This document shows, in pieces, positions 1 to 64,000 of a stretch of 64,000 nucleotides of DNA (position 1 is the first letter of the stretch; every line of letters begins with the position of its first letter). The stretch is from Pseudomonas antarctica (lineage in GTDB: Bacteria > Pseudomonadota > Gammaproteobacteria > Pseudomonadales > Pseudomonadaceae). The position numbers and the translations under genes were made by a program. The notes under the pieces are model-generated. The model searched no databases, was not told the origin of the DNA, and was given only the letters and a program-made list of their open reading frames with translations. The DNA lies in assembly GCF_001647715.1 (NCBI RefSeq), contig NZ_CP015600.1:4464001-4528000 (forward strand). Direction: 5' to 3'.

Positions 1-674
1 GTGGCGGTCACGGTAGCCGCCTGAATGCCGAACAACGGCACGAAGATACTTTGCTTGGCGCCGTAGTCCTGGTCCGGCGCGTACCAGATGGCTCGGCCCG
101 AGCGCAGCAATTTGAGCATACCGCGCACGTCGTCGCGTTCCACCGCCAGGGAATCGAGGTTATGCCGCTCACGGCCACGGCGCTGTATAAAGTCGAACAG
201 CGGGTTGCCATGCTCGCGGTACATGCCATCAATGGTGTGCTTCTGCCCGAGCAGGGCCGCGCCGATTTCCAGGGTCGTGAAGTGCAAGGCCATCAGGATC
301 ACGCCCTTGCCGTCCAGATGCGCCTGCTTCAAATGTTCAAGCCCTTCGACATGGGCCAGGCGCGCCAGACGCGACGTAGGCCACCACCAGCTCATGGCCA
401 TCTCAAAAAAGGCGATGCCGGTGGACGCGAAGTTTGCCTTGAGCAACTGCTTGCGCTCTTGGGCGGACTTTTCCGGGAAGCACAGCTCGAGGTTGCGCGC
501 GGCGATGCGGCGGCGATCACCAGCCACGCGGTACATGCCCGCACCAAGCAATCGACCAATGGTCAACAACGCCCGGTAGGGCAACTGAGTGATCAGCCAC
601 AGCAAGCCGAGCCCCAGCCATAGCAGCCAAAAACGCGGGTGAAGAAATACAGCTCGAAAACGCGGGCGATCCAT
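1..674 (-). CDS. lpxL: Lipid A lauroyl-type acyltransferase (LpxL/HtrB family), C-terminus cut by window edge
   Basis: This gene reads leftward from an ATG at 674 and runs off the window without a stop, so about 224 residues are visible. It should transfer a secondary acyl chain from acyl-ACP to Kdo2-lipid IV-A at the inner face of the inner membrane. The N-terminus has a hydrophobic stretch (about residues 9-25, [18 protein letters not shown]) typical of a single anchor. The segment [15 protein letters not shown] carries the HX4E active-site motif of the LpxL/LpxM family, and [11 protein letters not shown] precedes it as in family members. It is divergent from minC, sharing a short promoter region. 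Family assignment is firm; which acyl position and chain it handles cannot be read from sequence. Confidence 0.88.
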
Positions 675-793
675 TACAGATTCCGGTAAAGACAAGGGCC
701 GCGCATTCTACAACGGTTCGACTCGGCTTGCGGCCCGTGGATGTTCTCGTTATAAGTCTCGACACTTTTCGTGACAAGCCGCTTTTGCCGACC

Positions 794-1531
794 ATGAGCC
801 AAACCGAACCGCTAGACCAAGATCCCGTGTTCCAGCTGAAAGGCAGCATGCTCGCCATCACCGTGCTGGAGCTGGCCCGCAATGACCTCGACGCCCTGGA
901 CCGCCAACTGGCCGCCAAGGTCGCCCTGGCGCCGAATTTTTTCAACAATGCCCCACTGGTGCTGGCCCTGGACAAACTCCCGGCCGGCCAAGGCGCGATT
1001 GATTTGCCCGGCCTGATGCGCGTGTGCCGCTCCCATGGCTTGCGTACCCTGGCAATTCGCGCCAGCCGTATCGAAGACATTGCCGCGGCCATCGCCATTG
1101 AACTGCCAGTACTGCCACCGTCCGGTGCCCGCGAGCGCCCGCTCGACCCGACGGAAGGTGAAGTGAAGAAAAAACCGGAAAAACCGCCGGAACCCACGGT
1201 CAAGCCTACAAAGATCATCACCTCCCCCGTACGCGGCGGGCAGCAAATTTACGCCCAGGGCGGCGACCTCGTGGTGATCGCTCCGGTCAGCCCGGGTGCG
1301 GAACTTCTGGCCGATGGCAACATCCATGTATACGGCCCGATGCGCGGACGTGCCCTCGCCGGCATCAAGGGCGATACCAAGGCGCGTATTTTTTGCCAGC
1401 AGTTGACCGCTGAGCTAGTGTCGATCGCAGGCCAGTACAAGGTTTCAGAAGATTTGCGCCGTGATCCGCTGTGGGGGGCCGGGGTACAAGTCAGCCTGTC
1501 GGGCGATGTGTTGAACATCATCCGTCTTTAA
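794..1531 (+). CDS. minC: Septum site-determining protein MinC
   Basis: MinC inhibits FtsZ ring formation away from midcell and is brought to the membrane by MinD. The 245-aa protein has a MinC N-terminal domain (about 1-80, FtsZ inhibition), a charged proline/lysine-rich linker (about 115-140) and a C-terminal beta-helix domain. The C-terminal domain has the MinD-binding region [16 protein letters not shown] followed by [17 protein letters not shown]; enterobacterial MinC has RSGQ at the first place. An in-frame codon at 728 would add 22 residues unlike the family, so I chose the ATG at 794. It is followed 200 bp later by minD and minE. Confidence 0.95.
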
Positions 1532-1731
1532 CGGATACTGCCGCATTTTCCAAGCATCTCTAGACTCTGATAGCACAGCGAAACCGGCAAGACTTACGTA
1601 GGAATAATTAGAAGTTGGCTTTCCTTTTCGGGAACCACATCTTTTTCCTACAAAGGCTGTCCGCCTGCAGCGAGTTCCAAGAGATGTTTTTCAGGGACCG
1701 AAAAGTCCTTTTTCCTTAGGGGTGAAACACC

Positions 1732-2544
1732 TTGGCCAAGATTCTCGTGGTTACATCCGGCAAGGGTGGTGTGGGTAAGACCACCACCAGCGCCGCTATC
1801 GGTACCGGCCTCGCTCTGCGCGGCCACAAGACAGTCATCGTCGACTTCGACGTCGGTTTGCGTAACCTCGACCTGATCATGGGCTGCGAACGCCGCGTGG
1901 TGTACGACTTCGTCAACGTAGTGAACGGCGAAGCCAACCTGCAACAGGCCCTGATCAAGGACAAGCGCCTTGAGAACCTGTACGTGCTGGCCGCCAGCCA
2001 GACCCGTGACAAAGACGCGCTGACCAAAGAAGGCGTAGGCAAAGTTCTCGCCGAACTGAAAGAAACTTTCGAATACGTGGTGTGCGACTCCCCGGCCGGT
2101 ATCGAAACCGGTGCTCACCTGGCGATGTACTTCGCCGATGAAGCCATCGTGGTGACCAACCCGGAAGTGTCCTCGGTACGTGACTCGGACCGCATGCTCG
2201 GCCTGTTGGCCAGCAAATCCAAGCGCGCCGAAGATGGCCAGGACCCGATCAAGGAACACCTGCTCCTCACCCGTTACAACCCGGAGCGCGTCAGCAACGG
2301 CGAAATGCTCGGCGTTGAAGACGTGAAGGAAATCCTCGCCGTGACCCTGCTGGGCGTGATCCCGGAATCCCAAGCCGTGCTGAAAGCTTCCAACCAGGGC
2401 GTGCCGGTGATTCTTGACGACCAGAGCGACGCCGGCCAGGCGTACAGCGATGCCGTAGATCGCTTGCTGGGCAAGACCGTGGAACATCGCTTCCTCGATG
2501 TAAAGAAGAAGGGATTCTTCGAGCGTATCTTTGGAGGCAACTAA
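1732..2544 (+). CDS. minD: Septum site-determining ATPase MinD
   Basis: MinD is a membrane-cycling ATPase that recruits MinC and oscillates under MinE control. The 270-aa protein has the deviant Walker A motif GKGGVGKTTT near residues 10-19 and the membrane-targeting amphipathic helix at the C-terminus (KKKGFFERIFGGN). The start codon is TTG: the Walker motif lies at the expected distance from it and AGGGGTGAAACAC precedes it as ribosome binding site. A small hairpin (GGAC-cgaaaa-GTCC plus a T-run) sits about 20 bp upstream, which might modulate the downstream part of the operon. minE follows after 3 bp, so the two are translationally linked. Confidence 0.97.
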   Translation: MAKILVVTSGKGGVGKTTTSAAIGTGLALRGHKTVIVDFDVGLRNLDLIMGCERRVVYDFVNVVNGEANLQQALIKDKRLENLYVLAASQTRDKDALTKEGVGKVLAELKETFEYVVCDSPAGIETGAHLAMYFADEAIVVTNPEVSSVRDSDRMLGLLASKSKRAEDGQDPIKEHLLLTRYNPERVSNGEMLGVEDVKEILAVTLLGVIPESQAVLKASNQGVPVILDDQSDAGQAYSDAVDRLLGKTVEHRFLDVKKKGFFERIFGGN

Positions 2545-2547
2545 ACA

Positions 2548-2802
2548 ATGAAATTTCTCGACTTCTTTCGCGCCAACAAAAAGCCAAGTACCGCGTCGGT
2601 AGCGAAAGAGCGTCTACAGATCATCGTGGCGCACGAACGCGGCCAACGCAGCACACCGGACTACCTGCCAGCCTTGCAAAAGGAACTGGTCGAGGTGATT
2701 CGCAAGTACGTCAATATCGGCAACGATGACGTGCACGTCGCCCTGGAAAACGACGGCAGCTGCTCGATTCTGGAACTCAATATCACCCTGCCTGATCGTT
2801 AA
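2548..2802 (+). CDS. minE: Cell division topological specificity factor MinE
   Basis: MinE stimulates MinD ATPase and restricts MinC/MinD to the poles. The 84-aa length is normal. The N-terminal [12 protein letters not shown] is the membrane-binding segment, followed by the anti-MinCD helix ([17 protein letters not shown]) and the C-terminal topological domain ([18 protein letters not shown]). It is the last gene of minCDE, and a strong stem-loop follows 18 bp after the stop. Confidence 0.97.
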
Positions 2803-2820
2803 TCGAAAAGGCGGCTGCCA

Positions 2821-2873
2821 CGGCGGCTCGGTCACCTTGATCCCTTTGCGGGAACCGGGTGAGCGAGCCGCCG
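2821..2873 (+). terminator. Long imperfect stem-loop after minE
   Basis: The arms CGGCGGCTCGGTCACC (2821-2836) and its near complement ending at 2873 pair over about 16 bp with one mismatch; the loop of about 20 nt contains a second small inverted repeat (TCCC/GGGA). There is no T-run, so it may end or protect the minCDE transcript rather than act as a classic intrinsic terminator. Confidence 0.5.
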
Positions 2874-2898
2874 TTGGCGTTTGTTACGAGGCTGTTTA

Positions 2899-3534
2899 AT
2901 GCCGCTGTCCAATATTCATATCCTGCATCAGGACGATGCTGTCCTGGTGGTGAACAAGCCGACCTTGCTGCTCTCGGTGCCCGGCCGCGCCGATGACAAC
3001 AAGGACTGCCTGATCACCCGCCTCCAGGAAAACGGCTACCCCGAGGCCCGCATTGTCCATCGCCTGGACTGGGAAACCTCAGGGATCATCCTGCTCGCGC
3101 GGGACGCCGACACCCACCGCGAACTGTCCCGTCAGTTTCACGATCGCGAAACCGAAAAGGCCTACACCGCCTTGGCCTGGGGCCAGCCGGCACTGGACAG
3201 CGGCAGCATCGACCTGCCCCTGCGCTACGACCCGCCGACCAAACCACGCCATGTGGTCGACCATGAGTTCGGCAAGCATGCGCTGACCTTCTGGAAAGTA
3301 CTGGAACGTTGCGGTGACTGGTGCCGCGTCGAGCTGACGCCGATTACCGGGCGTTCGCACCAGTTGCGTGTGCATATGCTGTCGATCGGCCACCCGCTGT
3401 TGGGTGATGGCTTGTACGCCCACGAACAAGCCCTGGCCGCCTGGCCGCGCCTGTGCCTGCATGCGAGCATGTTGAGCTTTACGCACCCGCAAAGTGGTGA
3501 GCGGCTGCGCTTTGAGTGCCCTGCCCCTTTCTAA
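2899..3534 (+). CDS. rluA: RluA-family RNA pseudouridine synthase
   Basis: The enzyme isomerises uridine to pseudouridine in 23S rRNA and/or tRNA. The 211-aa protein shows the catalytic motif [11 protein letters not shown] (the Asp of HRLD is the nucleophile), then the family blocks KAYTALAWG and [10 protein letters not shown]. It has no S4 domain, which fits RluA rather than RluC/RluD. The ATG at 2899 follows ACGAGG at good spacing; the alternative TTG at 2881 lacks a binding site. It is independent of minCDE, from which the stem-loop separates it. The exact target uridines (RluA: 23S U746 and tRNA U32) are inferred from family size and position. Confidence 0.85.
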
Positions 3535-3550
3535 GTTGGCAATGCATTAA

Positions 3551-3584
3551 AAATGTGGGAGGGGGCTTGCCCCCTCCCACATTT
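3551..3584. repeat. REP palindrome
   Basis: Perfect 15-bp arms (AAATGTGGGAGGGGG and its complement) around CTTG. This is a closed REP doublet without spacer, lying 17 bp after the rluA stop, and it may also serve as a transcription barrier. Confidence 0.85.
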
Positions 3585-3644
3585 GTAATGTGCACTTCTG
3601 GCCATCGAACGGTAAACTCCGCGCATTGCTGTCTGGAGCTATTT

Positions 3645-4934
3645 ATGCGCGAAGCGTTGAATCAAGGCCTGATCGACTTCCTCAAGGCCTCCCCTACTCC
3701 TTTTCATGCCACTGCCGCCCTCGCCCAGCGCCTGGAAGCGGCCGGTTACCAGCGTCTCGACGAGCGCGAAACCTGGGCCACCGAGGCCAACGGTCGCTAT
3801 TACGTGACCCGTAACGATTCCTCGATCATCGCGTTCAAGCTCGGCCGCCACTCGCCGCTGCAGGGCGGGATTCGCCTGGTCGGCGCCCACACCGACAGCC
3901 CGTGCCTGCGGGTCAAGCCCCAGCCGGAGCTGCAGCGCCAGGGCTTCTGGCAGTTGGGTGTGGAAGTCTACGGCGGTGCGCTGCTGGCCCCATGGTTCGA
4001 CCGCGACCTGTCGCTGGCCGGCCGCGTGACCTTCCGCCGCGACGGCAAGGTCGAGAGCCAGCTGATCGACTTCAAGCTGCCCATCGCCATCATCCCCAAC
4101 CTGGCCATTCACCTGAACCGTGAAGCCAACCAGGGTTGGGCGATCAACGCACAGACCGAGCTGCCGCCGATCCTGGCGCAATTCGCCGGTGACGAACGCG
4201 TGGACTTCCGCGCTGTGCTCACCGAGCAACTGGCGCGCGAACACGGCCTGAACGCCGACGTGGTACTCGACTACGAGTTGAGCTTCTACGACACCCAAAG
4301 TGCTGCAGTGATTGGCCTCAATGGCGACTTCATCGCCGGCGCCCGCCTCGACAACCTGTTGTCGTGCTACGCCGGCCTGCAAGCCTTGCTCACCAGCGAA
4401 ACCGATGAAACCTGTGTGCTGGTGTGCAACGACCACGAAGAAGTCGGCTCCTGCTCGGCCTGCGGTGCCGATGGTCCGATGCTGGAACAGACCCTGCGCC
4501 GCCTGTTGCCGGAAGGTGATGAATTCGTACGTACCATTCAGAAATCACTGTTGGTGTCGGCGGACAATGCCCACGGTGTCCATCCAAACTACGCCGAGAA
4601 ACACGACGCCAACCATGGCCCGAAACTCAATGCGGGCCCGGTGATAAAGGTCAACAGCAACCAGCGCTACGCCACCAACAGCGAAACCGCCGGCTTCTTC
4701 CGCCACCTGTGCATGGCCCAGGAAGTCCCGGTGCAGAGTTTTGTGGTACGCAGCGACATGGGCTGCGGCTCGACCATCGGCCCGATCACCGCCAGCCATT
4801 TGGGCGTACGCACCGTGGACATCGGCCTGCCGACGTTTGCCATGCACTCCATCCGTGAACTGTGCGGCAGCCATGACCTGGCGCATTTGGTGAAGGTACT
4901 GGGTGCGTTCTACGCGAGCCGCGACCTGCCCTGA
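3645..4934 (+). CDS. apeB: M18-family zinc aminopeptidase
   Basis: This is a cytosolic dodecameric metallo-aminopeptidase of the aspartyl-aminopeptidase family (429 aa). Metal and active-site blocks are visible in order: [44 protein letters not shown] and [11 protein letters not shown]. An open frame extends upstream through the REP to 3516, but ATG 3645 with GGAG eight bases before it matches the family start [21 protein letters not shown]. It stands alone between two REP elements. Substrate preference (acidic or other N-terminal residues) is not evident. Confidence 0.93.
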
Positions 4935-4955
4935 ATTTGCAGGGCAACTCGGTCA

Positions 4956-5050
4956 AAAATGTGGGAGGGGGCTTGCCCCCGATAGCAGTGGGTCAGTCAA
5001 CATTTTAGTGACTGATAGACTGTCATCGGGAGCAATCCCCCTCCCACATT
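4956..5050. repeat. REPIN (REP doublet with spacer)
   Basis: Left arm AAATGTGGGAGGGGGCTTGC (from 4957) and right arm ending CCCCCTCCCACATT (5037-5050) are inverted around a spacer that itself contains the complementary stretches CAGTCAACA/TGACTG and ATCGGG/CCGAT. This is a typical REPIN of fluorescent pseudomonads. Confidence 0.85.
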
Positions 5051-5154
5051 GGGTTTTGTGTACACCTGGCCTGCAAACTGACCTGCATCATCTGCACTTC
5101 TGATAATCCGACCTAGACTTGTCAGTATTCCCACTCTGACAAGGCCGTCGCCCC

Positions 5155-5331
5155 ATGATCTCCATGTCCTCTTTCCACGCCATGCTTATCCCCATCCTGA
5201 TCGGCATGATCCTGCTCGCGACCGGCTTCAACTTTCGCGACAAGCCCGTCGGCGTGTTTGGCATGTGGGTCGGTATGCTGCTGATCCTGGGAACCGTGGT
5301 TTACAAAATCCTCGCCAAACTGGCGGAATGA
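5155..5331 (+). CDS. Small two-helix membrane protein of unknown function
   Basis: A 58-aa open frame starts MISMSSFHAMLIPILIGMIL. Two hydrophobic segments (about residues 8-23 and 36-51) flank a short polar turn (NFRDKPVG), so it is predicted to be an inner-membrane hairpin. The stop lies 72 bp before the mechanosensitive channel gene on the same strand, so the two may be co-transcribed. The composition is clearly coding (hydrophobic, third-position GC), but I do not recognise the family. Confidence 0.6.
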   Translation: MISMSSFHAMLIPILIGMILLATGFNFRDKPVGVFGMWVGMLLILGTVVYKILAKLAE

Positions 5332-5403
5332 CAAATGCACTCGCATTGGGCATAACGGCCTCGTACACTCGGTCAATTCGTCGTTTCCAAGGTTGACCGC
5401 CTC

Positions 5404-7569
5404 GTGCTTTCCCGTCTTCGTGCCCTGCCCTGCTGTTTCCTGATCGCCCTGCTGATGCTGCTGCCGCTCACGCCTGCCCAAGCCGTGGGCTTGCCCGGCT
5501 TGCTGGGCAGCACCAACAAGCCCCAACCCCAGGCCGATGTACCGCTGGGGCAGTCGCTGGACGAGGTCATCAAAACCCTGGAAAACGACCGGCAGCGCAC
5601 TCAGTTGCTGAGCGATTTAAAGAAGCTGCGCGAAGCCACGCAAAAGGCCCAACCCGCCGCCGAACAAGGCGTTCTCGGGTTGATCGGCGGCACCCTGGCC
5701 GGCCTTGAGGCACAGTTTTCCGGTGCAGACAGCCCGCTGGGGCGCTGGTCCAACGAAGTTGACCTGGCCAAGGATGAACTCGGCGCGCTGATGATGCCGG
5801 CCAGTGAATGGCTGCCGATCATTTTCGGCTTTGCCGTGATCCTGGCGGTATGGAGCCTGCTGGCCGCCGCCCTGATCTGGCTCAGCCACCGCGTACGCGA
5901 GCGTTTCGGCTTGCCCGAGGAACTGCCGCAACACCCACGTACCTGGGACATGCTGCGCTTCGCCCTGCGCAAATTGGGGCCATGGCTGATTGCCCTGGTC
6001 ATCACGGTTTACCTGAGCTATGTGCTGCCCTCGTCCCTGGGCAAATCCCTGGCGATGGTGCTGGCTTACGCATTGGTGGTCGGCACCTGTTTCTCGGCGA
6101 TCTGCGTGATTGCCTTCTCCGTACTGGACGGCCCGCACCGCCACCGCGCGCTCTACATCCTGCGTCGCCAGGCCTTCCGCCCGCTGTGGCTGATCGGCAG
6201 CTTCGCCGCCTTTGGTGAAGCGCTGAGCGACCCGCGAATGATGCAGGCCCTGGGTCAGCACCTGGCCCATACGGCGGCGACCGTCGCCAATGTGATGGCG
6301 GCATTGTCCACCGGCGTATTTATCCTGCGTTTCCGCCGGCCGATCGCCCACCTGATCCGCAACCAACCGCTGTCCCGGCGCCTTACCCGCCGCGCCATCA
6401 CCGACACGCTCTCGATTATCGGCAGCTTCTGGTATTTACCGGCGCTGCTGCTGGTGGGCATCTCGTTGTTTGCCACCTTCCTGTCTGCCGGCGACACCAG
6501 CACCGCCCTGCGCCAATCTCTGTTATGCACGGTGTTGCTGGTGTTGTGCATGGTGATCAACGGGCTGGTGCGCCGTCATGCGCTCAAACCGCTACGCGGG
6601 CACAAGCGCCACGCGCTCTACTCCGAGCGCCTGAAAAGCTTCGTGTACACCCTGGCTCATTTGGTGGTGTGGCTGGCGTTTATCGAATTGGGCTTGCGCG
6701 TCTGGGGCCTTTCGCTGATTCGTTTTACCGAAGGCGATGGCCATGAAATCAGCGTCAAGCTGTTCGGCCTTGGCGGCACGCTGCTGTTTGCCTGGTTGAT
6801 CTGGATCCTCAGCGACACCGCGATCCACCACGCCCTCACGCGCTCGCGCAAAGGCCTGGCCAACGCGCGTGCGCAGACCATGATGCCGCTGATTCGCAAC
6901 GTGCTGTTCGTGACCATCTTTATCATCGCCGCCATCGTCGCCCTGGCGAACATGGGCATGAACGTCACGCCACTGCTGGCCGGTGCCGGTGTGATCGGCC
7001 TGGCCATCGGTTTTGGTGCGCAATCGCTGGTAGCGGACCTGATTACCGGCCTGTTCATCATCATCGAAGACTCCCTGGCCATCGATGACTACGTGGACGT
7101 TGGCGGCCACCTCGGTACCGTCGAGGGCCTGACCATCCGTACCGTGCGCCTGCGGGACATCGACGGCATCGTGCACACCATTCCGTTCAGCGAAATCAAG
7201 AGCATCAAGAACTACTCGCGGGAGTTCGGCTACGCGATCTTCCGGGTGGCGATCCCCTACAACATGGAAATCGACGACGCCATCAAGTTGATGCGCGACG
7301 TCGGCCAGAAAATGCGCAACGACCCACTGCAACGCCGCAACATCTGGTCGCCGCTGGAAATTCAGGGCGTGGAAAGCTTCGAGTCCGGCAGTGCGATCCT
7401 GCGCGCGCGCTTCAAAACCGCGCCGATCAAGCAGTGGGAAGTGTCGCGGGCGTTCAACCTGTCGCTCAAGCGCCATCTGGATGAGGCCGGGCTGGATTTG
7501 GCCACGCCGCGCTTGAGTGTGCAGGTGGTGACCGCCGGCAGCGTGCAGGAGAAAGATCAACAACAATAA
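5404..7569 (+). CDS. Large MscS-family mechanosensitive channel (YbiO-like)
   Basis: This 721-aa protein should open under membrane tension to release solutes during hypo-osmotic shock. It begins at a GTG with a signal peptide (residues 1-27 ending TPAQA), has a periplasmic, partly coiled region (about 40-125), then some ten membrane spans. The MscS core is at about residues 490-660: pore helix and beta-domain entry (PLLAGAGVIGLAIGFGAQSL), then GLFIIIEDSLAIDDYV and the upper beta domain with ITFSE-like HTIPFSEIKSIKNYS. Length and layout match the YbiO-type group rather than small MscS. The stop is 17 bp before the M20 hydrolase, so an operon is likely. Confidence 0.88.
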   Translation: MLSRLRALPCCFLIALLMLLPLTPAQAVGLPGLLGSTNKPQPQADVPLGQSLDEVIKTLENDRQRTQLLSDLKKLREATQKAQPAAEQGVLGLIGGTLAGLEAQFSGADSPLGRWSNEVDLAKDELGALMMPASEWLPIIFGFAVILAVWSLLAAALIWLSHRVRERFGLPEELPQHPRTWDMLRFALRKLGPWLIALVITVYLSYVLPSSLGKSLAMVLAYALVVGTCFSAICVIAFSVLDGPHRHRALYILRRQAFRPLWLIGSFAAFGEALSDPRMMQALGQHLAHTAATVANVMAALSTGVFILRFRRPIAHLIRNQPLSRRLTRRAITDTLSIIGSFWYLPALLLVGISLFATFLSAGDTSTALRQSLLCTVLLVLCMVINGLVRRHALKPLRGHKRHALYSERLKSFVYTLAHLVVWLAFIELGLRVWGLSLIRFTEGDGHEISVKLFGLGGTLLFAWLIWILSDTAIHHALTRSRKGLANARAQTMMPLIRNVLFVTIFIIAAIVALANMGMNVTPLLAGAGVIGLAIGFGAQSLVADLITGLFIIIEDSLAIDDYVDVGGHLGTVEGLTIRTVRLRDIDGIVHTIPFSEIKSIKNYSREFGYAIFRVAIPYNMEIDDAIKLMRDVGQKMRNDPLQRRNIWSPLEIQGVESFESGSAILRARFKTAPIKQWEVSRAFNLSLKRHLDEAGLDLATPRLSVQVVTAGSVQEKDQQQ

Positions 7570-7586
7570 ACTCAGGAGAGGTCTTT

Positions 7587-8933
7587 ATGCGTTTGAATGG
7601 TCTGACACACCGATGGGTTTTAGGCGTGCTGTGCGGGGTCGCCAGCAGCGCGGTGATTGCCGCCAGCAGTGGCCAGGACAGCGCCCGCGAGGAAATCGCC
7701 ACCCAGGCCAAGGCGCTGGAGCCGAGCCTGCTGGAAACCCGCCGCGATATCCACGCTCACCCCGAATTGGGCAATACCGAGACACGCACCGCCGAGCTGG
7801 TCGCCAAACAACTTCGCGACCTCGGCCTTGAGGTGAAAACCGGCGTGGCCCGCACCGGCGTCGTCGCCATCTTGAAGGGTGGCCTGCCCGGCCCCACCGT
7901 CGCCTTGCGCGCCGACATGGATGCGCTGCCGGTCAAGGAAGTCGCCGACCTGCCCTTCGCCTCGAAGGCCAAAGGCACCTACCTGGGCAAAGAGGTCGAC
8001 GTCATGCACGCCTGTGGCCACGACGCCCACACCGCGATCCTGCTGAGCACAGCGAAAATTCTTACCGGCATGCGTGACCGCCTGCCCGGCACCGTGGTGT
8101 TTTATTTCCAGCCGGCCGAAGAAGGCCCGAGCGACTTTATCCCCGACGGCAAGAACACCTGGGGCGCGAAAATGATGGTGCAGGAAGGCGTGATGACGGC
8201 ACCCAAGCCGGATGCCGTGTTCGGCCTGCATGTCTGGGCCGGCGTACCGGCCGGGCAGATCACTTACCGCCCGGGCCCGACCCTGGCCAGTTCCGATGAC
8301 CTGCGCATCAAGATCCTCGGCAAACAGACCCACGCCGGCCGCCCGTGGGACGGCATCGACCCGATCACCGTTGGCGCGCAAACCATTGTCGGCCTGCAAA
8401 CCGTGGTGAGCCGGCGTACCGACATCTCGTCGTTTCCGTCGGTGGTGAGCATTGGCACCATCAACGGCGGCACGCGCTACAACATCATCCCGGAGTCGGT
8501 CGACATGAGCGGCACCATTCGCTCCTACGATTACGGCATTCGCCAGAAGCTGCACGCGGATGTGCGCCAGACCGTGGAAAAAATCGCCGAGAGTGGCGGT
8601 GCCAAGGCCGAAGTCACCATCATCGAGAAGTACGACCCGACCATCAACAACCCGGCGCTGACCGAGAAAATGCTGCCAAGCCTGCGCTGGGCGGCCAAGG
8701 ATGATGTGGTGCAAGGGCCGCTGGTTGGCGGTGCCGAGGACTTCTCGTTTTATGCCAAGCAAGCGCCAGGACTGTTTGTGTTCCTGGGGGTGACCCCGAG
8801 GGATCAGGACATGAGCAAAGCCGCGCCGAACCATAATCCGGGCTTCTTTGTGGATGAGTCGGCGTTGGTGGTAGGAGTGCGGACACTGGCGTCGTTGGCG
8901 ACGGATTATCTGTATACCAACACACCGCAATAG
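7587..8933 (+). CDS. Exported M20D-type amidohydrolase
   Basis: This 448-aa zinc hydrolase resembles hippurate/N-acyl-amino-acid amidohydrolases. A signal peptide of about 25 residues (RWVLGVLCGVASSAVIAAS) suggests periplasmic location, unlike most cytosolic relatives. Metal-binding blocks are HAHPELGNTE, RADMDALPVKE, HACGHDAHTA, PAEEGPSDF and GGAEDFSFYAKQAPG; the Cys and His of HACGHDAH and the Glu of PAEEG are the expected dinuclear ligands and catalytic base. A good ribosome site (AGGAGAGG) precedes the ATG. It ends just before a REPIN that separates it from the convergent mbtH. The natural substrate is unknown. Confidence 0.88.
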   Translation: MRLNGLTHRWVLGVLCGVASSAVIAASSGQDSAREEIATQAKALEPSLLETRRDIHAHPELGNTETRTAELVAKQLRDLGLEVKTGVARTGVVAILKGGLPGPTVALRADMDALPVKEVADLPFASKAKGTYLGKEVDVMHACGHDAHTAILLSTAKILTGMRDRLPGTVVFYFQPAEEGPSDFIPDGKNTWGAKMMVQEGVMTAPKPDAVFGLHVWAGVPAGQITYRPGPTLASSDDLRIKILGKQTHAGRPWDGIDPITVGAQTIVGLQTVVSRRTDISSFPSVVSIGTINGGTRYNIIPESVDMSGTIRSYDYGIRQKLHADVRQTVEKIAESGGAKAEVTIIEKYDPTINNPALTEKMLPSLRWAAKDDVVQGPLVGGAEDFSFYAKQAPGLFVFLGVTPRDQDMSKAAPNHNPGFFVDESALVVGVRTLASLATDYLYTNTPQ

Positions 8934-8940
8934 GGCTGTT

Positions 8941-9032
8941 CTGTGGGAGCGGGCTTGCCCGCGAGAGTGGTGTGTCAGTCGACGTAGTTGCAAACTGACA
9001 CTCAGCTATCGCGGGCAAGCCCGCTCCCACAG
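8941..9032. repeat. REPIN with perfect 24-bp arms
   Basis: CTGTGGGAGCGGGCTTGCCC begins the left arm (8941-8964) and its exact complement forms 9009-9032. The 44-bp spacer includes the pair TGTCAGT/ACTGACA. It lies between two convergent genes and may act as a bidirectional transcription stop. Confidence 0.9.
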
Positions 9033-9049
9033 TTTGGGGCAGCGGTGTG

Positions 9050-9274
9050 TCAGCTGGCCAGCGCAGCAGCGTCCATCTTCTGACGCAGGCTCAGCGGGCG
9101 CATATCGGTCCAGACTTCTTCGATGTAAGCCAGGCACTCTTTCTTCATGCCGCTCTTGCCCACGGTGCGCCAGCCTTCCGGTACGACCTTGTAGTCGGGC
9201 CAGATGGAATACTGTTCTTCGTGGTTGACCACTACCTGAAACAGGATGTCGTCGCGGTCAAATACTGAGGTCAT
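9050..9274 (-). CDS. mbtH: MbtH-like NRPS partner protein
   Basis: MbtH-like proteins bind NRPS adenylation domains and are needed for their folding and activity; this one should serve the pyoverdine NRPSs. The 74-aa protein has the family signature [19 protein letters not shown] and the later W and MRPLSLR. It lies 83 bp downstream of pvdH on the same strand and has its own PvdS-type promoter overlapping the pvdH stop, so it can be made from pvdH read-through or alone. The pairing of mbtH and pvdH matches the P. aeruginosa locus. Confidence 0.95.
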
Positions 9275-9336
9275 TGCTGTTCTCCATCGCTAAAAAGGCT
9301 GGCTGCGCACCACGCGCAGCGCTGATATCTGTAGAA

Positions 9337-9360
9337 ACGTACCAGGCTTGCGAAAAATTA
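9337..9360 (-). promoter_or_regulatory. Probable PvdS-dependent promoter for mbtH
   Basis: On the minus strand TAATT (9360-9356) is followed by exactly 16 bases and CGT (9339-9337). The PvdS (iron-starvation) consensus is TAAAT-N16-CGT, so there is one mismatch. The first three bases of the TAATT element are the pvdH stop codon. The CGT lies 63 bp before the mbtH start. Confidence 0.6.
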
Positions 9361-10770
9361 GAGGCTGGCGACCGCTGCCGCCAAGGCGCGACCGAAGATC
9401 TCCGCAACCCGGTCGACTTCGACGGCCGTAATCACCAACGGTGGCAGGAACCGCACCACGCAGCCATGCCGACCGCCCAACTCCAGGATCAGGCCACGCT
9501 TGAGGCATTCACGCTGAACCAGCGGTGCCAGTTGGCGATGCACCGGCGGGTGTCCCTGAATATCCAGGGTGCCGTTCGGGTCCACCAGCTCCACGCCCAG
9601 CATCAAGCCACGACCACGAATATCCCCCAGATACGCGAAGTCTCGCTGCAGGATGCGCAGGTGTTCGCCAAGGCGCTCGCCCATGGCGGCTGCATGACCG
9701 GCCAGGTCGTGCTCCTTGAGGTAGCGCATCACCGCCGAACCCGCCGCCATGGCCATCTGGTTACCACGGAAAGTCCCGGCATGCGCGCCCGGCAGCCAGG
9801 TGTCGAGCCAGTCGCGATACACCACTACCGCCAGCGGCAAGCTGCCGCCGATGGCTTTGGACATCACCACCACATCCGGGATGATGCCGGCATGTTCGAA
9901 GGCAAACATCTTGCCGGTGCGGCCGAAACCGCTCTGGATTTCATCAACGATCAACGCCACGCCCGCCTGCTCGGTGATGCGTCGCAAGCCACGTAGCCAA
10001 TCAAGGTCGGCCGGAATCACCCCGCCCTCGCCCTGCACCACTTCGACAATCACCGCCGCCGGCAGCAACACCCCGCCTTCCGGGTCGTTCAACAGATTTT
10101 CCAGGTAATGCAGATTGACCCGCACTCCTTCCGCGCCGCCCAGGCCGAAGGGGCAGCGGTAGTCGTAGGGGAAAGGCAGAAATTGCACGCCATTGCCGAG
10201 CAAGGCGCCCAACGGTTTTTTCGGCCCCAGGCTGCCCATCAGGCTGAGTGCGCCCTGGCTCATGCCGTGGTAACCGCCCTGGAACGACAACACCGTGCTG
10301 CGACCGGTGGCCGTGCGCACCAGCTTCAACGCGGCTTCCACCGCGTCGGTGCCGGTGGGGCCGCAGAACTGGATTTTCGCTTCCTGCGCAAGCGCTGCAG
10401 GCAACAGGCCGAACAGGTCTTGTACGAACTGGTCCTTGACTGGCGTCGTCAGGTCGAGGGTGTGCAGCGGGAGCTCGTCGCTGAGTACCTGCTGGATGGC
10501 TTCGATCACCACCGGGTGGTTGTGGCCCAGCGCCAAGGTGCCTGCACCCGCCAGGCAGTCGATGAAACTGCGGCCTTCCACGTCTTCCACGTAGATCCCC
10601 TTGGCACGCTTGAGTGCCAAAGGAATACGCCGTGGGTAGCTGCGGGCGTTGGATTCCTGCTGGCGTTGGCGGGCCAACAGTGGGGTTTCTTCAAATTGGT
10701 AGAGCGTTTCCGCAGGTGCCGGGTTGGCATACACCGGGGCGTCTTCGATACGGCTGGTAGCGACTGACAT
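9358..10770 (-). CDS. pvdH: L-2,4-diaminobutyrate:2-oxoglutarate aminotransferase PvdH
   Basis: PvdH makes L-2,4-diaminobutyrate from aspartate semialdehyde using PLP; the product is loaded by the last module of PvdL. The 470-aa class III aminotransferase shows FIDCLAGAGTLALGHNHP, the PLP region QFCGPTGTDAVEAALKLVRT, FQGGYHGMSQGAL and the lysine region IVDEIQSGFGRTGKMFAFEHAGI...VMSKAIGG (Lys Schiff base). I chose ATG 10770 (MSVATSRIED), whose length fits PvdH, rather than the upstream in-frame codon at 10806. A consensus PvdS promoter lies 77 bp upstream. The cofactor, reaction and place in the siderophore pathway are established for the family. Confidence 0.94.
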   Translation of the reverse strand: MSVATSRIEDAPVYANPAPAETLYQFEETPLLARQRQQESNARSYPRRIPLALKRAKGIYVEDVEGRSFIDCLAGAGTLALGHNHPVVIEAIQQVLSDELPLHTLDLTTPVKDQFVQDLFGLLPAALAQEAKIQFCGPTGTDAVEAALKLVRTATGRSTVLSFQGGYHGMSQGALSLMGSLGPKKPLGALLGNGVQFLPFPYDYRCPFGLGGAEGVRVNLHYLENLLNDPEGGVLLPAAVIVEVVQGEGGVIPADLDWLRGLRRITEQAGVALIVDEIQSGFGRTGKMFAFEHAGIIPDVVVMSKAIGGSLPLAVVVYRDWLDTWLPGAHAGTFRGNQMAMAAGSAVMRYLKEHDLAGHAAAMGERLGEHLRILQRDFAYLGDIRGRGLMLGVELVDPNGTLDIQGHPPVHRQLAPLVQRECLKRGLILELGGRHGCVVRFLPPLVITAVEVDRVAEIFGRALAAAVASL

Positions 10771-10846
10771 CTCTCGATCCCTCAATACGCGGGTGGGGGT
10801 GACCAAACTGCCGATCCGTGGTGCGCACGGATTTCATGTTCTGGAG

Positions 10847-10870
10847 ACGCACCAGCGGTGGGGGGATTTA
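10847..10870 (-). promoter_or_regulatory. PvdS-dependent (iron-starvation) promoter of pvdH
   Basis: On the minus strand CTAAATCCC begins at 10871; TAAAT (10870-10866), exactly 16 bases, then CGT (10849-10847). This is a perfect match to TAAAT-N16-CGT, including the flanking CTAAATCCC preference. A degenerate REP half (GCGAGCAAGCCCGCTGCCAC) lies about 30 bp further upstream. Confidence 0.85.
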
Positions 10871-10966
10871 GGCTTGTTATGGTTTTTGATTGGATTCGCG
10901 AGCAAGCCCGCTGCCACCGTTGGATCTCAGTGCATCAGGTCGATGGGCTGCTCCGACCACTCGAGC

Positions 10967-11734
10967 TCACACCGCCCGATACCGCTCATTCAACGCATAC
11001 AAAATCGCGCACGTCTCCCCATCCAGAACCCCAGCATAATCCCGGCTCCGAAAGTGCATCTGAAACGCCCGCGTCCTTAACTCAAAGGCCCTGCGATTCT
11101 GAGCCGGCTTATAGCCATATCGCTGAAACGCCCGCTCTATCTCAACCTCTGGCGGCAGCCCCAAAGAAAATCGCCGCTGATACATCACCCGCGTCGACTC
11201 ATCAAACCAGGCCCCGATACCGGCCTCGAACAAACACCGCCAAGGTAGTCGAGGCCCCGGATCACTCTTGCGCCAATACGCCACATCCGAATGCCCAAGA
11301 ATATCAGTCGGGCCAATCTGCGGGTATCGCGCGAGTAGGTCGCGCACCAACGCAATCAACACCTCAACCTGCTCCTCACCGTAGGCAGGAAAGGTCAATA
11401 CGCCCCCATCATCGCGCACCAAATTGACTATCTCGATGCCAATGGAGCGGCTATTGAGGTTATCGCGCCCACCCCAATGGCTCACCCCGGCATGCCAGGC
11501 GCGCTGGTCCTCGTGTACCAAGCGAAACGCGCGTAACTCTTCGTATCCGAGTGCCTGGTAGCCACTGTCATCGGGGTCCGGCACCAGATAATGAGCACTG
11601 ACGCCATCCTGGGTGAGGGTACGCAGGGACGAGGCAAAGGGCGCCGCCGTGTAATGCAGGACCACTTGCCGCACGGTTTCACCGTCGCGTTGATTGAAAT
11701 CCATGGCGGGGAAACTGCTGTCGATCACCAACAT
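10967..11734 (-). CDS. ampDh3: AmpDh3-like N-acetylmuramyl-L-alanine amidase
   Basis: This zinc amidase cleaves the bond between N-acetylmuramic acid and the stem peptide in murein. The 255-aa protein has an Amidase_2 domain (LHYTAAPFAS with zinc His, AWHAGVSHWGGRDNLN, SIGIEIVNL with catalytic Glu, and GHSDVAYWRKSDPGP with the second zinc His) and a C-terminal peptidoglycan-binding domain (AFQMHFRSRDYAGVLDGET). It starts MLVIDSSFPAMDFN with no signal peptide, as in P. aeruginosa AmpDh3, reported as a type VI secretion effector. ATG 11734 has AAGGACGG upstream; the codon at 11767 does not. No secretion or immunity gene adjoins it here. Confidence 0.85.
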   Translation of the reverse strand: MLVIDSSFPAMDFNQRDGETVRQVVLHYTAAPFASSLRTLTQDGVSAHYLVPDPDDSGYQALGYEELRAFRLVHEDQRAWHAGVSHWGGRDNLNSRSIGIEIVNLVRDDGGVLTFPAYGEEQVEVLIALVRDLLARYPQIGPTDILGHSDVAYWRKSDPGPRLPWRCLFEAGIGAWFDESTRVMYQRRFSLGLPPEVEIERAFQRYGYKPAQNRRAFELRTRAFQMHFRSRDYAGVLDGETCAILYALNERYRAV

Positions 11735-11784
11735 AAGAACCGTCCTTTTCAGTACAGGCCGAGTCATTCAGCCCGTTCAAGCGC

Positions 11785-11831
11785 AAAAAATTACCGCCAT
11801 CCTGAACGTATGAAATCCAGGAGGGCGGTAA
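11785..11831 (-). terminator. Intrinsic terminator of the dsbRS transcript
   Basis: On the minus strand TTACCGCCCTCCTG pairs with CAGGATGGCGGTAA over 14 bp with one mismatch, followed by TTTTTT. It begins 28 bp after the kinase stop. Confidence 0.85.
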
Positions 11832-11858
11832 CTATTTTTGCCACTTGAAAAAAAGTGA

Positions 11859-13178
11859 TCAGCGCCGTAATGGCATGCCCAGGTCGACCCGCAGACCATC
11901 CGGCTGGCTGTCGAACTTCAAGGAGCAAGAGCAGCGTTGCACGATCGCCTGAACGATCGCCAGCCCCAGGCCGCAGCCTTCGCTGCTGCCATTGCGCCAG
12001 AAGCGTTGGGTCAGGTATTGCAGGTCTTCGCTGGAGATTTGCTTGCCGTGGTCACGCACGCGGAACACTACTGTGTCGGCCGTGGTGAACACATTCAACT
12101 CCACACGGGTGTCGCCCGGGGTATGGCGCAAAGCGTTGTCCAACAAATTGCGCAGGGCTGCAACGGCCAAGGCTACCGGCATTTCCACCGGGGTTTGCGT
12201 GAGGTTCTCCGCCAGGACCAGATCGATGCGCCGATTGTCGCCGGCATTCGCATCCTGGATCGCCAACCGCGCGACTTGTTCGGCACTCGATTGCAGGCCG
12301 TCGTCGAACGACAGGCTGCCCTCCACCCTCGCCAACAGCAGCAATTGCTCCAACGTACGATGCAAGCGGTCGGCGCCTTCTTCGGCATGGGCCAGGGACT
12401 GGTCGCGCGCCGCGCCTTCGGTCATGCGCGCCACTTGCAGGTGGGTCTTGATCGCCGTCAGCGGGCTGCGCAGTTCGTGGGCGGCGTCGCCGGTGAGGCG
12501 GCGCTCACGCTCGATGGTCTTGGCGATGCGTTGCAACAGTTGGTTCTGGGTATCGAGCAGTGGTTTCAACTCGCTGGGCAACGGGTGAATCTGCAGCGGT
12601 TCGAGGGAATCAGCACTGCGGCGCATCAGCGCATCGCGCATGCGGTTGAGCGGCAACAGGCTTTGGCCGATGCCCAGCCACAGCAGGCACAGGCAGCCCA
12701 GCAGCGCCACACCCACCGGCACCGAAGCGGCCAGCAATATCGACAGGTTCAACGCCTCGCGCTCCACCTGGCGGTCGGCGGTGGTGATCAGCAAGTCGCC
12801 ACGGGACAGGGTGAAACTGCGCCAGCTTACGCCGTCGATCACCTGATCGCGAAAGCCACTCTTGCGCGACTCAAGGCCTTCATCCGGGGTCATGTGACTG
12901 CGTGCGAGGATTTCCCCACGCAGGGAGCTGACCTGGCAGGCCATGCCGCCCGGCACGTTCAGTTGCTCGGTGCGCAAATGCGTACCCGCGCTCACACTGG
13001 CCAGGCCCGGCATCTGCTCGGTCAGCCCCGCCACCATACGCGCCGACGCCACCAGGCGCTGGTCGAGCGAAAACATCATCTGGTTACGCAGATCGTTGAG
13101 CATCCAGGCCGCCGCCAGTACCCAGATCAGCACAAAAGCAGCGCCCAGCTTGAACGTCAGGCGCAGGCGCAGGCTCAT
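11859..13178 (-). CDS. dsbS: Sensor histidine kinase of the dsb locus (DsbS-like)
   Basis: This class I membrane kinase (439 aa) lies next to its regulator and opposite dsbD, the arrangement of the P. aeruginosa DsbRS system, which I recall as copper(I)-responsive. TM1 is about residues 10-28, TM2 about 145-169, with a periplasmic domain between. That domain has a single cysteine (GGMACQVSS, residue 81 from ATG 13178 or 82 from the preceding GTG), a plausible thiol sensor. Then come HAMP, the H-box (AAHELRSPLTAIKTHL), the N-box (NLLDNALRHTP) and the G-box (GCGLGLAIV). The ATG overlaps the regulator's stop (TGATG), so translation is coupled. Orthology rests on context and sequence type. Confidence 0.85.
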   Translation of the reverse strand: MSLRLRLTFKLGAAFVLIWVLAAAWMLNDLRNQMMFSLDQRLVASARMVAGLTEQMPGLASVSAGTHLRTEQLNVPGGMACQVSSLRGEILARSHMTPDEGLESRKSGFRDQVIDGVSWRSFTLSRGDLLITTADRQVEREALNLSILLAASVPVGVALLGCLCLLWLGIGQSLLPLNRMRDALMRRSADSLEPLQIHPLPSELKPLLDTQNQLLQRIAKTIERERRLTGDAAHELRSPLTAIKTHLQVARMTEGAARDQSLAHAEEGADRLHRTLEQLLLLARVEGSLSFDDGLQSSAEQVARLAIQDANAGDNRRIDLVLAENLTQTPVEMPVALAVAALRNLLDNALRHTPGDTRVELNVFTTADTVVFRVRDHGKQISSEDLQYLTQRFWRNGSSEGCGLGLAIVQAIVQRCSCSLKFDSQPDGLRVDLGMPLRR

Positions 13179-13873
13179 CACGAAGCGTTGTCTCCTTCGT
13201 CAGCCACACCACCATCCGCCGTACCCAGGCGATAACCGAGGCCGCGCACGGTCTCGACGATGCCGTTGCCCAATTTGCGTCGCAGGTGGTGGATGTGCAC
13301 GTTGAGGGCGTTACTTTCCAGTTCGTCGTTGAAGCCGTAGACACTGTCCTTGAGCTGCTCGCTGGAGAGCACCCGGCCTTTGTTATGCAGCAGGGCCTGC
13401 AACAGCGCTTGCTCGCGACGGGAGAGGTCTACCGGCTGGCCGGCCAGGAAGGTTTCGCGACTGCTGGGGTCGTAGGCCAGATGACCGTGTTCGATCAGGT
13501 TAACCCGGCGCCCTGCTACTCGCCGCAGCAGGGTTTGCAGGCGTGCGGCAAGTTCGCGCAGGTCAAAGGGTTTGAGCAGGTAGTCGTCGGCACCGGCCTG
13601 CAGGCCATCGACACGGTTGGTCACCGAATCGCGCGCCGTGAGGATCAGCACCGGAATTTCCAGGCCCTGGCTGCGCTGTTGTTGCAGCAACTTGAGGCCG
13701 TCTTCGTCGGGCAAGCCAAGGTCGAGCACCATGATGTCGAAGTTGGCCGCCTTGAGCATCGCGCGTGCGGCAGCGGCCGTGGCCACGCGCTCGACGGTAA
13801 AGCCCTGGGCACCGAGCCCGGCCACGATGCCGCTGGCGATCAGTTCGTCGTCTTCACAGACCAGTACGTGCAT
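13178..13873 (-). CDS. dsbR: OmpR-family response regulator of the dsb locus (DsbR-like)
   Basis: The 231-aa protein has a receiver domain (acidic pocket CEDDE near residues 6-10, phospho-acceptor Asp in DIMVLDLGLPDEDG, Lys in YLLKPFDLREL) and a C-terminal winged helix (GRVLSSEQLKDSVYGFNDEL, LNVHIHHLRRKLG). It is first in a two-gene operon with the kinase. It faces dsbD across 176 bp that contain tandem CGGTTAATCA repeats, the likely binding site. By analogy with P. aeruginosa it should activate the dsbD operon. ATG 13873 is preceded by AAGGGTTAAC. Confidence 0.88.
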   Translation of the reverse strand: MHVLVCEDDELIASGIVAGLGAQGFTVERVATAAAARAMLKAANFDIMVLDLGLPDEDGLKLLQQQRSQGLEIPVLILTARDSVTNRVDGLQAGADDYLLKPFDLRELAARLQTLLRRVAGRRVNLIEHGHLAYDPSSRETFLAGQPVDLSRREQALLQALLHNKGRVLSSEQLKDSVYGFNDELESNALNVHIHHLRRKLGNGIVETVRGLGYRLGTADGGVADEGDNAS

Positions 13874-13982
13874 GGTTAACCCTTCATGAATGATGGGGGG
13901 ATTAAAGGTCCAGCGGATTAAGTGCCGATTATGCCGTGAAAAGAGGCGCGCTCAGCGCTTCCCTTCACTTTAGAATAGCGCC

Positions 13983-14003
13983 CGGTTAATCATCGGTTAA
14001 TCA
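13983..14003. promoter_or_regulatory. Tandem direct repeats, probable DsbR operator
   Basis: CGGTTAATCA occurs at 13983-13992 and 13994-14003, one helical turn apart (11 bp), as OmpR-family sites usually are. Two copies of GATTAA, the complement of TTAATC, lie nearer dsbR at 13900-13905 and 13916-13921. The dsbD start is 47 bp downstream. Confidence 0.55.
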
Positions 14004-14049
14004 ACACCACACATTGTGTGCCTAACTTGCATCGAACTAAGGCTTGACC

Positions 14050-15795
14050 ATGCGGTATCTGTTTACCTTTCTGCTGGTGTTGTTTGCAGGGTTCGCCCAG
14101 GCCGCGCCGGGCAATCCCTTCGAGACCAAACCCGATTTCCTCCCGGTGGGCAAGGCCTTCACCTTTACCTCCGAGCGCCTGGAAACCGGCGAGACCCAGC
14201 TGTATTGGCAGATTGCCGACGGTTATTACCTGTACCAGCAGCGCATGAAGTTCGACGGCCTGGCTGAAAAACCGGTATTGCCCCAGGGTGAAGCCCATAG
14301 CGATGAGTTCTTCGGCGAGCAGCAAGTGTATCGCCAAGGCCTGGAAGTGAAGATCCCCGCCGGTGCCACCGGCCAGGTCAAGCTGGGCTGGCAGGGTTGC
14401 GCCGATGCGGGCCTGTGCTACCCGCCACAGTCGATTACCGTGGATCTGGGCGGCACCCCGGCCATAGCGGGCACTGCGCAAGTGCAGGCCCAAGGCCAAG
14501 CCCAGGATCAAAGCCTGGCCAGCGGCCTGCAACAGCGCAGCCTGGGTTGGAGCCTGCTGGTGTTCTTTGGCTTGGGCTTGCTGCTGGCGTTTGCCCCTTG
14601 TTCGTTGCCGATGTTGCCGATCCTCGCAGGGCTGGTGGTGGGCAGTGGCGCCAGCCCGCGTCGCGGTTTTGCCCTGGCCAGCAGCTACGTGGTGTGCATG
14701 GCCCTGGTGTATGCGGCGCTTGGCGTAATGGCCGCGTTGCTGGGCGGCAACCTCGCAGCACTGCTGCAAACGCCCTGGATTCTCGGCAGTTTCGCCGCGC
14801 TGTTTGTGCTCCTCGCCCTGCCCATGTTTGGTTTCTTTGAACTGCAACTGCCAGCCTTTGTGCGTGATCGCCTGGACAATGTCAGCCGCCAGCAAAGCGG
14901 CGGCAGCCTGGTAGGTGCCGGCATTCTTGGCGCACTGTCCGGCCTGTTGGTGGGGCCGTGCATGACCGCGCCACTGGCCGGCGCCCTGCTGTATATCGCC
15001 CAGAGCGGCAATGCGCTGCACGGTGGTTTGATCCTGTTCGCCATGGGCATCGGCATCGGTATTCCACTGTTGTTGCTGGTCACCGTGGGCAACCGCTTCC
15101 TGCCTAAACCGGGCAGCTGGATGGACGTGCTCAAAGGCGTTTTCGGTTTCCTGTTCCTCGGCACTGCGGTGCTGATGATTCGCCCGGTGGTCGGCGAAAG
15201 CCTGTGGATTGGCCTGTGGGGCGCATTGGCGCTGGTGATGGCTTACTGCGGCTGGACACTGGCCCGCGAGTACGGCCTGGCGGCCAAAGTGTTCGGCGCC
15301 GGTTCCCTGGTGCTGGGCCTGTGGGGCGCAGTGCTGATGGTGGGCGCGGCCGGTGGCAGTGACGACCTGTGGCAACCGTTGAAGGTCTACAGCGGATCAA
15401 CAGTGGCGGCTGCGCCGAGCGCCCACGACGCCTTCATGACCATCAGCGACCCGACTGTGCTGCAAAGCCAACTCGACAGCGCCAAAGCCCAGGGCCAATG
15501 GGTGCTGGTGGACTACTACGCCGACTGGTGCGTGTCGTGCAAGATCATGGAAAAACAAGTGTTCGGCAAACCCGAAGTGATGGCCGCGCTGAAAGACGTG
15601 CGCCTGCTGCGCCTGGACGTCACCGCCGACAACGCCGCCAGCCGCGAACTGCTCGGCCGCTACAAGGTGCCAGGGCCACCGAGCTTCGTGTGGATCGGCC
15701 CGGACGGTGAAGAACGCCGCGCACAACGCATCACCGGCGAAGTGGATGCCGCCGCCTTCCTGCAACGCTGGACGCAAACCCGAGACGCACGCTGA
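14050..15795 (+). CDS. dsbD: Thiol:disulfide interchange protein DsbD
   Basis: DsbD moves electrons from cytoplasmic thioredoxin across the inner membrane to periplasmic DsbG/DsbC-type and TlpA-type proteins. The 581-aa protein has a signal peptide (ending FAQAAPG), an N-terminal immunoglobulin-like domain with the Cys pair GCADAGLCYPP, eight membrane spans carrying the cysteine blocks FAPCSLPMLP and VGPCMTAPLAG, and a C-terminal thioredoxin domain with WCVSC. An upstream TTG (14044) is in frame; ATG 14050 is preferred. The next gene overlaps its stop by 1 base (TGATG), and the third member dsbG overlaps that one, so the three form a coupled operon. Confidence 0.94.
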   Translation: MRYLFTFLLVLFAGFAQAAPGNPFETKPDFLPVGKAFTFTSERLETGETQLYWQIADGYYLYQQRMKFDGLAEKPVLPQGEAHSDEFFGEQQVYRQGLEVKIPAGATGQVKLGWQGCADAGLCYPPQSITVDLGGTPAIAGTAQVQAQGQAQDQSLASGLQQRSLGWSLLVFFGLGLLLAFAPCSLPMLPILAGLVVGSGASPRRGFALASSYVVCMALVYAALGVMAALLGGNLAALLQTPWILGSFAALFVLLALPMFGFFELQLPAFVRDRLDNVSRQQSGGSLVGAGILGALSGLLVGPCMTAPLAGALLYIAQSGNALHGGLILFAMGIGIGIPLLLLVTVGNRFLPKPGSWMDVLKGVFGFLFLGTAVLMIRPVVGESLWIGLWGALALVMAYCGWTLAREYGLAAKVFGAGSLVLGLWGAVLMVGAAGGSDDLWQPLKVYSGSTVAAAPSAHDAFMTISDPTVLQSQLDSAKAQGQWVLVDYYADWCVSCKIMEKQVFGKPEVMAALKDVRLLRLDVTADNAASRELLGRYKVPGPPSFVWIGPDGEERRAQRITGEVDAAAFLQRWTQTRDAR

Positions 15796-16646
15796 TGCTG
15801 ACCCTGACCATCGGCACCTTCGCCATCGCCCTGAATCACATCCTGCTGATCAGCGCGCTGATTCTCGCCACGCTGGTGGGCTGGCGCGTGGCCAAGCGTG
15901 GCGGTGAAAACCCGGAATCGGTGCTGTTCAGCCTGTTTCTGCTGGGCATGCTGGTCGCCCGCGTCAGTTTTGTACTGATGTATTGGAGCGATTACAGCCG
16001 CGACCCATTGCAGATGGTTGACCTGCGCGACGGCGGTTTTCTCGCCTGGCCCGGCGTGATCGCACTGGTGCTGGGTGCCCTGTTGTACGGCTGGCGCCGC
16101 CCGGCCTTGCGCAAACCGTTAAGCGCCGGTGTGATCACCGGGCTGGTGTTCTGGGGCCTGACCAGCGTGTCCCTGAGCCTTTACGACAAAGGCGCGCAAC
16201 TGCCGGATATCACCCTGCGCAATGCCAATGGCGACGTGGTGCAACTGGCCGATTACAAAGGCGGCCCACTGGTGATCAACCTCTGGGCCACCTGGTGCCC
16301 ACCGTGCCGCCGGGAAATGCCGGTGCTGGAGCGCGCGCAGCATCAACGGCCGGACGTGACCTTCCTGTTCGTCAACCAGGCCGAAAGCATGCAAAGCGTC
16401 AGCACCTTCCTCGCCACCCAAGGCCTGACCCTCGACAACGTGCTGTTTGACGCCAGCGGCCGGCTCGGCCAGGCCGTGGGCAGCATGGCGTTGCCGACCA
16501 CCCTGTTCTACCAAGCCGATGGGCGCCTGATCAACAGCCACTTGGGCGAATTGTCCCAGGCCAGCCTGGCCCGCGCCATGGAACCCTTCGACACTGCCCC
16601 TGCCGCCACAAGGAAACCGACATGCCTCGACTCCGCCACCTGCTGA
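15795..16646 (+). CDS. Membrane-anchored TlpA/DsbE-like thioredoxin
   Basis: This 283-aa protein has four predicted membrane spans in the first 125 residues (for example HILLISALILATLVGW and AGVITGLVFWGLTSVSLSL) and then a periplasmic TlpA-like thioredoxin domain with the redox pair WATWCPPCRREMP and cis-proline region GSMALPTTLF. The unusual polytopic anchor distinguishes it from ordinary CcmG/DsbE. It is the middle gene of dsbD-tlpA-dsbG and corresponds by position to the gene between dsbD and dsbG in P. aeruginosa. It probably receives electrons from DsbD and reduces a specific periplasmic client, which the sequence does not reveal. Its C-terminus overlaps the dsbG start by 25 bp in another frame. 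Confidence 0.82.
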   Translation: MLTLTIGTFAIALNHILLISALILATLVGWRVAKRGGENPESVLFSLFLLGMLVARVSFVLMYWSDYSRDPLQMVDLRDGGFLAWPGVIALVLGALLYGWRRPALRKPLSAGVITGLVFWGLTSVSLSLYDKGAQLPDITLRNANGDVVQLADYKGGPLVINLWATWCPPCRREMPVLERAQHQRPDVTFLFVNQAESMQSVSTFLATQGLTLDNVLFDASGRLGQAVGSMALPTTLFYQADGRLINSHLGELSQASLARAMEPFDTAPAATRKPTCLDSATC

Positions 16647-17383
16647 CCCTGCTGCCGCTGACGCTCGCGGCCACCCTGGCCCAGGCCGAAGACTGGCCTG
16701 CACCGATCAAGCAGATTGAAGCCAAGGGCGCCAAGATCCTCGGCAAGTTCGACGCACCCAGCGGGCTCACCGGCTACGCCGCGCAGTACCAGAACCGCGG
16801 CATGGCCCTGTACCTGACTGCCGACGGCAAAAGCGTGATCGCCGGCAACCTGTACGACGCCGAAGGCAAAGACCTGAGCAGCGCGCCCCTGGAAAAACTG
16901 GTGTACGCGCCGATGGCCAAGGAAGTCTGGGGCAAAATGGAAAACAGCAGCTGGATTCAGGACGGCGATAAAAACGCGCCACGTATCGTCTACCTGTTCA
17001 GCGACCCCAACTGCCCGTACTGCAACATGTTCTGGGAACAGGCACGGCCGTGGGTAAAAGCCGGCAAGGTACAGTTGCGCCACATCATGGTCGGTATTAT
17101 CCGCGAAGACAGCCCAGGCAAGTCGGCCGCCCTGTTCGCCGCCAAAGACCCGCAGAAAGCCCTGGAAGAACATGAAGCCGCCGGCAAAGGCAGCAAATTG
17201 CAGGCGCTGGACAAGATTCCGGCGGATATCGAAGCCAAGCTCGATGCCAACATGAAGTTGATGGAAGAGCTGGAATTGTCGGCAACGCCAGCGATTTTCT
17301 ATCTGGATGACAAGGGCGGCTTGCAGCAACAGCAAGGCGCGCCATCGCCGGACAAGCTGGCGAAGATTCTGGGGCCGAAGTAA
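16622..17383 (+). CDS. dsbG: Periplasmic disulfide isomerase/chaperone DsbG
   Basis: DsbG is a V-shaped dimeric isomerase that also rescues sulfenylated single cysteines. The 253-aa precursor has a signal peptide (residues 1-22, ending TLAQA), an N-terminal dimerisation domain, and a thioredoxin domain with SDPNCPYCNMFWEQ (CPYC active site) and cis-proline LSATPAIFYLDDKGG. It is the last gene of the dsbD operon, its start lies inside the preceding gene, and an intrinsic terminator follows 93 bp after its stop. Confidence 0.92.
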   Translation: MPRLRHLLTLLPLTLAATLAQAEDWPAPIKQIEAKGAKILGKFDAPSGLTGYAAQYQNRGMALYLTADGKSVIAGNLYDAEGKDLSSAPLEKLVYAPMAKEVWGKMENSSWIQDGDKNAPRIVYLFSDPNCPYCNMFWEQARPWVKAGKVQLRHIMVGIIREDSPGKSAALFAAKDPQKALEEHEAAGKGSKLQALDKIPADIEAKLDANMKLMEELELSATPAIFYLDDKGGLQQQQGAPSPDKLAKILGPK

Positions 17384-17476
17384 TCGGCGTTTCCCTAAGA
17401 ATGTTTCAGGCTTGCCTAACAGAAAGCGAGCACAACAATTCATAGAAACCTGGATGAAGGTTTGAGCTTGACGCAG

Positions 17477-17513
17477 AAAATCCGATGCCCAAACAGGCAT
17501 CGGATTTTATTTC
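17477..17513. terminator. Bidirectional intrinsic terminator between dsbG and the chitinase
   Basis: Perfect 13-bp stem AAAATCCGATGCC / GGCATCGGATTTT with loop CAAACA. T-runs on both strands (ATTTTATTTC and TTTTCTGCG) allow it to serve both convergent transcripts. Confidence 0.9.
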
Positions 17514-17583
17514 ATGAAGCCAACGATCAGATCATAAACATAGCTGTTTGAGATCAGGCACGTCTGCCAGATGTCTCTTTGCG

Positions 17584-18648
17584 CTACCGCCGATTGGCGA
17601 CTTCGAGATCCGCCTCATCCTCACCGAGGCCAGAGAGGTGAGTGCCTTTGATCAACGGCCCATAACGGCGGCTGAATTCCCCGTTATAGGGCACGTGGTC
17701 TTTGCTGATCCCGCGGTCCCAATTCACCGACCATGTCATCAGGCCCTTGATCGACAACCCTTTGTCGTACAAACGCTTGAATGCATTGGTCACGGCTGCG
17801 GGGTTGATCACATAACCGGTGGCGGCTGCATCGACGTTAGCCGGTAGGCCAATGACGAACTTGTCCGCCGGGATTTTAGTAAACCCTCGCGTTCCGCTCA
17901 CCAGACTTTCGGTCAGGTAAAACAGGAAATCCTCTTTCATTGCGTCGTTGTTCTGGGCAATCCAGGCACCGTTGCCGTTGTTGACCTCCTGCACCCAGAT
18001 CCCGTCGCCCCCCTGGTTGTAATACTGCGGGGCAATGAAGTCGTAATAGCCTTCCAGCGCCTGGATGTAACCGACGTATTTACCGGCGGTGGTCAGGTAA
18101 GGAAACTCCGGCGCCATGCTGATAATGAAGTGTTTGCCTTCACCGGCGTAATGGTCCTTGACCAGTTTCAACGCAGCGGGCAGGACAGTCTTGTTGTCGG
18201 CGAAATCAATCGCGCTCTGCTCAAGATCGATGTCCAGGCCATCAAAGCCATAGGTTTCCACCAGGCGGATAATCTCGTTGGCCAATGGCTGTTCGTTGCC
18301 TTTATGCAACTCGATGTGCGCATCGGCGCCGCCAAGGGAAATCAGCACCGCCCTGCCCTGGCTGTTCAGCACGCCCACCTGGCGGCGGAACTCGGCGTCG
18401 GAAAGGTTGTACGGCTTGAACGTTGGGATACCGTTGCCTTTCATGAAGGCCACGGCCACCACGTTGTAATCCGTCGGCACGTCCGCCAGGTTCATGTTGG
18501 CAAATTGGCCACGCTGGTAGCCGTCGCTCGCGCCGGCAGGCCAGTTGTGCCAGAAGCCCATGAGGATCTTTTTGCCGGCAATGCTCGGCATCAGCGAAGC
18601 GACATCGTTCAGCGGCGATTTCAGTAAGGTGAAGTCAATCTTTGACAT
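17584..18648 (-). CDS. GH18 chitinase without signal peptide
   Basis: The enzyme should hydrolyse chitin or chito-oligomers by a retaining, substrate-assisted mechanism. The 354-aa protein is a single GH18 barrel with LISLGGADA and the catalytic motif FDGLDIDLEQ (acid/base Glu about residue 143), then MAPEFPYL, FIAPQYYNQGG and MTWSVNWD. The N-terminus MSKIDFTLLKSPLNDVASLM is polar and no secretory leader is visible, so export cannot be by Sec or Tat. AAGGA precedes the ATG at good distance. It lies 40 bp downstream of the LPMO gene on the same strand and probably shares its promoter. The pair is discussed in the findings. Confidence 0.9.
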   Translation of the reverse strand: MSKIDFTLLKSPLNDVASLMPSIAGKKILMGFWHNWPAGASDGYQRGQFANMNLADVPTDYNVVAVAFMKGNGIPTFKPYNLSDAEFRRQVGVLNSQGRAVLISLGGADAHIELHKGNEQPLANEIIRLVETYGFDGLDIDLEQSAIDFADNKTVLPAALKLVKDHYAGEGKHFIISMAPEFPYLTTAGKYVGYIQALEGYYDFIAPQYYNQGGDGIWVQEVNNGNGAWIAQNNDAMKEDFLFYLTESLVSGTRGFTKIPADKFVIGLPANVDAAATGYVINPAAVTNAFKRLYDKGLSIKGLMTWSVNWDRGISKDHVPYNGEFSRRYGPLIKGTHLSGLGEDEADLEVANRR

Positions 18649-18688
18649 GTTCTAATCCTTCAGAACGTATGGGTTTAACGGCGCGGGC

Positions 18689-19324
18689 TTATTTGAAGTC
18701 CACGTCGAAGGCTTGATAGAAAGCGTTGCCGGTGTTGGCGACGATCCACATCAACACGATCACATGCTTGCCCTTTTTGTTGGCCGGCAGTTTCACTTCG
18801 TGATTGACCTTGGCCTTCAGTTCACCTGGATGACTGAAGTACGGCACCTGGGTATAGAAGTCTTCGGCGAACGGCTGGGGTTCCAGTTGTGCGCGGGTGA
18901 TGCGCTGTTTCGGATCCCAGCCATCCTTGGTGATCAGCCAACGATAGCCACGGGTGGTGTGCGGTGCGGTGTATTCCCAGGTGACCTTGAAGGTCTGACC
19001 CGGGTCGACATTGAGCAGCGGCCAGGTGAAGGCGCGGTTGAGTTTCTTGGCCATTTCCTCGTTGGTGAAGTTGATGCAGTCACGGGCATCGGTCTTGCCG
19101 CCGCTGAGGATGAAGCCGTCGGCTGGTGGGGTGACGCTGTCACTGTCGGTTTGATAAGGCGCCGGGAACGGACCGGCAATCAGTGCCGGAAAGTTCTTGC
19201 CGCCTTCCATTTCATTGACTTGCCAGGTAGCCAGCAGGCCGAGATCCACGGCGACTGCGCCACGGCTGGAAGGGGATGTGACACGACCATGGCGAAGAGG
19301 TGTCTGGGTTTGTGGTTTATTCAT
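18689..19324 (-). CDS. AA10 lytic polysaccharide monooxygenase (chitin-binding protein) without signal peptide
   Basis: AA10 enzymes are copper monooxygenases that cut crystalline chitin and need a mature N-terminal histidine. Here RHGRVTSPSSRGAV provides the expected HG-V-P-SR block at His12, and YTAPHTTRGYRW gives the second copper His (about 122). The C-terminal IVANTGNAFYQAFDVDF is also typical. The 211-aa protein begins MNKPQTQTPLR, eleven polar residues and no leader. A TAA lies in frame two codons before the ATG and GGAG precedes it, so a longer secreted form is ruled out. Activity would require removal of residues 1-11, or the protein may act as a chitin binder. It is first in a likely two-gene operon with the chitinase. 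Confidence 0.9.
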   Translation of the reverse strand: MNKPQTQTPLRHGRVTSPSSRGAVAVDLGLLATWQVNEMEGGKNFPALIAGPFPAPYQTDSDSVTPPADGFILSGGKTDARDCINFTNEEMAKKLNRAFTWPLLNVDPGQTFKVTWEYTAPHTTRGYRWLITKDGWDPKQRITRAQLEPQPFAEDFYTQVPYFSHPGELKAKVNHEVKLPANKKGKHVIVLMWIVANTGNAFYQAFDVDFK

Positions 19325-19459
19325 TTGTTACTCCATTGCTATTGATTAAGAACTCTCCTTTCTTGAAGGAGAGAATCTCAACCTAACGGAGTTGCTTTTT
19401 TTTTCCACAGGACCGTTTTTCACTCATTTTCTTTTCAGGAGACGATAAACCCTAAAACA

Positions 19460-19475
19460 CTGTATATAAAAACAG
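19460..19475. promoter_or_regulatory. LexA (SOS) box upstream of the LPMO-chitinase pair
   Basis: CTGTATATAAAAACAG is a perfect CTG-N10-CAG LexA site, and with flanks (ACTG...CAGT) it matches the strong Escherichia coli umuDC box as I recall it. It lies 136 bp before the LPMO start in an AT-rich stretch. No other convincing gene is near: to the right the next gene (pvdL) reads toward it from 14 kb away. A 21-bp stem-loop (CTCTCCTT-tcttg-AAGGAGAG, 19353-19373) lies between the box and the LPMO start. Confidence 0.65.
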
Positions 19476-19699
19476 TTAAATGGAAATCACGTACACCACC
19501 GGCGGTCAATTTCCTACAATTCAAGGCGCAAATAAGCACAGCTACTCTCGTAAATCGCCTTATCCCGTTCGTAAGTGATGGCCCTCTGCATGTGATGAGG
19601 TATTGGCCTGGCGGCGAGAAAGAATTTCCAGGGAGCGTTCTCAATCAATCAGATGTGCCGAAAGCCACCTTCACCACCTGACCCGAGCCACGCATGAGC

Positions 19700-20051
19700 A
19701 TAGGTATCTACACAACTTTTTTTACGGGTTGAGTACTGTGGTTGACGCGGGGCCGCTGGGTACATATCCGTTATTTGGATCACGGCTGCTATGGGTTCCG
19801 CCCTTACGGCGACTCACTTTTGAACAGCGCAAAAGTAAGCAAAACGCTCTTGCCCCACCACTCGGCACCTCAGATCAAGATCAAAAGCAAAGCTGAGGCG
19901 GCCTGACAGCCGGCCTGATCTCTGAAGCTGAACTCAATCAAATGTGGGAGCGGGCTTGCCCGCGAAGGCGTCGGCTCAGCAAACATTGAAGTTGACTGAC
20001 CCACCGCTTTCGCGGGGATGTGGCGGCCTTTCAAAGTTGTGCAGATACCTG
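19700..20051. mobile_element. MITE-like element with 17-bp inverted ends and 11-bp flanking direct repeats
   Basis: GGTATCTACACAACTTT at 19703-19719 is repeated in inverse at 20033-20049 with one mismatch. Just outside, CACGCATGAGC occurs as a direct repeat at 19689-19699 and 20052-20062, like a target duplication. Inside are a stretch I recognise as a common intergenic repeat of pseudomonads (19740-19872, containing GGTTCCGCCCTTACGGCGA and ACGCTCTTGCCCCACC) and a half-decayed REP doublet (19940-20022). It carries no gene. The 1018-bp gap 19325-20342 holds only this element, the LexA box and the transposase remnant. Confidence 0.5.
19940..20022. repeat. Degenerate REPIN
   Basis: The left REP (AAATGTGGGAGCGGGCTTGC, 19940-19966 with its CCGCGAA tail) is intact; the right half (TTTCGCGGGGATGTGGC) has lost the GCAAGCCC core. 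Confidence 0.6.
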
Positions 20052-20056
20052 CACGC

Positions 20057-20309
20057 ATGAGCCAGATAAGCTTCTCCGACTTCGAACGGTTACTTACAGG
20101 AACAAGATCTGCCCCCGCGCCAGGGCACCATCGTCGATGCCACGATTATTCATGCTCCCAGCTCAACCAAGAACGAGGAAGGTCAGCGTGATCCTGAGAG
20201 GCACCAGCCCCAAAAAGGTAACCCGTGCCACTGTGGAATAAAGGCCACTATCGGCGCCGATGTGGGTTGTGCGTTAAGCAACGCTGAAAGTCGTTTTCGT
20301 TTCGACTAA
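20057..20309 (+). pseudogene. Remnant of an IS5-family transposase
   Basis: The ATG opens with MSQISFSDFE, the usual N-terminus of IS5-type transposases. The frame then shifts by one at about 20088 and continues LQEQDLPPRQGTIVDATIIH, APSSTKNEEGQRDPE, and a KKGN...GIKATIGADVG-like block, which belong to the middle of the protein around the first catalytic Asp. The large region between and the C-terminal part are missing, so it is an internally deleted relic, stopping at 20309 just before the end of pvdL. Confidence 0.75.
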
Positions 20310-20342
20310 CAGCGCGCTCACCGCCAGTTGTTCCAGGGTTCC

Positions 20343-23300
20343 TTAAAGCCCTTCCAACTCCGCCATCAAATCACTCAACCGATCCACCTTCTCGGCACTG
20401 ATCTCATTCGCCGCCAACCCATCAATGTACTCAGCCAACTCCGCCACCGTGCTGCACTCGAACATCGCCCGTAGCGGCACATCGCGTTGCAGGGTTTTCT
20501 GCACGCGGGAGGCAATCTGCGTGGCCAGCAACGAGTGCCCGCCCAGTTCGAAGAAGTTGTCCTGTACCCCCACCCTTTCGACTTTCAGCACCTCGGCCCA
20601 AATCGCAGCCAAGGTGGTTTCCAGCGCGTTGCGCGGTGCCAGATAGTCCTGGCTGTGCAACTGGCCGATCTCCAGTTCCGGCAGGGCCTTGCGGTCCAGC
20701 TTGCGGTTGGCGTTCAGCGGCAGGCGGTCGAGCCATAGCCAATGCAGCGGCACCATGTATTCCGGCAGCTCGGTGCGCAGGCGTTGCTTGATGCGGTCCA
20801 GGCGATCACTCGGGTTCAACGCTTCATCAGCCGCCACCAGATAGCCGACCAAGTGCTTGCCGTTAACGCCTTCCTGCACGCCGACGGCCGCGTCACGTAC
20901 TTCCGGTTGCTCATGCAGGCGCGCTTCGATTTCACCCAACTCTATGCGATAGCCGCGAATCTTCACCTGATGGTCGATACGCCCCACGTACTCCAGTACG
21001 CCATCGCTGCGCCGACGTGCGAGGTCGCCGGTGCGGTACAGCCGATCGCCGGGCGCACCGAACGGGTTCGGCACAAAGGCTTGCGCCGTGCGCAGCGGGT
21101 CGCTGACATAACCTCGGCCGACACCGGTGCCGGCCACGCACAACTCGCCAACGGCGCCCTGTGGCACCAGCTCCAGCGCACCCTCGAGCACGTACAAACG
21201 GTTGTTATCCGTGGGCGTGCCGATCGGCAGGTAGGTACCCCGGGTCGACGCCAGGTCGACGCGGAAGAACGCCACGTCATCCGAACACTCCGCCGGCCCG
21301 TAGGCATTGACCAAACCAATCTCTGGATAGCGCAACAACCATTGGTGCGCCAGCTCAGGCGGCATCGCCTCCCCCGTCGGCAACATCCAGCGCAGGCCAT
21401 CCAGGCTCATGCGCTCCTGGGCCAGCATGCCCTGGATCAGTGACGGCACGCTTTCCAGCACGGTAATGCCCTGGGCCTGCACATGCGCCAGCAAACCTTG
21501 CGGATCATGGGCAATGGTGTTCGGCACGATAGCCACCCGCGCGCCGAACAGCGGCGCCGCCAGGAACTGCCACACCGAAATGTCGAAGCTTTGCGAGGCC
21601 GTCTGGGCGATCACATCGGTCTCGCTCAGTTGCAGGTACGGCACCTTGCTCAACTGGTTGTTCAGCATGCCGCGCTGCTCGACCATCACGCCTTTGGGCA
21701 AGCCGGTGGAGCCCGAGGTGTAGATCACGTAGGCAAGGTTGTCGGGGCCGCTGTAGACGCCCGGGTTTTCGCCACGGCCAGGCACGTCTTCCCACACCAG
21801 CATCTGGCAGGCGGTGCCCTCCAGCAACTCAATCGCCTGTTCGCGGCATGCCTCGGTGCACACCAGCAATGGCGTACGGCTCAGGTCGATGATGCGACTC
21901 AAGCGCGAGCGTGGCAGGCCCGGGTCCAACGGTAAGTAACCGGCACCGGCCTTGAAGCTGCCGATGAGCATGCCCAGCAAGTCGAGATTACGTTCGGCCA
22001 GCAACGCCACCGGTTGATCCAGCCCGACGCCCGCAGCGATCAGCGCGTGGCCCAGGCCGTTACTGCGGCGATTCAGTTCGTCATAGGTCCACTGTTGGTC
22101 GAGGCAACTGGCGGCGATGCGTTGCGGATGCTGCGCCACCTGCGCTTCGAACAACTCGATGTAACTGCGCTCCAGCGGGTAGTCATGCTCGCTCTGGTTG
22201 CAGCCTTGCACCAGGAATTCACGCTCCTGTTCGCCGATCAGCGGCAGTTCGGCCATGTCGCCATGAAAGCCCTGCACCAGCGCCAGCAGCAGGCGTTTGA
22301 ACTCAGCGAGCATGCCTTGCACGGTGGTTTCGTCGAAATAGCGCTGGTCGTAGGACAGGTGCAGACCGAGGTCGTCGCCCGGGTAGCACACCGCCGTCAG
22401 CGGGAAGTTGGTGTGGGTGCGACCGGAATCCGAGGTGGCATTCAGGCTTTGCGCATGGTCCAGCACCGAGACTTCCACCGGCGCGTTCTCAAACACAAAC
22501 AGGCTGTCGAACAGCGGCTGGCCCTTGGGCAGTTCGCTGTGCTCCTGGATAGTCACCAACGGCAGGTATTCGTACTCGCGCAGTTGCATGTTGCTGTCGA
22601 GCAAGCCGCTCAGCCACTGGCGCACACTGCAACGCTGGTCGTCCTCGGGCAGTTTCACCCGCAGCGCAATGCTGTTGATAAACAGGCCGACGGTACGTTG
22701 CATCTCCGGCATTTCCACCGGGCGCCCGGCCACGGTGACGCCGAACAAGACGTCACGATCCCCGCTCACGCGGCGCAGCACTAACGCCCATGCCGCTTGG
22801 GCGAAGGTGTTGACGGTCAGCTGATGGGCCTGCGCCAGTTCACGCAGTTGCGCGCCGTCACGGGCATCGAGGCGCGTGTAACAGTCGCCCACCACCATGC
22901 CACCGCTATGACCCGCATGCTCACGCAGGAACGGCCGGTCGCTGGGGATCGGCGTAGTGCGCTCGAAGCCTTGCAGGTTCTGCTGCCACCACTGGCGCGC
23001 TTCGGCAAGGTTCTGGCGTTGCAGCCAGGCGATGTAGTCGCGGTAGCGCGGCGGCGTGGCCAGTTGCGCATCGCGGCCTTCGCCGAGGGCCATGTAGATC
23101 TCGAAGAAGTCATTCATCAGCAGCGAACGACACCAGGCATCGATCAGGATGTGGTGGTTGCTCATCATGAACCAGTAGCGCGCTTCGCCGACGCGGATCA
23201 GGCGCAGGTGGAACGGCGCCTGGTTGAGCAGATCAAAACCGGCTTCGCGCTCCTGCTTGAGCAGGGCTTGCAGACGCGGTTCCTGTTCGCTTTCTGGGTC

Positions 23301-26300
23301 AGCGCGCCAGTCCAGATATTCAATCGGTGTACTGCCCGGTTTATGGATCACTTGCAGCATGTCTTCGCCGACGTTCCAGCAGAACGACGCACGCAAGGCT
23401 TCATGCCGCGCGATCACTGCCTGCCAGGCCTGCGCAAAACGCTCGGGGTCCAGCGCGCTGTTGATGCGGTAGCGGTCCTGCATGTAATAGAGGCCGGTGC
23501 CCGGCTCCAGCAGGGTGTGCAGCAGCAAGCCTTCCTGCATCGGGGTCAGCGGGTACACGTCTTCGATGGCGCTGGCCGGAACCGGTAAGGCGTCGAGTTG
23601 GGATTGGTTCAACTGCGCCAGCGGGAAGTCGGATGGCGTGAGGCCACCGGCCTCGTCGTTGAGGCAGTGTGCGATCAGGCTGTGCAATTCGCAGAGGTAG
23701 GCATCGGCCAATGCGCGGATGGTCTGCTGATCGTGGCGTTCACGGCTGAAGGTCCAGCGCAGTACCAGTTCACCGCCATAGACTTGGCTGTCGACGCTCA
23801 ACGCATTGGGTAACGTGGCCTCCGGGTCATGGGCCAGGCCCGCCGATTCATCCAGCGGGTGGAACAGCGCATCGGCGCCGAAGCCCTGATCAAACTGGCC
23901 GAGGTAGTTGAAGGTGATGTCGGCGCTTGGCAGTGCGGCCAGGGTCTGCTTGCACAGGTCATCCGCCAGGTAGCGCAGCACGCCATAACCCAAACCTTTG
24001 TGCGGCACGCCGCGCAGTTGCTCCTTGATGGCCTTGATCGAGTCTCCCGGCCCGCCTTGCGGCGTCAGGCGCAGTGGATAAGCGCTGGTGAACCAGCCAA
24101 CGCTGCGGGTCAGGTCGATGTCATCGAACAGGGGTTCGCGGCCATGGCCTTCCAGCTGGATCAAGGCCGAATCGTGGCCGCTCCAGCGGCACAGCACGCG
24201 AGCCAGGGCCGTCAGCAACAGGTCATTGACCTGGGTGCGGTAGGCGCTCGGCGCCTGTTGCAACAACTGACGGGTGTGTTCGGCATCCAGGCGCACGCTG
24301 ACGGCGTCGGCATCGCGATGACGCAGCGAACCCTGTGGCCGATCCATCGGCAAGGCCACGTTCGGCCCGGCCAACTGGTCTTGCCATGCGCTCAGCTCTT
24401 CGCGCAAAGATTCGCTGCTCGCATAGGCCTGCAAGCGCGCGGCCCAATCGCGCAACGCGCTGGTCTTGGCGGGCAGGCTGACGGATTGGCCGGTGCTCAG
24501 CTGGCGGTAAACCGTTTGCAGGTCCTCAAGCAACACGCGCCACGACACGCCGTCCACCACCAGGTGATGGACCGCGATCAGCAGGCGTTGCTGACCTTGC
24601 GGGCCGTCCACCAGCAAAGCGCGCAGCAGCGGGCCGTGCTCGAGGTCAAGGCTGCGTTGGGTGTCGGTGAACAGCGCGGTGCATTGCTGCATATCACGCA
24701 CTTGCGCCTGCATCAGCACGCCGCCTTGCGGGACGGCCAGATGCTCGGCATGCCATTGAGCGTCGCGTGGGGTAAAGCTCAGGCGCAGGGCATCGTGATG
24801 TTCCAGCACCGCCAGCAACGCTTGCTCCAGGCGATGAGGCTCCAGCAATTGCAGCGGTTTAAGCACCAACGCCTGGTTCCAGTGCTGACGATTCGGGATA
24901 TCGGTATCGAAGAACCAATGCTGGATCGGCGTAAGGCCGGAGCTGCCAGTGAGCACACCTTGTTCAGCCGTGACCAGCTCGGAGCGGGTCGCAACGGCCG
25001 CCAGGGTTTGCACGGTCTGGTGCTGGAACAGGTCGCGAGGGCTGAAATGAATCCCGGCCTGTCGCGCACGGCTGACAACCTGGATCGACAGGATCGAGTC
25101 GCCGCCCAGCTCAAAGAAGTTATCGTGCAAGCCGACTTGCTGCACGTTCAGCACGGCGCACCAGATTGCCGCCAGGGTTTGCTCGCGCTCGTTGCGCGGC
25201 GCGACGTACTGTTGGCGGTTGGCTTCGGGGTCCGGTTGCGGCAAGGCGCGGCGGTCGAGCTTGCCGTTGGCGGTCAGCGGCATGCTGTCCAACACGATCA
25301 GGTGCGCGGGCACCATGTAGTCCGGCAGTTGCGCCTTGAGGTGCGCCTTCAGCCCGTCACGCAATGTGCCGTGGTCTGCGTCGCTGACCAAATAGGCCAC
25401 CAACTGCTTGCCACTGGGCGAATCCAGCGCCAGCACCACCGCTTCGCGCACGGCTGCGTGTTCCAGCAGACGGGTTTCGATTTCGCCCAGCTCGATGCGG
25501 AAACCGCGAATTTTCACTTGATGGTCGATCCGGCCCAGGTATTCCACCAGGCCGTCGGCGCGTTGGCGCACCAGGTCGCCGGTGCGGTACAGACGGCCGC
25601 CATTCCCACTAAACGGGTCAGCGACAAAACGCTCGGCCGTCATGCCCGCACGCTCGTGATAGCCTTGGGCCAAACCGGCTCCGCCGACATACAACTCGCC
25701 GGTCGCACCTTGCGGTACCAGGGCCAGGTCGGCGTCGAGAATGCAGGCCACGCGGGCGCCGATGATGCTGCCGATGGGCACGCTGGCAGCGCCCTCCTCC
25801 AGGCACTCCGGCGCCAGACTGGCCAGCGGCATCACCACGGTTTCGGTCGGGCCATAGGCGTTGAAAAACACCTCCGGCTGGAAGGCTGCGCGGATACGCT
25901 GCAAGTGCTCGCCGGTCAGCGCTTCGCCACCGGTGATGCACATGCGCACCGGCAACGTCTGGTGCTGGGTGGCCAGCCATTGCGCCAACTGGCTGCCGTA
26001 GCTCGGGGTAAAACCAAGCACATTAATGCGATGGGTGCGGATCAGCGCGCAAATTTCTTCGGCATCCCACTGGCCCTGGGCGCGCAACACCACCTGCGCA
26101 CCGCTGAGCAACGGCACCAGCAAACGTTCGGTGGCGGCGTCGAAATTGATCGAATAGAAGTGCAGCTCGCAGTCGTCCGGGCGCATGCCGAAGCGCTCGA
26201 TCACGGCTTGGCAATGCATGGCGATTTCACCGTGGGAGACCACCACGCCTTTGGGCTTGCCGGTGGAGCCGGAGGTGTAGATCAGGTACGCCTGGTGTTG

Positions 26301-29300
26301 CGCCAGGCTGATAAACGGCAGCGCGTCGGCCGGGTAATTGGCCAGCACCGGCAGGTCATCTTCCAGGCACCAGCAAGCCACGGTCGCCGGCAATTCGCCG
26401 AGGGCCTCGAACATGGCTGCATCACTGAGCAGCAGGCCGATGCCGCTGTCTTCGATCATGTAGTGCAGGCGGTCCAGCGGGTATTCCGGGTCCAGCGGCA
26501 CATAGGCACCACCCGCCTTGAGGATCGCCAACAGGCCGATGACCATTTCCAGGGAGCGCGGCAGCGCCAGGCCCACGCGTACCTGCGGGCCGACGCCACG
26601 CTCGCGCAGCATCCACGCGAGGCGATTGGCGCGGGTGTCCAGTTCGCGGTAACTGAGGGTTTCCCCGGCGAAGGTCAAGGCAGCGGCATCGGGACGGGCT
26701 GCTGCCTGTTGGCTGAACAGTGAATGCAGGCACTGGTCGAGGCGATGCACGCCGGGCTCGACGCCCAGGCTGTCGTGCAATACGCGCTGCTCGACGGCAG
26801 TCAGCAACGGCAGTTCGCTGAGGCGCTGTTCGGGGCTTGCGATCAACGCCTCCAGGAGGTTGCGCCAATGTTCAGCCATGCGCGCAATGCGCGGTTCGTC
26901 GAACAGGTCGGTGCTGTAGGTCAGGCAGCAACCCAGGCGATGGTCGAGGTCGGTGACTTCCAGGTTGAGGTCGAACTTGGTCGCACGCGCATCGTTGGCC
27001 AGGTACTCGACGGTCATGCCGGCCAGTTGGCGGCTTTGCTGGAACTCCCAGCGCTGCACGTTGCACATCACCTGGAACAGTGGGTTGTACGCCGCGCTGC
27101 GCGGAGGTTGCAGGGCTTCCACCAAGTGGTCGAACGGCAGGTCCTGATGGGACTGGCCTTCGATCACGGTGTGGCGCACGTGCTCGAACAACTCGCCAAC
27201 CTGCATCTGCCCATTGAGCTGGCAACGCAGCACTTGGGTGTTGAGGAACGCACCGATCAACCCTTCGCTTTCCGGGCGAATGCGGTTGGCCACGGGCGCA
27301 CCGATGCGCAGGTCGGTCTGGCCGCTGTAGCGGTAGAGCAACACTGCCAAGGTGGCGGTCATGGTCATGAACAGGGTCAGGCCACGCTCGGCATTAAAGG
27401 CACGCACGCGAGCGGCCAGATCGTCGCTCAGGTCGAAGCGGTACAACTCGCCCTGATGGCTTTGCACCGGTGGCCGTGGGCGGTCGCCGGGCAGTTCGAG
27501 CAATGGATGCTCGTGACCCAGTTGTGCGGTCCAGTAGTCGAGTTGACGCTGGCGCTCACCCGACTCCAGCCACTGGCGCTGCCACACGCTGTAGTCGAGG
27601 TATTGCACCGGCAGCGGCGCCAGTGGTGAGTCGCGCTCGTCGATAAAGGCTTCGTACAACGCGCTGAGTTCACGGGCAAAGATGTCCATGGCCCAGCCTT
27701 CGGTGACGATGTGGTGCAGGGTCAGCACCAGGTAGTGCTCTTGCTCCCCGGCTTTGACCAGGCATGCACGCAGCAGAGGCCCGGTTTCCAGGTTGAATGG
27801 CGTGTGGGCTTCCTGATCGGCCAGATGTTGCAGACGCTGCTGGCGCTCGGTGTCATGCAGCGCCGAAAGATCCTGCCAGTCCATGCGCAAGCCGGTTTGC
27901 GGCGCGACCTTCTGATAAGCCACCCCGTCGATGCTCGGGAAAGTGGTGCGCAGGGTTTCGTGGCGCATGATCAGCGCTTGCAACGCCGCCTCAAAACGCC
28001 CCACATCGAGCACGCCACATAGGCGGGCCATGCCGCCGACGTTGTAGGCAGGGCTATCCGGCTCCATCTGCCAGAGGAACCACATACGCTGCTGGGAATA
28101 GGACAGCGGCACGGGCTGGCGGCGGTCGACCTTGGCGATGGCGGTTTGCTGGTTGCGCTGACCCGAGGCCTGGATAAGGCCGACTTGCTCGGCAAATGCG
28201 CCCAGCTCACTGGCTTCGAACAAGGTGCGCAACGGCAACTCGACGTCGCAGGCCTGGCGGGTGCGGGAGATGATTTGCGTGGCCAGCAGCGAGTGGCCGC
28301 CGAGGGCGAAGAAGTCGTCGTGCAGCCCGATACGTGGCAAGCCAAGCACTTCGCGCCATATGGCTGCAATCTGCTGCTGCAACGGGGTTTGCGGCTCAAC
28401 GTGTTCGCGGGTCTGCCACACCGGCTCGGGCAACGCGCGGCGGTCGAGTTTGCCGCTGGGGCTCAAAGGCATGGCATCCAGGCGCATCAACAGCGCGGGC
28501 ACCATGTACTCCGGCAGCTCAGCCGCGAGGGCCGCTTTTACGGCCGGCTCGCCCAACTCGGCATGGGCGGTGTAATAGGCGATCAACTGTGCATCACGCA
28601 CCAGCACCACCGCTTGGGCGATGCCGTCCAGCGCCAACATACGGGCTTCGATTTCTTGCGGTTCAACACGGAAACCACGCAACTTGACCTGCTGATCCAG
28701 GCGACCGAGGTATTCGAGCACGCCATCGGCGCTCCAGCGCACACGGTCACCGGTGCGATACAGGCGTGCGCCCGCCTCGCCCAATGGGTCGGCAACAAAA
28801 CGCTCTGCGGTGAGCCCGGCACGGCCAAGGTAACCGCGCGCCAGGCCGATGCCGCCGATGCACAGTTCGCCGGGCACACCGGCCGGTAACGGGTTGAGCT
28901 GCTCGTCCAGCACGCGGCAGATCACATTGCCCAGCGGCCGGCCAATCGGCGAACGCTCGCCATCTTCCGTGCGGCAATGCCAGTGGGTGACGTTGATCGC
29001 GGTTTCAGTCGGGCCATAGCGGTTGTGCAGTTGCACCGCCGGCAACGTCGCCAAGACGCGATTACGCAACTCGGCGGGCAAGGCTTCGCCGCCGGAGAAC
29101 ACCCGACGCAGACTGGTGCACTCGGCCACCAATGGTTCATCGATAAACAGCTGCAACAGCGGCGGCACGAAGTGCAGCGTGGTCACGCCATGCTCTTGCA
29201 CCAACTGCGCGATGCGGTGCGGATCGCGATGCTCGCCTGGCCCCGCCAGCACCAGACGGCAACCGGCAATCAGCGGCCAGAAGCATTCCCACACCGACAC

Positions 29301-32300
29301 GTCGAAACTGATCGGCGCCTTTTGCAGCAGCACATCGGTGTCGTTCAGTTGATAGGTGGCCTGCATCCACTGCAAGCGTTCAGCCAGGGCTGCATGGGTA
29401 TTGCCCACACCTTTGGGCTGGCCGGTGGAACCGGAGGTATAAATCACGTAGGCGAGGTTGTCGCCATTGAGGTGCAGGCCCGGTGCCTGGGTGGGCCAGC
29501 TGTCGAGGTGCAGGCTGTCCATGGCGATCACCCCCACGCCCTCGGTCGCCGGCAGTAGCGCCAGCAGTGAGGTTTGGGTCAGCAGCAGGTGCACGCCACT
29601 GTCCTGGAGCATGTAGGCCAGGCGGTCGGCGGGGTAATCCGGGTCCAGTGGTACATAGGCGCCACCGGCCTTGATGATTGCAAGCAGGCCGATCAGCAGT
29701 TGCGGTGAACGCTCGGCGGCGATGGCCACGCACACATCCGGGCCGACGCCTTTGTCACGCAGGTAGTGGGCCAGGCGGTTAGCCTGGGTGTGCAGTTGGG
29801 CGAAGGACAGGCTGGCGCCCTGCCAAACCAACGCGGTGTTATCCGAGGCCTGGCGGTCGAGCAACTCGGGTAACCAGCGTTGTGCCGGGGTGCACGGGGC
29901 TTCACTCCACTGAAGCGCTTGGTCTTTTTGCATCAGCATCAGGTCGCCGATGGCCTGCTCGGGTTGTTCGCACACGGCTTGCAGCAGGTTGATGAAGTGC
30001 TCGGCGAGGCGTTGGATCGTGTGGGGCTCGAACAGCTCGTCGGCGTAGTCGAATGACAGGCTCAACCGCCCATTACGGTCTTCTTCACTGTGCAGTTGCA
30101 GGTCGAACTTGGCTTCGCGGCTGTGCCACGGCAATTCATCGGCGAGCATGCCCGGCAGGCGGCGCAAGGCACTCAGGTCGCGCTGCTGGTGGTTGAACAT
30201 GACCTGGAACAGGCCTTGCTCACGGGCTTGCGGGAAGGCTTCCAGGAGCTGTTCGAACGGCAGGTCCTGATGGGCCTGAGCCCCCAAAGCGGCCTGGCGT
30301 GTTGCCGCCAACAGTTGGTTGAACGGCAGGCGCCCGTCCAGCTCGGCGCGCAGTACCAAGGTGTTGATGAAAAAGCCGATCAGGCCCTGAGTTTCCTGGC
30401 GCGGGCGGTTGGCACTCGGCACACCGATGCGGATGTCGCGCTGACCGCTGTAGCGATAAAGCAGGCTTTGGAACGACGCCAGCAACAGCATGAACGGGGT
30501 GGATTCATTGGCGTGGGCGGTCTGGCGAATCGCTGCGCTGAGGCTTGCCTCCAGGCGCACGCTGTGGCGCGAGGCGCTATGACGCTGCTGCGCCGACCGT
30601 GGATGATCGGTGGCCAGGTTCAGGGTCGGATGCTCCTCGCCCAGTTGCGCTTGCCAATACGCCAGTTGGCGCTGGCCTTCACCCTCGGCCAGCCATTGGC
30701 GCTGCCAACTGCCGTAGTCAGCGTAGTGCAGGGCCAGTGGCGGCAACGCCAGGGTTTGGCCTTGAATCGCGGCGGCGTACCGCCGCGAGAATTCGTCGAT
30801 CAGGATATTCAGCGACCAACCGTCGGCGATGATGTGGTGCAGCGTCACCAGCAGTTGGTGGTCCTCATCGTCCAGGCGCACGAGGGTCACCCGCAGCAGC
30901 GGGCCCTTTTCCAGGTCGAACGAGGTGCACGCGGCGTCTTCGCGGAGCTGTTGCGCACGGGCTTCACGTTCGGCGGCGGGCACGTCGCCGAGGTCAATGA
31001 CGTGCAGGTCGAACGCTACATTTGCATCCACACGCTGGAAGGCTTGGCCATCGTGTTCATAGAAGCGTGTACGCAACGCTTCGTGGCGCTGAATCAATTG
31101 CTCGAAGCTGGCGCGCACGGCGTCTTCGTCCAACGCTCCGCGTAAACGCAGGGCGCCGGGAATGGTGTAGGCGCTGCTCTGCGGGTCGAGTTGCCAGGTG
31201 ATCCACAGGCGGTTTTGCGCCAGCGATTGCGGCAGGGCTTCGCGGCGTGACAGGGTATTGATCGCACCTTGGGCGACGCCGCCGTCTTGCTGCAATTGCG
31301 CGACATTCGCGGCAAAGGTCGCCAGGGTCGGCGCTTCGAACAGCATGCGCAGGTTCAGCTCCAGCCCCAGGGTTTCGCGCAGGCGCGCAACTACTTGGGT
31401 GGCGGTGATGGAGTTGCCGCCGAGCAGGAAGAAATGATCATCGCCCGTGACAGTTGCGACGTGCAACTGCTCGCACCAGATCGCCGCGATCCGGTTTTGC
31501 AGTGCGGATTCCAACGCCGCGTCACTCGCCTGCATGTGCAGGCCCGGAAACTGCGCGTAGCTGTCGAGGCTGCCATCGGCGTGACGAATGGCACACGCCG
31601 AACGCTGCACCTTGCCGCTGGACGTCTTCGGCAAGGCGCCAGGGTTGAGCAACACCACCACGCTCGGGGCTTGTTGATAAGCCTCGGCCACCGCTTGGCG
31701 GATCGCCTTGATCAGTGCTTCGGGCGGCAGGATTTTCTGCACGCTGCGGCTGATTTCTGCAGCAATGCCGATGCCTTCCAGGCCCTGGTCATTTACCGCA
31801 AACGCGGCGACGCGGCCCTTGCGCACCACTTCCACTTCGCGCTCGATGGTCTGTTCGATGTCCTGGGGGTACAGGTTGTGCCCGCGCACGATCAGCAGGT
31901 CTTTCAGGCGGCCGGTGATGTACACCTCACCGTCGCGAATAAAACCCAGGTCACCGGTGCGCAGCCAGGTGCGGCCAGCGTGTTGCACGAATGTCTTGGC
32001 GGTGGCTTCGGGGTTGCGCCAGTAGCCATGGGCGATGCTCGGGCCGGTGGCCCACAGCTCGCCGACCGTGTTATCGGCCAGTTCACTCAGCGTATGGGGA
32101 TCGGCGATCAGCACTGCGTGTTCCGGCTGGCTGGTGCCGCAGCTCATGATTGCACTGCCCTGCCCAGGCTCGGCGCGGTTGGCGGCGAGGGCCTGTTCGT
32201 CCAGGCGCAAGGCCGGGATGCCACGGCCACGGGAGCCGCCAGCGACAAACAGGGTCGCCTCGGCCAGCCCGTAGGAGGCGAAGAAGTTGTTCGGGGTGAA

Positions 32301-33239
32301 ACCGCAGGCCGCGAACTTCTCGGCGAAGCGTTCCAGGGTGTCGAGGCGGATCGGCTCGGAACCCGAATACGCTACGCGCCATGCGCTCAAGTCCAAGCGT
32401 TGCAGGGCAGATTCGCTGACCCGCTCACTGCACAGGCGATAGGCGAAATCCGGACCGCCGCTGATGGTGCCGCCGTATTCGCTGATTGCCTCCAGCCAGC
32501 GCAACGGCCGACCGAGGAAGTACGCCGGCGACATCAACACACACGGCACGCCGCTGAAAATGGGTTGCAACAAGCCGCCGATCAGGCCCATGTCGTGGTA
32601 CAGCGGCAGCCAGCTGACGATCACGTCATCCGGGTTGAGGTCGATGCCGAAACCGCGACGGATCAGCACTTCGTTGGCCACCAGGTTGCCGTGGCTGACT
32701 TGTACGCCCTTGGGCAGCGCGGTGGAGCCCGACGTGTATTGCAGGAAGGCGATGTGGTCGGCGTGCAGCTCGGGTTCGATCCAGCGATCGGCAATCAGGG
32801 TGTCCAGGGTATCGACGCTCAGCACCGGCGGCGCGTTCTCGATCTGCGCCAGGCCATCGCCCAGGCTGGCGATGGTCAGCAGCAGGCGTGGCTCAACATC
32901 GGCAATGATCGACAGCAAGCGCTCCTGGTGATGGCGACGCGTGGACTCCGGCGGATAGGCCGGCACCGCAATCACGCCGGCGTACAGGCAACCAAAAAAC
33001 GCCGCCACGTAGTCCGGGCCGCTGGGGAACAACAGCACCGCGCGATCACCCAACGCCGCGTTGGCCTGCAAGGCGGCGGCGATGGTGCGGGCGCGTTGGT
33101 CCAGGTCGCGGTAGCTGAGCACCACGTTGTGCTCGGCCGACTCGGCAAGAAAGCGCAGGGCCACCTGGTCCGGGGTCTGCGCGGCGCGGCGTTGAAGGGA
33201 CTGGACCAATGTGCGGGGAAGTTCGAAGGCGTCCATCAT
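20343..33239 (-). CDS. pvdL: Pyoverdine chromophore NRPS PvdL
   Basis: PvdL starts pyoverdine synthesis in the cytoplasm, building acyl-Glu-D-Tyr-Dab. The 4298-aa protein has: fatty acyl-AMP ligase (1-570, [12 protein letters not shown]); carrier (Ser610); condensation (HHIIADG, 801); adenylation ([11 protein letters not shown], about 1265); carrier (Ser1650); condensation (HHIVTEG, 1842); adenylation (about 2318); carrier (GGDS, Ser2715); epimerisation (HHLVVDG, 2891); condensation (HHILIDA, 3362); adenylation (about 3835); carrier (Ser4236). No thioesterase follows; a short helical tail may dock the next synthetase. The last adenylation domain reads D-I-W-E-L-T-A-D-D, the diaminobutyrate code as I know it. 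The frame is open to 33554 but would overlap pvdG; ATG 33239 has AGGAA upstream. Confidence 0.96.
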
Positions 33240-33289
33240 GGGGTTCCTGCCTGAAATCGGCTTACGGGAAATCGGGAAATAGGGTGCTT

Positions 33290-34042
33290 TCAGCTGGCAG
33301 CCCGCGGCCGCGCCGCGCCATTGCGCCAGCGGGCCAGGTGCTCCTCGGCGTAGCGCCGCAGGCAGCGCAGCACGGCGCTTTCGTGCTGCACGAGAAAGAA
33401 GTGGTGGCCGTCGAACATGTCGAGGGAAAAGCCGCTGGCGGCGTCTGCCTGCCAGTCGAGCAACTGGTCGACGCGCACGCTGTCTTGCTTGCCGCCGAAC
33501 ACGTGGATCGGCATGCCCAGCGGCGCGCGCTGGCCGTAGGTGAAGCTGCCGCACAGGAGGAAGTCGGCGCGCAGGATCGGCAGCATCAATTGCATCAGCT
33601 CGGGGTTGGCCAGGGCTTCTTCGGCGGTGCCCTGCAATTCGCGCAGGCGGGCAATCAGTTGCTCATCCGACTTTTCGATGGCGTACTCGCTGACATCACG
33701 GCGTGCCGGGCCGGCGGTGCCGGAGGCAAACAACGCGAGCGGTGCGGGCACGCCACGTTCACGCAGGGCGTGGGCCAGCTCGAACGCCAACAGGCCGCCA
33801 AGGCTGTGGCCGAACAAGGCATACGGGGCATTCAGGTCACGACTGATTTCATCGGCCAGCTGCGCAGCCAGGGCTTTGATGTAGCGCTGCAACGGCTCAT
33901 CCATGCGCATGCCGCGCCCTGGCAACTCCAGCGGGCACACCTGCAACCAATCAGGCAACGCCCGGCGCCAACGCGCATACACCATGGCACTGGCCCCCGA
34001 ATAAGGCAGGCAAAACAGGCGCAGTCGAGTCGAGACACTCAT
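33290..34042 (-). CDS. pvdG: Type II thioesterase PvdG
   Basis: Type II thioesterases clear wrongly loaded carrier proteins during nonribosomal synthesis. The 250-aa alpha/beta hydrolase has [16 protein letters not shown], the nucleophile elbow [11 protein letters not shown] (Ser80) and the catalytic His in [11 protein letters not shown]. The ATG at 34042 ([10 protein letters not shown]) gives the usual length; 34 extra upstream residues in the open frame do not look like the family. pvdL starts 50 bp after its stop, so the two form an operon, and a PvdS-type promoter lies 111 bp before the start. Confidence 0.93.
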
Positions 34043-34152
34043 CGAATGAGGGCTCCAGACTTGAACACGCTGTATGCACGATAGAAACCCATGTCGTCCT
34101 CCTGCGGGCGCTGATCCCTGGCCGTTTGTTAACGGACCTGTCACCCATGAGA

Positions 34153-34176
34153 ACGGACGGAGCGGGCAAATAATTA
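34153..34176 (-). promoter_or_regulatory. Probable PvdS-dependent promoter of pvdG-pvdL
   Basis: On the minus strand CTAATT (TAATT at 34176-34172) is followed by 16 bases and CGT (34155-34153), the same one-mismatch variant of TAAAT-N16-CGT as seen before mbtH. Confidence 0.65.
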
Positions 34177-34244
34177 GTCGGTGGGGAGGAGCGAGACAGG
34201 GTTCACACCTTCAAGAACCACGCAAGATTAGTTCGTCTTCTCAT

Positions 34245-34273
34245 TTGACAATCATTATCATTAAGAATAATTT
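34245..34273 (+). promoter_or_regulatory. pvdS promoter with embedded Fur box
   Basis: TTGACA (34245-34250), a 17-bp spacer and TAATTT (34268-34273) form a good sigma-70 promoter. The segment 34247-34265 (GACAATCATTATCATTAAG) matches the 19-bp Fur consensus at about 15 positions and lies between -35 and -10, so Fur-Fe(II) would directly block polymerase. The 300-bp gap 34043-34342 otherwise holds the pvdG promoter and the pvdS leader. Confidence 0.88.
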
Positions 34274-34342
34274 GTTGCACGATGTGCAGGAGGCCCCAGC
34301 ACGGACGCCCTCCCCTACCTCTTTTGCGACAAGGTGATTTCC

Positions 34343-34894
34343 ATGACGGAACAAGTATCCACAGGCAGGTGCGACTCACCCCTTCTGCAGGCGTTTGTCG
34401 ACAATCGACTGATTCTGGTGAAGATCGCTGCACGTATTACCGGCTGCCGCTCGCGTGCCGAAGACGTTGTGCAAGACGCCTACTTCCGCCTGCAATCGGC
34501 GCCGACGATCACCTCATCGTTCAAGGCGCAATTGAGCTATCTGTTCCAGATCGTGCGTAACTTGGCAATTGACCACTACCGTAAGCAGGCCCTGGAGCTC
34601 AAATACTCGGGGACGGAAGAGGAAGGCTTGAATGTGGTGATTCACGGCGCTTCACCGGAAACCTCCCACATCAACTTCAATACACTGGAAAACATCGCCT
34701 GCGCCCTGACGGAGCTGCCACAGCGCACCCGCTACGCGTTCGAGATGTACCGGCTGCACGGCGTGCCGCAAAAGGATATCGCCAAGGAACTGGGCGTATC
34801 GCCAACCTTGGTGAACTTCATGATTCGTGATGCGCTGGTGCATTGCCGCAAGGTGTCGGGCAGCCACAGCGATACGTTTGCACGGCGGATTTGA
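34343..34894 (+). CDS. pvdS: Iron-starvation sigma factor PvdS
   Basis: PvdS is an extracytoplasmic-function sigma factor directing RNA polymerase to pyoverdine promoters. The 183-aa protein has region 2 (ITGCRSRAEDVVQDAYFRLQ, then IVRNLAIDHYRKQ) and region 4 (LTELPQRTRYAFEMYRLHG and the helix-turn-helix KDIAKELGVSPTLVNFMIRD). ATG 34343 follows AAGGTGATTTCC; the in-frame GTG at 34334 is less likely. Its promoter contains a Fur box. In P. aeruginosa it is also held by the anti-sigma factor FpvR, not encoded here. Three PvdS-type promoters occur in this window (mbtH, pvdH, pvdG). Confidence 0.96.
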   Translation: MTEQVSTGRCDSPLLQAFVDNRLILVKIAARITGCRSRAEDVVQDAYFRLQSAPTITSSFKAQLSYLFQIVRNLAIDHYRKQALELKYSGTEEEGLNVVIHGASPETSHINFNTLENIACALTELPQRTRYAFEMYRLHGVPQKDIAKELGVSPTLVNFMIRDALVHCRKVSGSHSDTFARRI

Positions 34895-34916
34895 AAACGG
34901 TGCCATTCCACCGTTT
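34895..34916. terminator. Stem-loop between convergent pvdS and binding-protein genes
   Basis: Perfect 8-bp stem AAACGGTG / CACCGTTT with a 6-base loop, beginning at the first base after the pvdS stop; short T-tracts are on both sides. It could serve both genes. Confidence 0.55.
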
Positions 34917-34932
34917 GATCTCTGTGCTGACT

Positions 34933-35721
34933 TCAGCGCACCGCGGTTACATCGATACGATACGGCTCAAAGATCTTCAACATCTCCCCACTGTCACGCA
35001 GCCGCTTGAGCAACCCGGCAAACGCCGCGCCGGTAATCGGCGCCTTCGGCCGCACTAACGCATAGTGGTGATACACCTGGTCGATGCGCTCCGAGACCAG
35101 GAACTGCCCGGCCATGTCGGCATTGCGCACCATGAAATCACTCAAATACGAGCGTGTGACCAGCGCAATATCGGCCCGCCCGCGCGCAACCATCAACAGG
35201 TTGCTGTCATGGGAATAGGTCAACGTGGCGTTGAAGTGTTCGGCCATGTACTTGGGGTCGGGGTTGAAGTTGGCGAAGGCGTAGTGATAACCGCTGAACA
35301 CCGCCAGCCGCTTGCCGGCGAGGTCGGCGAAATAGCTTTGGTCGCGACCGGGCTGACGCTCGGCGACAAAGATTTCCGCATCTTCCAGGCCCATGTCGAC
35401 GCTGGTATGGGGAATGTCCTGCCAGCCCCAACTGGGGTTTTCAAAGATCGCCATGTCGACCCGGCCTTGTTCGAAATCTCGAAAGCGCCGTGGGATGGAC
35501 GTAGGCACCAGCACAAACTGGTAGTCGGTTTGCGAGGCGTTCAGGGCTTCCACCAGTTGCGGCAGCAGACCGGTGTCGGCACCCTGCTCAGGCCGCACCG
35601 TGTAGGGCGGAAAATGCGCGGCGCCAATCCTCACCAATTGCCCAGCCGAAGCCGGCACCCACCACGCGGTGCCCAATGCCCATAGAGTTAGTCCTGCAGC
35701 CAGCCGCCATGGCGAAAACAT
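34933..35721 (-). CDS. Periplasmic solute-binding protein (SBP_bac_3 type)
   Basis: The 262-aa precursor has a signal peptide (WRLAAGLTLWALGTAWWVPASA) and the two-lobed fold of polar-amino-acid binding proteins: IGAAHFPPYTVRPEQGADTG...LLPQLVEALN, a middle block RVDMAIFENPSWGW, and GRADIALVTRSYLSDFM. There is no partner permease or ATPase nearby, so it may be an orphan sensor or scavenger. It is convergent with pvdS and lies downstream of atuR on the same strand. I chose ATG 35721; a GTG at 35733 is equally open and neither has a clear ribosome site. The ligand is unknown. Confidence 0.75.
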   Translation of the reverse strand: MFSPWRLAAGLTLWALGTAWWVPASAGQLVRIGAAHFPPYTVRPEQGADTGLLPQLVEALNASQTDYQFVLVPTSIPRRFRDFEQGRVDMAIFENPSWGWQDIPHTSVDMGLEDAEIFVAERQPGRDQSYFADLAGKRLAVFSGYHYAFANFNPDPKYMAEHFNATLTYSHDSNLLMVARGRADIALVTRSYLSDFMVRNADMAGQFLVSERIDQVYHHYALVRPKAPITGAAFAGLLKRLRDSGEMLKIFEPYRIDVTAVR

Positions 35722-35814
35722 TGAGGCACGCACCGTTCAACACGTTGATGGCAATAAGCTAGGCGTTTTTGTCAGGTGAGACAACTTTCCACCGAAAAAT
35801 TAATAGCTTGCGCC

Positions 35815-36438
35815 TCAATCGGCCTTCAGAACCATCAACAGCGCTTCTTCGGCCAGTTGCTCGAGTGTGAGGCTGCCTTCGGCGCGGAACCACGTGGTGG
35901 TCCAGGACAAGGCGCCGGTCAGAAAGCGCCGGGCGATAAACACATCGCCCTTGATGTAACCGGCGGCCTTGGCCTCGCCCAGCACCTGCAGCCATATATC
36001 TTCGTACACATCACGTAGCGCCAGCACCTGGGCCTGGCCGTCGGCCGACAGCGAACGCCATTCGTAGACCAGCACCGCCATGGCTTCGCCGCTGCCGCCC
36101 ATGATTGACTGCAATTCGCAGCGAATCAGCGCCAAAACACGTTCACGCACCGTGCTCGCTTCCTCAAGCGAGGCGCGCATCATCGCGGTGTTGTAGTGGA
36201 TGGTTTCCTCCATTACCGCCCGCAGGATCTCGTCCTTGCTCTTGAAATGATGAAAGATGCTGCCGGACTGGATGCCCACCGCACTGGCCAGGTCACGCAC
36301 CGTGGTGCGCTCAAAGCCCTTGTTGCGAAACAGGTGAGCCGCGGTTTGCAGCAACTTGCCCCGTGCACTGTCAGGGTCGGTCAAATGACCGCCGTCGACC
36401 ATGGTGCGCATCACCCGCAGGGCTTTTTGCTCATCCAT
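35815..36438 (-). CDS. atuR: TetR-family repressor AtuR
   Basis: This 207-aa regulator has a TetR helix-turn-helix (LFRNKGFERTTVRDLASAVGIQSGSIFHHFKSK, about residues 37-69) and a C-terminal ligand/dimer domain. ATG 36438 follows AAGGAG at 7 bp; the frame stays open through the promoter into atuA, but this is chance. Divergent placement next to atuA and two mirror-image operators match AtuR of P. aeruginosa, which represses the terpene cluster and releases when its inducer accumulates. The likely inducers are citronellyl- or geranyl-CoA type intermediates, by inference. Confidence 0.86.
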   Translation of the reverse strand: MDEQKALRVMRTMVDGGHLTDPDSARGKLLQTAAHLFRNKGFERTTVRDLASAVGIQSGSIFHHFKSKDEILRAVMEETIHYNTAMMRASLEEASTVRERVLALIRCELQSIMGGSGEAMAVLVYEWRSLSADGQAQVLALRDVYEDIWLQVLGEAKAAGYIKGDVFIARRFLTGALSWTTTWFRAEGSLTLEQLAEEALLMVLKAD

Positions 36439-36496
36439 GCTGCTCTCCTTCATTTCTACTGACGTCTTGGGCGGCAATTTAGGCCGTGGCCGCCAC

Positions 36497-36555
36497 CCAA
36501 GCAAGCGCTTGGGCAAAACTTGTGAGCGGAGTTTACAAACCAAGCGCTTGCTTGG
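36497..36555. promoter_or_regulatory. Pair of mirror-image AtuR operators
   Basis: CCAAGCAAGCGCTTGG (36497-36512) is the exact reverse complement of CCAAGCGCTTGCTTGG (36540-36555). Each is itself nearly palindromic around AAGCGCTT. The second lies just after TTTACA (36532-36537), a possible atuA -35 element, so a bound repressor would block atuA, while the first faces atuR. Confidence 0.8.
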
Positions 36556-36591
36556 TAGTCTCGACACCAGCCATTCGAGGAAGGATTTCTC

Positions 36592-38370
36592 ATGAGCAAG
36601 ACGGTTCGTATCGGCTGTGCCAGCGCCTTCTGGGGCGATACCTGCACCGCCGCCGCCCAGTTGGTGCACGGCGGCACACTGGATTACCTGGTCTTCGACT
36701 ACTTGGCGGAAGTCACGATGTCGATCCTTGCCGGCGCACGAATGAAAGATCCCCAGGCCGGCTACGCCACCGATTTCGTCGAGGTGCTCACGCCGCTGCT
36801 GGGCGATCTCCAGCGCCAGGGCATCCGCGTGATCAGCAATGCCGGCGGCATAAACCCCCAGGCTTGCGCCGCCGCACTGCAAGCAGCCTGTGACAAGGCC
36901 AACATTGCGCTGAAAATCGCCGTCCTGCTGGGCGACGATTTGCAACCCAGACTGAAACAACTGCCGGGCATTACCGATATGTTCAACGGCGCGCCGCTGC
37001 CGCCGATGTGCGTTTCCGCCAACGCCTACCTCGGTGCGCCAGGCATTGCCAAAGCCCTGGAGCTGGGCGCCGATATCGTCATCACCGGCCGCGTGGTCGA
37101 CAGCGCCGTGGTCAGCGCTGCGCTGGTGCATGAATTCAACTGGTCATGGCAGGACTATGACCGCCTGGCACAGGCTGCACTGGCGGGGCATATCATCGAA
37201 TGCGGCGCGCAGTGCACCGGCGGCAACTTCACCGATTGGCGCGACGTGCCGGACTACGAGCAGATCGGTTTTCCGATCATTGAGGTCAGTGCCGATGGCC
37301 AATTCACCGTCAATAAAGTCGACGGCAGCGGCGGGCTGATCAGCGAACTCAGCGTGGCCGAACAGCTGTTGTATGAAATAGGCGACCCGCGCGCCTACCT
37401 GCTGCCTGATGTGATCTGCGATTTCAGCCAGGTGAAACTGCAACAGCAAGGCAAACACCAAGTACGCCTGCACGGCGCCAAGGGCTTGCCACCTACCGAC
37501 CAATACAAGGTCAGCGCCACCTACCCCGACGGGTTCCGCTGCACCGCCAGTTGCCTGATCGCCGGGATCGACGCAGTGGCCAAGGCCGAGCGGGTCAGCC
37601 AGGCGATCATCAATAAAACGTCGGCACTGTTCAGCCAACGTGGCTGGGCGCCCTACACCGAAGTCAACATCGAATTGCTCGGCAGCGAAGCCACCTACGG
37701 CACCCATGCCCAGCGTCACGACTGCCGCGAAGTGGTGGTGAAACTGGCGGTGCGGCACCCGAGCAAACAGGCGCTGGTGCTGTTCGCCCGCGAGATTGCC
37801 CAGGCAGCCACCGGCATGGCGCCGGGGTTGACCGGGATCGTCGGTGGGCGACCAACGGTGTACCCGCTGATTCGGCTGTTTTCATTCCTTATCGATAAAT
37901 CATCCTGTGAGCCGGTGATTGGGTTCCAGGGCCAGCGCCATGCCATTGAGCTGCCCGTGACTGCCCACCTGCTTACACCGACCGCTGCCGTCGAGCCACC
38001 CAAACCCCAAGGCCGTGCGGATGCCAGCGTGCCGCTGGTGAAACTCGCCGTGGCACGCTCCGGCGACAAGGGCAACCACAGCAATATCGGCGTCATCGCC
38101 CGCCACCCCGACTACCTGCCGTGGATCGCCGAAGCGTTGACCCCGGAAGTGATCGTCGACTGGATGAACCACGTGCTCGACCCGCTGCACGGCCGCGTCG
38201 AACGCTGGTACTTGCCCGGCAGCCACAGCCTGAATTTCCTGCTGGAAAACGCCTTGGGCGGCGGCGGCATCGCCAGCCTGCGCATCGACCCCCAAGGCAA
38301 AGCCTTCGCCCAGCAACTGCTGGAAATCCCCATTGCCGTGCCGCAACACATCGCCGATCAACTCACCTAA
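36592..38370 (+). CDS. atuA: Acyclic terpene utilisation protein AtuA
   Basis: AtuA is required for growth on citronellol/geraniol in P. aeruginosa, but its biochemical role is unclear. The 592-aa protein begins [20 protein letters not shown] and has the family N-terminal part ([46 protein letters not shown]) and a smaller C-terminal domain starting about residue 470 ([26 protein letters not shown]), fused as in the pseudomonad protein. AGGAAGG lies 7 bp before the ATG. It is first in atuABCDEF, with atuB starting 12 bp after its stop. Confidence 0.9.
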
Positions 38371-38382
38371 AGGACTGTCGCC

Positions 38383-39255
38383 GTGGCCTTCGATTCGATC
38401 TTCAAAGCCGACCTGTTCCAGGGGCAAACCGTGATTGTTACCGGTGGCGGCAGCGGCATCGGCCGCTGCACCGCCCATGAACTCGCCGCCCTTGGCGCCC
38501 GGGTCATCCTGGTGGGACGCAAGCCGGAAAAGCTTTCGAAGGTGGCCGCCGAAATTGCCGAAGACGGCGGCACCGCCCATTGGCAGGCTTGCGATATTCG
38601 CGAGGAAGACGCGGTGAAAGCGCTGGTGACGCAGCTCATTGATGACCATGGCCCGATCCATGGACTGGTGAATAACGCCGGCGGTCAATACCCGTCGCCA
38701 CTGGCCTCGATCAACCAAAAGGGCTTTGAAACCGTACTGCGCACCAACCTCGTCGGCGGTTTCCTGATGGCGCGGGAAGTGTTCAACCAGTCCATGAGCA
38801 AGCACGGTGGATCGATCGTCAACATGCTCGCCGACATGTGGGGCGGCATGCCCGGTATGGGTCACTCCGGCGCGGCGCGGTCGGGCATGGACAACTTCAC
38901 CAAGACCGCCGCCTTTGAATGGGGCTATGCCGGCGTGCGGGTCAACGCCGTGGCGCCAGGGTGGATTGCCTCCAGCGGCATGGACACCTACGACGGCGCG
39001 TTCAAGGCGGTGATCCCGACCCTGCGCGAACACGTGCCGCTCAAGCGTATCGGCACCGAATCGGAAGTCAGCGCGGCCATTGTGTTTCTGATCAGCCCCG
39101 CCGCGGCGTTCATCAGCGGCAGCACCCTGCGCATCGATGGCGCCGCCAGCCTGGGCAGCCGGGCCTGGCCGCTGCCCAAGGCGCAACCACCGAGCGAACC
39201 CTTCAATGGTTTCCACCGCGCCTACCTGCCGGATGTGCTCAAGGCGGAGCAATAA
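38383..39255 (+). CDS. atuB: Short-chain dehydrogenase AtuB
   Basis: This 290-aa SDR probably acts on a citronellol/geraniol degradation intermediate. It has the cofactor motif VTGGGSGIGRCTAHEL, the structural LVNNAGGQYPSP, and a C-terminal ISPAAAFISGSTLRIDG. The catalytic region reads GMGHSGAARSGMDNFTK: where classical SDRs have YxxxK, a Ser-Gly-Ala-Ala-Arg stretch appears, as in the 2,4-dienoyl-CoA reductase-like branch that lacks the usual Tyr. Start is GTG with AAGGACTG upstream. It follows atuA by 12 bp and precedes atuC by 3 bp. Confidence 0.86.
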   Translation: MAFDSIFKADLFQGQTVIVTGGGSGIGRCTAHELAALGARVILVGRKPEKLSKVAAEIAEDGGTAHWQACDIREEDAVKALVTQLIDDHGPIHGLVNNAGGQYPSPLASINQKGFETVLRTNLVGGFLMAREVFNQSMSKHGGSIVNMLADMWGGMPGMGHSGAARSGMDNFTKTAAFEWGYAGVRVNAVAPGWIASSGMDTYDGAFKAVIPTLREHVPLKRIGTESEVSAAIVFLISPAAAFISGSTLRIDGAASLGSRAWPLPKAQPPSEPFNGFHRAYLPDVLKAEQ

Positions 39256-39258
39256 CCT

Positions 39259-40875
39259 ATGCCGCTCATTGAAACGCAGATCGACAGCCACAGCCCACAG
39301 TTCGCGCAAAACCGCGAAGCCATGTTGGCGGCCATCGCGCAATTGCGCCAACTGGAACACAACCTGCTGAGCAAGGCGCAGGAAGCCAAGCCCAAGTTCG
39401 ACAAACGCGGCCAACTGCTGCCCCGCGAACGGCTCAACCTGCTGCTGGACCCCGGCGCGCCGTTCCTGGAATTGGCCAGCCTGGCCGGTTACAAACTCCA
39501 CGACGACAAAGACGGCAGCGCGGCCGGCGGCGGCTTGATCGCCGGCATCGGCTACGTCAGCGGCGTGCGCATGCTGGTGGTGGCCAATAACAGCGCGATC
39601 AAGGGCGGCACCATTTCCCCCTCCGGCCTGAAAAAGTCCCTGCGCCTGCAACAGATCGCCATGGAAAACAAACTGCCAGTGGTGACCCTCGCCGAAAGCG
39701 GCGGTGCCAACCTCAACTATGCGGCCGAGATTTTCGTCGAAGGCGCACGCAGCTTCGCCAACCAGGCGCGCATGTCGGCCATGGGGTTGCCGCAGATCAC
39801 CGTGGTGCACGGCTCGGCCACGGCGGGCGGCGCGTATCAGCCGGGGCTGTCGGATTACGTGGTGGTGGTGCGCGGCAAGGCCAAACTGTTCCTTGCCGGG
39901 CCGCCGCTGCTCAAAGCGGCGACCGGCGAAGTGGCGACGGACGAGGAACTGGGTGGCGCCGAGATGCACGCGCAAACCGCCGGCACCGCCGAATACCTGG
40001 CGGAAAACGATGCCGATGGCGTGCGCATCGTGCGCGAAATCGTCAGCCTGTTGCCGTGGGATGATCGCCTGGCGCTTGCGCCAAAACGGCCTTATACCGA
40101 ACCGCTGCACCCCATCGAAGAGCTCTTGGGGCTGGTCCCTGACGACCCGAAAAAACCCTATGACGTGCGCGAAATCCTCGCGCGCCTGGCGGACGGTTCC
40201 AACTTCCTCGAATTCAAGGGCGAGTTCGATGCCCACACGGTCTGCGGCCATTTACACATCCAGGGCCGCGCTGTCGGCGTGATCGGCAATAACGGCCCCA
40301 TCACGCCCAAGGGTGCAAGCAAGGCCGCACAATTTATCCAGCTGTGCGACCAGAGCCGCACGCCGCTGCTATTCCTGCACAACACCACGGGTTTCATGGT
40401 GGGCACGGAGTCGGAGCAACAAGGCGTGATCAAGCACGGCGCGAAAATGATCCAGGCCGTGGCGAATGCCCGTGTGCCTAAACTGACCGTGGTGGTTGGC
40501 GGCTCCTACGGCGCCGGCAACTACGCGATGTGCGGCCGAGGCCTGGACCCAAGGTTTATCTTCGCCTGGCCCAACAGCCGCACGGCGGTGATGGGCGGCG
40601 CGCAGGCAGGCAAAGTGCTGCGCATCGTCACCGAGGCCAAGCAACTCAAAGACGGTTTGGTGCCCGACCCCAAGGTGCTGGATATGCTGGAACAGGTCAC
40701 CGCGCAGAAGCTCGACAGCCAGTCCACTGCACTCTATGGCAGCGCCAACCTGTGGGACGACGGGCTGATTGACCCACGGGATACCCGCACCCTGCTGGGG
40801 TTTGTGCTGGACATCTGCCATGAGGCCGAGGTGCGGCAGTTGCAGCCCAACAGCTTCGGTGTGGCGCGTTTCTAA
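39259..40875 (+). CDS. atuC: Geranyl-CoA carboxylase carboxyltransferase (beta) subunit AtuC
   Basis: AtuC with AtuF carboxylates the gamma-methyl group of cis-geranyl-CoA. The 538-aa protein has the two crotonase-like halves of acyl-CoA carboxyltransferases: the biotin side (RERLNLLLDPGAPFLELASL, ESGGANLNYAAEIF, GSATAGGAYQPGLSDYVV) and the acyl-CoA side (GVIGNNGPITPKGASKAAQF, GGSYGAGNYAMCGRGLDPRF). Methylcrotonyl-CoA carboxylase beta is closely similar; assignment to the geranyl enzyme rests on the surrounding atu genes. Confidence 0.88.
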   Translation: MPLIETQIDSHSPQFAQNREAMLAAIAQLRQLEHNLLSKAQEAKPKFDKRGQLLPRERLNLLLDPGAPFLELASLAGYKLHDDKDGSAAGGGLIAGIGYVSGVRMLVVANNSAIKGGTISPSGLKKSLRLQQIAMENKLPVVTLAESGGANLNYAAEIFVEGARSFANQARMSAMGLPQITVVHGSATAGGAYQPGLSDYVVVVRGKAKLFLAGPPLLKAATGEVATDEELGGAEMHAQTAGTAEYLAENDADGVRIVREIVSLLPWDDRLALAPKRPYTEPLHPIEELLGLVPDDPKKPYDVREILARLADGSNFLEFKGEFDAHTVCGHLHIQGRAVGVIGNNGPITPKGASKAAQFIQLCDQSRTPLLFLHNTTGFMVGTESEQQGVIKHGAKMIQAVANARVPKLTVVVGGSYGAGNYAMCGRGLDPRFIFAWPNSRTAVMGGAQAGKVLRIVTEAKQLKDGLVPDPKVLDMLEQVTAQKLDSQSTALYGSANLWDDGLIDPRDTRTLLGFVLDICHEAEVRQLQPNSFGVARF

Positions 40876-40891
40876 CAGGAGAACAAGAACA

Positions 40892-42049
40892 ATGATCTTT
40901 ACCCAGGAACATCAGGAACTGCGCCGCACCGTCCGCGCCTTCGTCGACCGCGAGATCAACCCGCATGTGGATGAATGGGAAAAAGCCGGACGTTTCCCCA
41001 TCCACGAGATCTTCCGCAAGGCTGGCGACCTCGGCTTGCTGGGTATTTCCAAGCCGGAAAAATTCGGTGGCATGGGCCTGGACTACAGCTACTCCATCGT
41101 TGCTGCCGAAGAATTCGGCACCATTCGTTGCGGCGGCATCCCCATGTCCATCGGCGTGCAGACCGACATGTGCACCCCCGCCCTCGCCCGCTTCGGCTCC
41201 GATGAATTGCGCGACGAATTCCTGCGCCCGGCCATCAGCGGCGAGCAAGTGGGCTGCATCGGCGTCTCGGAAACCGGCGCCGGCTCCGACGTGGCCGGGC
41301 TGAAAACCCATGCGCGCAAAGACGGCGACGACTACGTGATCAACGGCAGCAAAATGTGGATCACCAACTCGCCCAGCGCCGACTTTATCTGCCTGCTGGC
41401 TAACACCTCCGACGACAAGCCGCACATCAACAAGTCGCTGATCATGGTGCCCATGAACACGCCGGGTATCAGCGTCAGCCCGCCCCTGGAAAAGCTCGGC
41501 ATGCACAGCTCCGAAACCGCCCAAGTGTTCTTCGATGGCGTGCGCGTACCCCAGCGCAACCGCATCGGCCACGAAGGCGCGGGGTTCATGATGCAAATGC
41601 TGCAGTTCCAGGAAGAACGCCTGTTTGGCGCGGCCAACATGATCAAGGGCCTGGAATACTGCATCGACAGCACCATCGACTACTGCAAGGAACGCCAGAC
41701 CTTCGGCAAGGCACTGATCGATAACCAGGTCATTCATTTTCGCCTGGCCGAATTGGCCACCGAAATCGAATGCCTGCGCGCGCTCGTCTACCAGGCCACC
41801 GAGCAATACATCAAAGGCCAGGACGTGACCCGCCTGGCGTCGATGGCCAAGCTCAAGGCCGGGCGCCTGGGCCGCGAAGTCAGCGACAGCTGCCTGCAAT
41901 ACTGGGGCGGCATGGGCTTTATGTGGGACAACCCGGTAGCCCGCGCCTATCGCGACGTGCGCCTGGTGTCGATTGGCGGCGGCGCCGACGAAATCATGCT
42001 GGGCATCATCTGCAAACTGATGGGCACCCTGCCCGGGAAAAAATCATGA
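40892..42049 (+). CDS. atuD: Citronellyl-CoA dehydrogenase AtuD
   Basis: AtuD is an FAD acyl-CoA dehydrogenase thought to oxidise citronellyl-CoA to geranyl-CoA. The 385-aa protein has the flavin region CIGVSETGAGSDVAGLKTHA and MWITNSPSADF, the RQTFGKALIDNQ block and the C-terminal YWGGMGFMWDNPVARAYRD signature. The frame is open upstream to 40769 inside atuC, but ATG 40892 follows ACAGGAGAACA and starts the family N-terminus MIFTQEHQELRRTVRAF. Its stop overlaps the atuE start (ATGA). Confidence 0.9.
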   Translation: MIFTQEHQELRRTVRAFVDREINPHVDEWEKAGRFPIHEIFRKAGDLGLLGISKPEKFGGMGLDYSYSIVAAEEFGTIRCGGIPMSIGVQTDMCTPALARFGSDELRDEFLRPAISGEQVGCIGVSETGAGSDVAGLKTHARKDGDDYVINGSKMWITNSPSADFICLLANTSDDKPHINKSLIMVPMNTPGISVSPPLEKLGMHSSETAQVFFDGVRVPQRNRIGHEGAGFMMQMLQFQEERLFGAANMIKGLEYCIDSTIDYCKERQTFGKALIDNQVIHFRLAELATEIECLRALVYQATEQYIKGQDVTRLASMAKLKAGRLGREVSDSCLQYWGGMGFMWDNPVARAYRDVRLVSIGGGADEIMLGIICKLMGTLPGKKS

Positions 42050-42813
42050 ACACCCTGCTGCTCGAACCGCATAACGGCGTGCTGCACATCACCCTCAACC
42101 GCCCCGCCAATCGCAATGCCATGAGCCTGGAAATGGTTAATGAGCTGCGTGCGGTACTGGCGCAATTGGACAGCCAGGTGCGTGCGCTGGTGATCAGCGG
42201 TGCGGGTGGGCACTTCTGTGCAGGGGCGGATGTGAAGGACATGGTCACCGCAGGCGGCAAGACGCAGTTGCAGGCGCTGAACCGCGCGTTCGGCACCTTG
42301 CTGCAGGAGGTGGAAGCGGTGCCACAAGTGGTGATCGTGGTACTGCAAGGTGCGGTGCTCGGCGGTGGGTTTGGGCTGGCCTGTGTGAGTGATATTGCGC
42401 TTGCCGACCATCAGGCGCAGTTCGGCTTGCCGGAAACCAGCCTGGGCTTGTTGCCGGCGCAGATCGCGCCCTTTGTGGTCAAGCGTATCGGCCTGACCCA
42501 GGCGCGACGGCTGGCGCTGACGGCGGCGCGGTTTGACGGGGTTGAAGCCCATCGGTTGGGGGTGGTGCATTTTGTGGAGAACGACCCTCAGGCCTTGGCA
42601 GAACGCTTGGACGATGTGTTGGGGCAAGTGCTGCGGTGCGCGCCGGGGGCGAATGGCCGGACCAAAGCCCTGCTGCTCGCCAGCGCAGAGCAACCACTGG
42701 GGCCGCTACTGGATCAGGCTGCCGAGTGGTTTGCCGAGGCGGTGACGGGTGTAGAAGGAATAGAGGGGACCCAGGCTTTTGTGCAGAAGCGTAAACCGGG
42801 GTGGTGCAAATGA
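42046..42813 (+). CDS. atuE: Isohexenylglutaconyl-CoA hydratase AtuE
   Basis: AtuE hydrates isohexenylglutaconyl-CoA, the step after geranyl-CoA carboxylation. The 255-aa crotonase-family protein has the oxyanion-hole segments GAGGHFCAGADVKDM and GAVLGGGFGLACVSDIALA, and the active-site region FGLPETSLGLLPAQ. The ATG overlaps the atuD stop, showing translational coupling; the much longer open frame starting at 41770 lies inside atuD and is a shadow. A REP pair separates it from atuF. Confidence 0.88.
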   Translation: MNTLLLEPHNGVLHITLNRPANRNAMSLEMVNELRAVLAQLDSQVRALVISGAGGHFCAGADVKDMVTAGGKTQLQALNRAFGTLLQEVEAVPQVVIVVLQGAVLGGGFGLACVSDIALADHQAQFGLPETSLGLLPAQIAPFVVKRIGLTQARRLALTAARFDGVEAHRLGVVHFVENDPQALAERLDDVLGQVLRCAPGANGRTKALLLASAEQPLGPLLDQAAEWFAEAVTGVEGIEGTQAFVQKRKPGWCK

Positions 42814-42817
42814 CGCC

Positions 42818-42888
42818 TTCGCAGGCAAGCCAGCCCCCACATTTTGCAACGCATTCCCCCTGTGGGAGCGGGCTTGCCCGCGATGAGG
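42818..42888. repeat. REP pair between atuE and atuF
   Basis: CTTCGCAGGCAAGCCAGCCCCCACATTTT and, inverted, TGTGGGAGCGGGCTTGCCCG (42861 onward) form an imperfect REPIN with a 15-bp spacer. It interrupts an otherwise tight operon and could reduce atuF expression. Confidence 0.8.
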
Positions 42889-42924
42889 CCCGAGCACATA
42901 CCCCATACGCCAAGGGATAATCCA

Positions 42925-44847
42925 ATGCCCGTATTCAGCAAAATCCTGATCGCCAACCGCGGTGAAATCGCCTGCCGTATCCAGCGCACCGCCCATGCCC
43001 TGGGTTACCGCACAGTCGCCGTCTACAGTGATGCCGACACCCAGGCCCTGCACGTTCAAATGGCTGATGAAGCCGTTAATATCGGCCCCGCTCCGGTCAA
43101 TCAGTCTTACCTGAACATCCCGGCCATCCTTGAGGCTGCCCGCAAAACCGGCGCCGACGCCGTGCATCCCGGCTACGGCTTCCTCTCCGAAAACGCCCAA
43201 TTCGCCAACGCCTGCATTGACGCGGGGCTGACCTTTATTGGCCCAAGCGTTGAGGCCATCGAACTGATGGGCAGCAAACGTCTGTCCAAACTCGCCATGC
43301 TCGACGCCGGCGTCCCCTGCATCGCCGGCTACCAGGGCCACCGACAAGACGACGCCACCTTGCAGCAGGAAGCCAACCGCATCGGCTACCCGCTGATGAT
43401 CAAAGCCAGCGCCGGCGGTGGCGGGCGCGGCATGCGCCTGGTGCACGACAGCACCCAACTGCTCGACCAACTGCGCACCGCACGCTCTGAATCCCTGAAC
43501 GCCTTCGGCAGCGACGAACTGATCCTCGAACACGCCCTGATCGAACCGCGCCACGTTGAAATCCAACTGTTCGGCGACAGCCATGGCAACCTCATCTACT
43601 TGGGCGAACGCGACTGCTCGATTCAGCGCCGCCATCAGAAAGTCATCGAAGAAGCGCCCTGCCCCGTGATGACACCCCAGCTGCGCCAGGCCATGGGTGA
43701 AGCGGCGCTGAAGGCCGGGCGCGCCGTCAATTACGTGGGTGCCGGCACCGTGGAGTTCCTGCTCGACCGCAACGGCCGCTTCTATTTCCTGGAAATGAAC
43801 ACCCGCCTGCAAGTGGAGCACCCGGTCACCGAATGGATCACTGGCCTGGACCTGGTGGACTGGCAACTGAAAGTCGCCGCCGGTGAACCGCTGCCCTTGA
43901 AACAGGCTGAGGTGACCCTGACCGGCCATGCGATGGAAGTACGCCTGTACGCCGAGGACCCCGCCCAGGGCTTTCTGCCGCAAACCGGCAATGTGCTGCG
44001 TTGGGAACCCGCCGCCGGTGTGCGGATTGACCATGGCGTACTGGAAGGCCAACGCATCAGCCCGTTTTATGACGCGATGCTGGGCAAAATCATCGCCCAT
44101 GGGGCCACTCGCGAAGAAGCCCGACGCAAACTGCTGCGGGCGGTGGAGGACACTGTGCTGCTGGGGCTGACGACCAATCAGCAACTGCTGGTGGACCTGC
44201 TCAGGCAACCCGACTTTATCGCAGGCGATTTCAGCACCGGTTTTATCGCCGAGCACTTCAATGAAATTAACCGCCAGCCGGCGACGAACGAACAGGTCGC
44301 CCTGGCGGCCGCGCTGTTTTATCAATCCAACGCCAATGCCCACCGTCAGGGTTTATCGGGATGGCGCAACAATGCCAGTGTGCCTTGGACCTATCGCCTG
44401 GACATCAACGATGACGTCCGCGATGTCGCCGTCAGCGTGCTGGAGAACCATCGTCTGCACGCCAACGGCATCGACATCAGCCACCTGAGCACCGACGGCC
44501 GCTGGGCCACCCTGGTGATCAACGGCGTTCGCCGTCGCATCGCCTATCACCTCGACGACACCCAGCTCTGGCTACCCGGCTTGAAGGTCATTAACCGCAC
44601 TCAACAAGTCGCCAGCCGTCAGGCGGACGCCAGTACCGGCATCGTCAAGGCGCCAATGGACGGCGCGATTGTCGACATACGCGTGAGCGTCGGTGAGACC
44701 GTCACCAAAGGCCAGCTGCTGTTGGTGCTGGAAGCCATGAAAATGGAGCACCCACTGACCGCCGGCATCGCCGGTGTCATCAAAGGTATGCAGGTGGTTG
44801 CGGGTGACCAGGTGCGTAATCGCCAGGTTCTGCTGGAGATTGAGTAA
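42925..44847 (+). CDS. atuF: Geranyl-CoA carboxylase biotin-carrying (alpha) subunit AtuF
   Basis: AtuF carboxylates its own biotin with ATP and bicarbonate and hands the carboxyl group to AtuC. The 640-aa protein has biotin carboxylase (ILIANRGEIACRIQRTAHAL; ATP-grasp KASAGGGGRGMRLVHD; EMNTRLQVEHPVTEW), a linker, and a C-terminal biotinyl domain with VLEAMKMEHPLTAG, whose Lys carries biotin. ATG 42925 follows AAGGGATAATCC; open frame upstream runs through the REP. No atuG or atuH follows, in contrast to P. aeruginosa. Confidence 0.9.
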   Translation: MPVFSKILIANRGEIACRIQRTAHALGYRTVAVYSDADTQALHVQMADEAVNIGPAPVNQSYLNIPAILEAARKTGADAVHPGYGFLSENAQFANACIDAGLTFIGPSVEAIELMGSKRLSKLAMLDAGVPCIAGYQGHRQDDATLQQEANRIGYPLMIKASAGGGGRGMRLVHDSTQLLDQLRTARSESLNAFGSDELILEHALIEPRHVEIQLFGDSHGNLIYLGERDCSIQRRHQKVIEEAPCPVMTPQLRQAMGEAALKAGRAVNYVGAGTVEFLLDRNGRFYFLEMNTRLQVEHPVTEWITGLDLVDWQLKVAAGEPLPLKQAEVTLTGHAMEVRLYAEDPAQGFLPQTGNVLRWEPAAGVRIDHGVLEGQRISPFYDAMLGKIIAHGATREEARRKLLRAVEDTVLLGLTTNQQLLVDLLRQPDFIAGDFSTGFIAEHFNEINRQPATNEQVALAAALFYQSNANAHRQGLSGWRNNASVPWTYRLDINDDVRDVAVSVLENHRLHANGIDISHLSTDGRWATLVINGVRRRIAYHLDDTQLWLPGLKVINRTQQVASRQADASTGIVKAPMDGAIVDIRVSVGETVTKGQLLLVLEAMKMEHPLTAGIAGVIKGMQVVAGDQVRNRQVLLEIE

Positions 44848-44938
44848 GGCGCGGGTTGCATGAAAAAACAGCGCGGAACTACACAGTCGCGCTACGCTCT
44901 ATCCCCAACAGGAAAGGACGAGTACGGGAACCTGCACG

Positions 44939-45481
44939 ATGCCTCATTGGCTGATTATTGACCTTGAAGCCACAACGGATGAAGGCGGCTGGCCCGTGAC
45001 GGAGATGGAAGTCATCGAGATCGGCGCAAGCCTGGTGAACCGCCAGGGCCGCGAGCTGGATCACTTCCAGCGCTTTGTGCGGCCGCTGCGTCGCCCATTG
45101 CTGACGCCTTTCTGCCGCCAGCTCACTCACATCACCCAGGCCAACATCGACGCTGCTGCGCCGATTACCGAGGTATGGCCGCTCTTCGAGCGCTGGCTGG
45201 GCCAACATCACTCACGCCTGGAAGGCTGGGCCAGTTGGGGTGACTACGATCGGGCACAGCTTGAGCTTGAATGGCAACGCCATGGCCTGGCCAGCGCGCT
45301 TGCCCAGACGCCGCATGTGAACCTCAAGCAGCGCTTCGCCAAGGCCCGGCGCCTGGACAAGCCGCTGGGGCTCAACGGCGCGCTGCAATTGGCGGGGATG
45401 CAGTTCCATGGCCAGCAACATCGGGCGCTGGAAGATGCGCGCAACACCGCACGCCTGCTGCCGTTGATTTTGCCGGTCTAG
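44939..45481 (+). CDS. DEDDh 3'-5' exonuclease (Eri1/KapD-like)
   Basis: This 180-aa nuclease has the exonuclease I motif [11 protein letters not shown] (Asp8, Glu10), the motif II region [10 protein letters not shown] with a later Asp ([12 protein letters not shown]), and motif [18 protein letters not shown] with the general-base His and final Asp. It is a stand-alone domain of the ERI-1-like group that trims RNA ends in other organisms. The natural substrate in pseudomonads is not established from sequence. It lies alone between the atu cluster and ppnP. Confidence 0.82.
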
Positions 45482-45546
45482 GCAGCTCCCCTCGCCTTGG
45501 GCATACTGGCCAACCTTTCCAGCCCCTTTCTTCCGAGGATTCCCCC

Positions 45547-45831
45547 ATGTTCAAAGTCAACGAATACTTCGACGGCACCGTCAAGTCGATCGCTTTCGGC
45601 ACCGCAGAAGGTCCGGCGACCATCGGCGTGATGGCCCCGGGTGAATACGAATTCGGCACCGCCCAGCGTGAAATCATGCACGTGGTGTCCGGCGCCTTGA
45701 GCGTCAAACTGCCTGACGCCAACGACTGGGAAACCTTCGCCGCCGGCAGCCAGTTCAATGTACCGGCCAACAGCAAGTTCCATCTGAAGGTCGCTGTAGA
45801 CACGGCTTACCTGTGCGAATACCGCGGCTAA
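45547..45831 (+). CDS. ppnP: Pyrimidine/purine nucleoside phosphorylase PpnP
   Basis: PpnP (former DUF1255, YaiE) phosphorolyses a wide range of nucleosides. The 94-aa cupin-like protein has [33 protein letters not shown] and [17 protein letters not shown], covering the whole family. GAGGATTCCCCC precedes the ATG. It is a single-gene unit followed by an intrinsic terminator. Confidence 0.93.
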
Positions 45832-45845
45832 GCGTTCGCCCGGAC

Positions 45846-45884
45846 AAAAAAATGCCCATCTCGCAGGAGACGGGCATTTTTTAT
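45846..45884. terminator. Bidirectional intrinsic terminator between ppnP and the MOSC gene
   Basis: AAAAAATGCCCATCTC pairs with GAGACGGGCATTTTTT around GCAG, with a single mismatch and T-runs on both strands. It lies between convergent genes. Confidence 0.92.
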
Positions 45885-45895
45885 GGGCGAATGAA

Positions 45896-46702
45896 TTACT
45901 CGAGAATGGTCACCGGCATACCCACTTCCAGGTGCCCCAGGCCGTCGTTGACCAGGTTCTGGCCAAACATCACATCGCCGTCCTGCTCGCGGTAGGTCTT
46001 GAGCGTGGTCAACGGTTCGCGGTCGGCACTGCGCTCGCCGCTGGATGGGTCAATGGTGGTGAGGATGCAGCGTGAGCACGACTTGACCACGCGAAAAGCT
46101 ACATCGCCAATGCGCACACGCTTCCAACCATCTTCGGCGAAGGCCTCGCTGCCTTCTATCACCAGGTTGGGGCGAAACCGCAGCATCTCCATGGGGCGGC
46201 CAATGCGCTGGGACAAGTCATCCAGGGAGGCCTGGCCGATCAACAGCAGCGGGAAGCCATCGGCGAATCCAACTTTGTCGTCATCCTTGCCGTAGCCATC
46301 TTGAGTGGTTCGCGCGCGCTCCACCGGCACTTGCACCAACCGCGTCGGCTTGCCGATAAAGTCGCTGACCCAGGCCGCCGCCGCGGCGCCCGCATCCGGC
46401 ACGCGCAAGGTGTCGCGCCAGATAGTCACGCCGCGCAATTCGGCGTCGCTGCTCGGCAGGGCCACGTCCAGCGACGCAAAACCAGGTGAACTCAGGGTCA
46501 GGCCACCGGCACTGTTCCACAACGCCGACAACTGGCTCATCTTCGCCACCGCCCGCTGCGTGAGGAACCGCCCGCTGCCTTCGTCCACCAGCATCCAGCG
46601 TCGATCACCGGCCAGCCCGAGTTTATCCAGGCCGATGTGCGGCAAGGTTTCGGCCTTGCCGGACTTCAAGGGATAACGGTAAAGCGCGCTGAGACGAAGC
46701 AT
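45896..46702 (-). CDS. MOSC-domain protein (YcbX-like)
   Basis: MOSC proteins bind molybdenum cofactor; YcbX-type ones detoxify N-hydroxylated bases such as 6-hydroxylaminopurine. The 268-aa protein has an N-terminal MOSC_N beta-barrel (LSALYRYPLKSGKAETL, GLAGDRRWMLVDEGSGRFLTQR) and a C-terminal MOSC domain with VVKSCSRCILTTIDPSSG, where the paired cysteines (CSRC) include the expected Mo ligand. The C-terminal ferredoxin domain of E. coli YcbX is absent, so it needs a separate electron donor. Confidence 0.85.
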   Translation of the reverse strand: MLRLSALYRYPLKSGKAETLPHIGLDKLGLAGDRRWMLVDEGSGRFLTQRAVAKMSQLSALWNSAGGLTLSSPGFASLDVALPSSDAELRGVTIWRDTLRVPDAGAAAAAWVSDFIGKPTRLVQVPVERARTTQDGYGKDDDKVGFADGFPLLLIGQASLDDLSQRIGRPMEMLRFRPNLVIEGSEAFAEDGWKRVRIGDVAFRVVKSCSRCILTTIDPSSGERSADREPLTTLKTYREQDGDVMFGQNLVNDGLGHLEVGMPVTILE

Positions 46703-46740
46703 GGGCCTGCATTCCTGAGGGGCAAAGCGTCACCCTAAGG

Positions 46741-47676
46741 TCATGCGGGCACTTCGTCCAGCATCAGTCGCTGGCGCACCACATCCACCAGCTTGTCCGG
46801 CTGGAATTTGGACAGGAAGTTATCGCAACCGACCTTCTTCACCATCGAGTCGTTGAAGCTGCCCGACAACGAAGTGTGCAACACCACGTAAAGCCCACGC
46901 AGGCGCGGGTCGTTGCGGATTTCAGTGGTCAGGCGGTAGCCGTCCATCTCGGGCATTTCAGCGTCGGTGAAGATCATCAGCAATTTGTCGGTCATCACCT
47001 GGCCGGTGTCGGCCCAGGCCTTGAGCATGTTCAGTGCCTTGAGGCCGTCACTGGCGATATGCATCTTCACGCCCAGTTGCCCCAGGGTGTCGCGCAGTTG
47101 CGAGAGGGCCACATTGGAGTCGTCCACCAACAGTACTTCACGGCCACGGGCGCGTTCCAACACCGGGTCTTCGAGTTTTTCACGGGAGACTTTGGCGTTA
47201 TAGGGCACGATTTCAGCGAGGACTTTTTCCACGTCGATGATTTCCACCAACTGGTCATCGACCTTGCTGATGGCCGTGAGGTAATGCTGGCGCCCGGCGC
47301 TGGCCGGTGGCGGCAGGATGGCTTCCCAGTTCATATTGACGATGCGGTCCACGCCGCCCACCAGGAAGGCCTGCACCGAACGGTTGTACTCGGTGACGAT
47401 AATCGTGCTGTTGGGCCCCGGCACCAGCGGGCGCATGCCGATGGCCTGGGACAGGTCAATCACCGGCAGGGTCTGGCCACGCAGGTTGACCACACCGCAC
47501 ACAAATGGATGCCGCTGGGGCATCAGGGTCAACTTGGGCAACTGCAAGACTTCCTGCACCTTAAACACGTTGATCGCGAACAGCTGCCGTCCCGCCAGGC
47601 GAAACATGAGAATCTCCAGGCGATTCTCACCCACCAGTTGCGTGCGTTGATCTACCGTGTCGAGAATGCCGGCCAT
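46741..47676 (-). CDS. cheV: Chemotaxis coupling protein CheV
   Basis: CheV joins receptors to CheA and carries a receiver that may damp or tune the signal. The 311-aa protein has a CheW-like domain (about 20-165: FAINVFKVQEVLQLPKL, VVNLRGQTLPVIDLSQ, EIIDVEKVLAE) and a CheY-like domain (about 180-305: LLVDDSNVA, phospho-acceptor in FTDAEMPEMDGY, HTSLSG, DNFLSKFQPD). ATG 47676 follows AGGAGC; 18 extra codons upstream are unlikely. It is monocistronic and apart from the main che operon. A strong dyad lies about 95 bp upstream. Confidence 0.92.
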   Translation of the reverse strand: MAGILDTVDQRTQLVGENRLEILMFRLAGRQLFAINVFKVQEVLQLPKLTLMPQRHPFVCGVVNLRGQTLPVIDLSQAIGMRPLVPGPNSTIIVTEYNRSVQAFLVGGVDRIVNMNWEAILPPPASAGRQHYLTAISKVDDQLVEIIDVEKVLAEIVPYNAKVSREKLEDPVLERARGREVLLVDDSNVALSQLRDTLGQLGVKMHIASDGLKALNMLKAWADTGQVMTDKLLMIFTDAEMPEMDGYRLTTEIRNDPRLRGLYVVLHTSLSGSFNDSMVKKVGCDNFLSKFQPDKLVDVVRQRLMLDEVPA

Positions 47677-48209
47677 TGAAAGCTCCTGATGTGGGATTGT
47701 GCAGTTCACTACGCTTGTTATCGGCGGCAAGCGCCAGACCTTGACCCTTGTAAAATGCCATGTAAATTCATTGATGTCACACTGACATCATGGTTTACTG
47801 CAACCGCCTCTCCAAACGGCAGTACACCCACGTTGCGCGACCTAAAAATCGACGCGAGGTTCCGCTGTGTAAGGGATTCCCCTACGCACAATCAGGCCCA
47901 ACCTGATATTCGCGATATCTAATAGCCATTAATGTGACGCCATTCTCATTGCATGAATGGAGTCAGGCTTTTGTTTGCCATCCCAAGCCCTCGGCCCACG
48001 GGTCTTCCAGACGTATACGTGGCGGCAGCCAAAGTTGTGCAAGCGGCCCGAATGACGAGGGCGTTCTACAGCTATCGCGATCATTCAAATAACGGTCCTA
48101 CTGAAATTTCAGAACCAGGCTACAGATCTCAGTCATATTTCAGCGGTAGTTTTACGCCATTCACCCGGTGCGACATCTCACCACCCGACCTTATGTTGCG
48201 GAGACTTGC
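47677..48209. other. Intergenic region with two palindromes, no gene
   Basis: This 533-bp stretch between divergent cheV and the Hpt-like gene holds no convincing gene; an 86-codon frame at 47953 lacks a ribosome site and coding bias. It contains TGATGTCA-CAC-TGACATCA (47772-47790, perfect 8-bp arms, within GTAAA...TTTAC) and the 12-bp palindrome CTGAAATTTCAG (48101-48112), both candidate operators. Confidence 0.5.
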
Positions 48210-48659
48210 ATGATGAACAATGCAAACGAATGGCAAACCGCACTTCCCGAATTTCTGCTCGAAGCCGAAATGCTCTTGGAAAAATCGCAAGAGTGCTTGA
48301 ACCACCTGCATCTGATTCGCAATGACAGCGACGCCATCGACTGCATGAAAAGCAGCCTGGCCAACCTGGCTGAAAAAGCCGAAGGCCTGGCCCTGCAGGC
48401 GATCAGCGAATTCTCCCGGCATATTCAATACCTGATTGCGAATGCCGCGAGCCCCATGGAGTTGCATGACCAGGCGCTGAATGCCCTGCATGACTGCCTG
48501 ACACTGCTGGCGTGGCAACTGGAGCTGATCGACACCCGCACCGGCGAACTGGCCCTGGATAAAAGCGAACAAACCACACTGATTGCGACGGTAACCTTGC
48601 AGATCCCACAAAAAGACTTCGCTAATAAACCGCAGCAGCGTGTGCATCACGCGTCTTGA
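48210..48659 (+). CDS. Hpt-like helical protein lacking the phospho-accepting histidine
   Basis: I do not recognise a named family for this 149-aa, mostly helical protein. Its first 60 residues align without gaps to the CheA Hpt domain encoded in this window: LPEFLLEAEMLLEKSQECL against [19 protein letters not shown], then S-L-A-N-L-A-E-K-A-E-G where CheA has F-H-T-V-K-G-G-A-G. The CheA His49 position is Ala51 here and the following Lys is Ala54, so it cannot accept phosphate in the normal way. GGAG lies 7 bp before the ATG at 48210 (ATG 48213 is the alternative). It sits between cheV and a NarL-type two-component pair. Function is inferred only. Confidence 0.6.
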   Translation: MMNNANEWQTALPEFLLEAEMLLEKSQECLNHLHLIRNDSDAIDCMKSSLANLAEKAEGLALQAISEFSRHIQYLIANAASPMELHDQALNALHDCLTLLAWQLELIDTRTGELALDKSEQTTLIATVTLQIPQKDFANKPQQRVHHAS

Positions 48660-48690
48660 GCGCTGACCAGGTCGTATTTGTCGCCAAGTT

Positions 48691-48720
48691 ATCTAAAAAC
48701 GACCGTTCCTTTAGCGGTCG
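48691..48720 (-). terminator. Intrinsic terminator on the minus strand
   Basis: On the minus strand CGACCG-ctaaaggaa-CGGTCG is followed by TTTTT. It would end a transcript coming from the right (48750-48970), supporting a transcribed unit there; it is also 40 bp after the Hpt-like gene on the other strand. Confidence 0.6.
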
Positions 48721-48749
48721 ATAAAGGTACGCGGGCAAAAACATATCAA

Positions 48750-48968
48750 TTAGCCATCAACGCAGTAACGATACCCGCCAACTTGATTTATATAACTATC
48801 CGTTTTTAACCTAGGGGTCCTTTGAACTATAGGACCAAGGCGCGGCGCATTTGGCCGGTTATTAAACCCGCCAGCGTGCGGCGCCAGGCGACCAACGGTA
48901 ATAGTGGTGATACTATGCCCCGCTCGAAGTGACTCAACTTCATCATGTATAAAAAAACGTTTCTGCAC
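48750..48968 (-). CDS. Possible 72-aa small protein or small RNA region
   Basis: A GTG-started frame (MQKRFFIHDEVESLRAGHSI...) of 72 codons ends 30 bp before an intrinsic terminator on the same strand. Codon use is less GC-rich at third positions than neighbours (TTT, ATA, TAT, AAT are frequent), and only a weak GGA precedes the start. The stretch also contains an inverted repeat (GGTCCT...AGGACC, about 48815-48835), so the transcript may be a structured small RNA rather than a message. The 383-bp gap 48660-49042 holds nothing else. I do not recognise the protein. Confidence 0.25.
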   Translation of the reverse strand: MQKRFFIHDEVESLRAGHSITTITVGRLAPHAGGFNNRPNAPRLGPIVQRTPRLKTDSYINQVGGYRYCVDG

Positions 48969-49042
48969 CGTATTCCAAATAGAGCCCTGTCAGCCGCCGT
49001 GACCGGTCTTCCCGCAGCGAACCTTCATTGGCTCCATCCGCT

Positions 49043-49936
49043 ATGTACGCCAGCCTAAAGTCACTCATCGCAAGGTCCGTGTCCCGCAGCAATACACGTC
49101 GCTTGGTCCTCGCCCTGTGCCTTTGCTCACTGCTGGTCAGCCTGTGGGCCTACAGCCGCTCCGCGCCGTTGCCGTTACTGATTCTGCTGCTCAACCTGGC
49201 CACGCTGGTGGTGGTGGGCTTGCAGCAGTGGGGCTCGCGCAAGTCGATAAAATTCCAGCCACAGGAATTGGCCGACCGCCTGCTGCAAGTCCAGGAAAAC
49301 GAACGTCACCGCCTCAGCCGCGAACTGCATGACGACATCGGCCAACTGCTCACCGCCGCCAAACTGCAAAGCGAATGGCTCAAGCGTCGCCTGCCGGACG
49401 ACCTGCAGAGCCAATGCACAGTGCTGTGCAACACCTTGAATGAAACCCTGGCCAAAGTGCGCGACGTGTCCGCCATCCTCAACCCTCGGCAGCTGGCCAG
49501 CCTGGGTTTAGAGGCGAGCCTGCGCGCGCATTTGCTCAAGACCCTGGAAAACACCCCGATCCACTGGAGCCTGGAATGCCAGCAACGGCTGACCGGTATC
49601 CCGGAAGAAATGGCCGTGGCAGCGTTTCGCATCACCCAGGAAGCGGTGACCAATATGCTTCGCCATGCCCAGGCGCACAATTTGCTGGTACGCCTGCAAC
49701 GCCTGCCCGAAGGCCTGTCGCTGATGATCTGCGATGACGGCCGGGGCTTTTCGCCCGCCATCAACCCGGGCCGGGAAGGCCAACGAGGCATGGCCGGCAT
49801 GTCCGAGCGGATCGATCAACTGGGGGGCGCTTTGACGGTCAGCAGCCAGCCAGGCAAAGGAACACGGATCGATGCGCTTTTCCCCTGGGCGCCCCGCGCC
49901 CTCGATCGGGCCAGTTCCCCTAAGGTTCTCGAGTGA
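49043..49936 (+). CDS. NarL-type membrane sensor histidine kinase
   Basis: The 297-aa kinase has two membrane spans at about residues 20-60 (LVLALCLCSLLVSLWAY and LLILLLNLATLVVVGLQQW) with almost no periplasmic loop, so it probably senses a membrane or internal cue or a partner. A HisKA_3 domain follows (ENERHRLSRELHDDIGQLLTAAKL, phospho-His in ELHDD), then an ATPase domain (EAVTNMLRHAQAHNLLV; DDGRGFSP; GQRGMAGMSERI). ATG 49043 is preferred over TTG 49028. The regulator gene overlaps its stop by 4 bp, so they are a cognate pair. The signal is unknown. Confidence 0.85.
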   Translation: MYASLKSLIARSVSRSNTRRLVLALCLCSLLVSLWAYSRSAPLPLLILLLNLATLVVVGLQQWGSRKSIKFQPQELADRLLQVQENERHRLSRELHDDIGQLLTAAKLQSEWLKRRLPDDLQSQCTVLCNTLNETLAKVRDVSAILNPRQLASLGLEASLRAHLLKTLENTPIHWSLECQQRLTGIPEEMAVAAFRITQEAVTNMLRHAQAHNLLVRLQRLPEGLSLMICDDGRGFSPAINPGREGQRGMAGMSERIDQLGGALTVSSQPGKGTRIDALFPWAPRALDRASSPKVLE

Positions 49937-50592
49937 CCTGCACTTTACTCCTGGTGGATGACCACGCACTGATCCGGGCCGGCGTACGCGCGCTGATCCA
50001 GGATATGCCCGGCTATACCGTAGTCGGCGAGGCCAGCGATGGCGCGCAGTTGCTGGAGAAATTCAGCACCCTGCAACCGAATATCGTGCTGCTGGACCTG
50101 TCGATGAAATACACCGGTGGCCTGGACGCGTTACAGCAACTCAAGGCGACCTACCCCAAAAGCAAGGTGCTGATCCTGTCGATGCACACCGATCCGGAGC
50201 TGATCATGCGCGCGCTGGAGTCCGGCGCCCATGGCTACCTGCTCAAAGACACCACGGCCAACGAGCTGGAACACGCCCTGATGGCCTTGCGCAACAACGA
50301 GCGCTACCTCAGCCCCGCCATTGCCCACACGGTGATCAATCAGGCGCTGATCCGCAGCCAGGGCCCCATCGGCGCCGTCGCGGACAGCCACAACCTCACG
50401 GCACGCCAGCTGGAGATTCTGCGCTTGATCGTGCGCGGCAAATCCACCCGGGAAATCGCCCAGGGCCTGGGCTTGAGCATCAAGACCGTGGAGGCGCATC
50501 GCTCGCAGATCATGAAACGCCTGCAGATATTCGATGTGGCGGGCCTGGTGTTATTCGCCGTTCGCGAGCAGATCATCAGCCTGGACGACTAA
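49933..50592 (+). CDS. NarL/LuxR-family response regulator
   Basis: The 219-aa regulator has a receiver domain (LLVDDHALIRAGVRAL; acceptor Asp in NIVLLDLSMKYTGG; LSMHTD; Lys in GYLLKDT) and a C-terminal LuxR-type helix-turn-helix (LTARQLEILRLIVRGKSTREIAQGLGLSIKTVEAHR). It starts at a GTG overlapping the kinase stop. Its last 42 bp overlap tail-to-tail with yegS on the other strand. Target genes are unknown. Confidence 0.88.
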   Translation: MTCTLLLVDDHALIRAGVRALIQDMPGYTVVGEASDGAQLLEKFSTLQPNIVLLDLSMKYTGGLDALQQLKATYPKSKVLILSMHTDPELIMRALESGAHGYLLKDTTANELEHALMALRNNERYLSPAIAHTVINQALIRSQGPIGAVADSHNLTARQLEILRLIVRGKSTREIAQGLGLSIKTVEAHRSQIMKRLQIFDVAGLVLFAVREQIISLDD

Positions 50593-51471
50593 CGGCGACG
50601 CCAGTGGCAAGTGAACGCGCAGGGCTTTGGGCAATGCACTGAAGCGCAAGTCGTCACCTTTCAAGGGCTCACCATCCAGGTTGATGTACAGCCCTTCGGC
50701 CACCTTGATCTCGACCCACGGCAAGCGCGCCCGCACAAACATATTGTCCAGGCCCCAACCATCGCTCATCAGGGTGAGCAGCGTGCCGACCACTTCCTGG
50801 GGCGCCGGCAGGATGCTGATGTCCAGCAAGCCGTCATCGGCCAACGCGCCAGGGCACAACACATGCCCACCGCCCGCCTGGCGACCGTTGCCGATACCAA
50901 GGGCGAGCAGGTCACCCTTCCAGTGAAAGCCCGGCCCTTCCAACTCGCCATAAGCGGCCTTCAATTCGCTGAAACGCGTCAGGCCGGTGAACAGGTAGGC
51001 CGCGCCGCCCAGCACTTTTTTCAGGTCTTCGGAGGTGTTGGCGGTGACCTGGCTGCCAAAACCGCCAGTGGCCATGTTGAGGAATATTTGCCCACCGGCC
51101 TGCCCGAGGTCGATCGCCCTTGGCGGCACATCCAGCAGGGCCAGTGCGCGGGCAGGATCCAATGGCACACCGGCGGCGCGGGCGAAATCATTGGCGGTGC
51201 CCAACGGCATCAGCACCAGGCTGGCCTCGGTCTTGGCCAACGCCATGGCCTCGGCCACATCGCGCAAGGTGCCGTCGCCGCCGCCGGCAATCAGGTGGGT
51301 ATAGCCGTCAGCCAGCGCCTCATTGACCAGGCGCTGGGCGTCGCCGCCCTCCCACGTGACTCGCACCGCCAGCTCCCAGCCCAGTTCGCGCCGGGCCTGC
51401 ACGGCGGCGCGCACATCCTCATTGAGGGCTTGCTTGCCGTGCAGAATCAGCAGTGCCTTGTGGGTGGTCAT
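50551..51471 (-). CDS. yegS: YegS-like lipid kinase
   Basis: YegS phosphorylates lipids such as phosphatidylglycerol or diacylglycerol in vitro. The 306-aa protein has the diacylglycerol-kinase nucleotide motif IAGGGDGTLRDVAEAMA, LMPLGTANDFARAAGVP, and the C-terminal domain with NGRQAGGGHVLCPGALADDG and YINLDGEPLKGDDLRF. ATG 51471 (MTTHKALLILHGK) fits the family; 22 further upstream codons are unlikely. The 3' end overlaps the NarL-type regulator by 42 bp. Confidence 0.9.
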   Translation of the reverse strand: MTTHKALLILHGKQALNEDVRAAVQARRELGWELAVRVTWEGGDAQRLVNEALADGYTHLIAGGGDGTLRDVAEAMALAKTEASLVLMPLGTANDFARAAGVPLDPARALALLDVPPRAIDLGQAGGQIFLNMATGGFGSQVTANTSEDLKKVLGGAAYLFTGLTRFSELKAAYGELEGPGFHWKGDLLALGIGNGRQAGGGHVLCPGALADDGLLDISILPAPQEVVGTLLTLMSDGWGLDNMFVRARLPWVEIKVAEGLYINLDGEPLKGDDLRFSALPKALRVHLPLASPLVVQADDLLANGE

Positions 51472-51561
51472 GTGGGGATCTCCTGGGTTTAAAGGTACTT
51501 GAAGGATGTTGACCTTTGCCGGAGAGAAAAAAGCCATCGGGGACGCAAATTTATTGCCTGT

Positions 51562-52113
51562 CTAGAAGTTATCCATCGCGTTGCACATCGATACCTTGCC
51601 CTTGGGCACAGGTTCTACGGCGTCCCATTGCTTGCCGTCCGCAGACAGCTCATGCAACTGGATTGAACAGTCCGCATAAATGGTCGCCTGCACCCTGTAG
51701 TCCACGCCAGGTCGAGGCACGAAGGTCATGCTGCTGAAGCATTGCCGGGCATACTGCAATTGCCCCAGGTAATGCAGCGCGATCGGTTGGTTCGCAGGCA
51801 CCACCAGCTCCGTGGTCACCGCACCGTTCCAGGTATACACCGGCCCGGGCATGTTAAGGCTTTCGCCATTGTGGTCGGGGAAACCGGATTTGCTCGACAC
51901 CATCACCCCGGCGCCCGGCACATTCCAGTCCAGGCAGTCACGCCCCGGCACTGCGCGCACCAGGCCATCGGTGATCAACCGCACGCGGGCGGTCTCGCCG
52001 GAATGCGGCGGGATATAGCCGGTGGACAGGGAACGGATGTTCGCCACCTGGCCGCACCCGGTCAGCAGCACCAGCAACGCAACGGGCATAACACGCAAAC
52101 CGGTCATTTGCAT
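51562..52113 (-). CDS. Lipoprotein of unknown function
   Basis: The 183-aa protein starts MQMTGLRVMPVALLVLLTGC, a lipoprotein signal with lipobox LTGC (cysteine about residue 20). The mature part (GYIPPHSGETARVRLITDG, CLDWNVPGAGVMVSSKSGF, a C-terminal VSMCNAMDNF) contains four cysteines and looks like a folded periplasmic beta-rich domain. It is the last of three small lipoprotein genes on the same strand. I do not recognise the family. Confidence 0.7.
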   Translation of the reverse strand: MQMTGLRVMPVALLVLLTGCGQVANIRSLSTGYIPPHSGETARVRLITDGLVRAVPGRDCLDWNVPGAGVMVSSKSGFPDHNGESLNMPGPVYTWNGAVTTELVVPANQPIALHYLGQLQYARQCFSSMTFVPRPGVDYRVQATIYADCSIQLHELSADGKQWDAVEPVPKGKVSMCNAMDNF

Positions 52114-52138
52114 TCACTCGCGGAGAAACAAAGGGCCG

Positions 52139-52465
52139 TTACGGCTGGCGGCAATTCTGGTTTACCGACAACAGCGGCGCCGGATCGTACTTCACGCGCT
52201 GCAAACCATCGGCGCCCTGGAAGATGAAATACTTGATGCGGCAATCCTTGAACATCGTCGAGTAGCCTTCCGCGCGAAAGCCCTGGCCATCGACCTGCTT
52301 GATCACGGTATTGTTGCGGCTCACTACCGCGAGCACCTGTGCGTAGCTGTCCCCCATCTTCACCCCGGGCTCGCCGGTCTCGGTCATCGACGAAGCGCAA
52401 CCGCCCAAACCTGCCACTGCCAACACCAAAGCGGCGCCGTACACTCCATTGCGTGTGGTGCTCAT
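52139..52465 (-). CDS. Small lipoprotein of unknown function
   Basis: A 108-aa protein starting MSTTRNGVYGAALVLAVAGL with lipobox GLGGC. The mature part GVKMGDSYAQVLAVVSRNNTVIKQVDGQGFRAEG resembles SmpA/OmlA-like small domains, where a glycine-preceded helix is followed by strands, but similarity is weak. A longer frame starting at 52507 lacks a signal of this quality. It lies 25 bp before the previous lipoprotein gene and 23 bp after the next one, so an operon is likely. Confidence 0.68.
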   Translation of the reverse strand: MSTTRNGVYGAALVLAVAGLGGCASSMTETGEPGVKMGDSYAQVLAVVSRNNTVIKQVDGQGFRAEGYSTMFKDCRIKYFIFQGADGLQRVKYDPAPLLSVNQNCRQP

Positions 52466-52488
52466 CCCTGTTTCCTTTTGATTAAGCG

Positions 52489-52839
52489 TTAACGGCGGCC
52501 TTCGCACACCGGTGATTCACTGATGCGCCCGGTCTTGCACAGGTCGAGTTTGTCTTTGCGGTTGAAGCCCGCGTCCTTCATGCAGTAGAAGCGCGTCAGC
52601 CTGATATCGACAGGCGATCGGTCTCCCGCACCGTCCAGGTTGGTGTACCCGCAGGCACGCATGGCGGTTTTTACGCCGTCAAGGGATACACCGGATTTGT
52701 ACCATTGCGAGAAGTCTGGGGGCGGCGGTTGAAAGGGGGTACAGGCGCTGAGCGCAAAAGCGCAGATGAGGACGCAGGCAGCAGCGCAAGACGGCCGCAA
52801 ACCAAGCGTTTTTATTCCAACGAGCGCGTGGAAAGACAT
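52489..52839 (-). CDS. Small lipoprotein of unknown function
   Basis: A 116-aa protein with a signal sequence and lipobox (CAAACVLICAFALSACTPF). The mature part has a proline cluster (FQPPPPDFSQWYKSG) and then VKTAMRACGYTNLDG and RFYCMKDAGFNRKDK with several cysteines, a pattern seen in short hypothetical lipoproteins of gamma-proteobacteria. It is the first gene of the three-lipoprotein group. Confidence 0.68.
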   Translation of the reverse strand: MSFHALVGIKTLGLRPSCAAACVLICAFALSACTPFQPPPPDFSQWYKSGVSLDGVKTAMRACGYTNLDGAGDRSPVDIRLTRFYCMKDAGFNRKDKLDLCKTGRISESPVCEGRR

Positions 52840-53013
52840 TCTTCATCCTTGTGAGTGAACCGTCCTACAGGTGCAGGATTGGTCATCACACAGACGAGAA
52901 AGTGCCCTGACTGTGCGAGGCACTTGTGACACGACCCGCAACGTCTCGGTCAACCGTGGGAGCTGGCCACAGGAAAGTCAGCCAGCAACGTCGGACAGAT
53001 GCAGCAACCTACG

Positions 53014-53406
53014 TCAGCTCTTGTGCAATTTACTCATCAACTGCGCCTCAGCCTGGGTCAACCCACACGACTGCGTGAGCTCATCCACGGTCGCGCCCAT
53101 GCCCACCAGCTTCGCCGCCTGGGCAAATGACAGGCTCGACGGGTCGCGCTGTTCGATCTGCGCCAGCTTGTCCGGCAACGGCCCGAGGATCGCGCGCAGT
53201 TCGTGCACCTCGTCCCCGACCTTCACCGCACTCTGCTGGAAGTGATCCACGCGCTTGACCAGGTCCAGAATGCGCCGGTCGCGCACGCCGTCGCGCTCGG
53301 CCTGTTGCAGGGCCAATTCGCGCTGCTGGCGCATATAGCGCAGCAGGAAAGCCAACGTCCCGGCCCACAACAGGGCCAGGACAATCACCGCCGCTTCAAG
53401 AAACAA
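53014..53406 (-). CDS. DUF2802 protein at the end of the chemotaxis operon
   Basis: The 130-aa protein has one N-terminal membrane span (FLEAAVIVLALLWAGTLAFLL), a coiled-coil stretch (residues 25-75: RQQRELALQQAERDGVRD) and a C-terminal helical motif (SFAQAAKLVGMGATVDELTQSCGLTQAEAQLMSKLH) resembling a helix-turn-helix. It starts at a TTG directly after the cheW stop. It is conserved at this place in pseudomonads, the last gene of the che/mot operon; the role is unknown but likely linked to motility. Confidence 0.8.
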   Translation of the reverse strand: MFLEAAVIVLALLWAGTLAFLLRYMRQQRELALQQAERDGVRDRRILDLVKRVDHFQQSAVKVGDEVHELRAILGPLPDKLAQIEQRDPSSLSFAQAAKLVGMGATVDELTQSCGLTQAEAQLMSKLHKS

Positions 53407-53889
53407 TCAGATGTTCTCCAGATCCGACCACTCTTCTTCGCTCATCATCTTGTCCAGCTCAACCAGAATCAGCAGTTCGCCGTTCTTGTTGCACACGCCC
53501 TGGATGAACTTGGCCGATTCCTCGTTGCCCACGTTCGGCGCGGTTTCCACTTCCGATTGGCGCAGGTAAACCACTTCGGCCACGCTGTCGACCATGATCC
53601 CGACCACTTGCTTGTCGGCTTCAATGATGACGATTCGGGTGTTGTCGTTGACTTCGGTCGGCGCCAGGCCAAAACGCTGGCGGGTGTCGATCACCGTCAC
53701 CACGTTGCCGCGCAGGTTGATGATGCCCAGCACGTAGCTTGGCGCACCCGGTACCGGCGCAATTTCGGTGTAGCGCAGCACTTCTTGCACGCGCATCACG
53801 TTGATGCCATAGGACTCGTTGTCCAGTTTGAAGGTAACCCATTGCAGGATCGGATCATCCAAACTTTGTGCGGACGCTGACTTATTCAT
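53407..53889 (-). CDS. cheW: Chemotaxis coupling protein CheW
   Basis: CheW links chemoreceptors to CheA. The 160-aa protein has the SH3-like CheW fold: WVTFKLDNESYGINVMRVQE, APSYVLGIINLRGNVVTVID, GIMVDSVAEVVYLRQSE and GVCNKNGELLILVELDKMM. It belongs to the operon read from flhF and lies between the ParP-like gene and the DUF2802 gene. Confidence 0.95.
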   Translation of the reverse strand: MNKSASAQSLDDPILQWVTFKLDNESYGINVMRVQEVLRYTEIAPVPGAPSYVLGIINLRGNVVTVIDTRQRFGLAPTEVNDNTRIVIIEADKQVVGIMVDSVAEVVYLRQSEVETAPNVGNEESAKFIQGVCNKNGELLILVELDKMMSEEEWSDLENI

Positions 53890-53969
53890 ACCCCTGACCC
53901 CTTCAAATGCCGTTGTACACGGCGTGTGTGCTTCGCTGACCGCACTTGCATGCGGACCTTATTGTTCAA

Positions 53970-54761
53970 TCAACTGCGTTTGTTCTGCGGCATCGCCTTG
54001 ACGGCGCCACTGGCGATCAACTCGGCCAGTTCGGCGACGTCGAGCAAGGCGCACATGTGCTCAATCACGGTGCCCGCCAACCAAGGCCGCTGGCCTCGGT
54101 GACTGCGCCATTTGATTTCGTTCGGGTCCAGGCGCAACGAGCGACTGACTTGATGCACCGCCAGCCCCCACTCGTAGCCCTGCACCGAGATCACGTACTG
54201 CAAACCCTGGCGGAAGTCATCGCGGTAGCGGTCGGGCATCACCCAGCGCGCGGTGTCCAGCACCTTGAGGTTACCGGCCTGGCTTGGCAGGATGCCGAGG
54301 AACCACTCCGGTTGCCCGAACAGCGGTGTCAGCTCCTGGCCTTCAAGCGAATAGATCGAACCTAGGCACACCAGCGGCACCGCCAGGGTCAACCCGGCGA
54401 CGTCGAACAGCAGGCATTCGAACGGCTCGGCGGCCCATGCCGGGCGGTCATCACCGCTCACCGGCGGCGGCGTGATGCTCGGCGGCAGGTGGACTTCCAC
54501 CACCGGCTCGACCACCACGGGCGCCACAACTACTGGAGCTACCGGTGCGACAACCGGTGCGACCACAACGTGGGCATCACGCGCCTGTTCTTCCAGCACA
54601 GCCAGCTGGAATTCATCCAGCGTGCTTTCTGCTTCTACGACCGGTTCAAGTACCAGAATCGGTTCCGGCAGTTCCTCCTCGGTCGCATCCTGCAGCAGGG
54701 CATCCAGGTAGGATTCCAGTGCCAGTTGCGGCCGAGTCTTGAGTTTGACGGGACGGTTCAT
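53970..54761 (-). CDS. parP: ParP-like CheW-domain protein
   Basis: ParP binds ParC and CheA and keeps chemosensory arrays at the cell pole (established in Vibrio, with homologues at this position in pseudomonads). The 263-aa protein has an N-terminal part (ALESYLDALLQDATEEELPEP), a proline/valine-rich linker (about residues 65-105) and a C-terminal CheW-like domain (FECLLFDVAGLTLAVPLVCLG, WFLGILPSQAGNLKVLDTA, WGLAVHQVSRSLRLDPNEI) that would contain the array-interaction surface. The ATG overlaps the stop of the upstream ParA-type gene (TGATG). Confidence 0.85.
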   Translation of the reverse strand: MNRPVKLKTRPQLALESYLDALLQDATEEELPEPILVLEPVVEAESTLDEFQLAVLEEQARDAHVVVAPVVAPVAPVVVAPVVVEPVVEVHLPPSITPPPVSGDDRPAWAAEPFECLLFDVAGLTLAVPLVCLGSIYSLEGQELTPLFGQPEWFLGILPSQAGNLKVLDTARWVMPDRYRDDFRQGLQYVISVQGYEWGLAVHQVSRSLRLDPNEIKWRSHRGQRPWLAGTVIEHMCALLDVAELAELIASGAVKAMPQNKRS

Positions 54762-55549
54762 CACGCCACCTGCGCCACAAGCTGCTGCGACAGCAGATGC
54801 TTGAGCAAGGCGCGGTAGGCCAGCACGCCACGGCTTTTGCCGTCGAACTGCGAAGGCGTCAGGCCTGCACGGCTGGCGTCACGCAGGCGCGTGTCCACTG
54901 GAATGTAGCCTTGCCAGATGGTCTCCGGGTAAGCATCACGCAACACACGCAAAGTGCCGAGGGAGGCCTGGGTGCGGCGGTCGAACAAGGTCGGCACGAT
55001 GCTGAATGGCAGCGCCTGTTTGCGCGACCGGTTGATCATCGCCAGGGTGCTGACCATGCGTTCCAGGCCTTTGACCGCCAAGTGCTCGGTCTGTACCGGG
55101 ATCACCAACTGCTGGCTGGCGGCCAAGGCGTTGACCATCAGCACACCGAGCAACGGCGGGCTGTCGATGATCGCGTAGTCGAAGTCTTGCCACAGTTGCG
55201 CCAGCGTCTTGGCGATCACCAGGCCCAAACCGCTCTGCCCCGGCGACTGGCGCTCAAGGGTGGCCAGGGCGGTGCTCGACGGCAGCAGGGAGATGCTGTC
55301 GTTACTGGTGGGCAGCAACAGCTGCCCGGGCAAATCGCTCGGCACGCTGCCCTTGTGCAGGAACAGGTCGTAGCAGCTGTGCTCCAGCGCATCCGGGTCG
55401 TAGCCGAAATAGCTGGTCATCGAGCCATGCGGGTCCAGGTCGACCACGACCACACGCTTGCCCGCCTCGGCCAGCAAGCCGGCTAAGGCGATGGAGGTGG
55501 TCGTCTTGCCGACTCCACCTTTTTGATTGGCAACTGCCCAGACTCTCAT
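54761..55549 (-). CDS. parC: ParA-type ATPase of the chemotaxis operon (ParC-like)
   Basis: This ATPase is expected to place chemotaxis arrays at the pole. The 262-aa protein begins MRVWAVANQKGGVGKTTTSI with the ParA deviant Walker A motif, then VVVDLDPHGSMTSYFGYDP, DYAIIDSPPLLGVLMVNAL and a conserved VPTLFDRRTQASL. ATG 55549 is preferred to an in-frame codon 42 bp upstream because it begins the conserved strand. It sits between motD and parP; 'parC' here is not topoisomerase IV. Confidence 0.88.
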   Translation of the reverse strand: MRVWAVANQKGGVGKTTTSIALAGLLAEAGKRVVVVDLDPHGSMTSYFGYDPDALEHSCYDLFLHKGSVPSDLPGQLLLPTSNDSISLLPSSTALATLERQSPGQSGLGLVIAKTLAQLWQDFDYAIIDSPPLLGVLMVNALAASQQLVIPVQTEHLAVKGLERMVSTLAMINRSRKQALPFSIVPTLFDRRTQASLGTLRVLRDAYPETIWQGYIPVDTRLRDASRAGLTPSQFDGKSRGVLAYRALLKHLLSQQLVAQVA

Positions 55550-55600
55550 TCGGTTGGTTCCTCCCGGCAGGCGATGGCGCGACCGAGACATTGCATAAAG

Positions 55601-56488
55601 TTATTGAGCCGGTGACGGAGAATTGACGGCGCTCTGACGAACCGACGGCTTAACGGTTGGCGGTGCAGTTTGTGTGCCAGCCCGCTTCAAGGCCGCATCC
55701 GGTGTTGCATTGGCGGTACCGGTGCCGGTCAGGCTGCGGCGTACATCCAGGTTGCGTGACACCACCAGCACCACGCGGCGGTTGCGCGCTCGGCCTTCGG
55801 CGGTGGCGTTATTGGCCACCGGCTGGAATTCACCATAGCCCACCGACGCCAGGCGCCCAGGGTTTATGCCCTGCATCGCGAGCATGCGCACGATGCTCGA
55901 CGCCCGGGCCGACGACAGCTCCCAGTTGGTCGGGTACTGCGCAGTGCTGATCGGGAAATTGTCGGTAAAGCCTTCAACGTGAATCGGGTTTTCAAACGGT
56001 TTGAGTATCGCCGCGACCTTGTCGATGATGGTGAACGCCTGGTCGCTCGGCAATGCGTCGGCGCTGGCGAACAGCAGGCTGGAGTTCAGCTCGATTTCGA
56101 CCCACAACTCATTGCCGCGCACGGTCATCTGGTTGGATTTGATCAGGTCGCCAAAGGCGGCGCTGATGTCATCGGCGATGCTTTTCAGCGGGTCGCTGGT
56201 GCCACCGATGCCGGCGGCGATTTCATCACTGTCGTTGACCAGCGGCTTGGCCGGGGTCACGGTCTTGGGCCGCTCTTCGCCAATCGGAATCGGTTTCAGG
56301 GCACGGTCGGTGTCATTGAACACGCCGATCAGGGCCTGGGAAATGACTTTGTACTTGCCTTCGTTGATCGACGAGATGGAATACATCACCACGAAAAACG
56401 CGAACAGCAAGGTGATGAAGTCCGCGTAGGACACCAGCCAGCGTTCATGGTTGACGTGTTCTTCAGGCTCGCGACGGCGACGGCTCAC
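55601..56488 (-). CDS. motD: Flagellar motor stator protein MotD (MotB family)
   Basis: MotD anchors the stator to the cell wall and carries the ion-binding aspartate. The 295-aa protein has the single membrane span VSYADFITLLFAFFVVMYSI (the Asp of SYADF binds the ion), a plug region, and an OmpA/Pal peptidoglycan-binding domain (HVEGFTDNFPIST, NWELSSARASSIVRML, GYGEFQPVANN). I chose GTG 56488 (MSRRRREPEEH), 8 bp after GGGAGG; TTG 56494 would be too close. Pseudomonads have a second stator pair MotAB elsewhere; MotCD supports swarming. Confidence 0.93.
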   Translation of the reverse strand: MSRRRREPEEHVNHERWLVSYADFITLLFAFFVVMYSISSINEGKYKVISQALIGVFNDTDRALKPIPIGEERPKTVTPAKPLVNDSDEIAAGIGGTSDPLKSIADDISAAFGDLIKSNQMTVRGNELWVEIELNSSLLFASADALPSDQAFTIIDKVAAILKPFENPIHVEGFTDNFPISTAQYPTNWELSSARASSIVRMLAMQGINPGRLASVGYGEFQPVANNATAEGRARNRRVVLVVSRNLDVRRSLTGTGTANATPDAALKRAGTQTAPPTVKPSVRQSAVNSPSPAQ

Positions 56489-56503
56489 ACTCAATACCTC
56501 CCA

Positions 56504-57244
56504 TCAGTCCATGAAGCCCTGGAGCTTCAATTCGATGGAGCGCGGGTTCTCACCCTCGGCAATCGACAACAGACCTTCAAGCAACATCTCGCGGTAACGC
56601 GACTGGCGCATGGCAACCGACTTGAGCTTGCTCGCCACCGGCAACAACACCAGGTTGGCACTCGCCACGCCATAGATGGTGGCGACAAACGCCACGGCAA
56701 TGCCGCTGCCCAACTGCGACGGGTCGCCCAGGTTGCCCATCACGTGGATCAGGCCCATCACCGCACCGATGATACCGATGGTTGGCGCGTAGCCGCCCAT
56801 GCTTTCAAAGACTTTGGCGGCGTTGATGTCGCGGCTTTCCTGGGTGAGAAAATCCACCTCCAGGATGCTGCGAATCGCTTCCGGCTCGGCGCCGTCCACC
56901 AGCAACTGCAAGCCCTTGCGCGCGTAGCTGTCGGGCTCGGCATCGGCCACGCCTTCCAGGCCCAGCAGGCCTTCCTTGCGTGCGGTGAGGCTCCAGTTGA
57001 CCACGCGGTCGATACCACCGGGCAGATCAACGCGCGGCGGGAAAATAATCCAGATCAGGATTTGCATTGCGCGCTTGAACGAACTCATGGGCGACTGCAA
57101 CAACGCAGCGCCCACGGTGCCGCCAATCACGATCAGCGCAGCCGGGCCGTTGGCCAAGGCGCCGAGGTGGCCGCCCTCGAGGTAGTTGCCGCCGATAATT
57201 GCGACAAACGCCATGATGATGCCAATCAGGCTCAATACATCCAT
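56504..57244 (-). CDS. motC: Flagellar motor stator protein MotC (MotA family)
   Basis: MotC forms the pentameric, torque-generating part of the MotCD stator. The 246-aa protein has four membrane spans (LIGIIMAFVAIIGGNYLEGG, ALIVIGGTVGAALLQ, APTIGIIGAVMGLIHVM, GIAVAFVATIYGVASANLVLL) and a cytoplasmic loop with charged residues for rotor contact. The ATG overlaps the cheB stop by one base, and motD follows by 15 bp. Confidence 0.93.
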   Translation of the reverse strand: MDVLSLIGIIMAFVAIIGGNYLEGGHLGALANGPAALIVIGGTVGAALLQSPMSSFKRAMQILIWIIFPPRVDLPGGIDRVVNWSLTARKEGLLGLEGVADAEPDSYARKGLQLLVDGAEPEAIRSILEVDFLTQESRDINAAKVFESMGGYAPTIGIIGAVMGLIHVMGNLGDPSQLGSGIAVAFVATIYGVASANLVLLPVASKLKSVAMRQSRYREMLLEGLLSIAEGENPRSIELKLQGFMD

Positions 57245-58374
57245 CAGAGGCAGGCCTCCACCAGATGCTTGCCGATATCGTCCAGGCTATACACGGCGTC
57301 GGCCAGGTCCGCTTTGACGATGGCCATGGGCATGCCATAGATCACGCAGCTGGCTTCGTCCTGGGCCCAGATTGCACTGCCGCCCTGCTTGAGCAGGCGA
57401 GCGCCTTCACGGCCGTCGGCGCCCATGCCGGTGAGCACCACCGCCAGAACTTTGTCGCCGTAGGACTTTGCCGCCGAACCGAAGGTGATATCCACACACG
57501 GCTTGTAGTTCAGGCGCTCGTCACCCGGCAGGATTTTGATCGCACCACGGCCATCAACCATCATCTGCTTGCCGCCCGGGGCCAGCAGTGCCAGGCCAGG
57601 ACGCAGGATGTCACCATCCTCGGCTTCCTTGACGGTGATGCGGCACAGCTTGTCCAGGCGCTCGGCGAAGGCCTTGGTGAAGGCCGCGGGCATATGCTGG
57701 ATCAACACGATCGGCGCCGGGAAATTGGCCGGCAGCTGGGTCAACACCCGCTGCAGGGCCACCGGGCCGCCGGTGGATGTACCGATGGCAACCAGCTTGT
57801 AGGCCTTGCGCTTGGGCGCTGGCGAATGCGCGCTCGGCGCAGAAGCGCGCACCGGCGGCGCCACAGGGCGCGCCACTGGCGCAGGCGCTGGGCGAGCAAA
57901 CGACGAAGTGGGCGCAGTGGACGCCGCCGGCGCCGCAACCGGTGCAGGCGCCGGCGCACTGAACAGGCTGCGACGGTTACTGCGCGAAATGCTGTGCACC
58001 TTCTCGCACAGCATCTGCTTGACCTTCTCGGGGTTGCGCGAGATGTCTTCGAAATTCTTCGGCAGGAAGTCCACCGCACCGGCGTCCAGCGCATCCAGGG
58101 TCACCCGGGCGCCTTCATGAGTCAGCGAGGAGAACATCAACACCGGGGTGGGGCAGCGCTGCATGATATGCCGAACAGCCGTGATGCCATCCATCATCGG
58201 CATCTCGTAGTCCATGGTGATCACGTCCGGTTTCAACGCAATGGCTTGATCAATCGCCTCTTTGCCGTTAGTGGCCGTACCGACCACCTGGATGGTTGGA
58301 TCGGCGGAAAGAATTTCCGAGACGCGGCGGCGGAAGAAACCCGAATCGTCCACCACCAGGACCTTGACTGCCAT
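57244..58374 (-). CDS. cheB: Chemotaxis methylesterase/deamidase CheB
   Basis: CheB removes methyl groups from receptors and deamidates glutamines when phosphorylated. The 376-aa protein has a receiver domain ([11 protein letters not shown]; acceptor Asp in [22 protein letters not shown]), a long Ala/Pro-rich linker (about residues 140-185) and the esterase domain with catalytic triad regions [10 protein letters not shown] (Ser), [17 protein letters not shown] (His) and [13 protein letters not shown] (Asp). ATG 58374 fits the conserved N-terminus; 17 extra upstream codons are unlikely. It is coupled to motC. Confidence 0.95.
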
Positions 58375-58421
58375 AAACACTCCGTTAGGCGGGGCGGGCA
58401 AACCGCCCTGCCCCGCCAGAA

Positions 58422-60644
58422 TCAAATACGCCGTGCGGCGTAACGCTTGAGCATGCTCGGAACATCGAGAATCAGCGCGATCCGACCGTCACCGGTGATG
58501 GTCGCACCCGACATGCCCGGGGTTCCCTGCAGCATTTTGCCCAAAGGCTTGATGACCACTTCTTCCTGGCCGACCAGTTGATCGACGACAAAGCCGATCC
58601 GCTGGGTGCCCACGGAGAGAATCACCACATGGCCTTCGCGCTGCTCTTCATGCTTGGCCGATGCCACCAGCCAGCGCTTGAGGTAGAACAGTGGCAACGC
58701 CTTGTCGCGTACGATCACCACTTCCTGGCCGTCCACCACGTTGGTGCGCGACAGGTCGAGGTGGAAGATTTCGTTGACGTTGACCAGCGGGAAAGCGAAC
58801 GCCTGGTTGCCCAGCATCACCATCAGGGTCGGCATGATCGCCAGGGTCAACGGCACCTTGATGACGATCTTCGAGCCCTGGCCCTTGGTCGAGTAGATAT
58901 TGATCGAGCCGTTGAGCTGGCTGATCTTGGTCTTCACCACGTCCATGCCGACGCCACGGCCGGACACGTCGGAAATCTCGGTCTTGGTCGAGAAGCCCGG
59001 GGCGAAGATCAGGTTGTAGCACTCGGTGTCGGTCAGGCGGTCGGCGGCGTCCTTGTCCATCACGCCACGCTTGACTGCGATATTGCGCAAGATCGCCGGG
59101 TCCATGCCCTTGCCGTCATCGGTGATCGACAGCAGGATATGGTCGCCTTCTTGCTCTGCCGCCAGAATCACCTTGCCGTTACGGGACTTGCCCGAGGCTT
59201 CGCGCTCTTCCGGGGTTTCGACGCCGTGGTCGACGGCGTTGCGCACCAAGTGGACCAGCGGGTCGGCCAGGGCCTCGACAAGGTTTTTGTCGAGGTCGGT
59301 TTCTTCACCCACCAGTTCCAGGTTGATTTCTTTCTTGAGCTGGCGTGCCAGGTCGCGAACCAGACGCGGGAAGCGGCCGAAGACTTTCTTGATCGGCTGC
59401 ATCCGCGTTTTCATCACCGCGGTCTGCAAGTCAGCAGTGACCACGTCGAGGTTCGACACGGCTTTCTGCATGGCTTCGTCGCCGCTGTTCAGGCCCAGGC
59501 GCACCAGGCGGTTACGCACCAGCACCAGTTCGCCGACCATGTTCATGATGTCGTCCAGGCGTGCGGTATCAACGCGCACGGTGGTTTCGGCTTCACTGGC
59601 AGGCTTCTCGGCCACGGGTGCCGCTGCGGCACGTGCAGGCGCCGGGGCGGCTGCAGGGGCTGGAGCGGGCTTGGCGGCAACCGGCGCGGCGGCTTTGGCC
59701 GGCGCAGGTTTCGCCGCGACAGGCGTGGCGGTCGCCGCAGCAGCCGGGGCCACTTCGGTGAACTTGCCCTTGCCGTGCAATTCGTCCAACAAGGCTTCGA
59801 ATTCGTGATCGGAGATCAGCCCGTCAGCGGCAGGCTCTGCGCTGGCGGCAGGCACGGCAGGCGCGACGGTGGCCGTGGCCGCGACTTCCGGCAAGGCTTC
59901 GGCCGCAAAGGTGCCTTTGCCATGCAACTGGTCGAGCAACGCTTCAAATTCGTCGTCGGTAATGTCGGTGCTGGCGCTGGCGCTGGCAGCCGGAACTTCC
60001 GGCGTAGCGGCAGGTGCCACCGCGTCGGCAGCGAACTGGCCTTTGCCATGCAACTGGTCGAGCAGGGACTCGAATTCAGCGTCGGTAATGTCTTCGCTGG
60101 TCGGCGTTGCAGGCGGGGCGACCGCTTGCGGTGCTTCAGCTTCGGCCTTCACCGCACTGAGGGAGTTGAGCAACTGCTCGAACTCGCTGTCCGTCACGTC
60201 CGCTTCCGGCTCGGCCACAGGCGCCGCTTCCACCACCGGGGCAACCGAGGTGTCGGCAGGTTCTGCCAGGCGCGCCAGGGCGGCCAGCAGTTCCGGCGTG
60301 GCCGCCGTGATCGGTGCACGTTCGCGCACTTCACTGAACATGCCGTTGACCGCATCCAATGCTTCGAGAATCACGTCCATCAGTTCCGAGTCGACGTGTC
60401 GCTCACCCTTGCGCAGGATGTCGAATACGTTCTCGGCGATGTGACAGCACTCCACCAGCTCATGGAGCTGGAGGAAGCCGGCGCCCCCTTTTACAGTGTG
60501 AAAACCGCGAAAAATTGCATTGAGCAGGTTCGCATCATCCGGGCGGCTTTCCAGCTCGACCAGTTGCTCGGACAGTTGCTCTAAAATTTCGCCGGCCTCT
60601 ACAAGGAAATCCTGAAGGATTTCTTCATCGGCGCCGAAGCTCAT
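58422..60644 (-). CDS. cheA: Chemotaxis histidine kinase CheA with four CheZ-tail-like repeats
   Basis: CheA phosphorylates CheY and CheB in response to receptors. The 740-aa protein has an Hpt domain (phospho-His49 in [12 protein letters not shown]), a long Ala/Pro linker (145-350) in place of a recognisable P2 domain, then dimerisation ([20 protein letters not shown]), ATPase ([38 protein letters not shown]) and CheW-like regulatory domains. The linker carries four copies of a D-x-E-F-E-x-L-L-D-x-L motif at about 149-162, 185-204, 227-246 and 276-295, the last three with HGKGxF. It belongs to the cheY-Z-A-B operon; cheZ stops 11 bp before it. Confidence 0.95.
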
Positions 60645-60655
60645 GTGGGTGCTCC

Positions 60656-61444
60656 TTAGAAGCCTAAACTGGATAACAGGTCATCTACGTCATCCTGACC
60701 TGACATAACGTCTTCACGTTTATCGGCATGAATCTGCGGACCTTCACCCTTGGCGAGATGTTTTTGTGGATCTTTTTCCGAGAGGATCGCTTCGCGGTCA
60801 TGTTCGATGCCGGCAAAACGATCAACTTGGCCAGCCATGAGCACCAATTTGAGCAAGTTGCTTTCCACTTCGGTGACCAACTGGGTCACGCGTTTGATCA
60901 CCTGACCGGTGAGGTCCTGGTAATCCTGGGCCAGCAGAATGTCATTGAGGTTGCTGGCAACCTTGCGGTTTTCCTCTTCGCTGCGCGACAGAAAAGCGTC
61001 GACCCGACGCGCCAACTCACGAAACTCTTCAGCCCCCACTTCCCGACGCATGAAACGGCCCCAGTCAACGCTGAGGGCCTGCGCTTCGGTCGCCATGCCA
61101 TTGACCAGGGGCGTGGCGTTTTCCACCAGGTCCATGGTGCGGTTGGCCGCCGCCTCAGTCAGCCTGACCACATAGGACAGGCGTTCGGTGGCATCGGTGA
61201 TTTGCGAGATTTCTTCGGCCTGGGGCATGTGCGGGTCAATCTGAAAATTGACGATCGCACTGTGCAGCTCGCGTGTGAGCTTGCCCACTTCCTGGTACAG
61301 GCCGCGGTCACGGGTCTGGTTAAGCTCATGGATTAACTGCACCGCGTCGCCGAACTGGCCTTTTTCAAGGCTTTCGACCAACTGGTGAGCATGCTTTTTC
61401 AGGGTCGACTCAAAGTCTGCCTGCGATGATTCTTTATGCTCCAT
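60656..61444 (-). CDS. cheZ: CheY-P phosphatase CheZ
   Basis: CheZ dephosphorylates CheY-P. The 262-aa helical protein has the catalytic segment ILLAQDYQDLTGQVIKRV (Gln of YQDLTGQ inserts into the CheY active site) and the C-terminal CheY-binding peptide DDVDDLLSSLGF, nearly the same as in enterobacteria. It follows cheY by 18 bp. The tail is of interest because CheA carries similar repeats. Confidence 0.95.
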   Translation of the reverse strand: MEHKESSQADFESTLKKHAHQLVESLEKGQFGDAVQLIHELNQTRDRGLYQEVGKLTRELHSAIVNFQIDPHMPQAEEISQITDATERLSYVVRLTEAAANRTMDLVENATPLVNGMATEAQALSVDWGRFMRREVGAEEFRELARRVDAFLSRSEEENRKVASNLNDILLAQDYQDLTGQVIKRVTQLVTEVESNLLKLVLMAGQVDRFAGIEHDREAILSEKDPQKHLAKGEGPQIHADKREDVMSGQDDVDDLLSSLGF

Positions 61445-61462
61445 AGCTCCCCCGTGGTGGCA

Positions 61463-61837
61463 TCAGCCGTGGATGCGTTCGAAGATTTTTTCGATCTTCT
61501 CTTTCAAGGCCAATGCAGTGAATGGCTTAACCACGTAACCGTTAACCCCGGCTTGGGCGGCTTCGATGATCTGTTCACGCTTGGCTTCGGCGGTCACCAT
61601 CAGCACAGGCAGGCTGCGCAGTTTTTCATCGGCGCGCACGTGACGCAGCAAGTCGATGCCGGTCATGCCCGGCATGTTCCAGTCGGTTACCAGAAAGTCG
61701 ATGCTCCCGCTGTTGAGGATAGGAATCGCCGTCAGGCCGTCATCCGCCTCGACCGTGTTGGTGAACCCAAGGTCACGCAACAGGTTTTTTATGATCCGCC
61801 GCATCGTTGAGAAGTCATCAACGATGAGGATTTTCAT
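61463..61837 (-). CDS. cheY: Chemotaxis response regulator CheY
   Basis: CheY-P binds the flagellar switch and changes rotation. The 124-aa single-domain protein has the acidic pair VDDFSTMRR, acceptor Asp in [13 protein letters not shown], Thr in [10 protein letters not shown] and Lys in [15 protein letters not shown] 61837 begins the conserved MKILIVDD; eight codons further upstream are open but unlike the family. A 171-bp gap separates it from fliA and contains a stem-loop (GCGAGAGG...CCTTTCGC on the minus strand, about 61953-61976). Confidence 0.95.
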
Positions 61838-62008
61838 GTTCTTGTCCAATTCGACCTCCAAGCAGTCTTAAACGCGCCCAGCACCTGGACGCGCCATTTC
61901 AATCAACAGGCGTTACACAAAAAGGACTGCCAGGGGTACCACGGAACGAACCCGCGAAAGGCTTTTCACCTCTCGCCTAATTGCGCTGCAGTATCCCCAC
62001 ACTGCCTG

Positions 62009-62749
62009 TCAGCGCGCGCGCCACTCTCCCAATCGCCCCCGCAAGCGGGCTGCGCACTGGCTATGCAGCTGGCTGACACGCGATTCGCTGACCCCCAGGA
62101 CCTCACCGATTTCCTTGAGGTTCAGCTCTTCGTCGTAGTACAGCGCCAACACCAGTCGCTCACGCTCAGGCAAATTGGCAATCGCTTCCGCCAACGCCCC
62201 CTGGAAGCGTTCATCTTCCAGGTCGCGCGACGGTTCGAGATGTGCACTCGCGCCGTCCTCGTGCAGCCCTTCGTGTTCGCCGTCCTGCAACAGGTCGTCG
62301 AAACTGAACAGGCGGCTGCCCAAGGTATCGTTCAAAATCCCGTAGTAATCGTCGAGACTCAATTGGAGTTCGGCCGCAACTTCATGATCTTTAGCGTCAC
62401 GACCTGTTTTTGCTTCAATTGCACGAATTGCGTCACTGACCATTCGCGTGTTGCGGTGTACCGAACGCGGCGCCCAGTCCCCTTTACGCACTTCATCGAG
62501 CATCGCACCACGGATACGGATACCCGCATACGTCTCGAAACTCGCGCCTTTGCTCGCGTCGTATTTGGTCGACACTTCGAGCAGGCCGATCATGCCGGCC
62601 TGGATCAGGTCTTCAACCTGTACACTGGCAGGCAGGCGTGCCAGCAAGTGGTAGGCAATGCGCTTGACCAGGGGCGCATAGCGCTCGATCAATTCGCCTT
62701 GGCTGTCACGTGCCGAGTTTTTGTAAAGGTTATAGCCGCTGGCTGTCAT
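62009..62749 (-). CDS. fliA: Flagellar sigma factor FliA (sigma-28)
   Basis: FliA transcribes late flagellar and chemotaxis genes. The 246-aa protein has region 2 (ERYAPLVKRIAYHLLARLPASVQVEDLIQ; FETYAGIRIRGAMLDEVRKGDWAPRSV), region 3 and region 4 (LPERERLVLALYYDEELNLKEIGEVLGVSESRVSQLH). ATG 62749 overlaps the fleN stop by 4 bp (ATGA), so FliA synthesis is coupled to FleN. Its activity is normally held by FlgM, encoded elsewhere. Confidence 0.95.
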   Translation of the reverse strand: MTASGYNLYKNSARDSQGELIERYAPLVKRIAYHLLARLPASVQVEDLIQAGMIGLLEVSTKYDASKGASFETYAGIRIRGAMLDEVRKGDWAPRSVHRNTRMVSDAIRAIEAKTGRDAKDHEVAAELQLSLDDYYGILNDTLGSRLFSFDDLLQDGEHEGLHEDGASAHLEPSRDLEDERFQGALAEAIANLPERERLVLALYYDEELNLKEIGEVLGVSESRVSQLHSQCAARLRGRLGEWRAR

Positions 62750-63579
62750 AGCACCGGTCCTGCGCTCGTCTGATGCACCAATCGCTCGACGAAAAACTCC
62801 AGATGCCCGCGCGGGTTGGCGGGCAACGGCCAAGTATCGACCTTCTGGGCAATAGCCTTGAACGCCAATGCGCACTTCGAACGAGGGAACGCTTCATAGA
62901 CTGCACGCTGCTTTTGCACAGCCTTGCGCACACACTCGTCATAGGGAACTGCGCCAACGTATTGTAAGGCGACATCGAGGAAGCGATCCGTGACCTTGGT
63001 CAACTTGGCGAACAGGTTTCGCCCTTCCTGCGGGCTTTGGGCCATGTTGGCCAGCACACGGAAGCGATTCATGCCGTAGTCACGGTTAAGCAGTTTGATC
63101 AGGGCGTAGGCATCGGTGATGGAGGTGGGCTCATCGCAGACCACCAGCAGCACTTCCTGGGCAGCGCGCACGAAGCTGACCACGGACTCGCCGATCCCGG
63201 CGGCGGTGTCGATCACCAGCACGTCGAGGTTGTCGCCGATGTCACTGAACGCCTGGATCAGGCCGGCGTGCTGCGCCGGGCTCAGATGCACCATGCTCTG
63301 GGTACCCGAGGCCGCCGGCACGATACGAATGCCACCGGGACCTTGCAGCAGCACATCGCGCAGCTCGCAGCGGCCCTCGATCACATCGGCAAGGGTGTGT
63401 TTGGGTGTCAGCCCCAGCAGAACGTCGACGTTCGCCAGCCCCAGGTCAGCATCCAGCAGCATGACCCGACGGCCAAGCTCTGCCAGGGCCAGGGACAAAT
63501 TCACTGACACGTTAGTTTTTCCGACGCCACCTTTGCCGCCGGTCACCGCGATCACCTGTACGGGATGCATGCTGCCCAT
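62746..63579 (-). CDS. fleN: Flagellar number regulator FleN (FlhG)
   Basis: FleN is a MinD-type ATPase that restrains FleQ and keeps polar flagellum number to one or few. The 277-aa protein has the deviant Walker A motif TGGKGGVGKTNVSVNLSLAL, LLDADLGLANVDVLLGL and VLVIDTAAGIGESVVSF. It lies between flhF and fliA as in other polarly flagellated gamma-proteobacteria. Confidence 0.95.
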   Translation of the reverse strand: MGSMHPVQVIAVTGGKGGVGKTNVSVNLSLALAELGRRVMLLDADLGLANVDVLLGLTPKHTLADVIEGRCELRDVLLQGPGGIRIVPAASGTQSMVHLSPAQHAGLIQAFSDIGDNLDVLVIDTAAGIGESVVSFVRAAQEVLLVVCDEPTSITDAYALIKLLNRDYGMNRFRVLANMAQSPQEGRNLFAKLTKVTDRFLDVALQYVGAVPYDECVRKAVQKQRAVYEAFPRSKCALAFKAIAQKVDTWPLPANPRGHLEFFVERLVHQTSAGPVL

Positions 63580-63686
63580 TTTATTTCTTTACCTTGTCTT
63601 GCTTAGACGCAGGCTACATGGCTTGGCCGCGTGAATCGCTTGCAGACCATCGATGTAGATACTTTTCACGGTGTTCATCCTGCCCT

Positions 63687-64000
63687 TCAACCCACCCGCT
63701 TTGCCGGGTTGTGGTAAAGGTCGGCGAACATGTCGGCCATCGCTTCCTCGCTAGGCTCTTCTTGCATTTGCACGCTGACAGCACGGCTGACTAACTGATG
63801 ACGGCGCGGCAGATGTAAATCATCCGGAATCCGCGGCCCGTCGGTCAGGTAGGCGACCGGTAATTCATGACTGATGGCCAGGCTCAGCACTTCACCCAGG
63901 CTCGCCGTTTCGTCGAGCTTGGTCAGAATGCAACCCGCCAGGCCGCAACGCTTGTAGCTGTGATAGGCAGCGGTAAGAACCTGTTTCTGGCTGGTGGTTG
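63687..64000 (-). CDS. flhF: Flagellar placement GTPase FlhF, N-terminus outside window
   Basis: Only the last 104 residues are present; the start lies beyond the right edge. The visible part has the SRP-type GTPase G4/G5 region GCILTKLDETASLGEVLSLAI and the family C-terminus (LPVAYLTDGPRIPDDLHLPRRH...). FlhF marks the pole for flagellum assembly. Order flhF-fleN-fliA supports the assignment; fleN begins 107 bp after the stop. Confidence 0.9.
   Translation of the reverse strand, partial: TTSQKQVLTAAYHSYKRCGLAGCILTKLDETASLGEVLSLAISHELPVAYLTDGPRIPDDLHLPRRHQLVSRAVSVQMQEEPSEEAMADMFADLYHNPAKRVG

Follow-up and report, generated by a model that had tools for sequence, protein, structure and literature searches.

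A conserved SOS-like site ahead of a leaderless LPMO-chitinase gene pair suggests that damaged Pseudomonas cells may make chitin-degrading enzymes and release them by bursting

In many Pseudomonas species, a conserved SOS-like palindromic site precedes two adjacent genes coding for an LPMO and a chitinase that both lack a signal peptide, which suggests that damaged cells may make these enzymes and release them by bursting. We identified this arrangement in a 64,000-nucleotide stretch of the Pseudomonas antarctica genome (hereafter the window; Table 1). We give roughly even chances to the whole explanation, namely that a LexA operator puts the pair in the SOS regulon, that the proteins are released by lysis, and that the LPMO is activated by a protease outside the cell. 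The proposal that, in a Pseudomonas clade, DNA damage triggers an altruistic chitin attack, where tailocin-firing cells would free the chitinase and an inactive LPMO precursor to be activated by an Arg/Lys-His cut outside, is put forward tentatively, as something possible rather than probable.

Table 1. Coordinates of the features of the LPMO-chitinase locus, given as positions of the window.
Feature	Position	Strand	Basis
GH18 chitinase, ChiC type, 354 aa, catalytic domain only, without signal peptide	17584..18648	-	PF00704 and 4axn match
AA10 LPMO, 211 aa, without signal peptide; brace His is residue 12, after Arg11	18689..19324	-	PF03067 and alignment
Ribosome-binding site GGAG of the LPMO gene	19331..19334	-	sequence inspection
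Leader hairpin CTCTCCTTCAAGAAAGGAGAG, position conserved in relatives	19353..19373	-	sequence inspection
Putative core promoter TGGAAA-N16-TAGGTT (TGGACA-N16-TANNTT in relatives)	19380..19407	-	by eye
Probable LexA-type operator: conserved palindromic box CTGTATATAAAAACAG (CTGTTTTTATATACAG in gene direction)	19460..19475	.	sequence search

The LPMO gene and, 40 bp on, the chitinase gene are both on the minus strand. Assignment to PF03067 (Pfam, E 3.5e-29) together with invariant brace residues places the first protein in family AA10, while assignment to PF00704 (E 1.9e-10) and a best match among solved chitinases to 4axn ('Chitinase C1', E 1.6e-168) make the second a ChiC-type GH18 enzyme. The LPMO gene starts with an ATG preceded by a GGAG ribosome site, and an in-frame TAA lies just upstream. 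A first-pass annotation, made from the sequence alone, had described an AA10 LPMO followed after 40 bp by a GH18 chitinase, neither of them with a signal peptide. ORFs and Pfam families bear out the gene pair; the absence of signal peptides is supported by the start codons and hydrophilic N-termini of both proteins and, for the LPMO, by an alignment of 119 sequences, in all of which the same brace His is preceded by 9, 11 or 13 residues.

The P. antarctica genome also codes for a second ChiC-type chitinase (488 aa; locus L310, C1:1742000-1761999), which adjoins a berberine-bridge-type FAD oxidase without obvious signal peptide, the two genes being at 7310-9043 and 9445-10911 of L310, and an oxidase of this type is again found beside the pairs of L309 (3760-5460) and L312 (10945-12633). 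Oxidases of the berberine-bridge type can yield hydrogen peroxide, a substrate used by LPMOs. Within the window, positions 20343-33554 of the minus strand code for a 4403-aa peptide synthetase that starts with an acyl-AMP-ligase-like part and was judged by eye to be similar to the pyoverdine synthetase PvdL.

An exact pattern search recovered the box at the place given by the first-pass annotation, 136 bp from the start of the LPMO gene, and CTGTNTNNNNNNACAG is matched exactly nowhere else in the window. When the search tolerates one mismatch, it yields 10 matches where 9.0 are expected, and only the exact one is therefore informative. Over the 6.6 Mb genome, CTGTNTNNNNNNACAG is matched 25 times in the forward and 27 times in the reverse orientation, whereas its reversed control is matched 3 and 6 times. 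The exact 16-mer CTGTATATAAAAACAG occurs at two places, the second being 31 bp ahead of a PA0069-family radical-SAM gene. Sites of the same type precede recA, lexA, a yebG-like gene, two DUF1654 genes, a topoisomerase gene and, on a small contig, an S24-peptidase gene of UmuD size, and one is found about 260 bp upstream of a Pyocin_S gene. Boxes of the CCAG variant are present ahead of recN and of a VRR-NUC nuclease gene. Several of the 40 genomic sites fetched are within genes or adjoin genes without an assignable SOS tie.

Conservation was assessed in 298 Pseudomonas genomes, 142 of which had an LPMO match; 70 loci were taken, nearly all best-scoring places, to the exclusion of a disrupted copy in G007 and of AA10 matches with lower scores, most of which lie in longer frames, and a second set comprised 80 of 104 named loci. 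Removal of duplicates gave 118 distinct LPMO loci, and the addition of locus L309 gave the 119 LPMOs of the tree. Of the 118 loci, 91 have a CTG-N10-CAG palindrome whose first base lies 143 to 152 bases upstream of the ATG. Its outer bases are invariant, as are the T residues at +16, +18 and +19, while most flanking positions vary. At the fourth base of the two halves, 52 of the 91 boxes have T/C (CTGT..CCAG, a form also present at recN), 23 have G/C (CTGG..CCAG) and 16 have T/A (the canonical CTGT..ACAG), and the two halves change within close relatives. The first-pass annotation had called the box near-perfect, which is true of P. antarctica and a minority of relatives but is not the general conserved state (16/91 canonical); conservation itself is stronger than a single sequence could reveal.

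The first-pass annotation had also named absence of the box from close relatives that keep the gene pair as an observation that would count against it. The pair is present in 92 of the 118 loci; the box precedes 81 of these pairs and is absent from 11, and it is found at 10 of the 26 lone LPMO genes. The LPMOs of the 11 boxless pairs fall on the boxless side of the maximum-likelihood tree (119 LPMOs), in which the box label changes once, although the branch separating the two groups is weakly supported (47/0) and a single change is found in half of 200 bootstrap trees. The pair and its box occur together in several gene neighbourhoods, indicating that the box moves together with the genes. The second LPMO copy of the P. 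antarctica genome (L085) has no box. The idea that boxless copies sit in prophages, and hence need no box, was judged by eye from ORF lists (the second LPMO of P. antarctica, G232, G292, G061, G271 contig 12, G141, G044 and G006) and mostly dropped, as only G232 (L312) looked mobile.

Several lines of sequence comparison argue that the box is a LexA-type operator, a reading that we consider well supported. The operator is canonical in the window and has the form CTGT..CCAG or CTGG..CCAG in most relatives. For comparison, we analysed the regions ahead of recN, lexA and the PA0069-family gene in the 30 best of 59, 59 and 56 genomes, respectively. Upstream of recN, CTGTATAAATAACCAG is present in 28 of the 30 best-matching genomes (28 with CCAG, one with ACAG and one boxless); lexA carries CTGTATATAATCCCAG plus a CTGT..ACAG box in 30/30, the first lexA box having a CCAG half-site in all 30; and a box precedes the PA0069-family gene in 28/30. 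A CCAG half is therefore normal for LexA-type sites in these genomes. The CTGG..CCAG form is absent from the recN, lexA and PA0069-family boxes of the 30 best genomes each, and LPMO boxes of this form are probably weak as operators. The published Pseudomonas pattern CTGKMTNNWHDHHCAG also permits G at the fourth base, as reported in PMC8544851.

We then scored the LPMO boxes with a matrix built from 28 distinct LexA-type sites. The median score of the 91 boxes is 20.7 bits, compared with -3.9 for random CTG-N10-CAG, by a matrix that is slightly circular as a test of LexA because it includes sites of the P. antarctica genome beside presumed SOS genes, two of which (L010 and L019) have no Pfam family. 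All 91 score at or above the weakest of the 28 sites, and 59 at or above the tenth percentile. The inner bases conform to the LexA pattern; when they are shuffled, the LPMO-box median is attained in 1.0% of cases. A 21-base motif derived from the LPMO boxes has 135 matches in 87 of 99 genomes and none with the reversed control: the recN box sequence accounts for 81 of them and LPMO boxes for 16, leaving 38 others. Among 20 of these 38 that were fetched, eight lie ahead of DUF1654, yebG, PA0069-family or TIGR03916 radical-SAM genes, while the remaining 12 have no assignable SOS tie, one preceding a DNA cytosine methylase gene and some being inside ORFs. We take the PA0069-family, DUF1654 and yebG genes to be LexA targets, and the NCBIfam label for YebG is DNA damage-inducible. 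The conservation of the box, the recovery of recN, yebG, DUF1654 and PA0069-family boxes by the motif, and the empty reversed control make LexA the best reading. The first-pass assignment to the LexA site type is thus well supported at the sequence level by the matrix, the motif and the recN and lexA boxes, except that the canonical form is in the minority. The LPMO-chitinase pair likely belongs to the SOS regulon. Genome counts, conservation and matrix scores together ruled out a chance origin of the box.

The position of the box is odd for a repressor, being far upstream of the likely core promoter. A search upstream of the LPMO gene did not find a consensus sigma-70 promoter; the centre of the box is about 95 bp upstream of the putative core promoter, whose version in relatives, TGGACA-N16-TANNTT, by eye recurs in loci with and without the box, boxless relatives keeping the promoter. 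The boxes at recN, lexA and the PA0069-family gene of the same genome are 26-45 bp from the start codon, against 136 for the LPMO. To act from so far away, a repressor would have to rely on a promoter upstream, on looping or on interfering with an activator. Because of this distance, an activator of another family stays a fair rival: the palindrome would bind a different dimeric regulator, with an activator, for instance of the LuxR type, as the likeliest candidate, and the P. antarctica site would be a perfect LexA look-alike by accident. LuxR-type boxes also have the form CTG-N10-CAG. Further points in the same direction are the weak-looking core promoter, the 3' half, which is mostly CCAG (75/91), and the variation of the halves within close relatives. 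Quorum-type or signal control of such genes exists as well, since Pvf is reported to act in P. entomophila (PMC10194917). Yet the inner bases are LexA-like to a degree that few shuffles attain, and the extended motif, which might have named a second regulator, gave SOS-type genes instead (recN, yebG, DUF1654), no second regulon being apparent among the 20 other matches fetched. On balance, we regard another regulator as rather unlikely and retain LexA.

The leader has additional features. In relatives, the loop of the hairpin often contains GGA, in addition to the GGAG of the ribosome site, an arrangement that we take to resemble RsmA/CsrA targets, and at 19325-19373 of the window the loop GGA is gone. 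Relatives have conserved TGTAGG-like blocks, perhaps an activator site, some 190 bp upstream of the LPMO start codon and 45-16 bp upstream of the box; the blocks are also present in many boxless loci. The lone LPMO genes of L081 and L183 have a CTGGCTGGATRTCCAG palindrome followed by TATTTTG, 84-85 bp before the start codon, at the place of the core promoter.

The precursor-like LPMO is the most unexpected of the new findings: its His12 is internal, a feature absent from the first-pass annotation. In LPMO chemistry the N-terminal His is described as a bidentate copper ligand (PMC5094447), and in the protein as translated this His is residue 12, so the enzyme should need a cut after residue 11 and, while uncut, would not be expected to work as an ordinary LPMO. 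The residue before the brace His is Arg in 97 and Lys in 22 of the 119 LPMOs. Processing outside the cell is plausible by analogy with P. aeruginosa ChiC, which has no recognised signal peptide and whose first 11 residues are reportedly cleaved off (PMC11218509). The internal position of His12 may also be read differently, as that of a chitin-binding or cytoplasmic protein whose N-terminal His is never exposed and which would not act as an LPMO; for 3uam, a relative from B. pseudomallei, the tabulated entries are His19, His122 and Phe205, with none for a metal (PMC5094447). That reading appears improbable given that His12, His122 and Phe206 are invariant in 118/118 sequences, that Arg or Lys precedes the His in 119/119, and that the gene is coupled to a chitinase in 92/118 loci.

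Concerning the exit route, the first-pass annotation had seen no lysis gene beside the pair, and by eye we likewise found none among ORFs of at least 80 aa at 12000-26000, nor the coupled holin, endolysin and spanin expected for type 10 secretion cargo. The genome does have lysis genes elsewhere, as a tailocin lies between mutS and recA, with a CI-like repressor, holin, tail sheath, tape measure and GH19 endolysin, along with prophage-like genes (by eye); LexA-like near-matches, each one outer base short, are present at 43210 and 44405 of this interval. In SBW25 the tailocin locus is reported to have a LexA site and tailocin lysis to follow SOS (PMC8544851), CHA0 tailocins are described as exiting by explosive lysis (PMC7815802), and leaderless cargo released through lysis is known elsewhere (PMC10847048). 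Among related loci, the family search for lysis genes covered L309, which has such genes 5 kb away: this IMG/VR contig (IMGVR_UViG_2806311066_000003, 335-9028) codes for an LPMO of 71% identity together with a chitinase. About 5 kb upstream of this pair are a cell-wall hydrolase gene and an Rz1-like gene (below the Pfam cut-off), downstream is an integrase-like fragment (below cut-off), and no CTG-N10-CAG precedes the pair. The L309 pair thus lies between lysis-type genes and an integrase-like fragment, as phage cargo might. Phage records were discarded as a source of the LPMO (eight records from Listeria and Enterococcus phages, all below 60% identity).

The holin and endolysin of the resident tailocin, the SBW25 and CHA0 tailocins and the L309 contig make release of the pair by lysis reasonable, and the case is circumstantial. 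Alternatively, LexA might control the pair while exit is unrelated to tailocin or phage lysis and occurs by a non-lytic route, vesicles or ordinary cell death. This would agree with the lack of a lysis gene seen by the pair at 12000-26000, and with the report that P. aeruginosa ChiC activity is found in pellets and appears in supernatants only with mucin extract (PMC11218509); however, the genome's own lysis genes and the lysis-freed leaderless cargo of PMC10847048 make such an exit unlikely in our view.

From these data we infer LexA binding, induction, release by lysis and activation by cleavage as successive steps. Through the operator, the leaderless LPMO-chitinase operon would belong to the SOS regulon of Pseudomonas, in addition to being served by a basal promoter closer to the gene, and DNA damage would raise its expression through LexA cleavage. 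Some of the same cells would fire a tailocin or prophage, whose holin and endolysin would burst the cell and free both enzymes. Outside, a protease cut after Arg11 would make His12 the new N-terminus and complete the copper site. If true, chitin-degrading enzymes would join the SOS regulon, and an LPMO could stay inactive inside the cell and be switched on outside. Leaderless chitinases of pseudomonads have been linked to insect killing (PMC7784888, PMC10194917), and in CHA0 a chitinase gene is reported to reach its highest expression in the insect (PMC7784888). An SOS operator conserved across these species would link enzyme production to a known lysis programme, making the question of exit directly testable. 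We found no report of SOS control of the pair in the literature on SOS/LexA, leaderless secretion and tailocins, within a coverage that excludes most subscription journals.

Among known systems, the pair shares a chitinase and an LPMO with P. entomophila, where chiC (PSEEN2568) and the LPMO gene PSEEN2567 have adjacent locus numbers and are both reported to respond to Pvf (PMC10194917). Control differs in that these genes are described as Pvf-controlled, with 0 occurrences of SOS in that paper; the pair and box are nevertheless present in the P. entomophila COR5 locus (L128). The type 10 secretion system ChiWXYZ of Serratia marcescens is similar in its ChiC-type chitinase (4axn) and in release, chitinolytic enzymes being freed by lysis of a minority of cells (PMC10847048). 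However, the Serratia lysis cassette is dedicated and under ChiR, whereas none was seen beside the P. antarctica pair, whose box suggests LexA; in the same paper, the Yersinia system is described as SOS-insensitive (PMC10847048). With the SOS-controlled S-type pyocins and tailocins of Pseudomonas the likeness is in the box type, which the Pyocin_S gene of the same genome shares, but the cargo of the pair targets chitin and not bacteria, and no immunity or lysis gene was seen with it. Finally, P. aeruginosa ChiC is likewise a GH18 chitinase without a signal peptide (PMC11218509); it has FnIII and CBM5/12 domains, as does the second chitinase type of the P. antarctica genome, whereas the window chitinase consists of the catalytic domain only.
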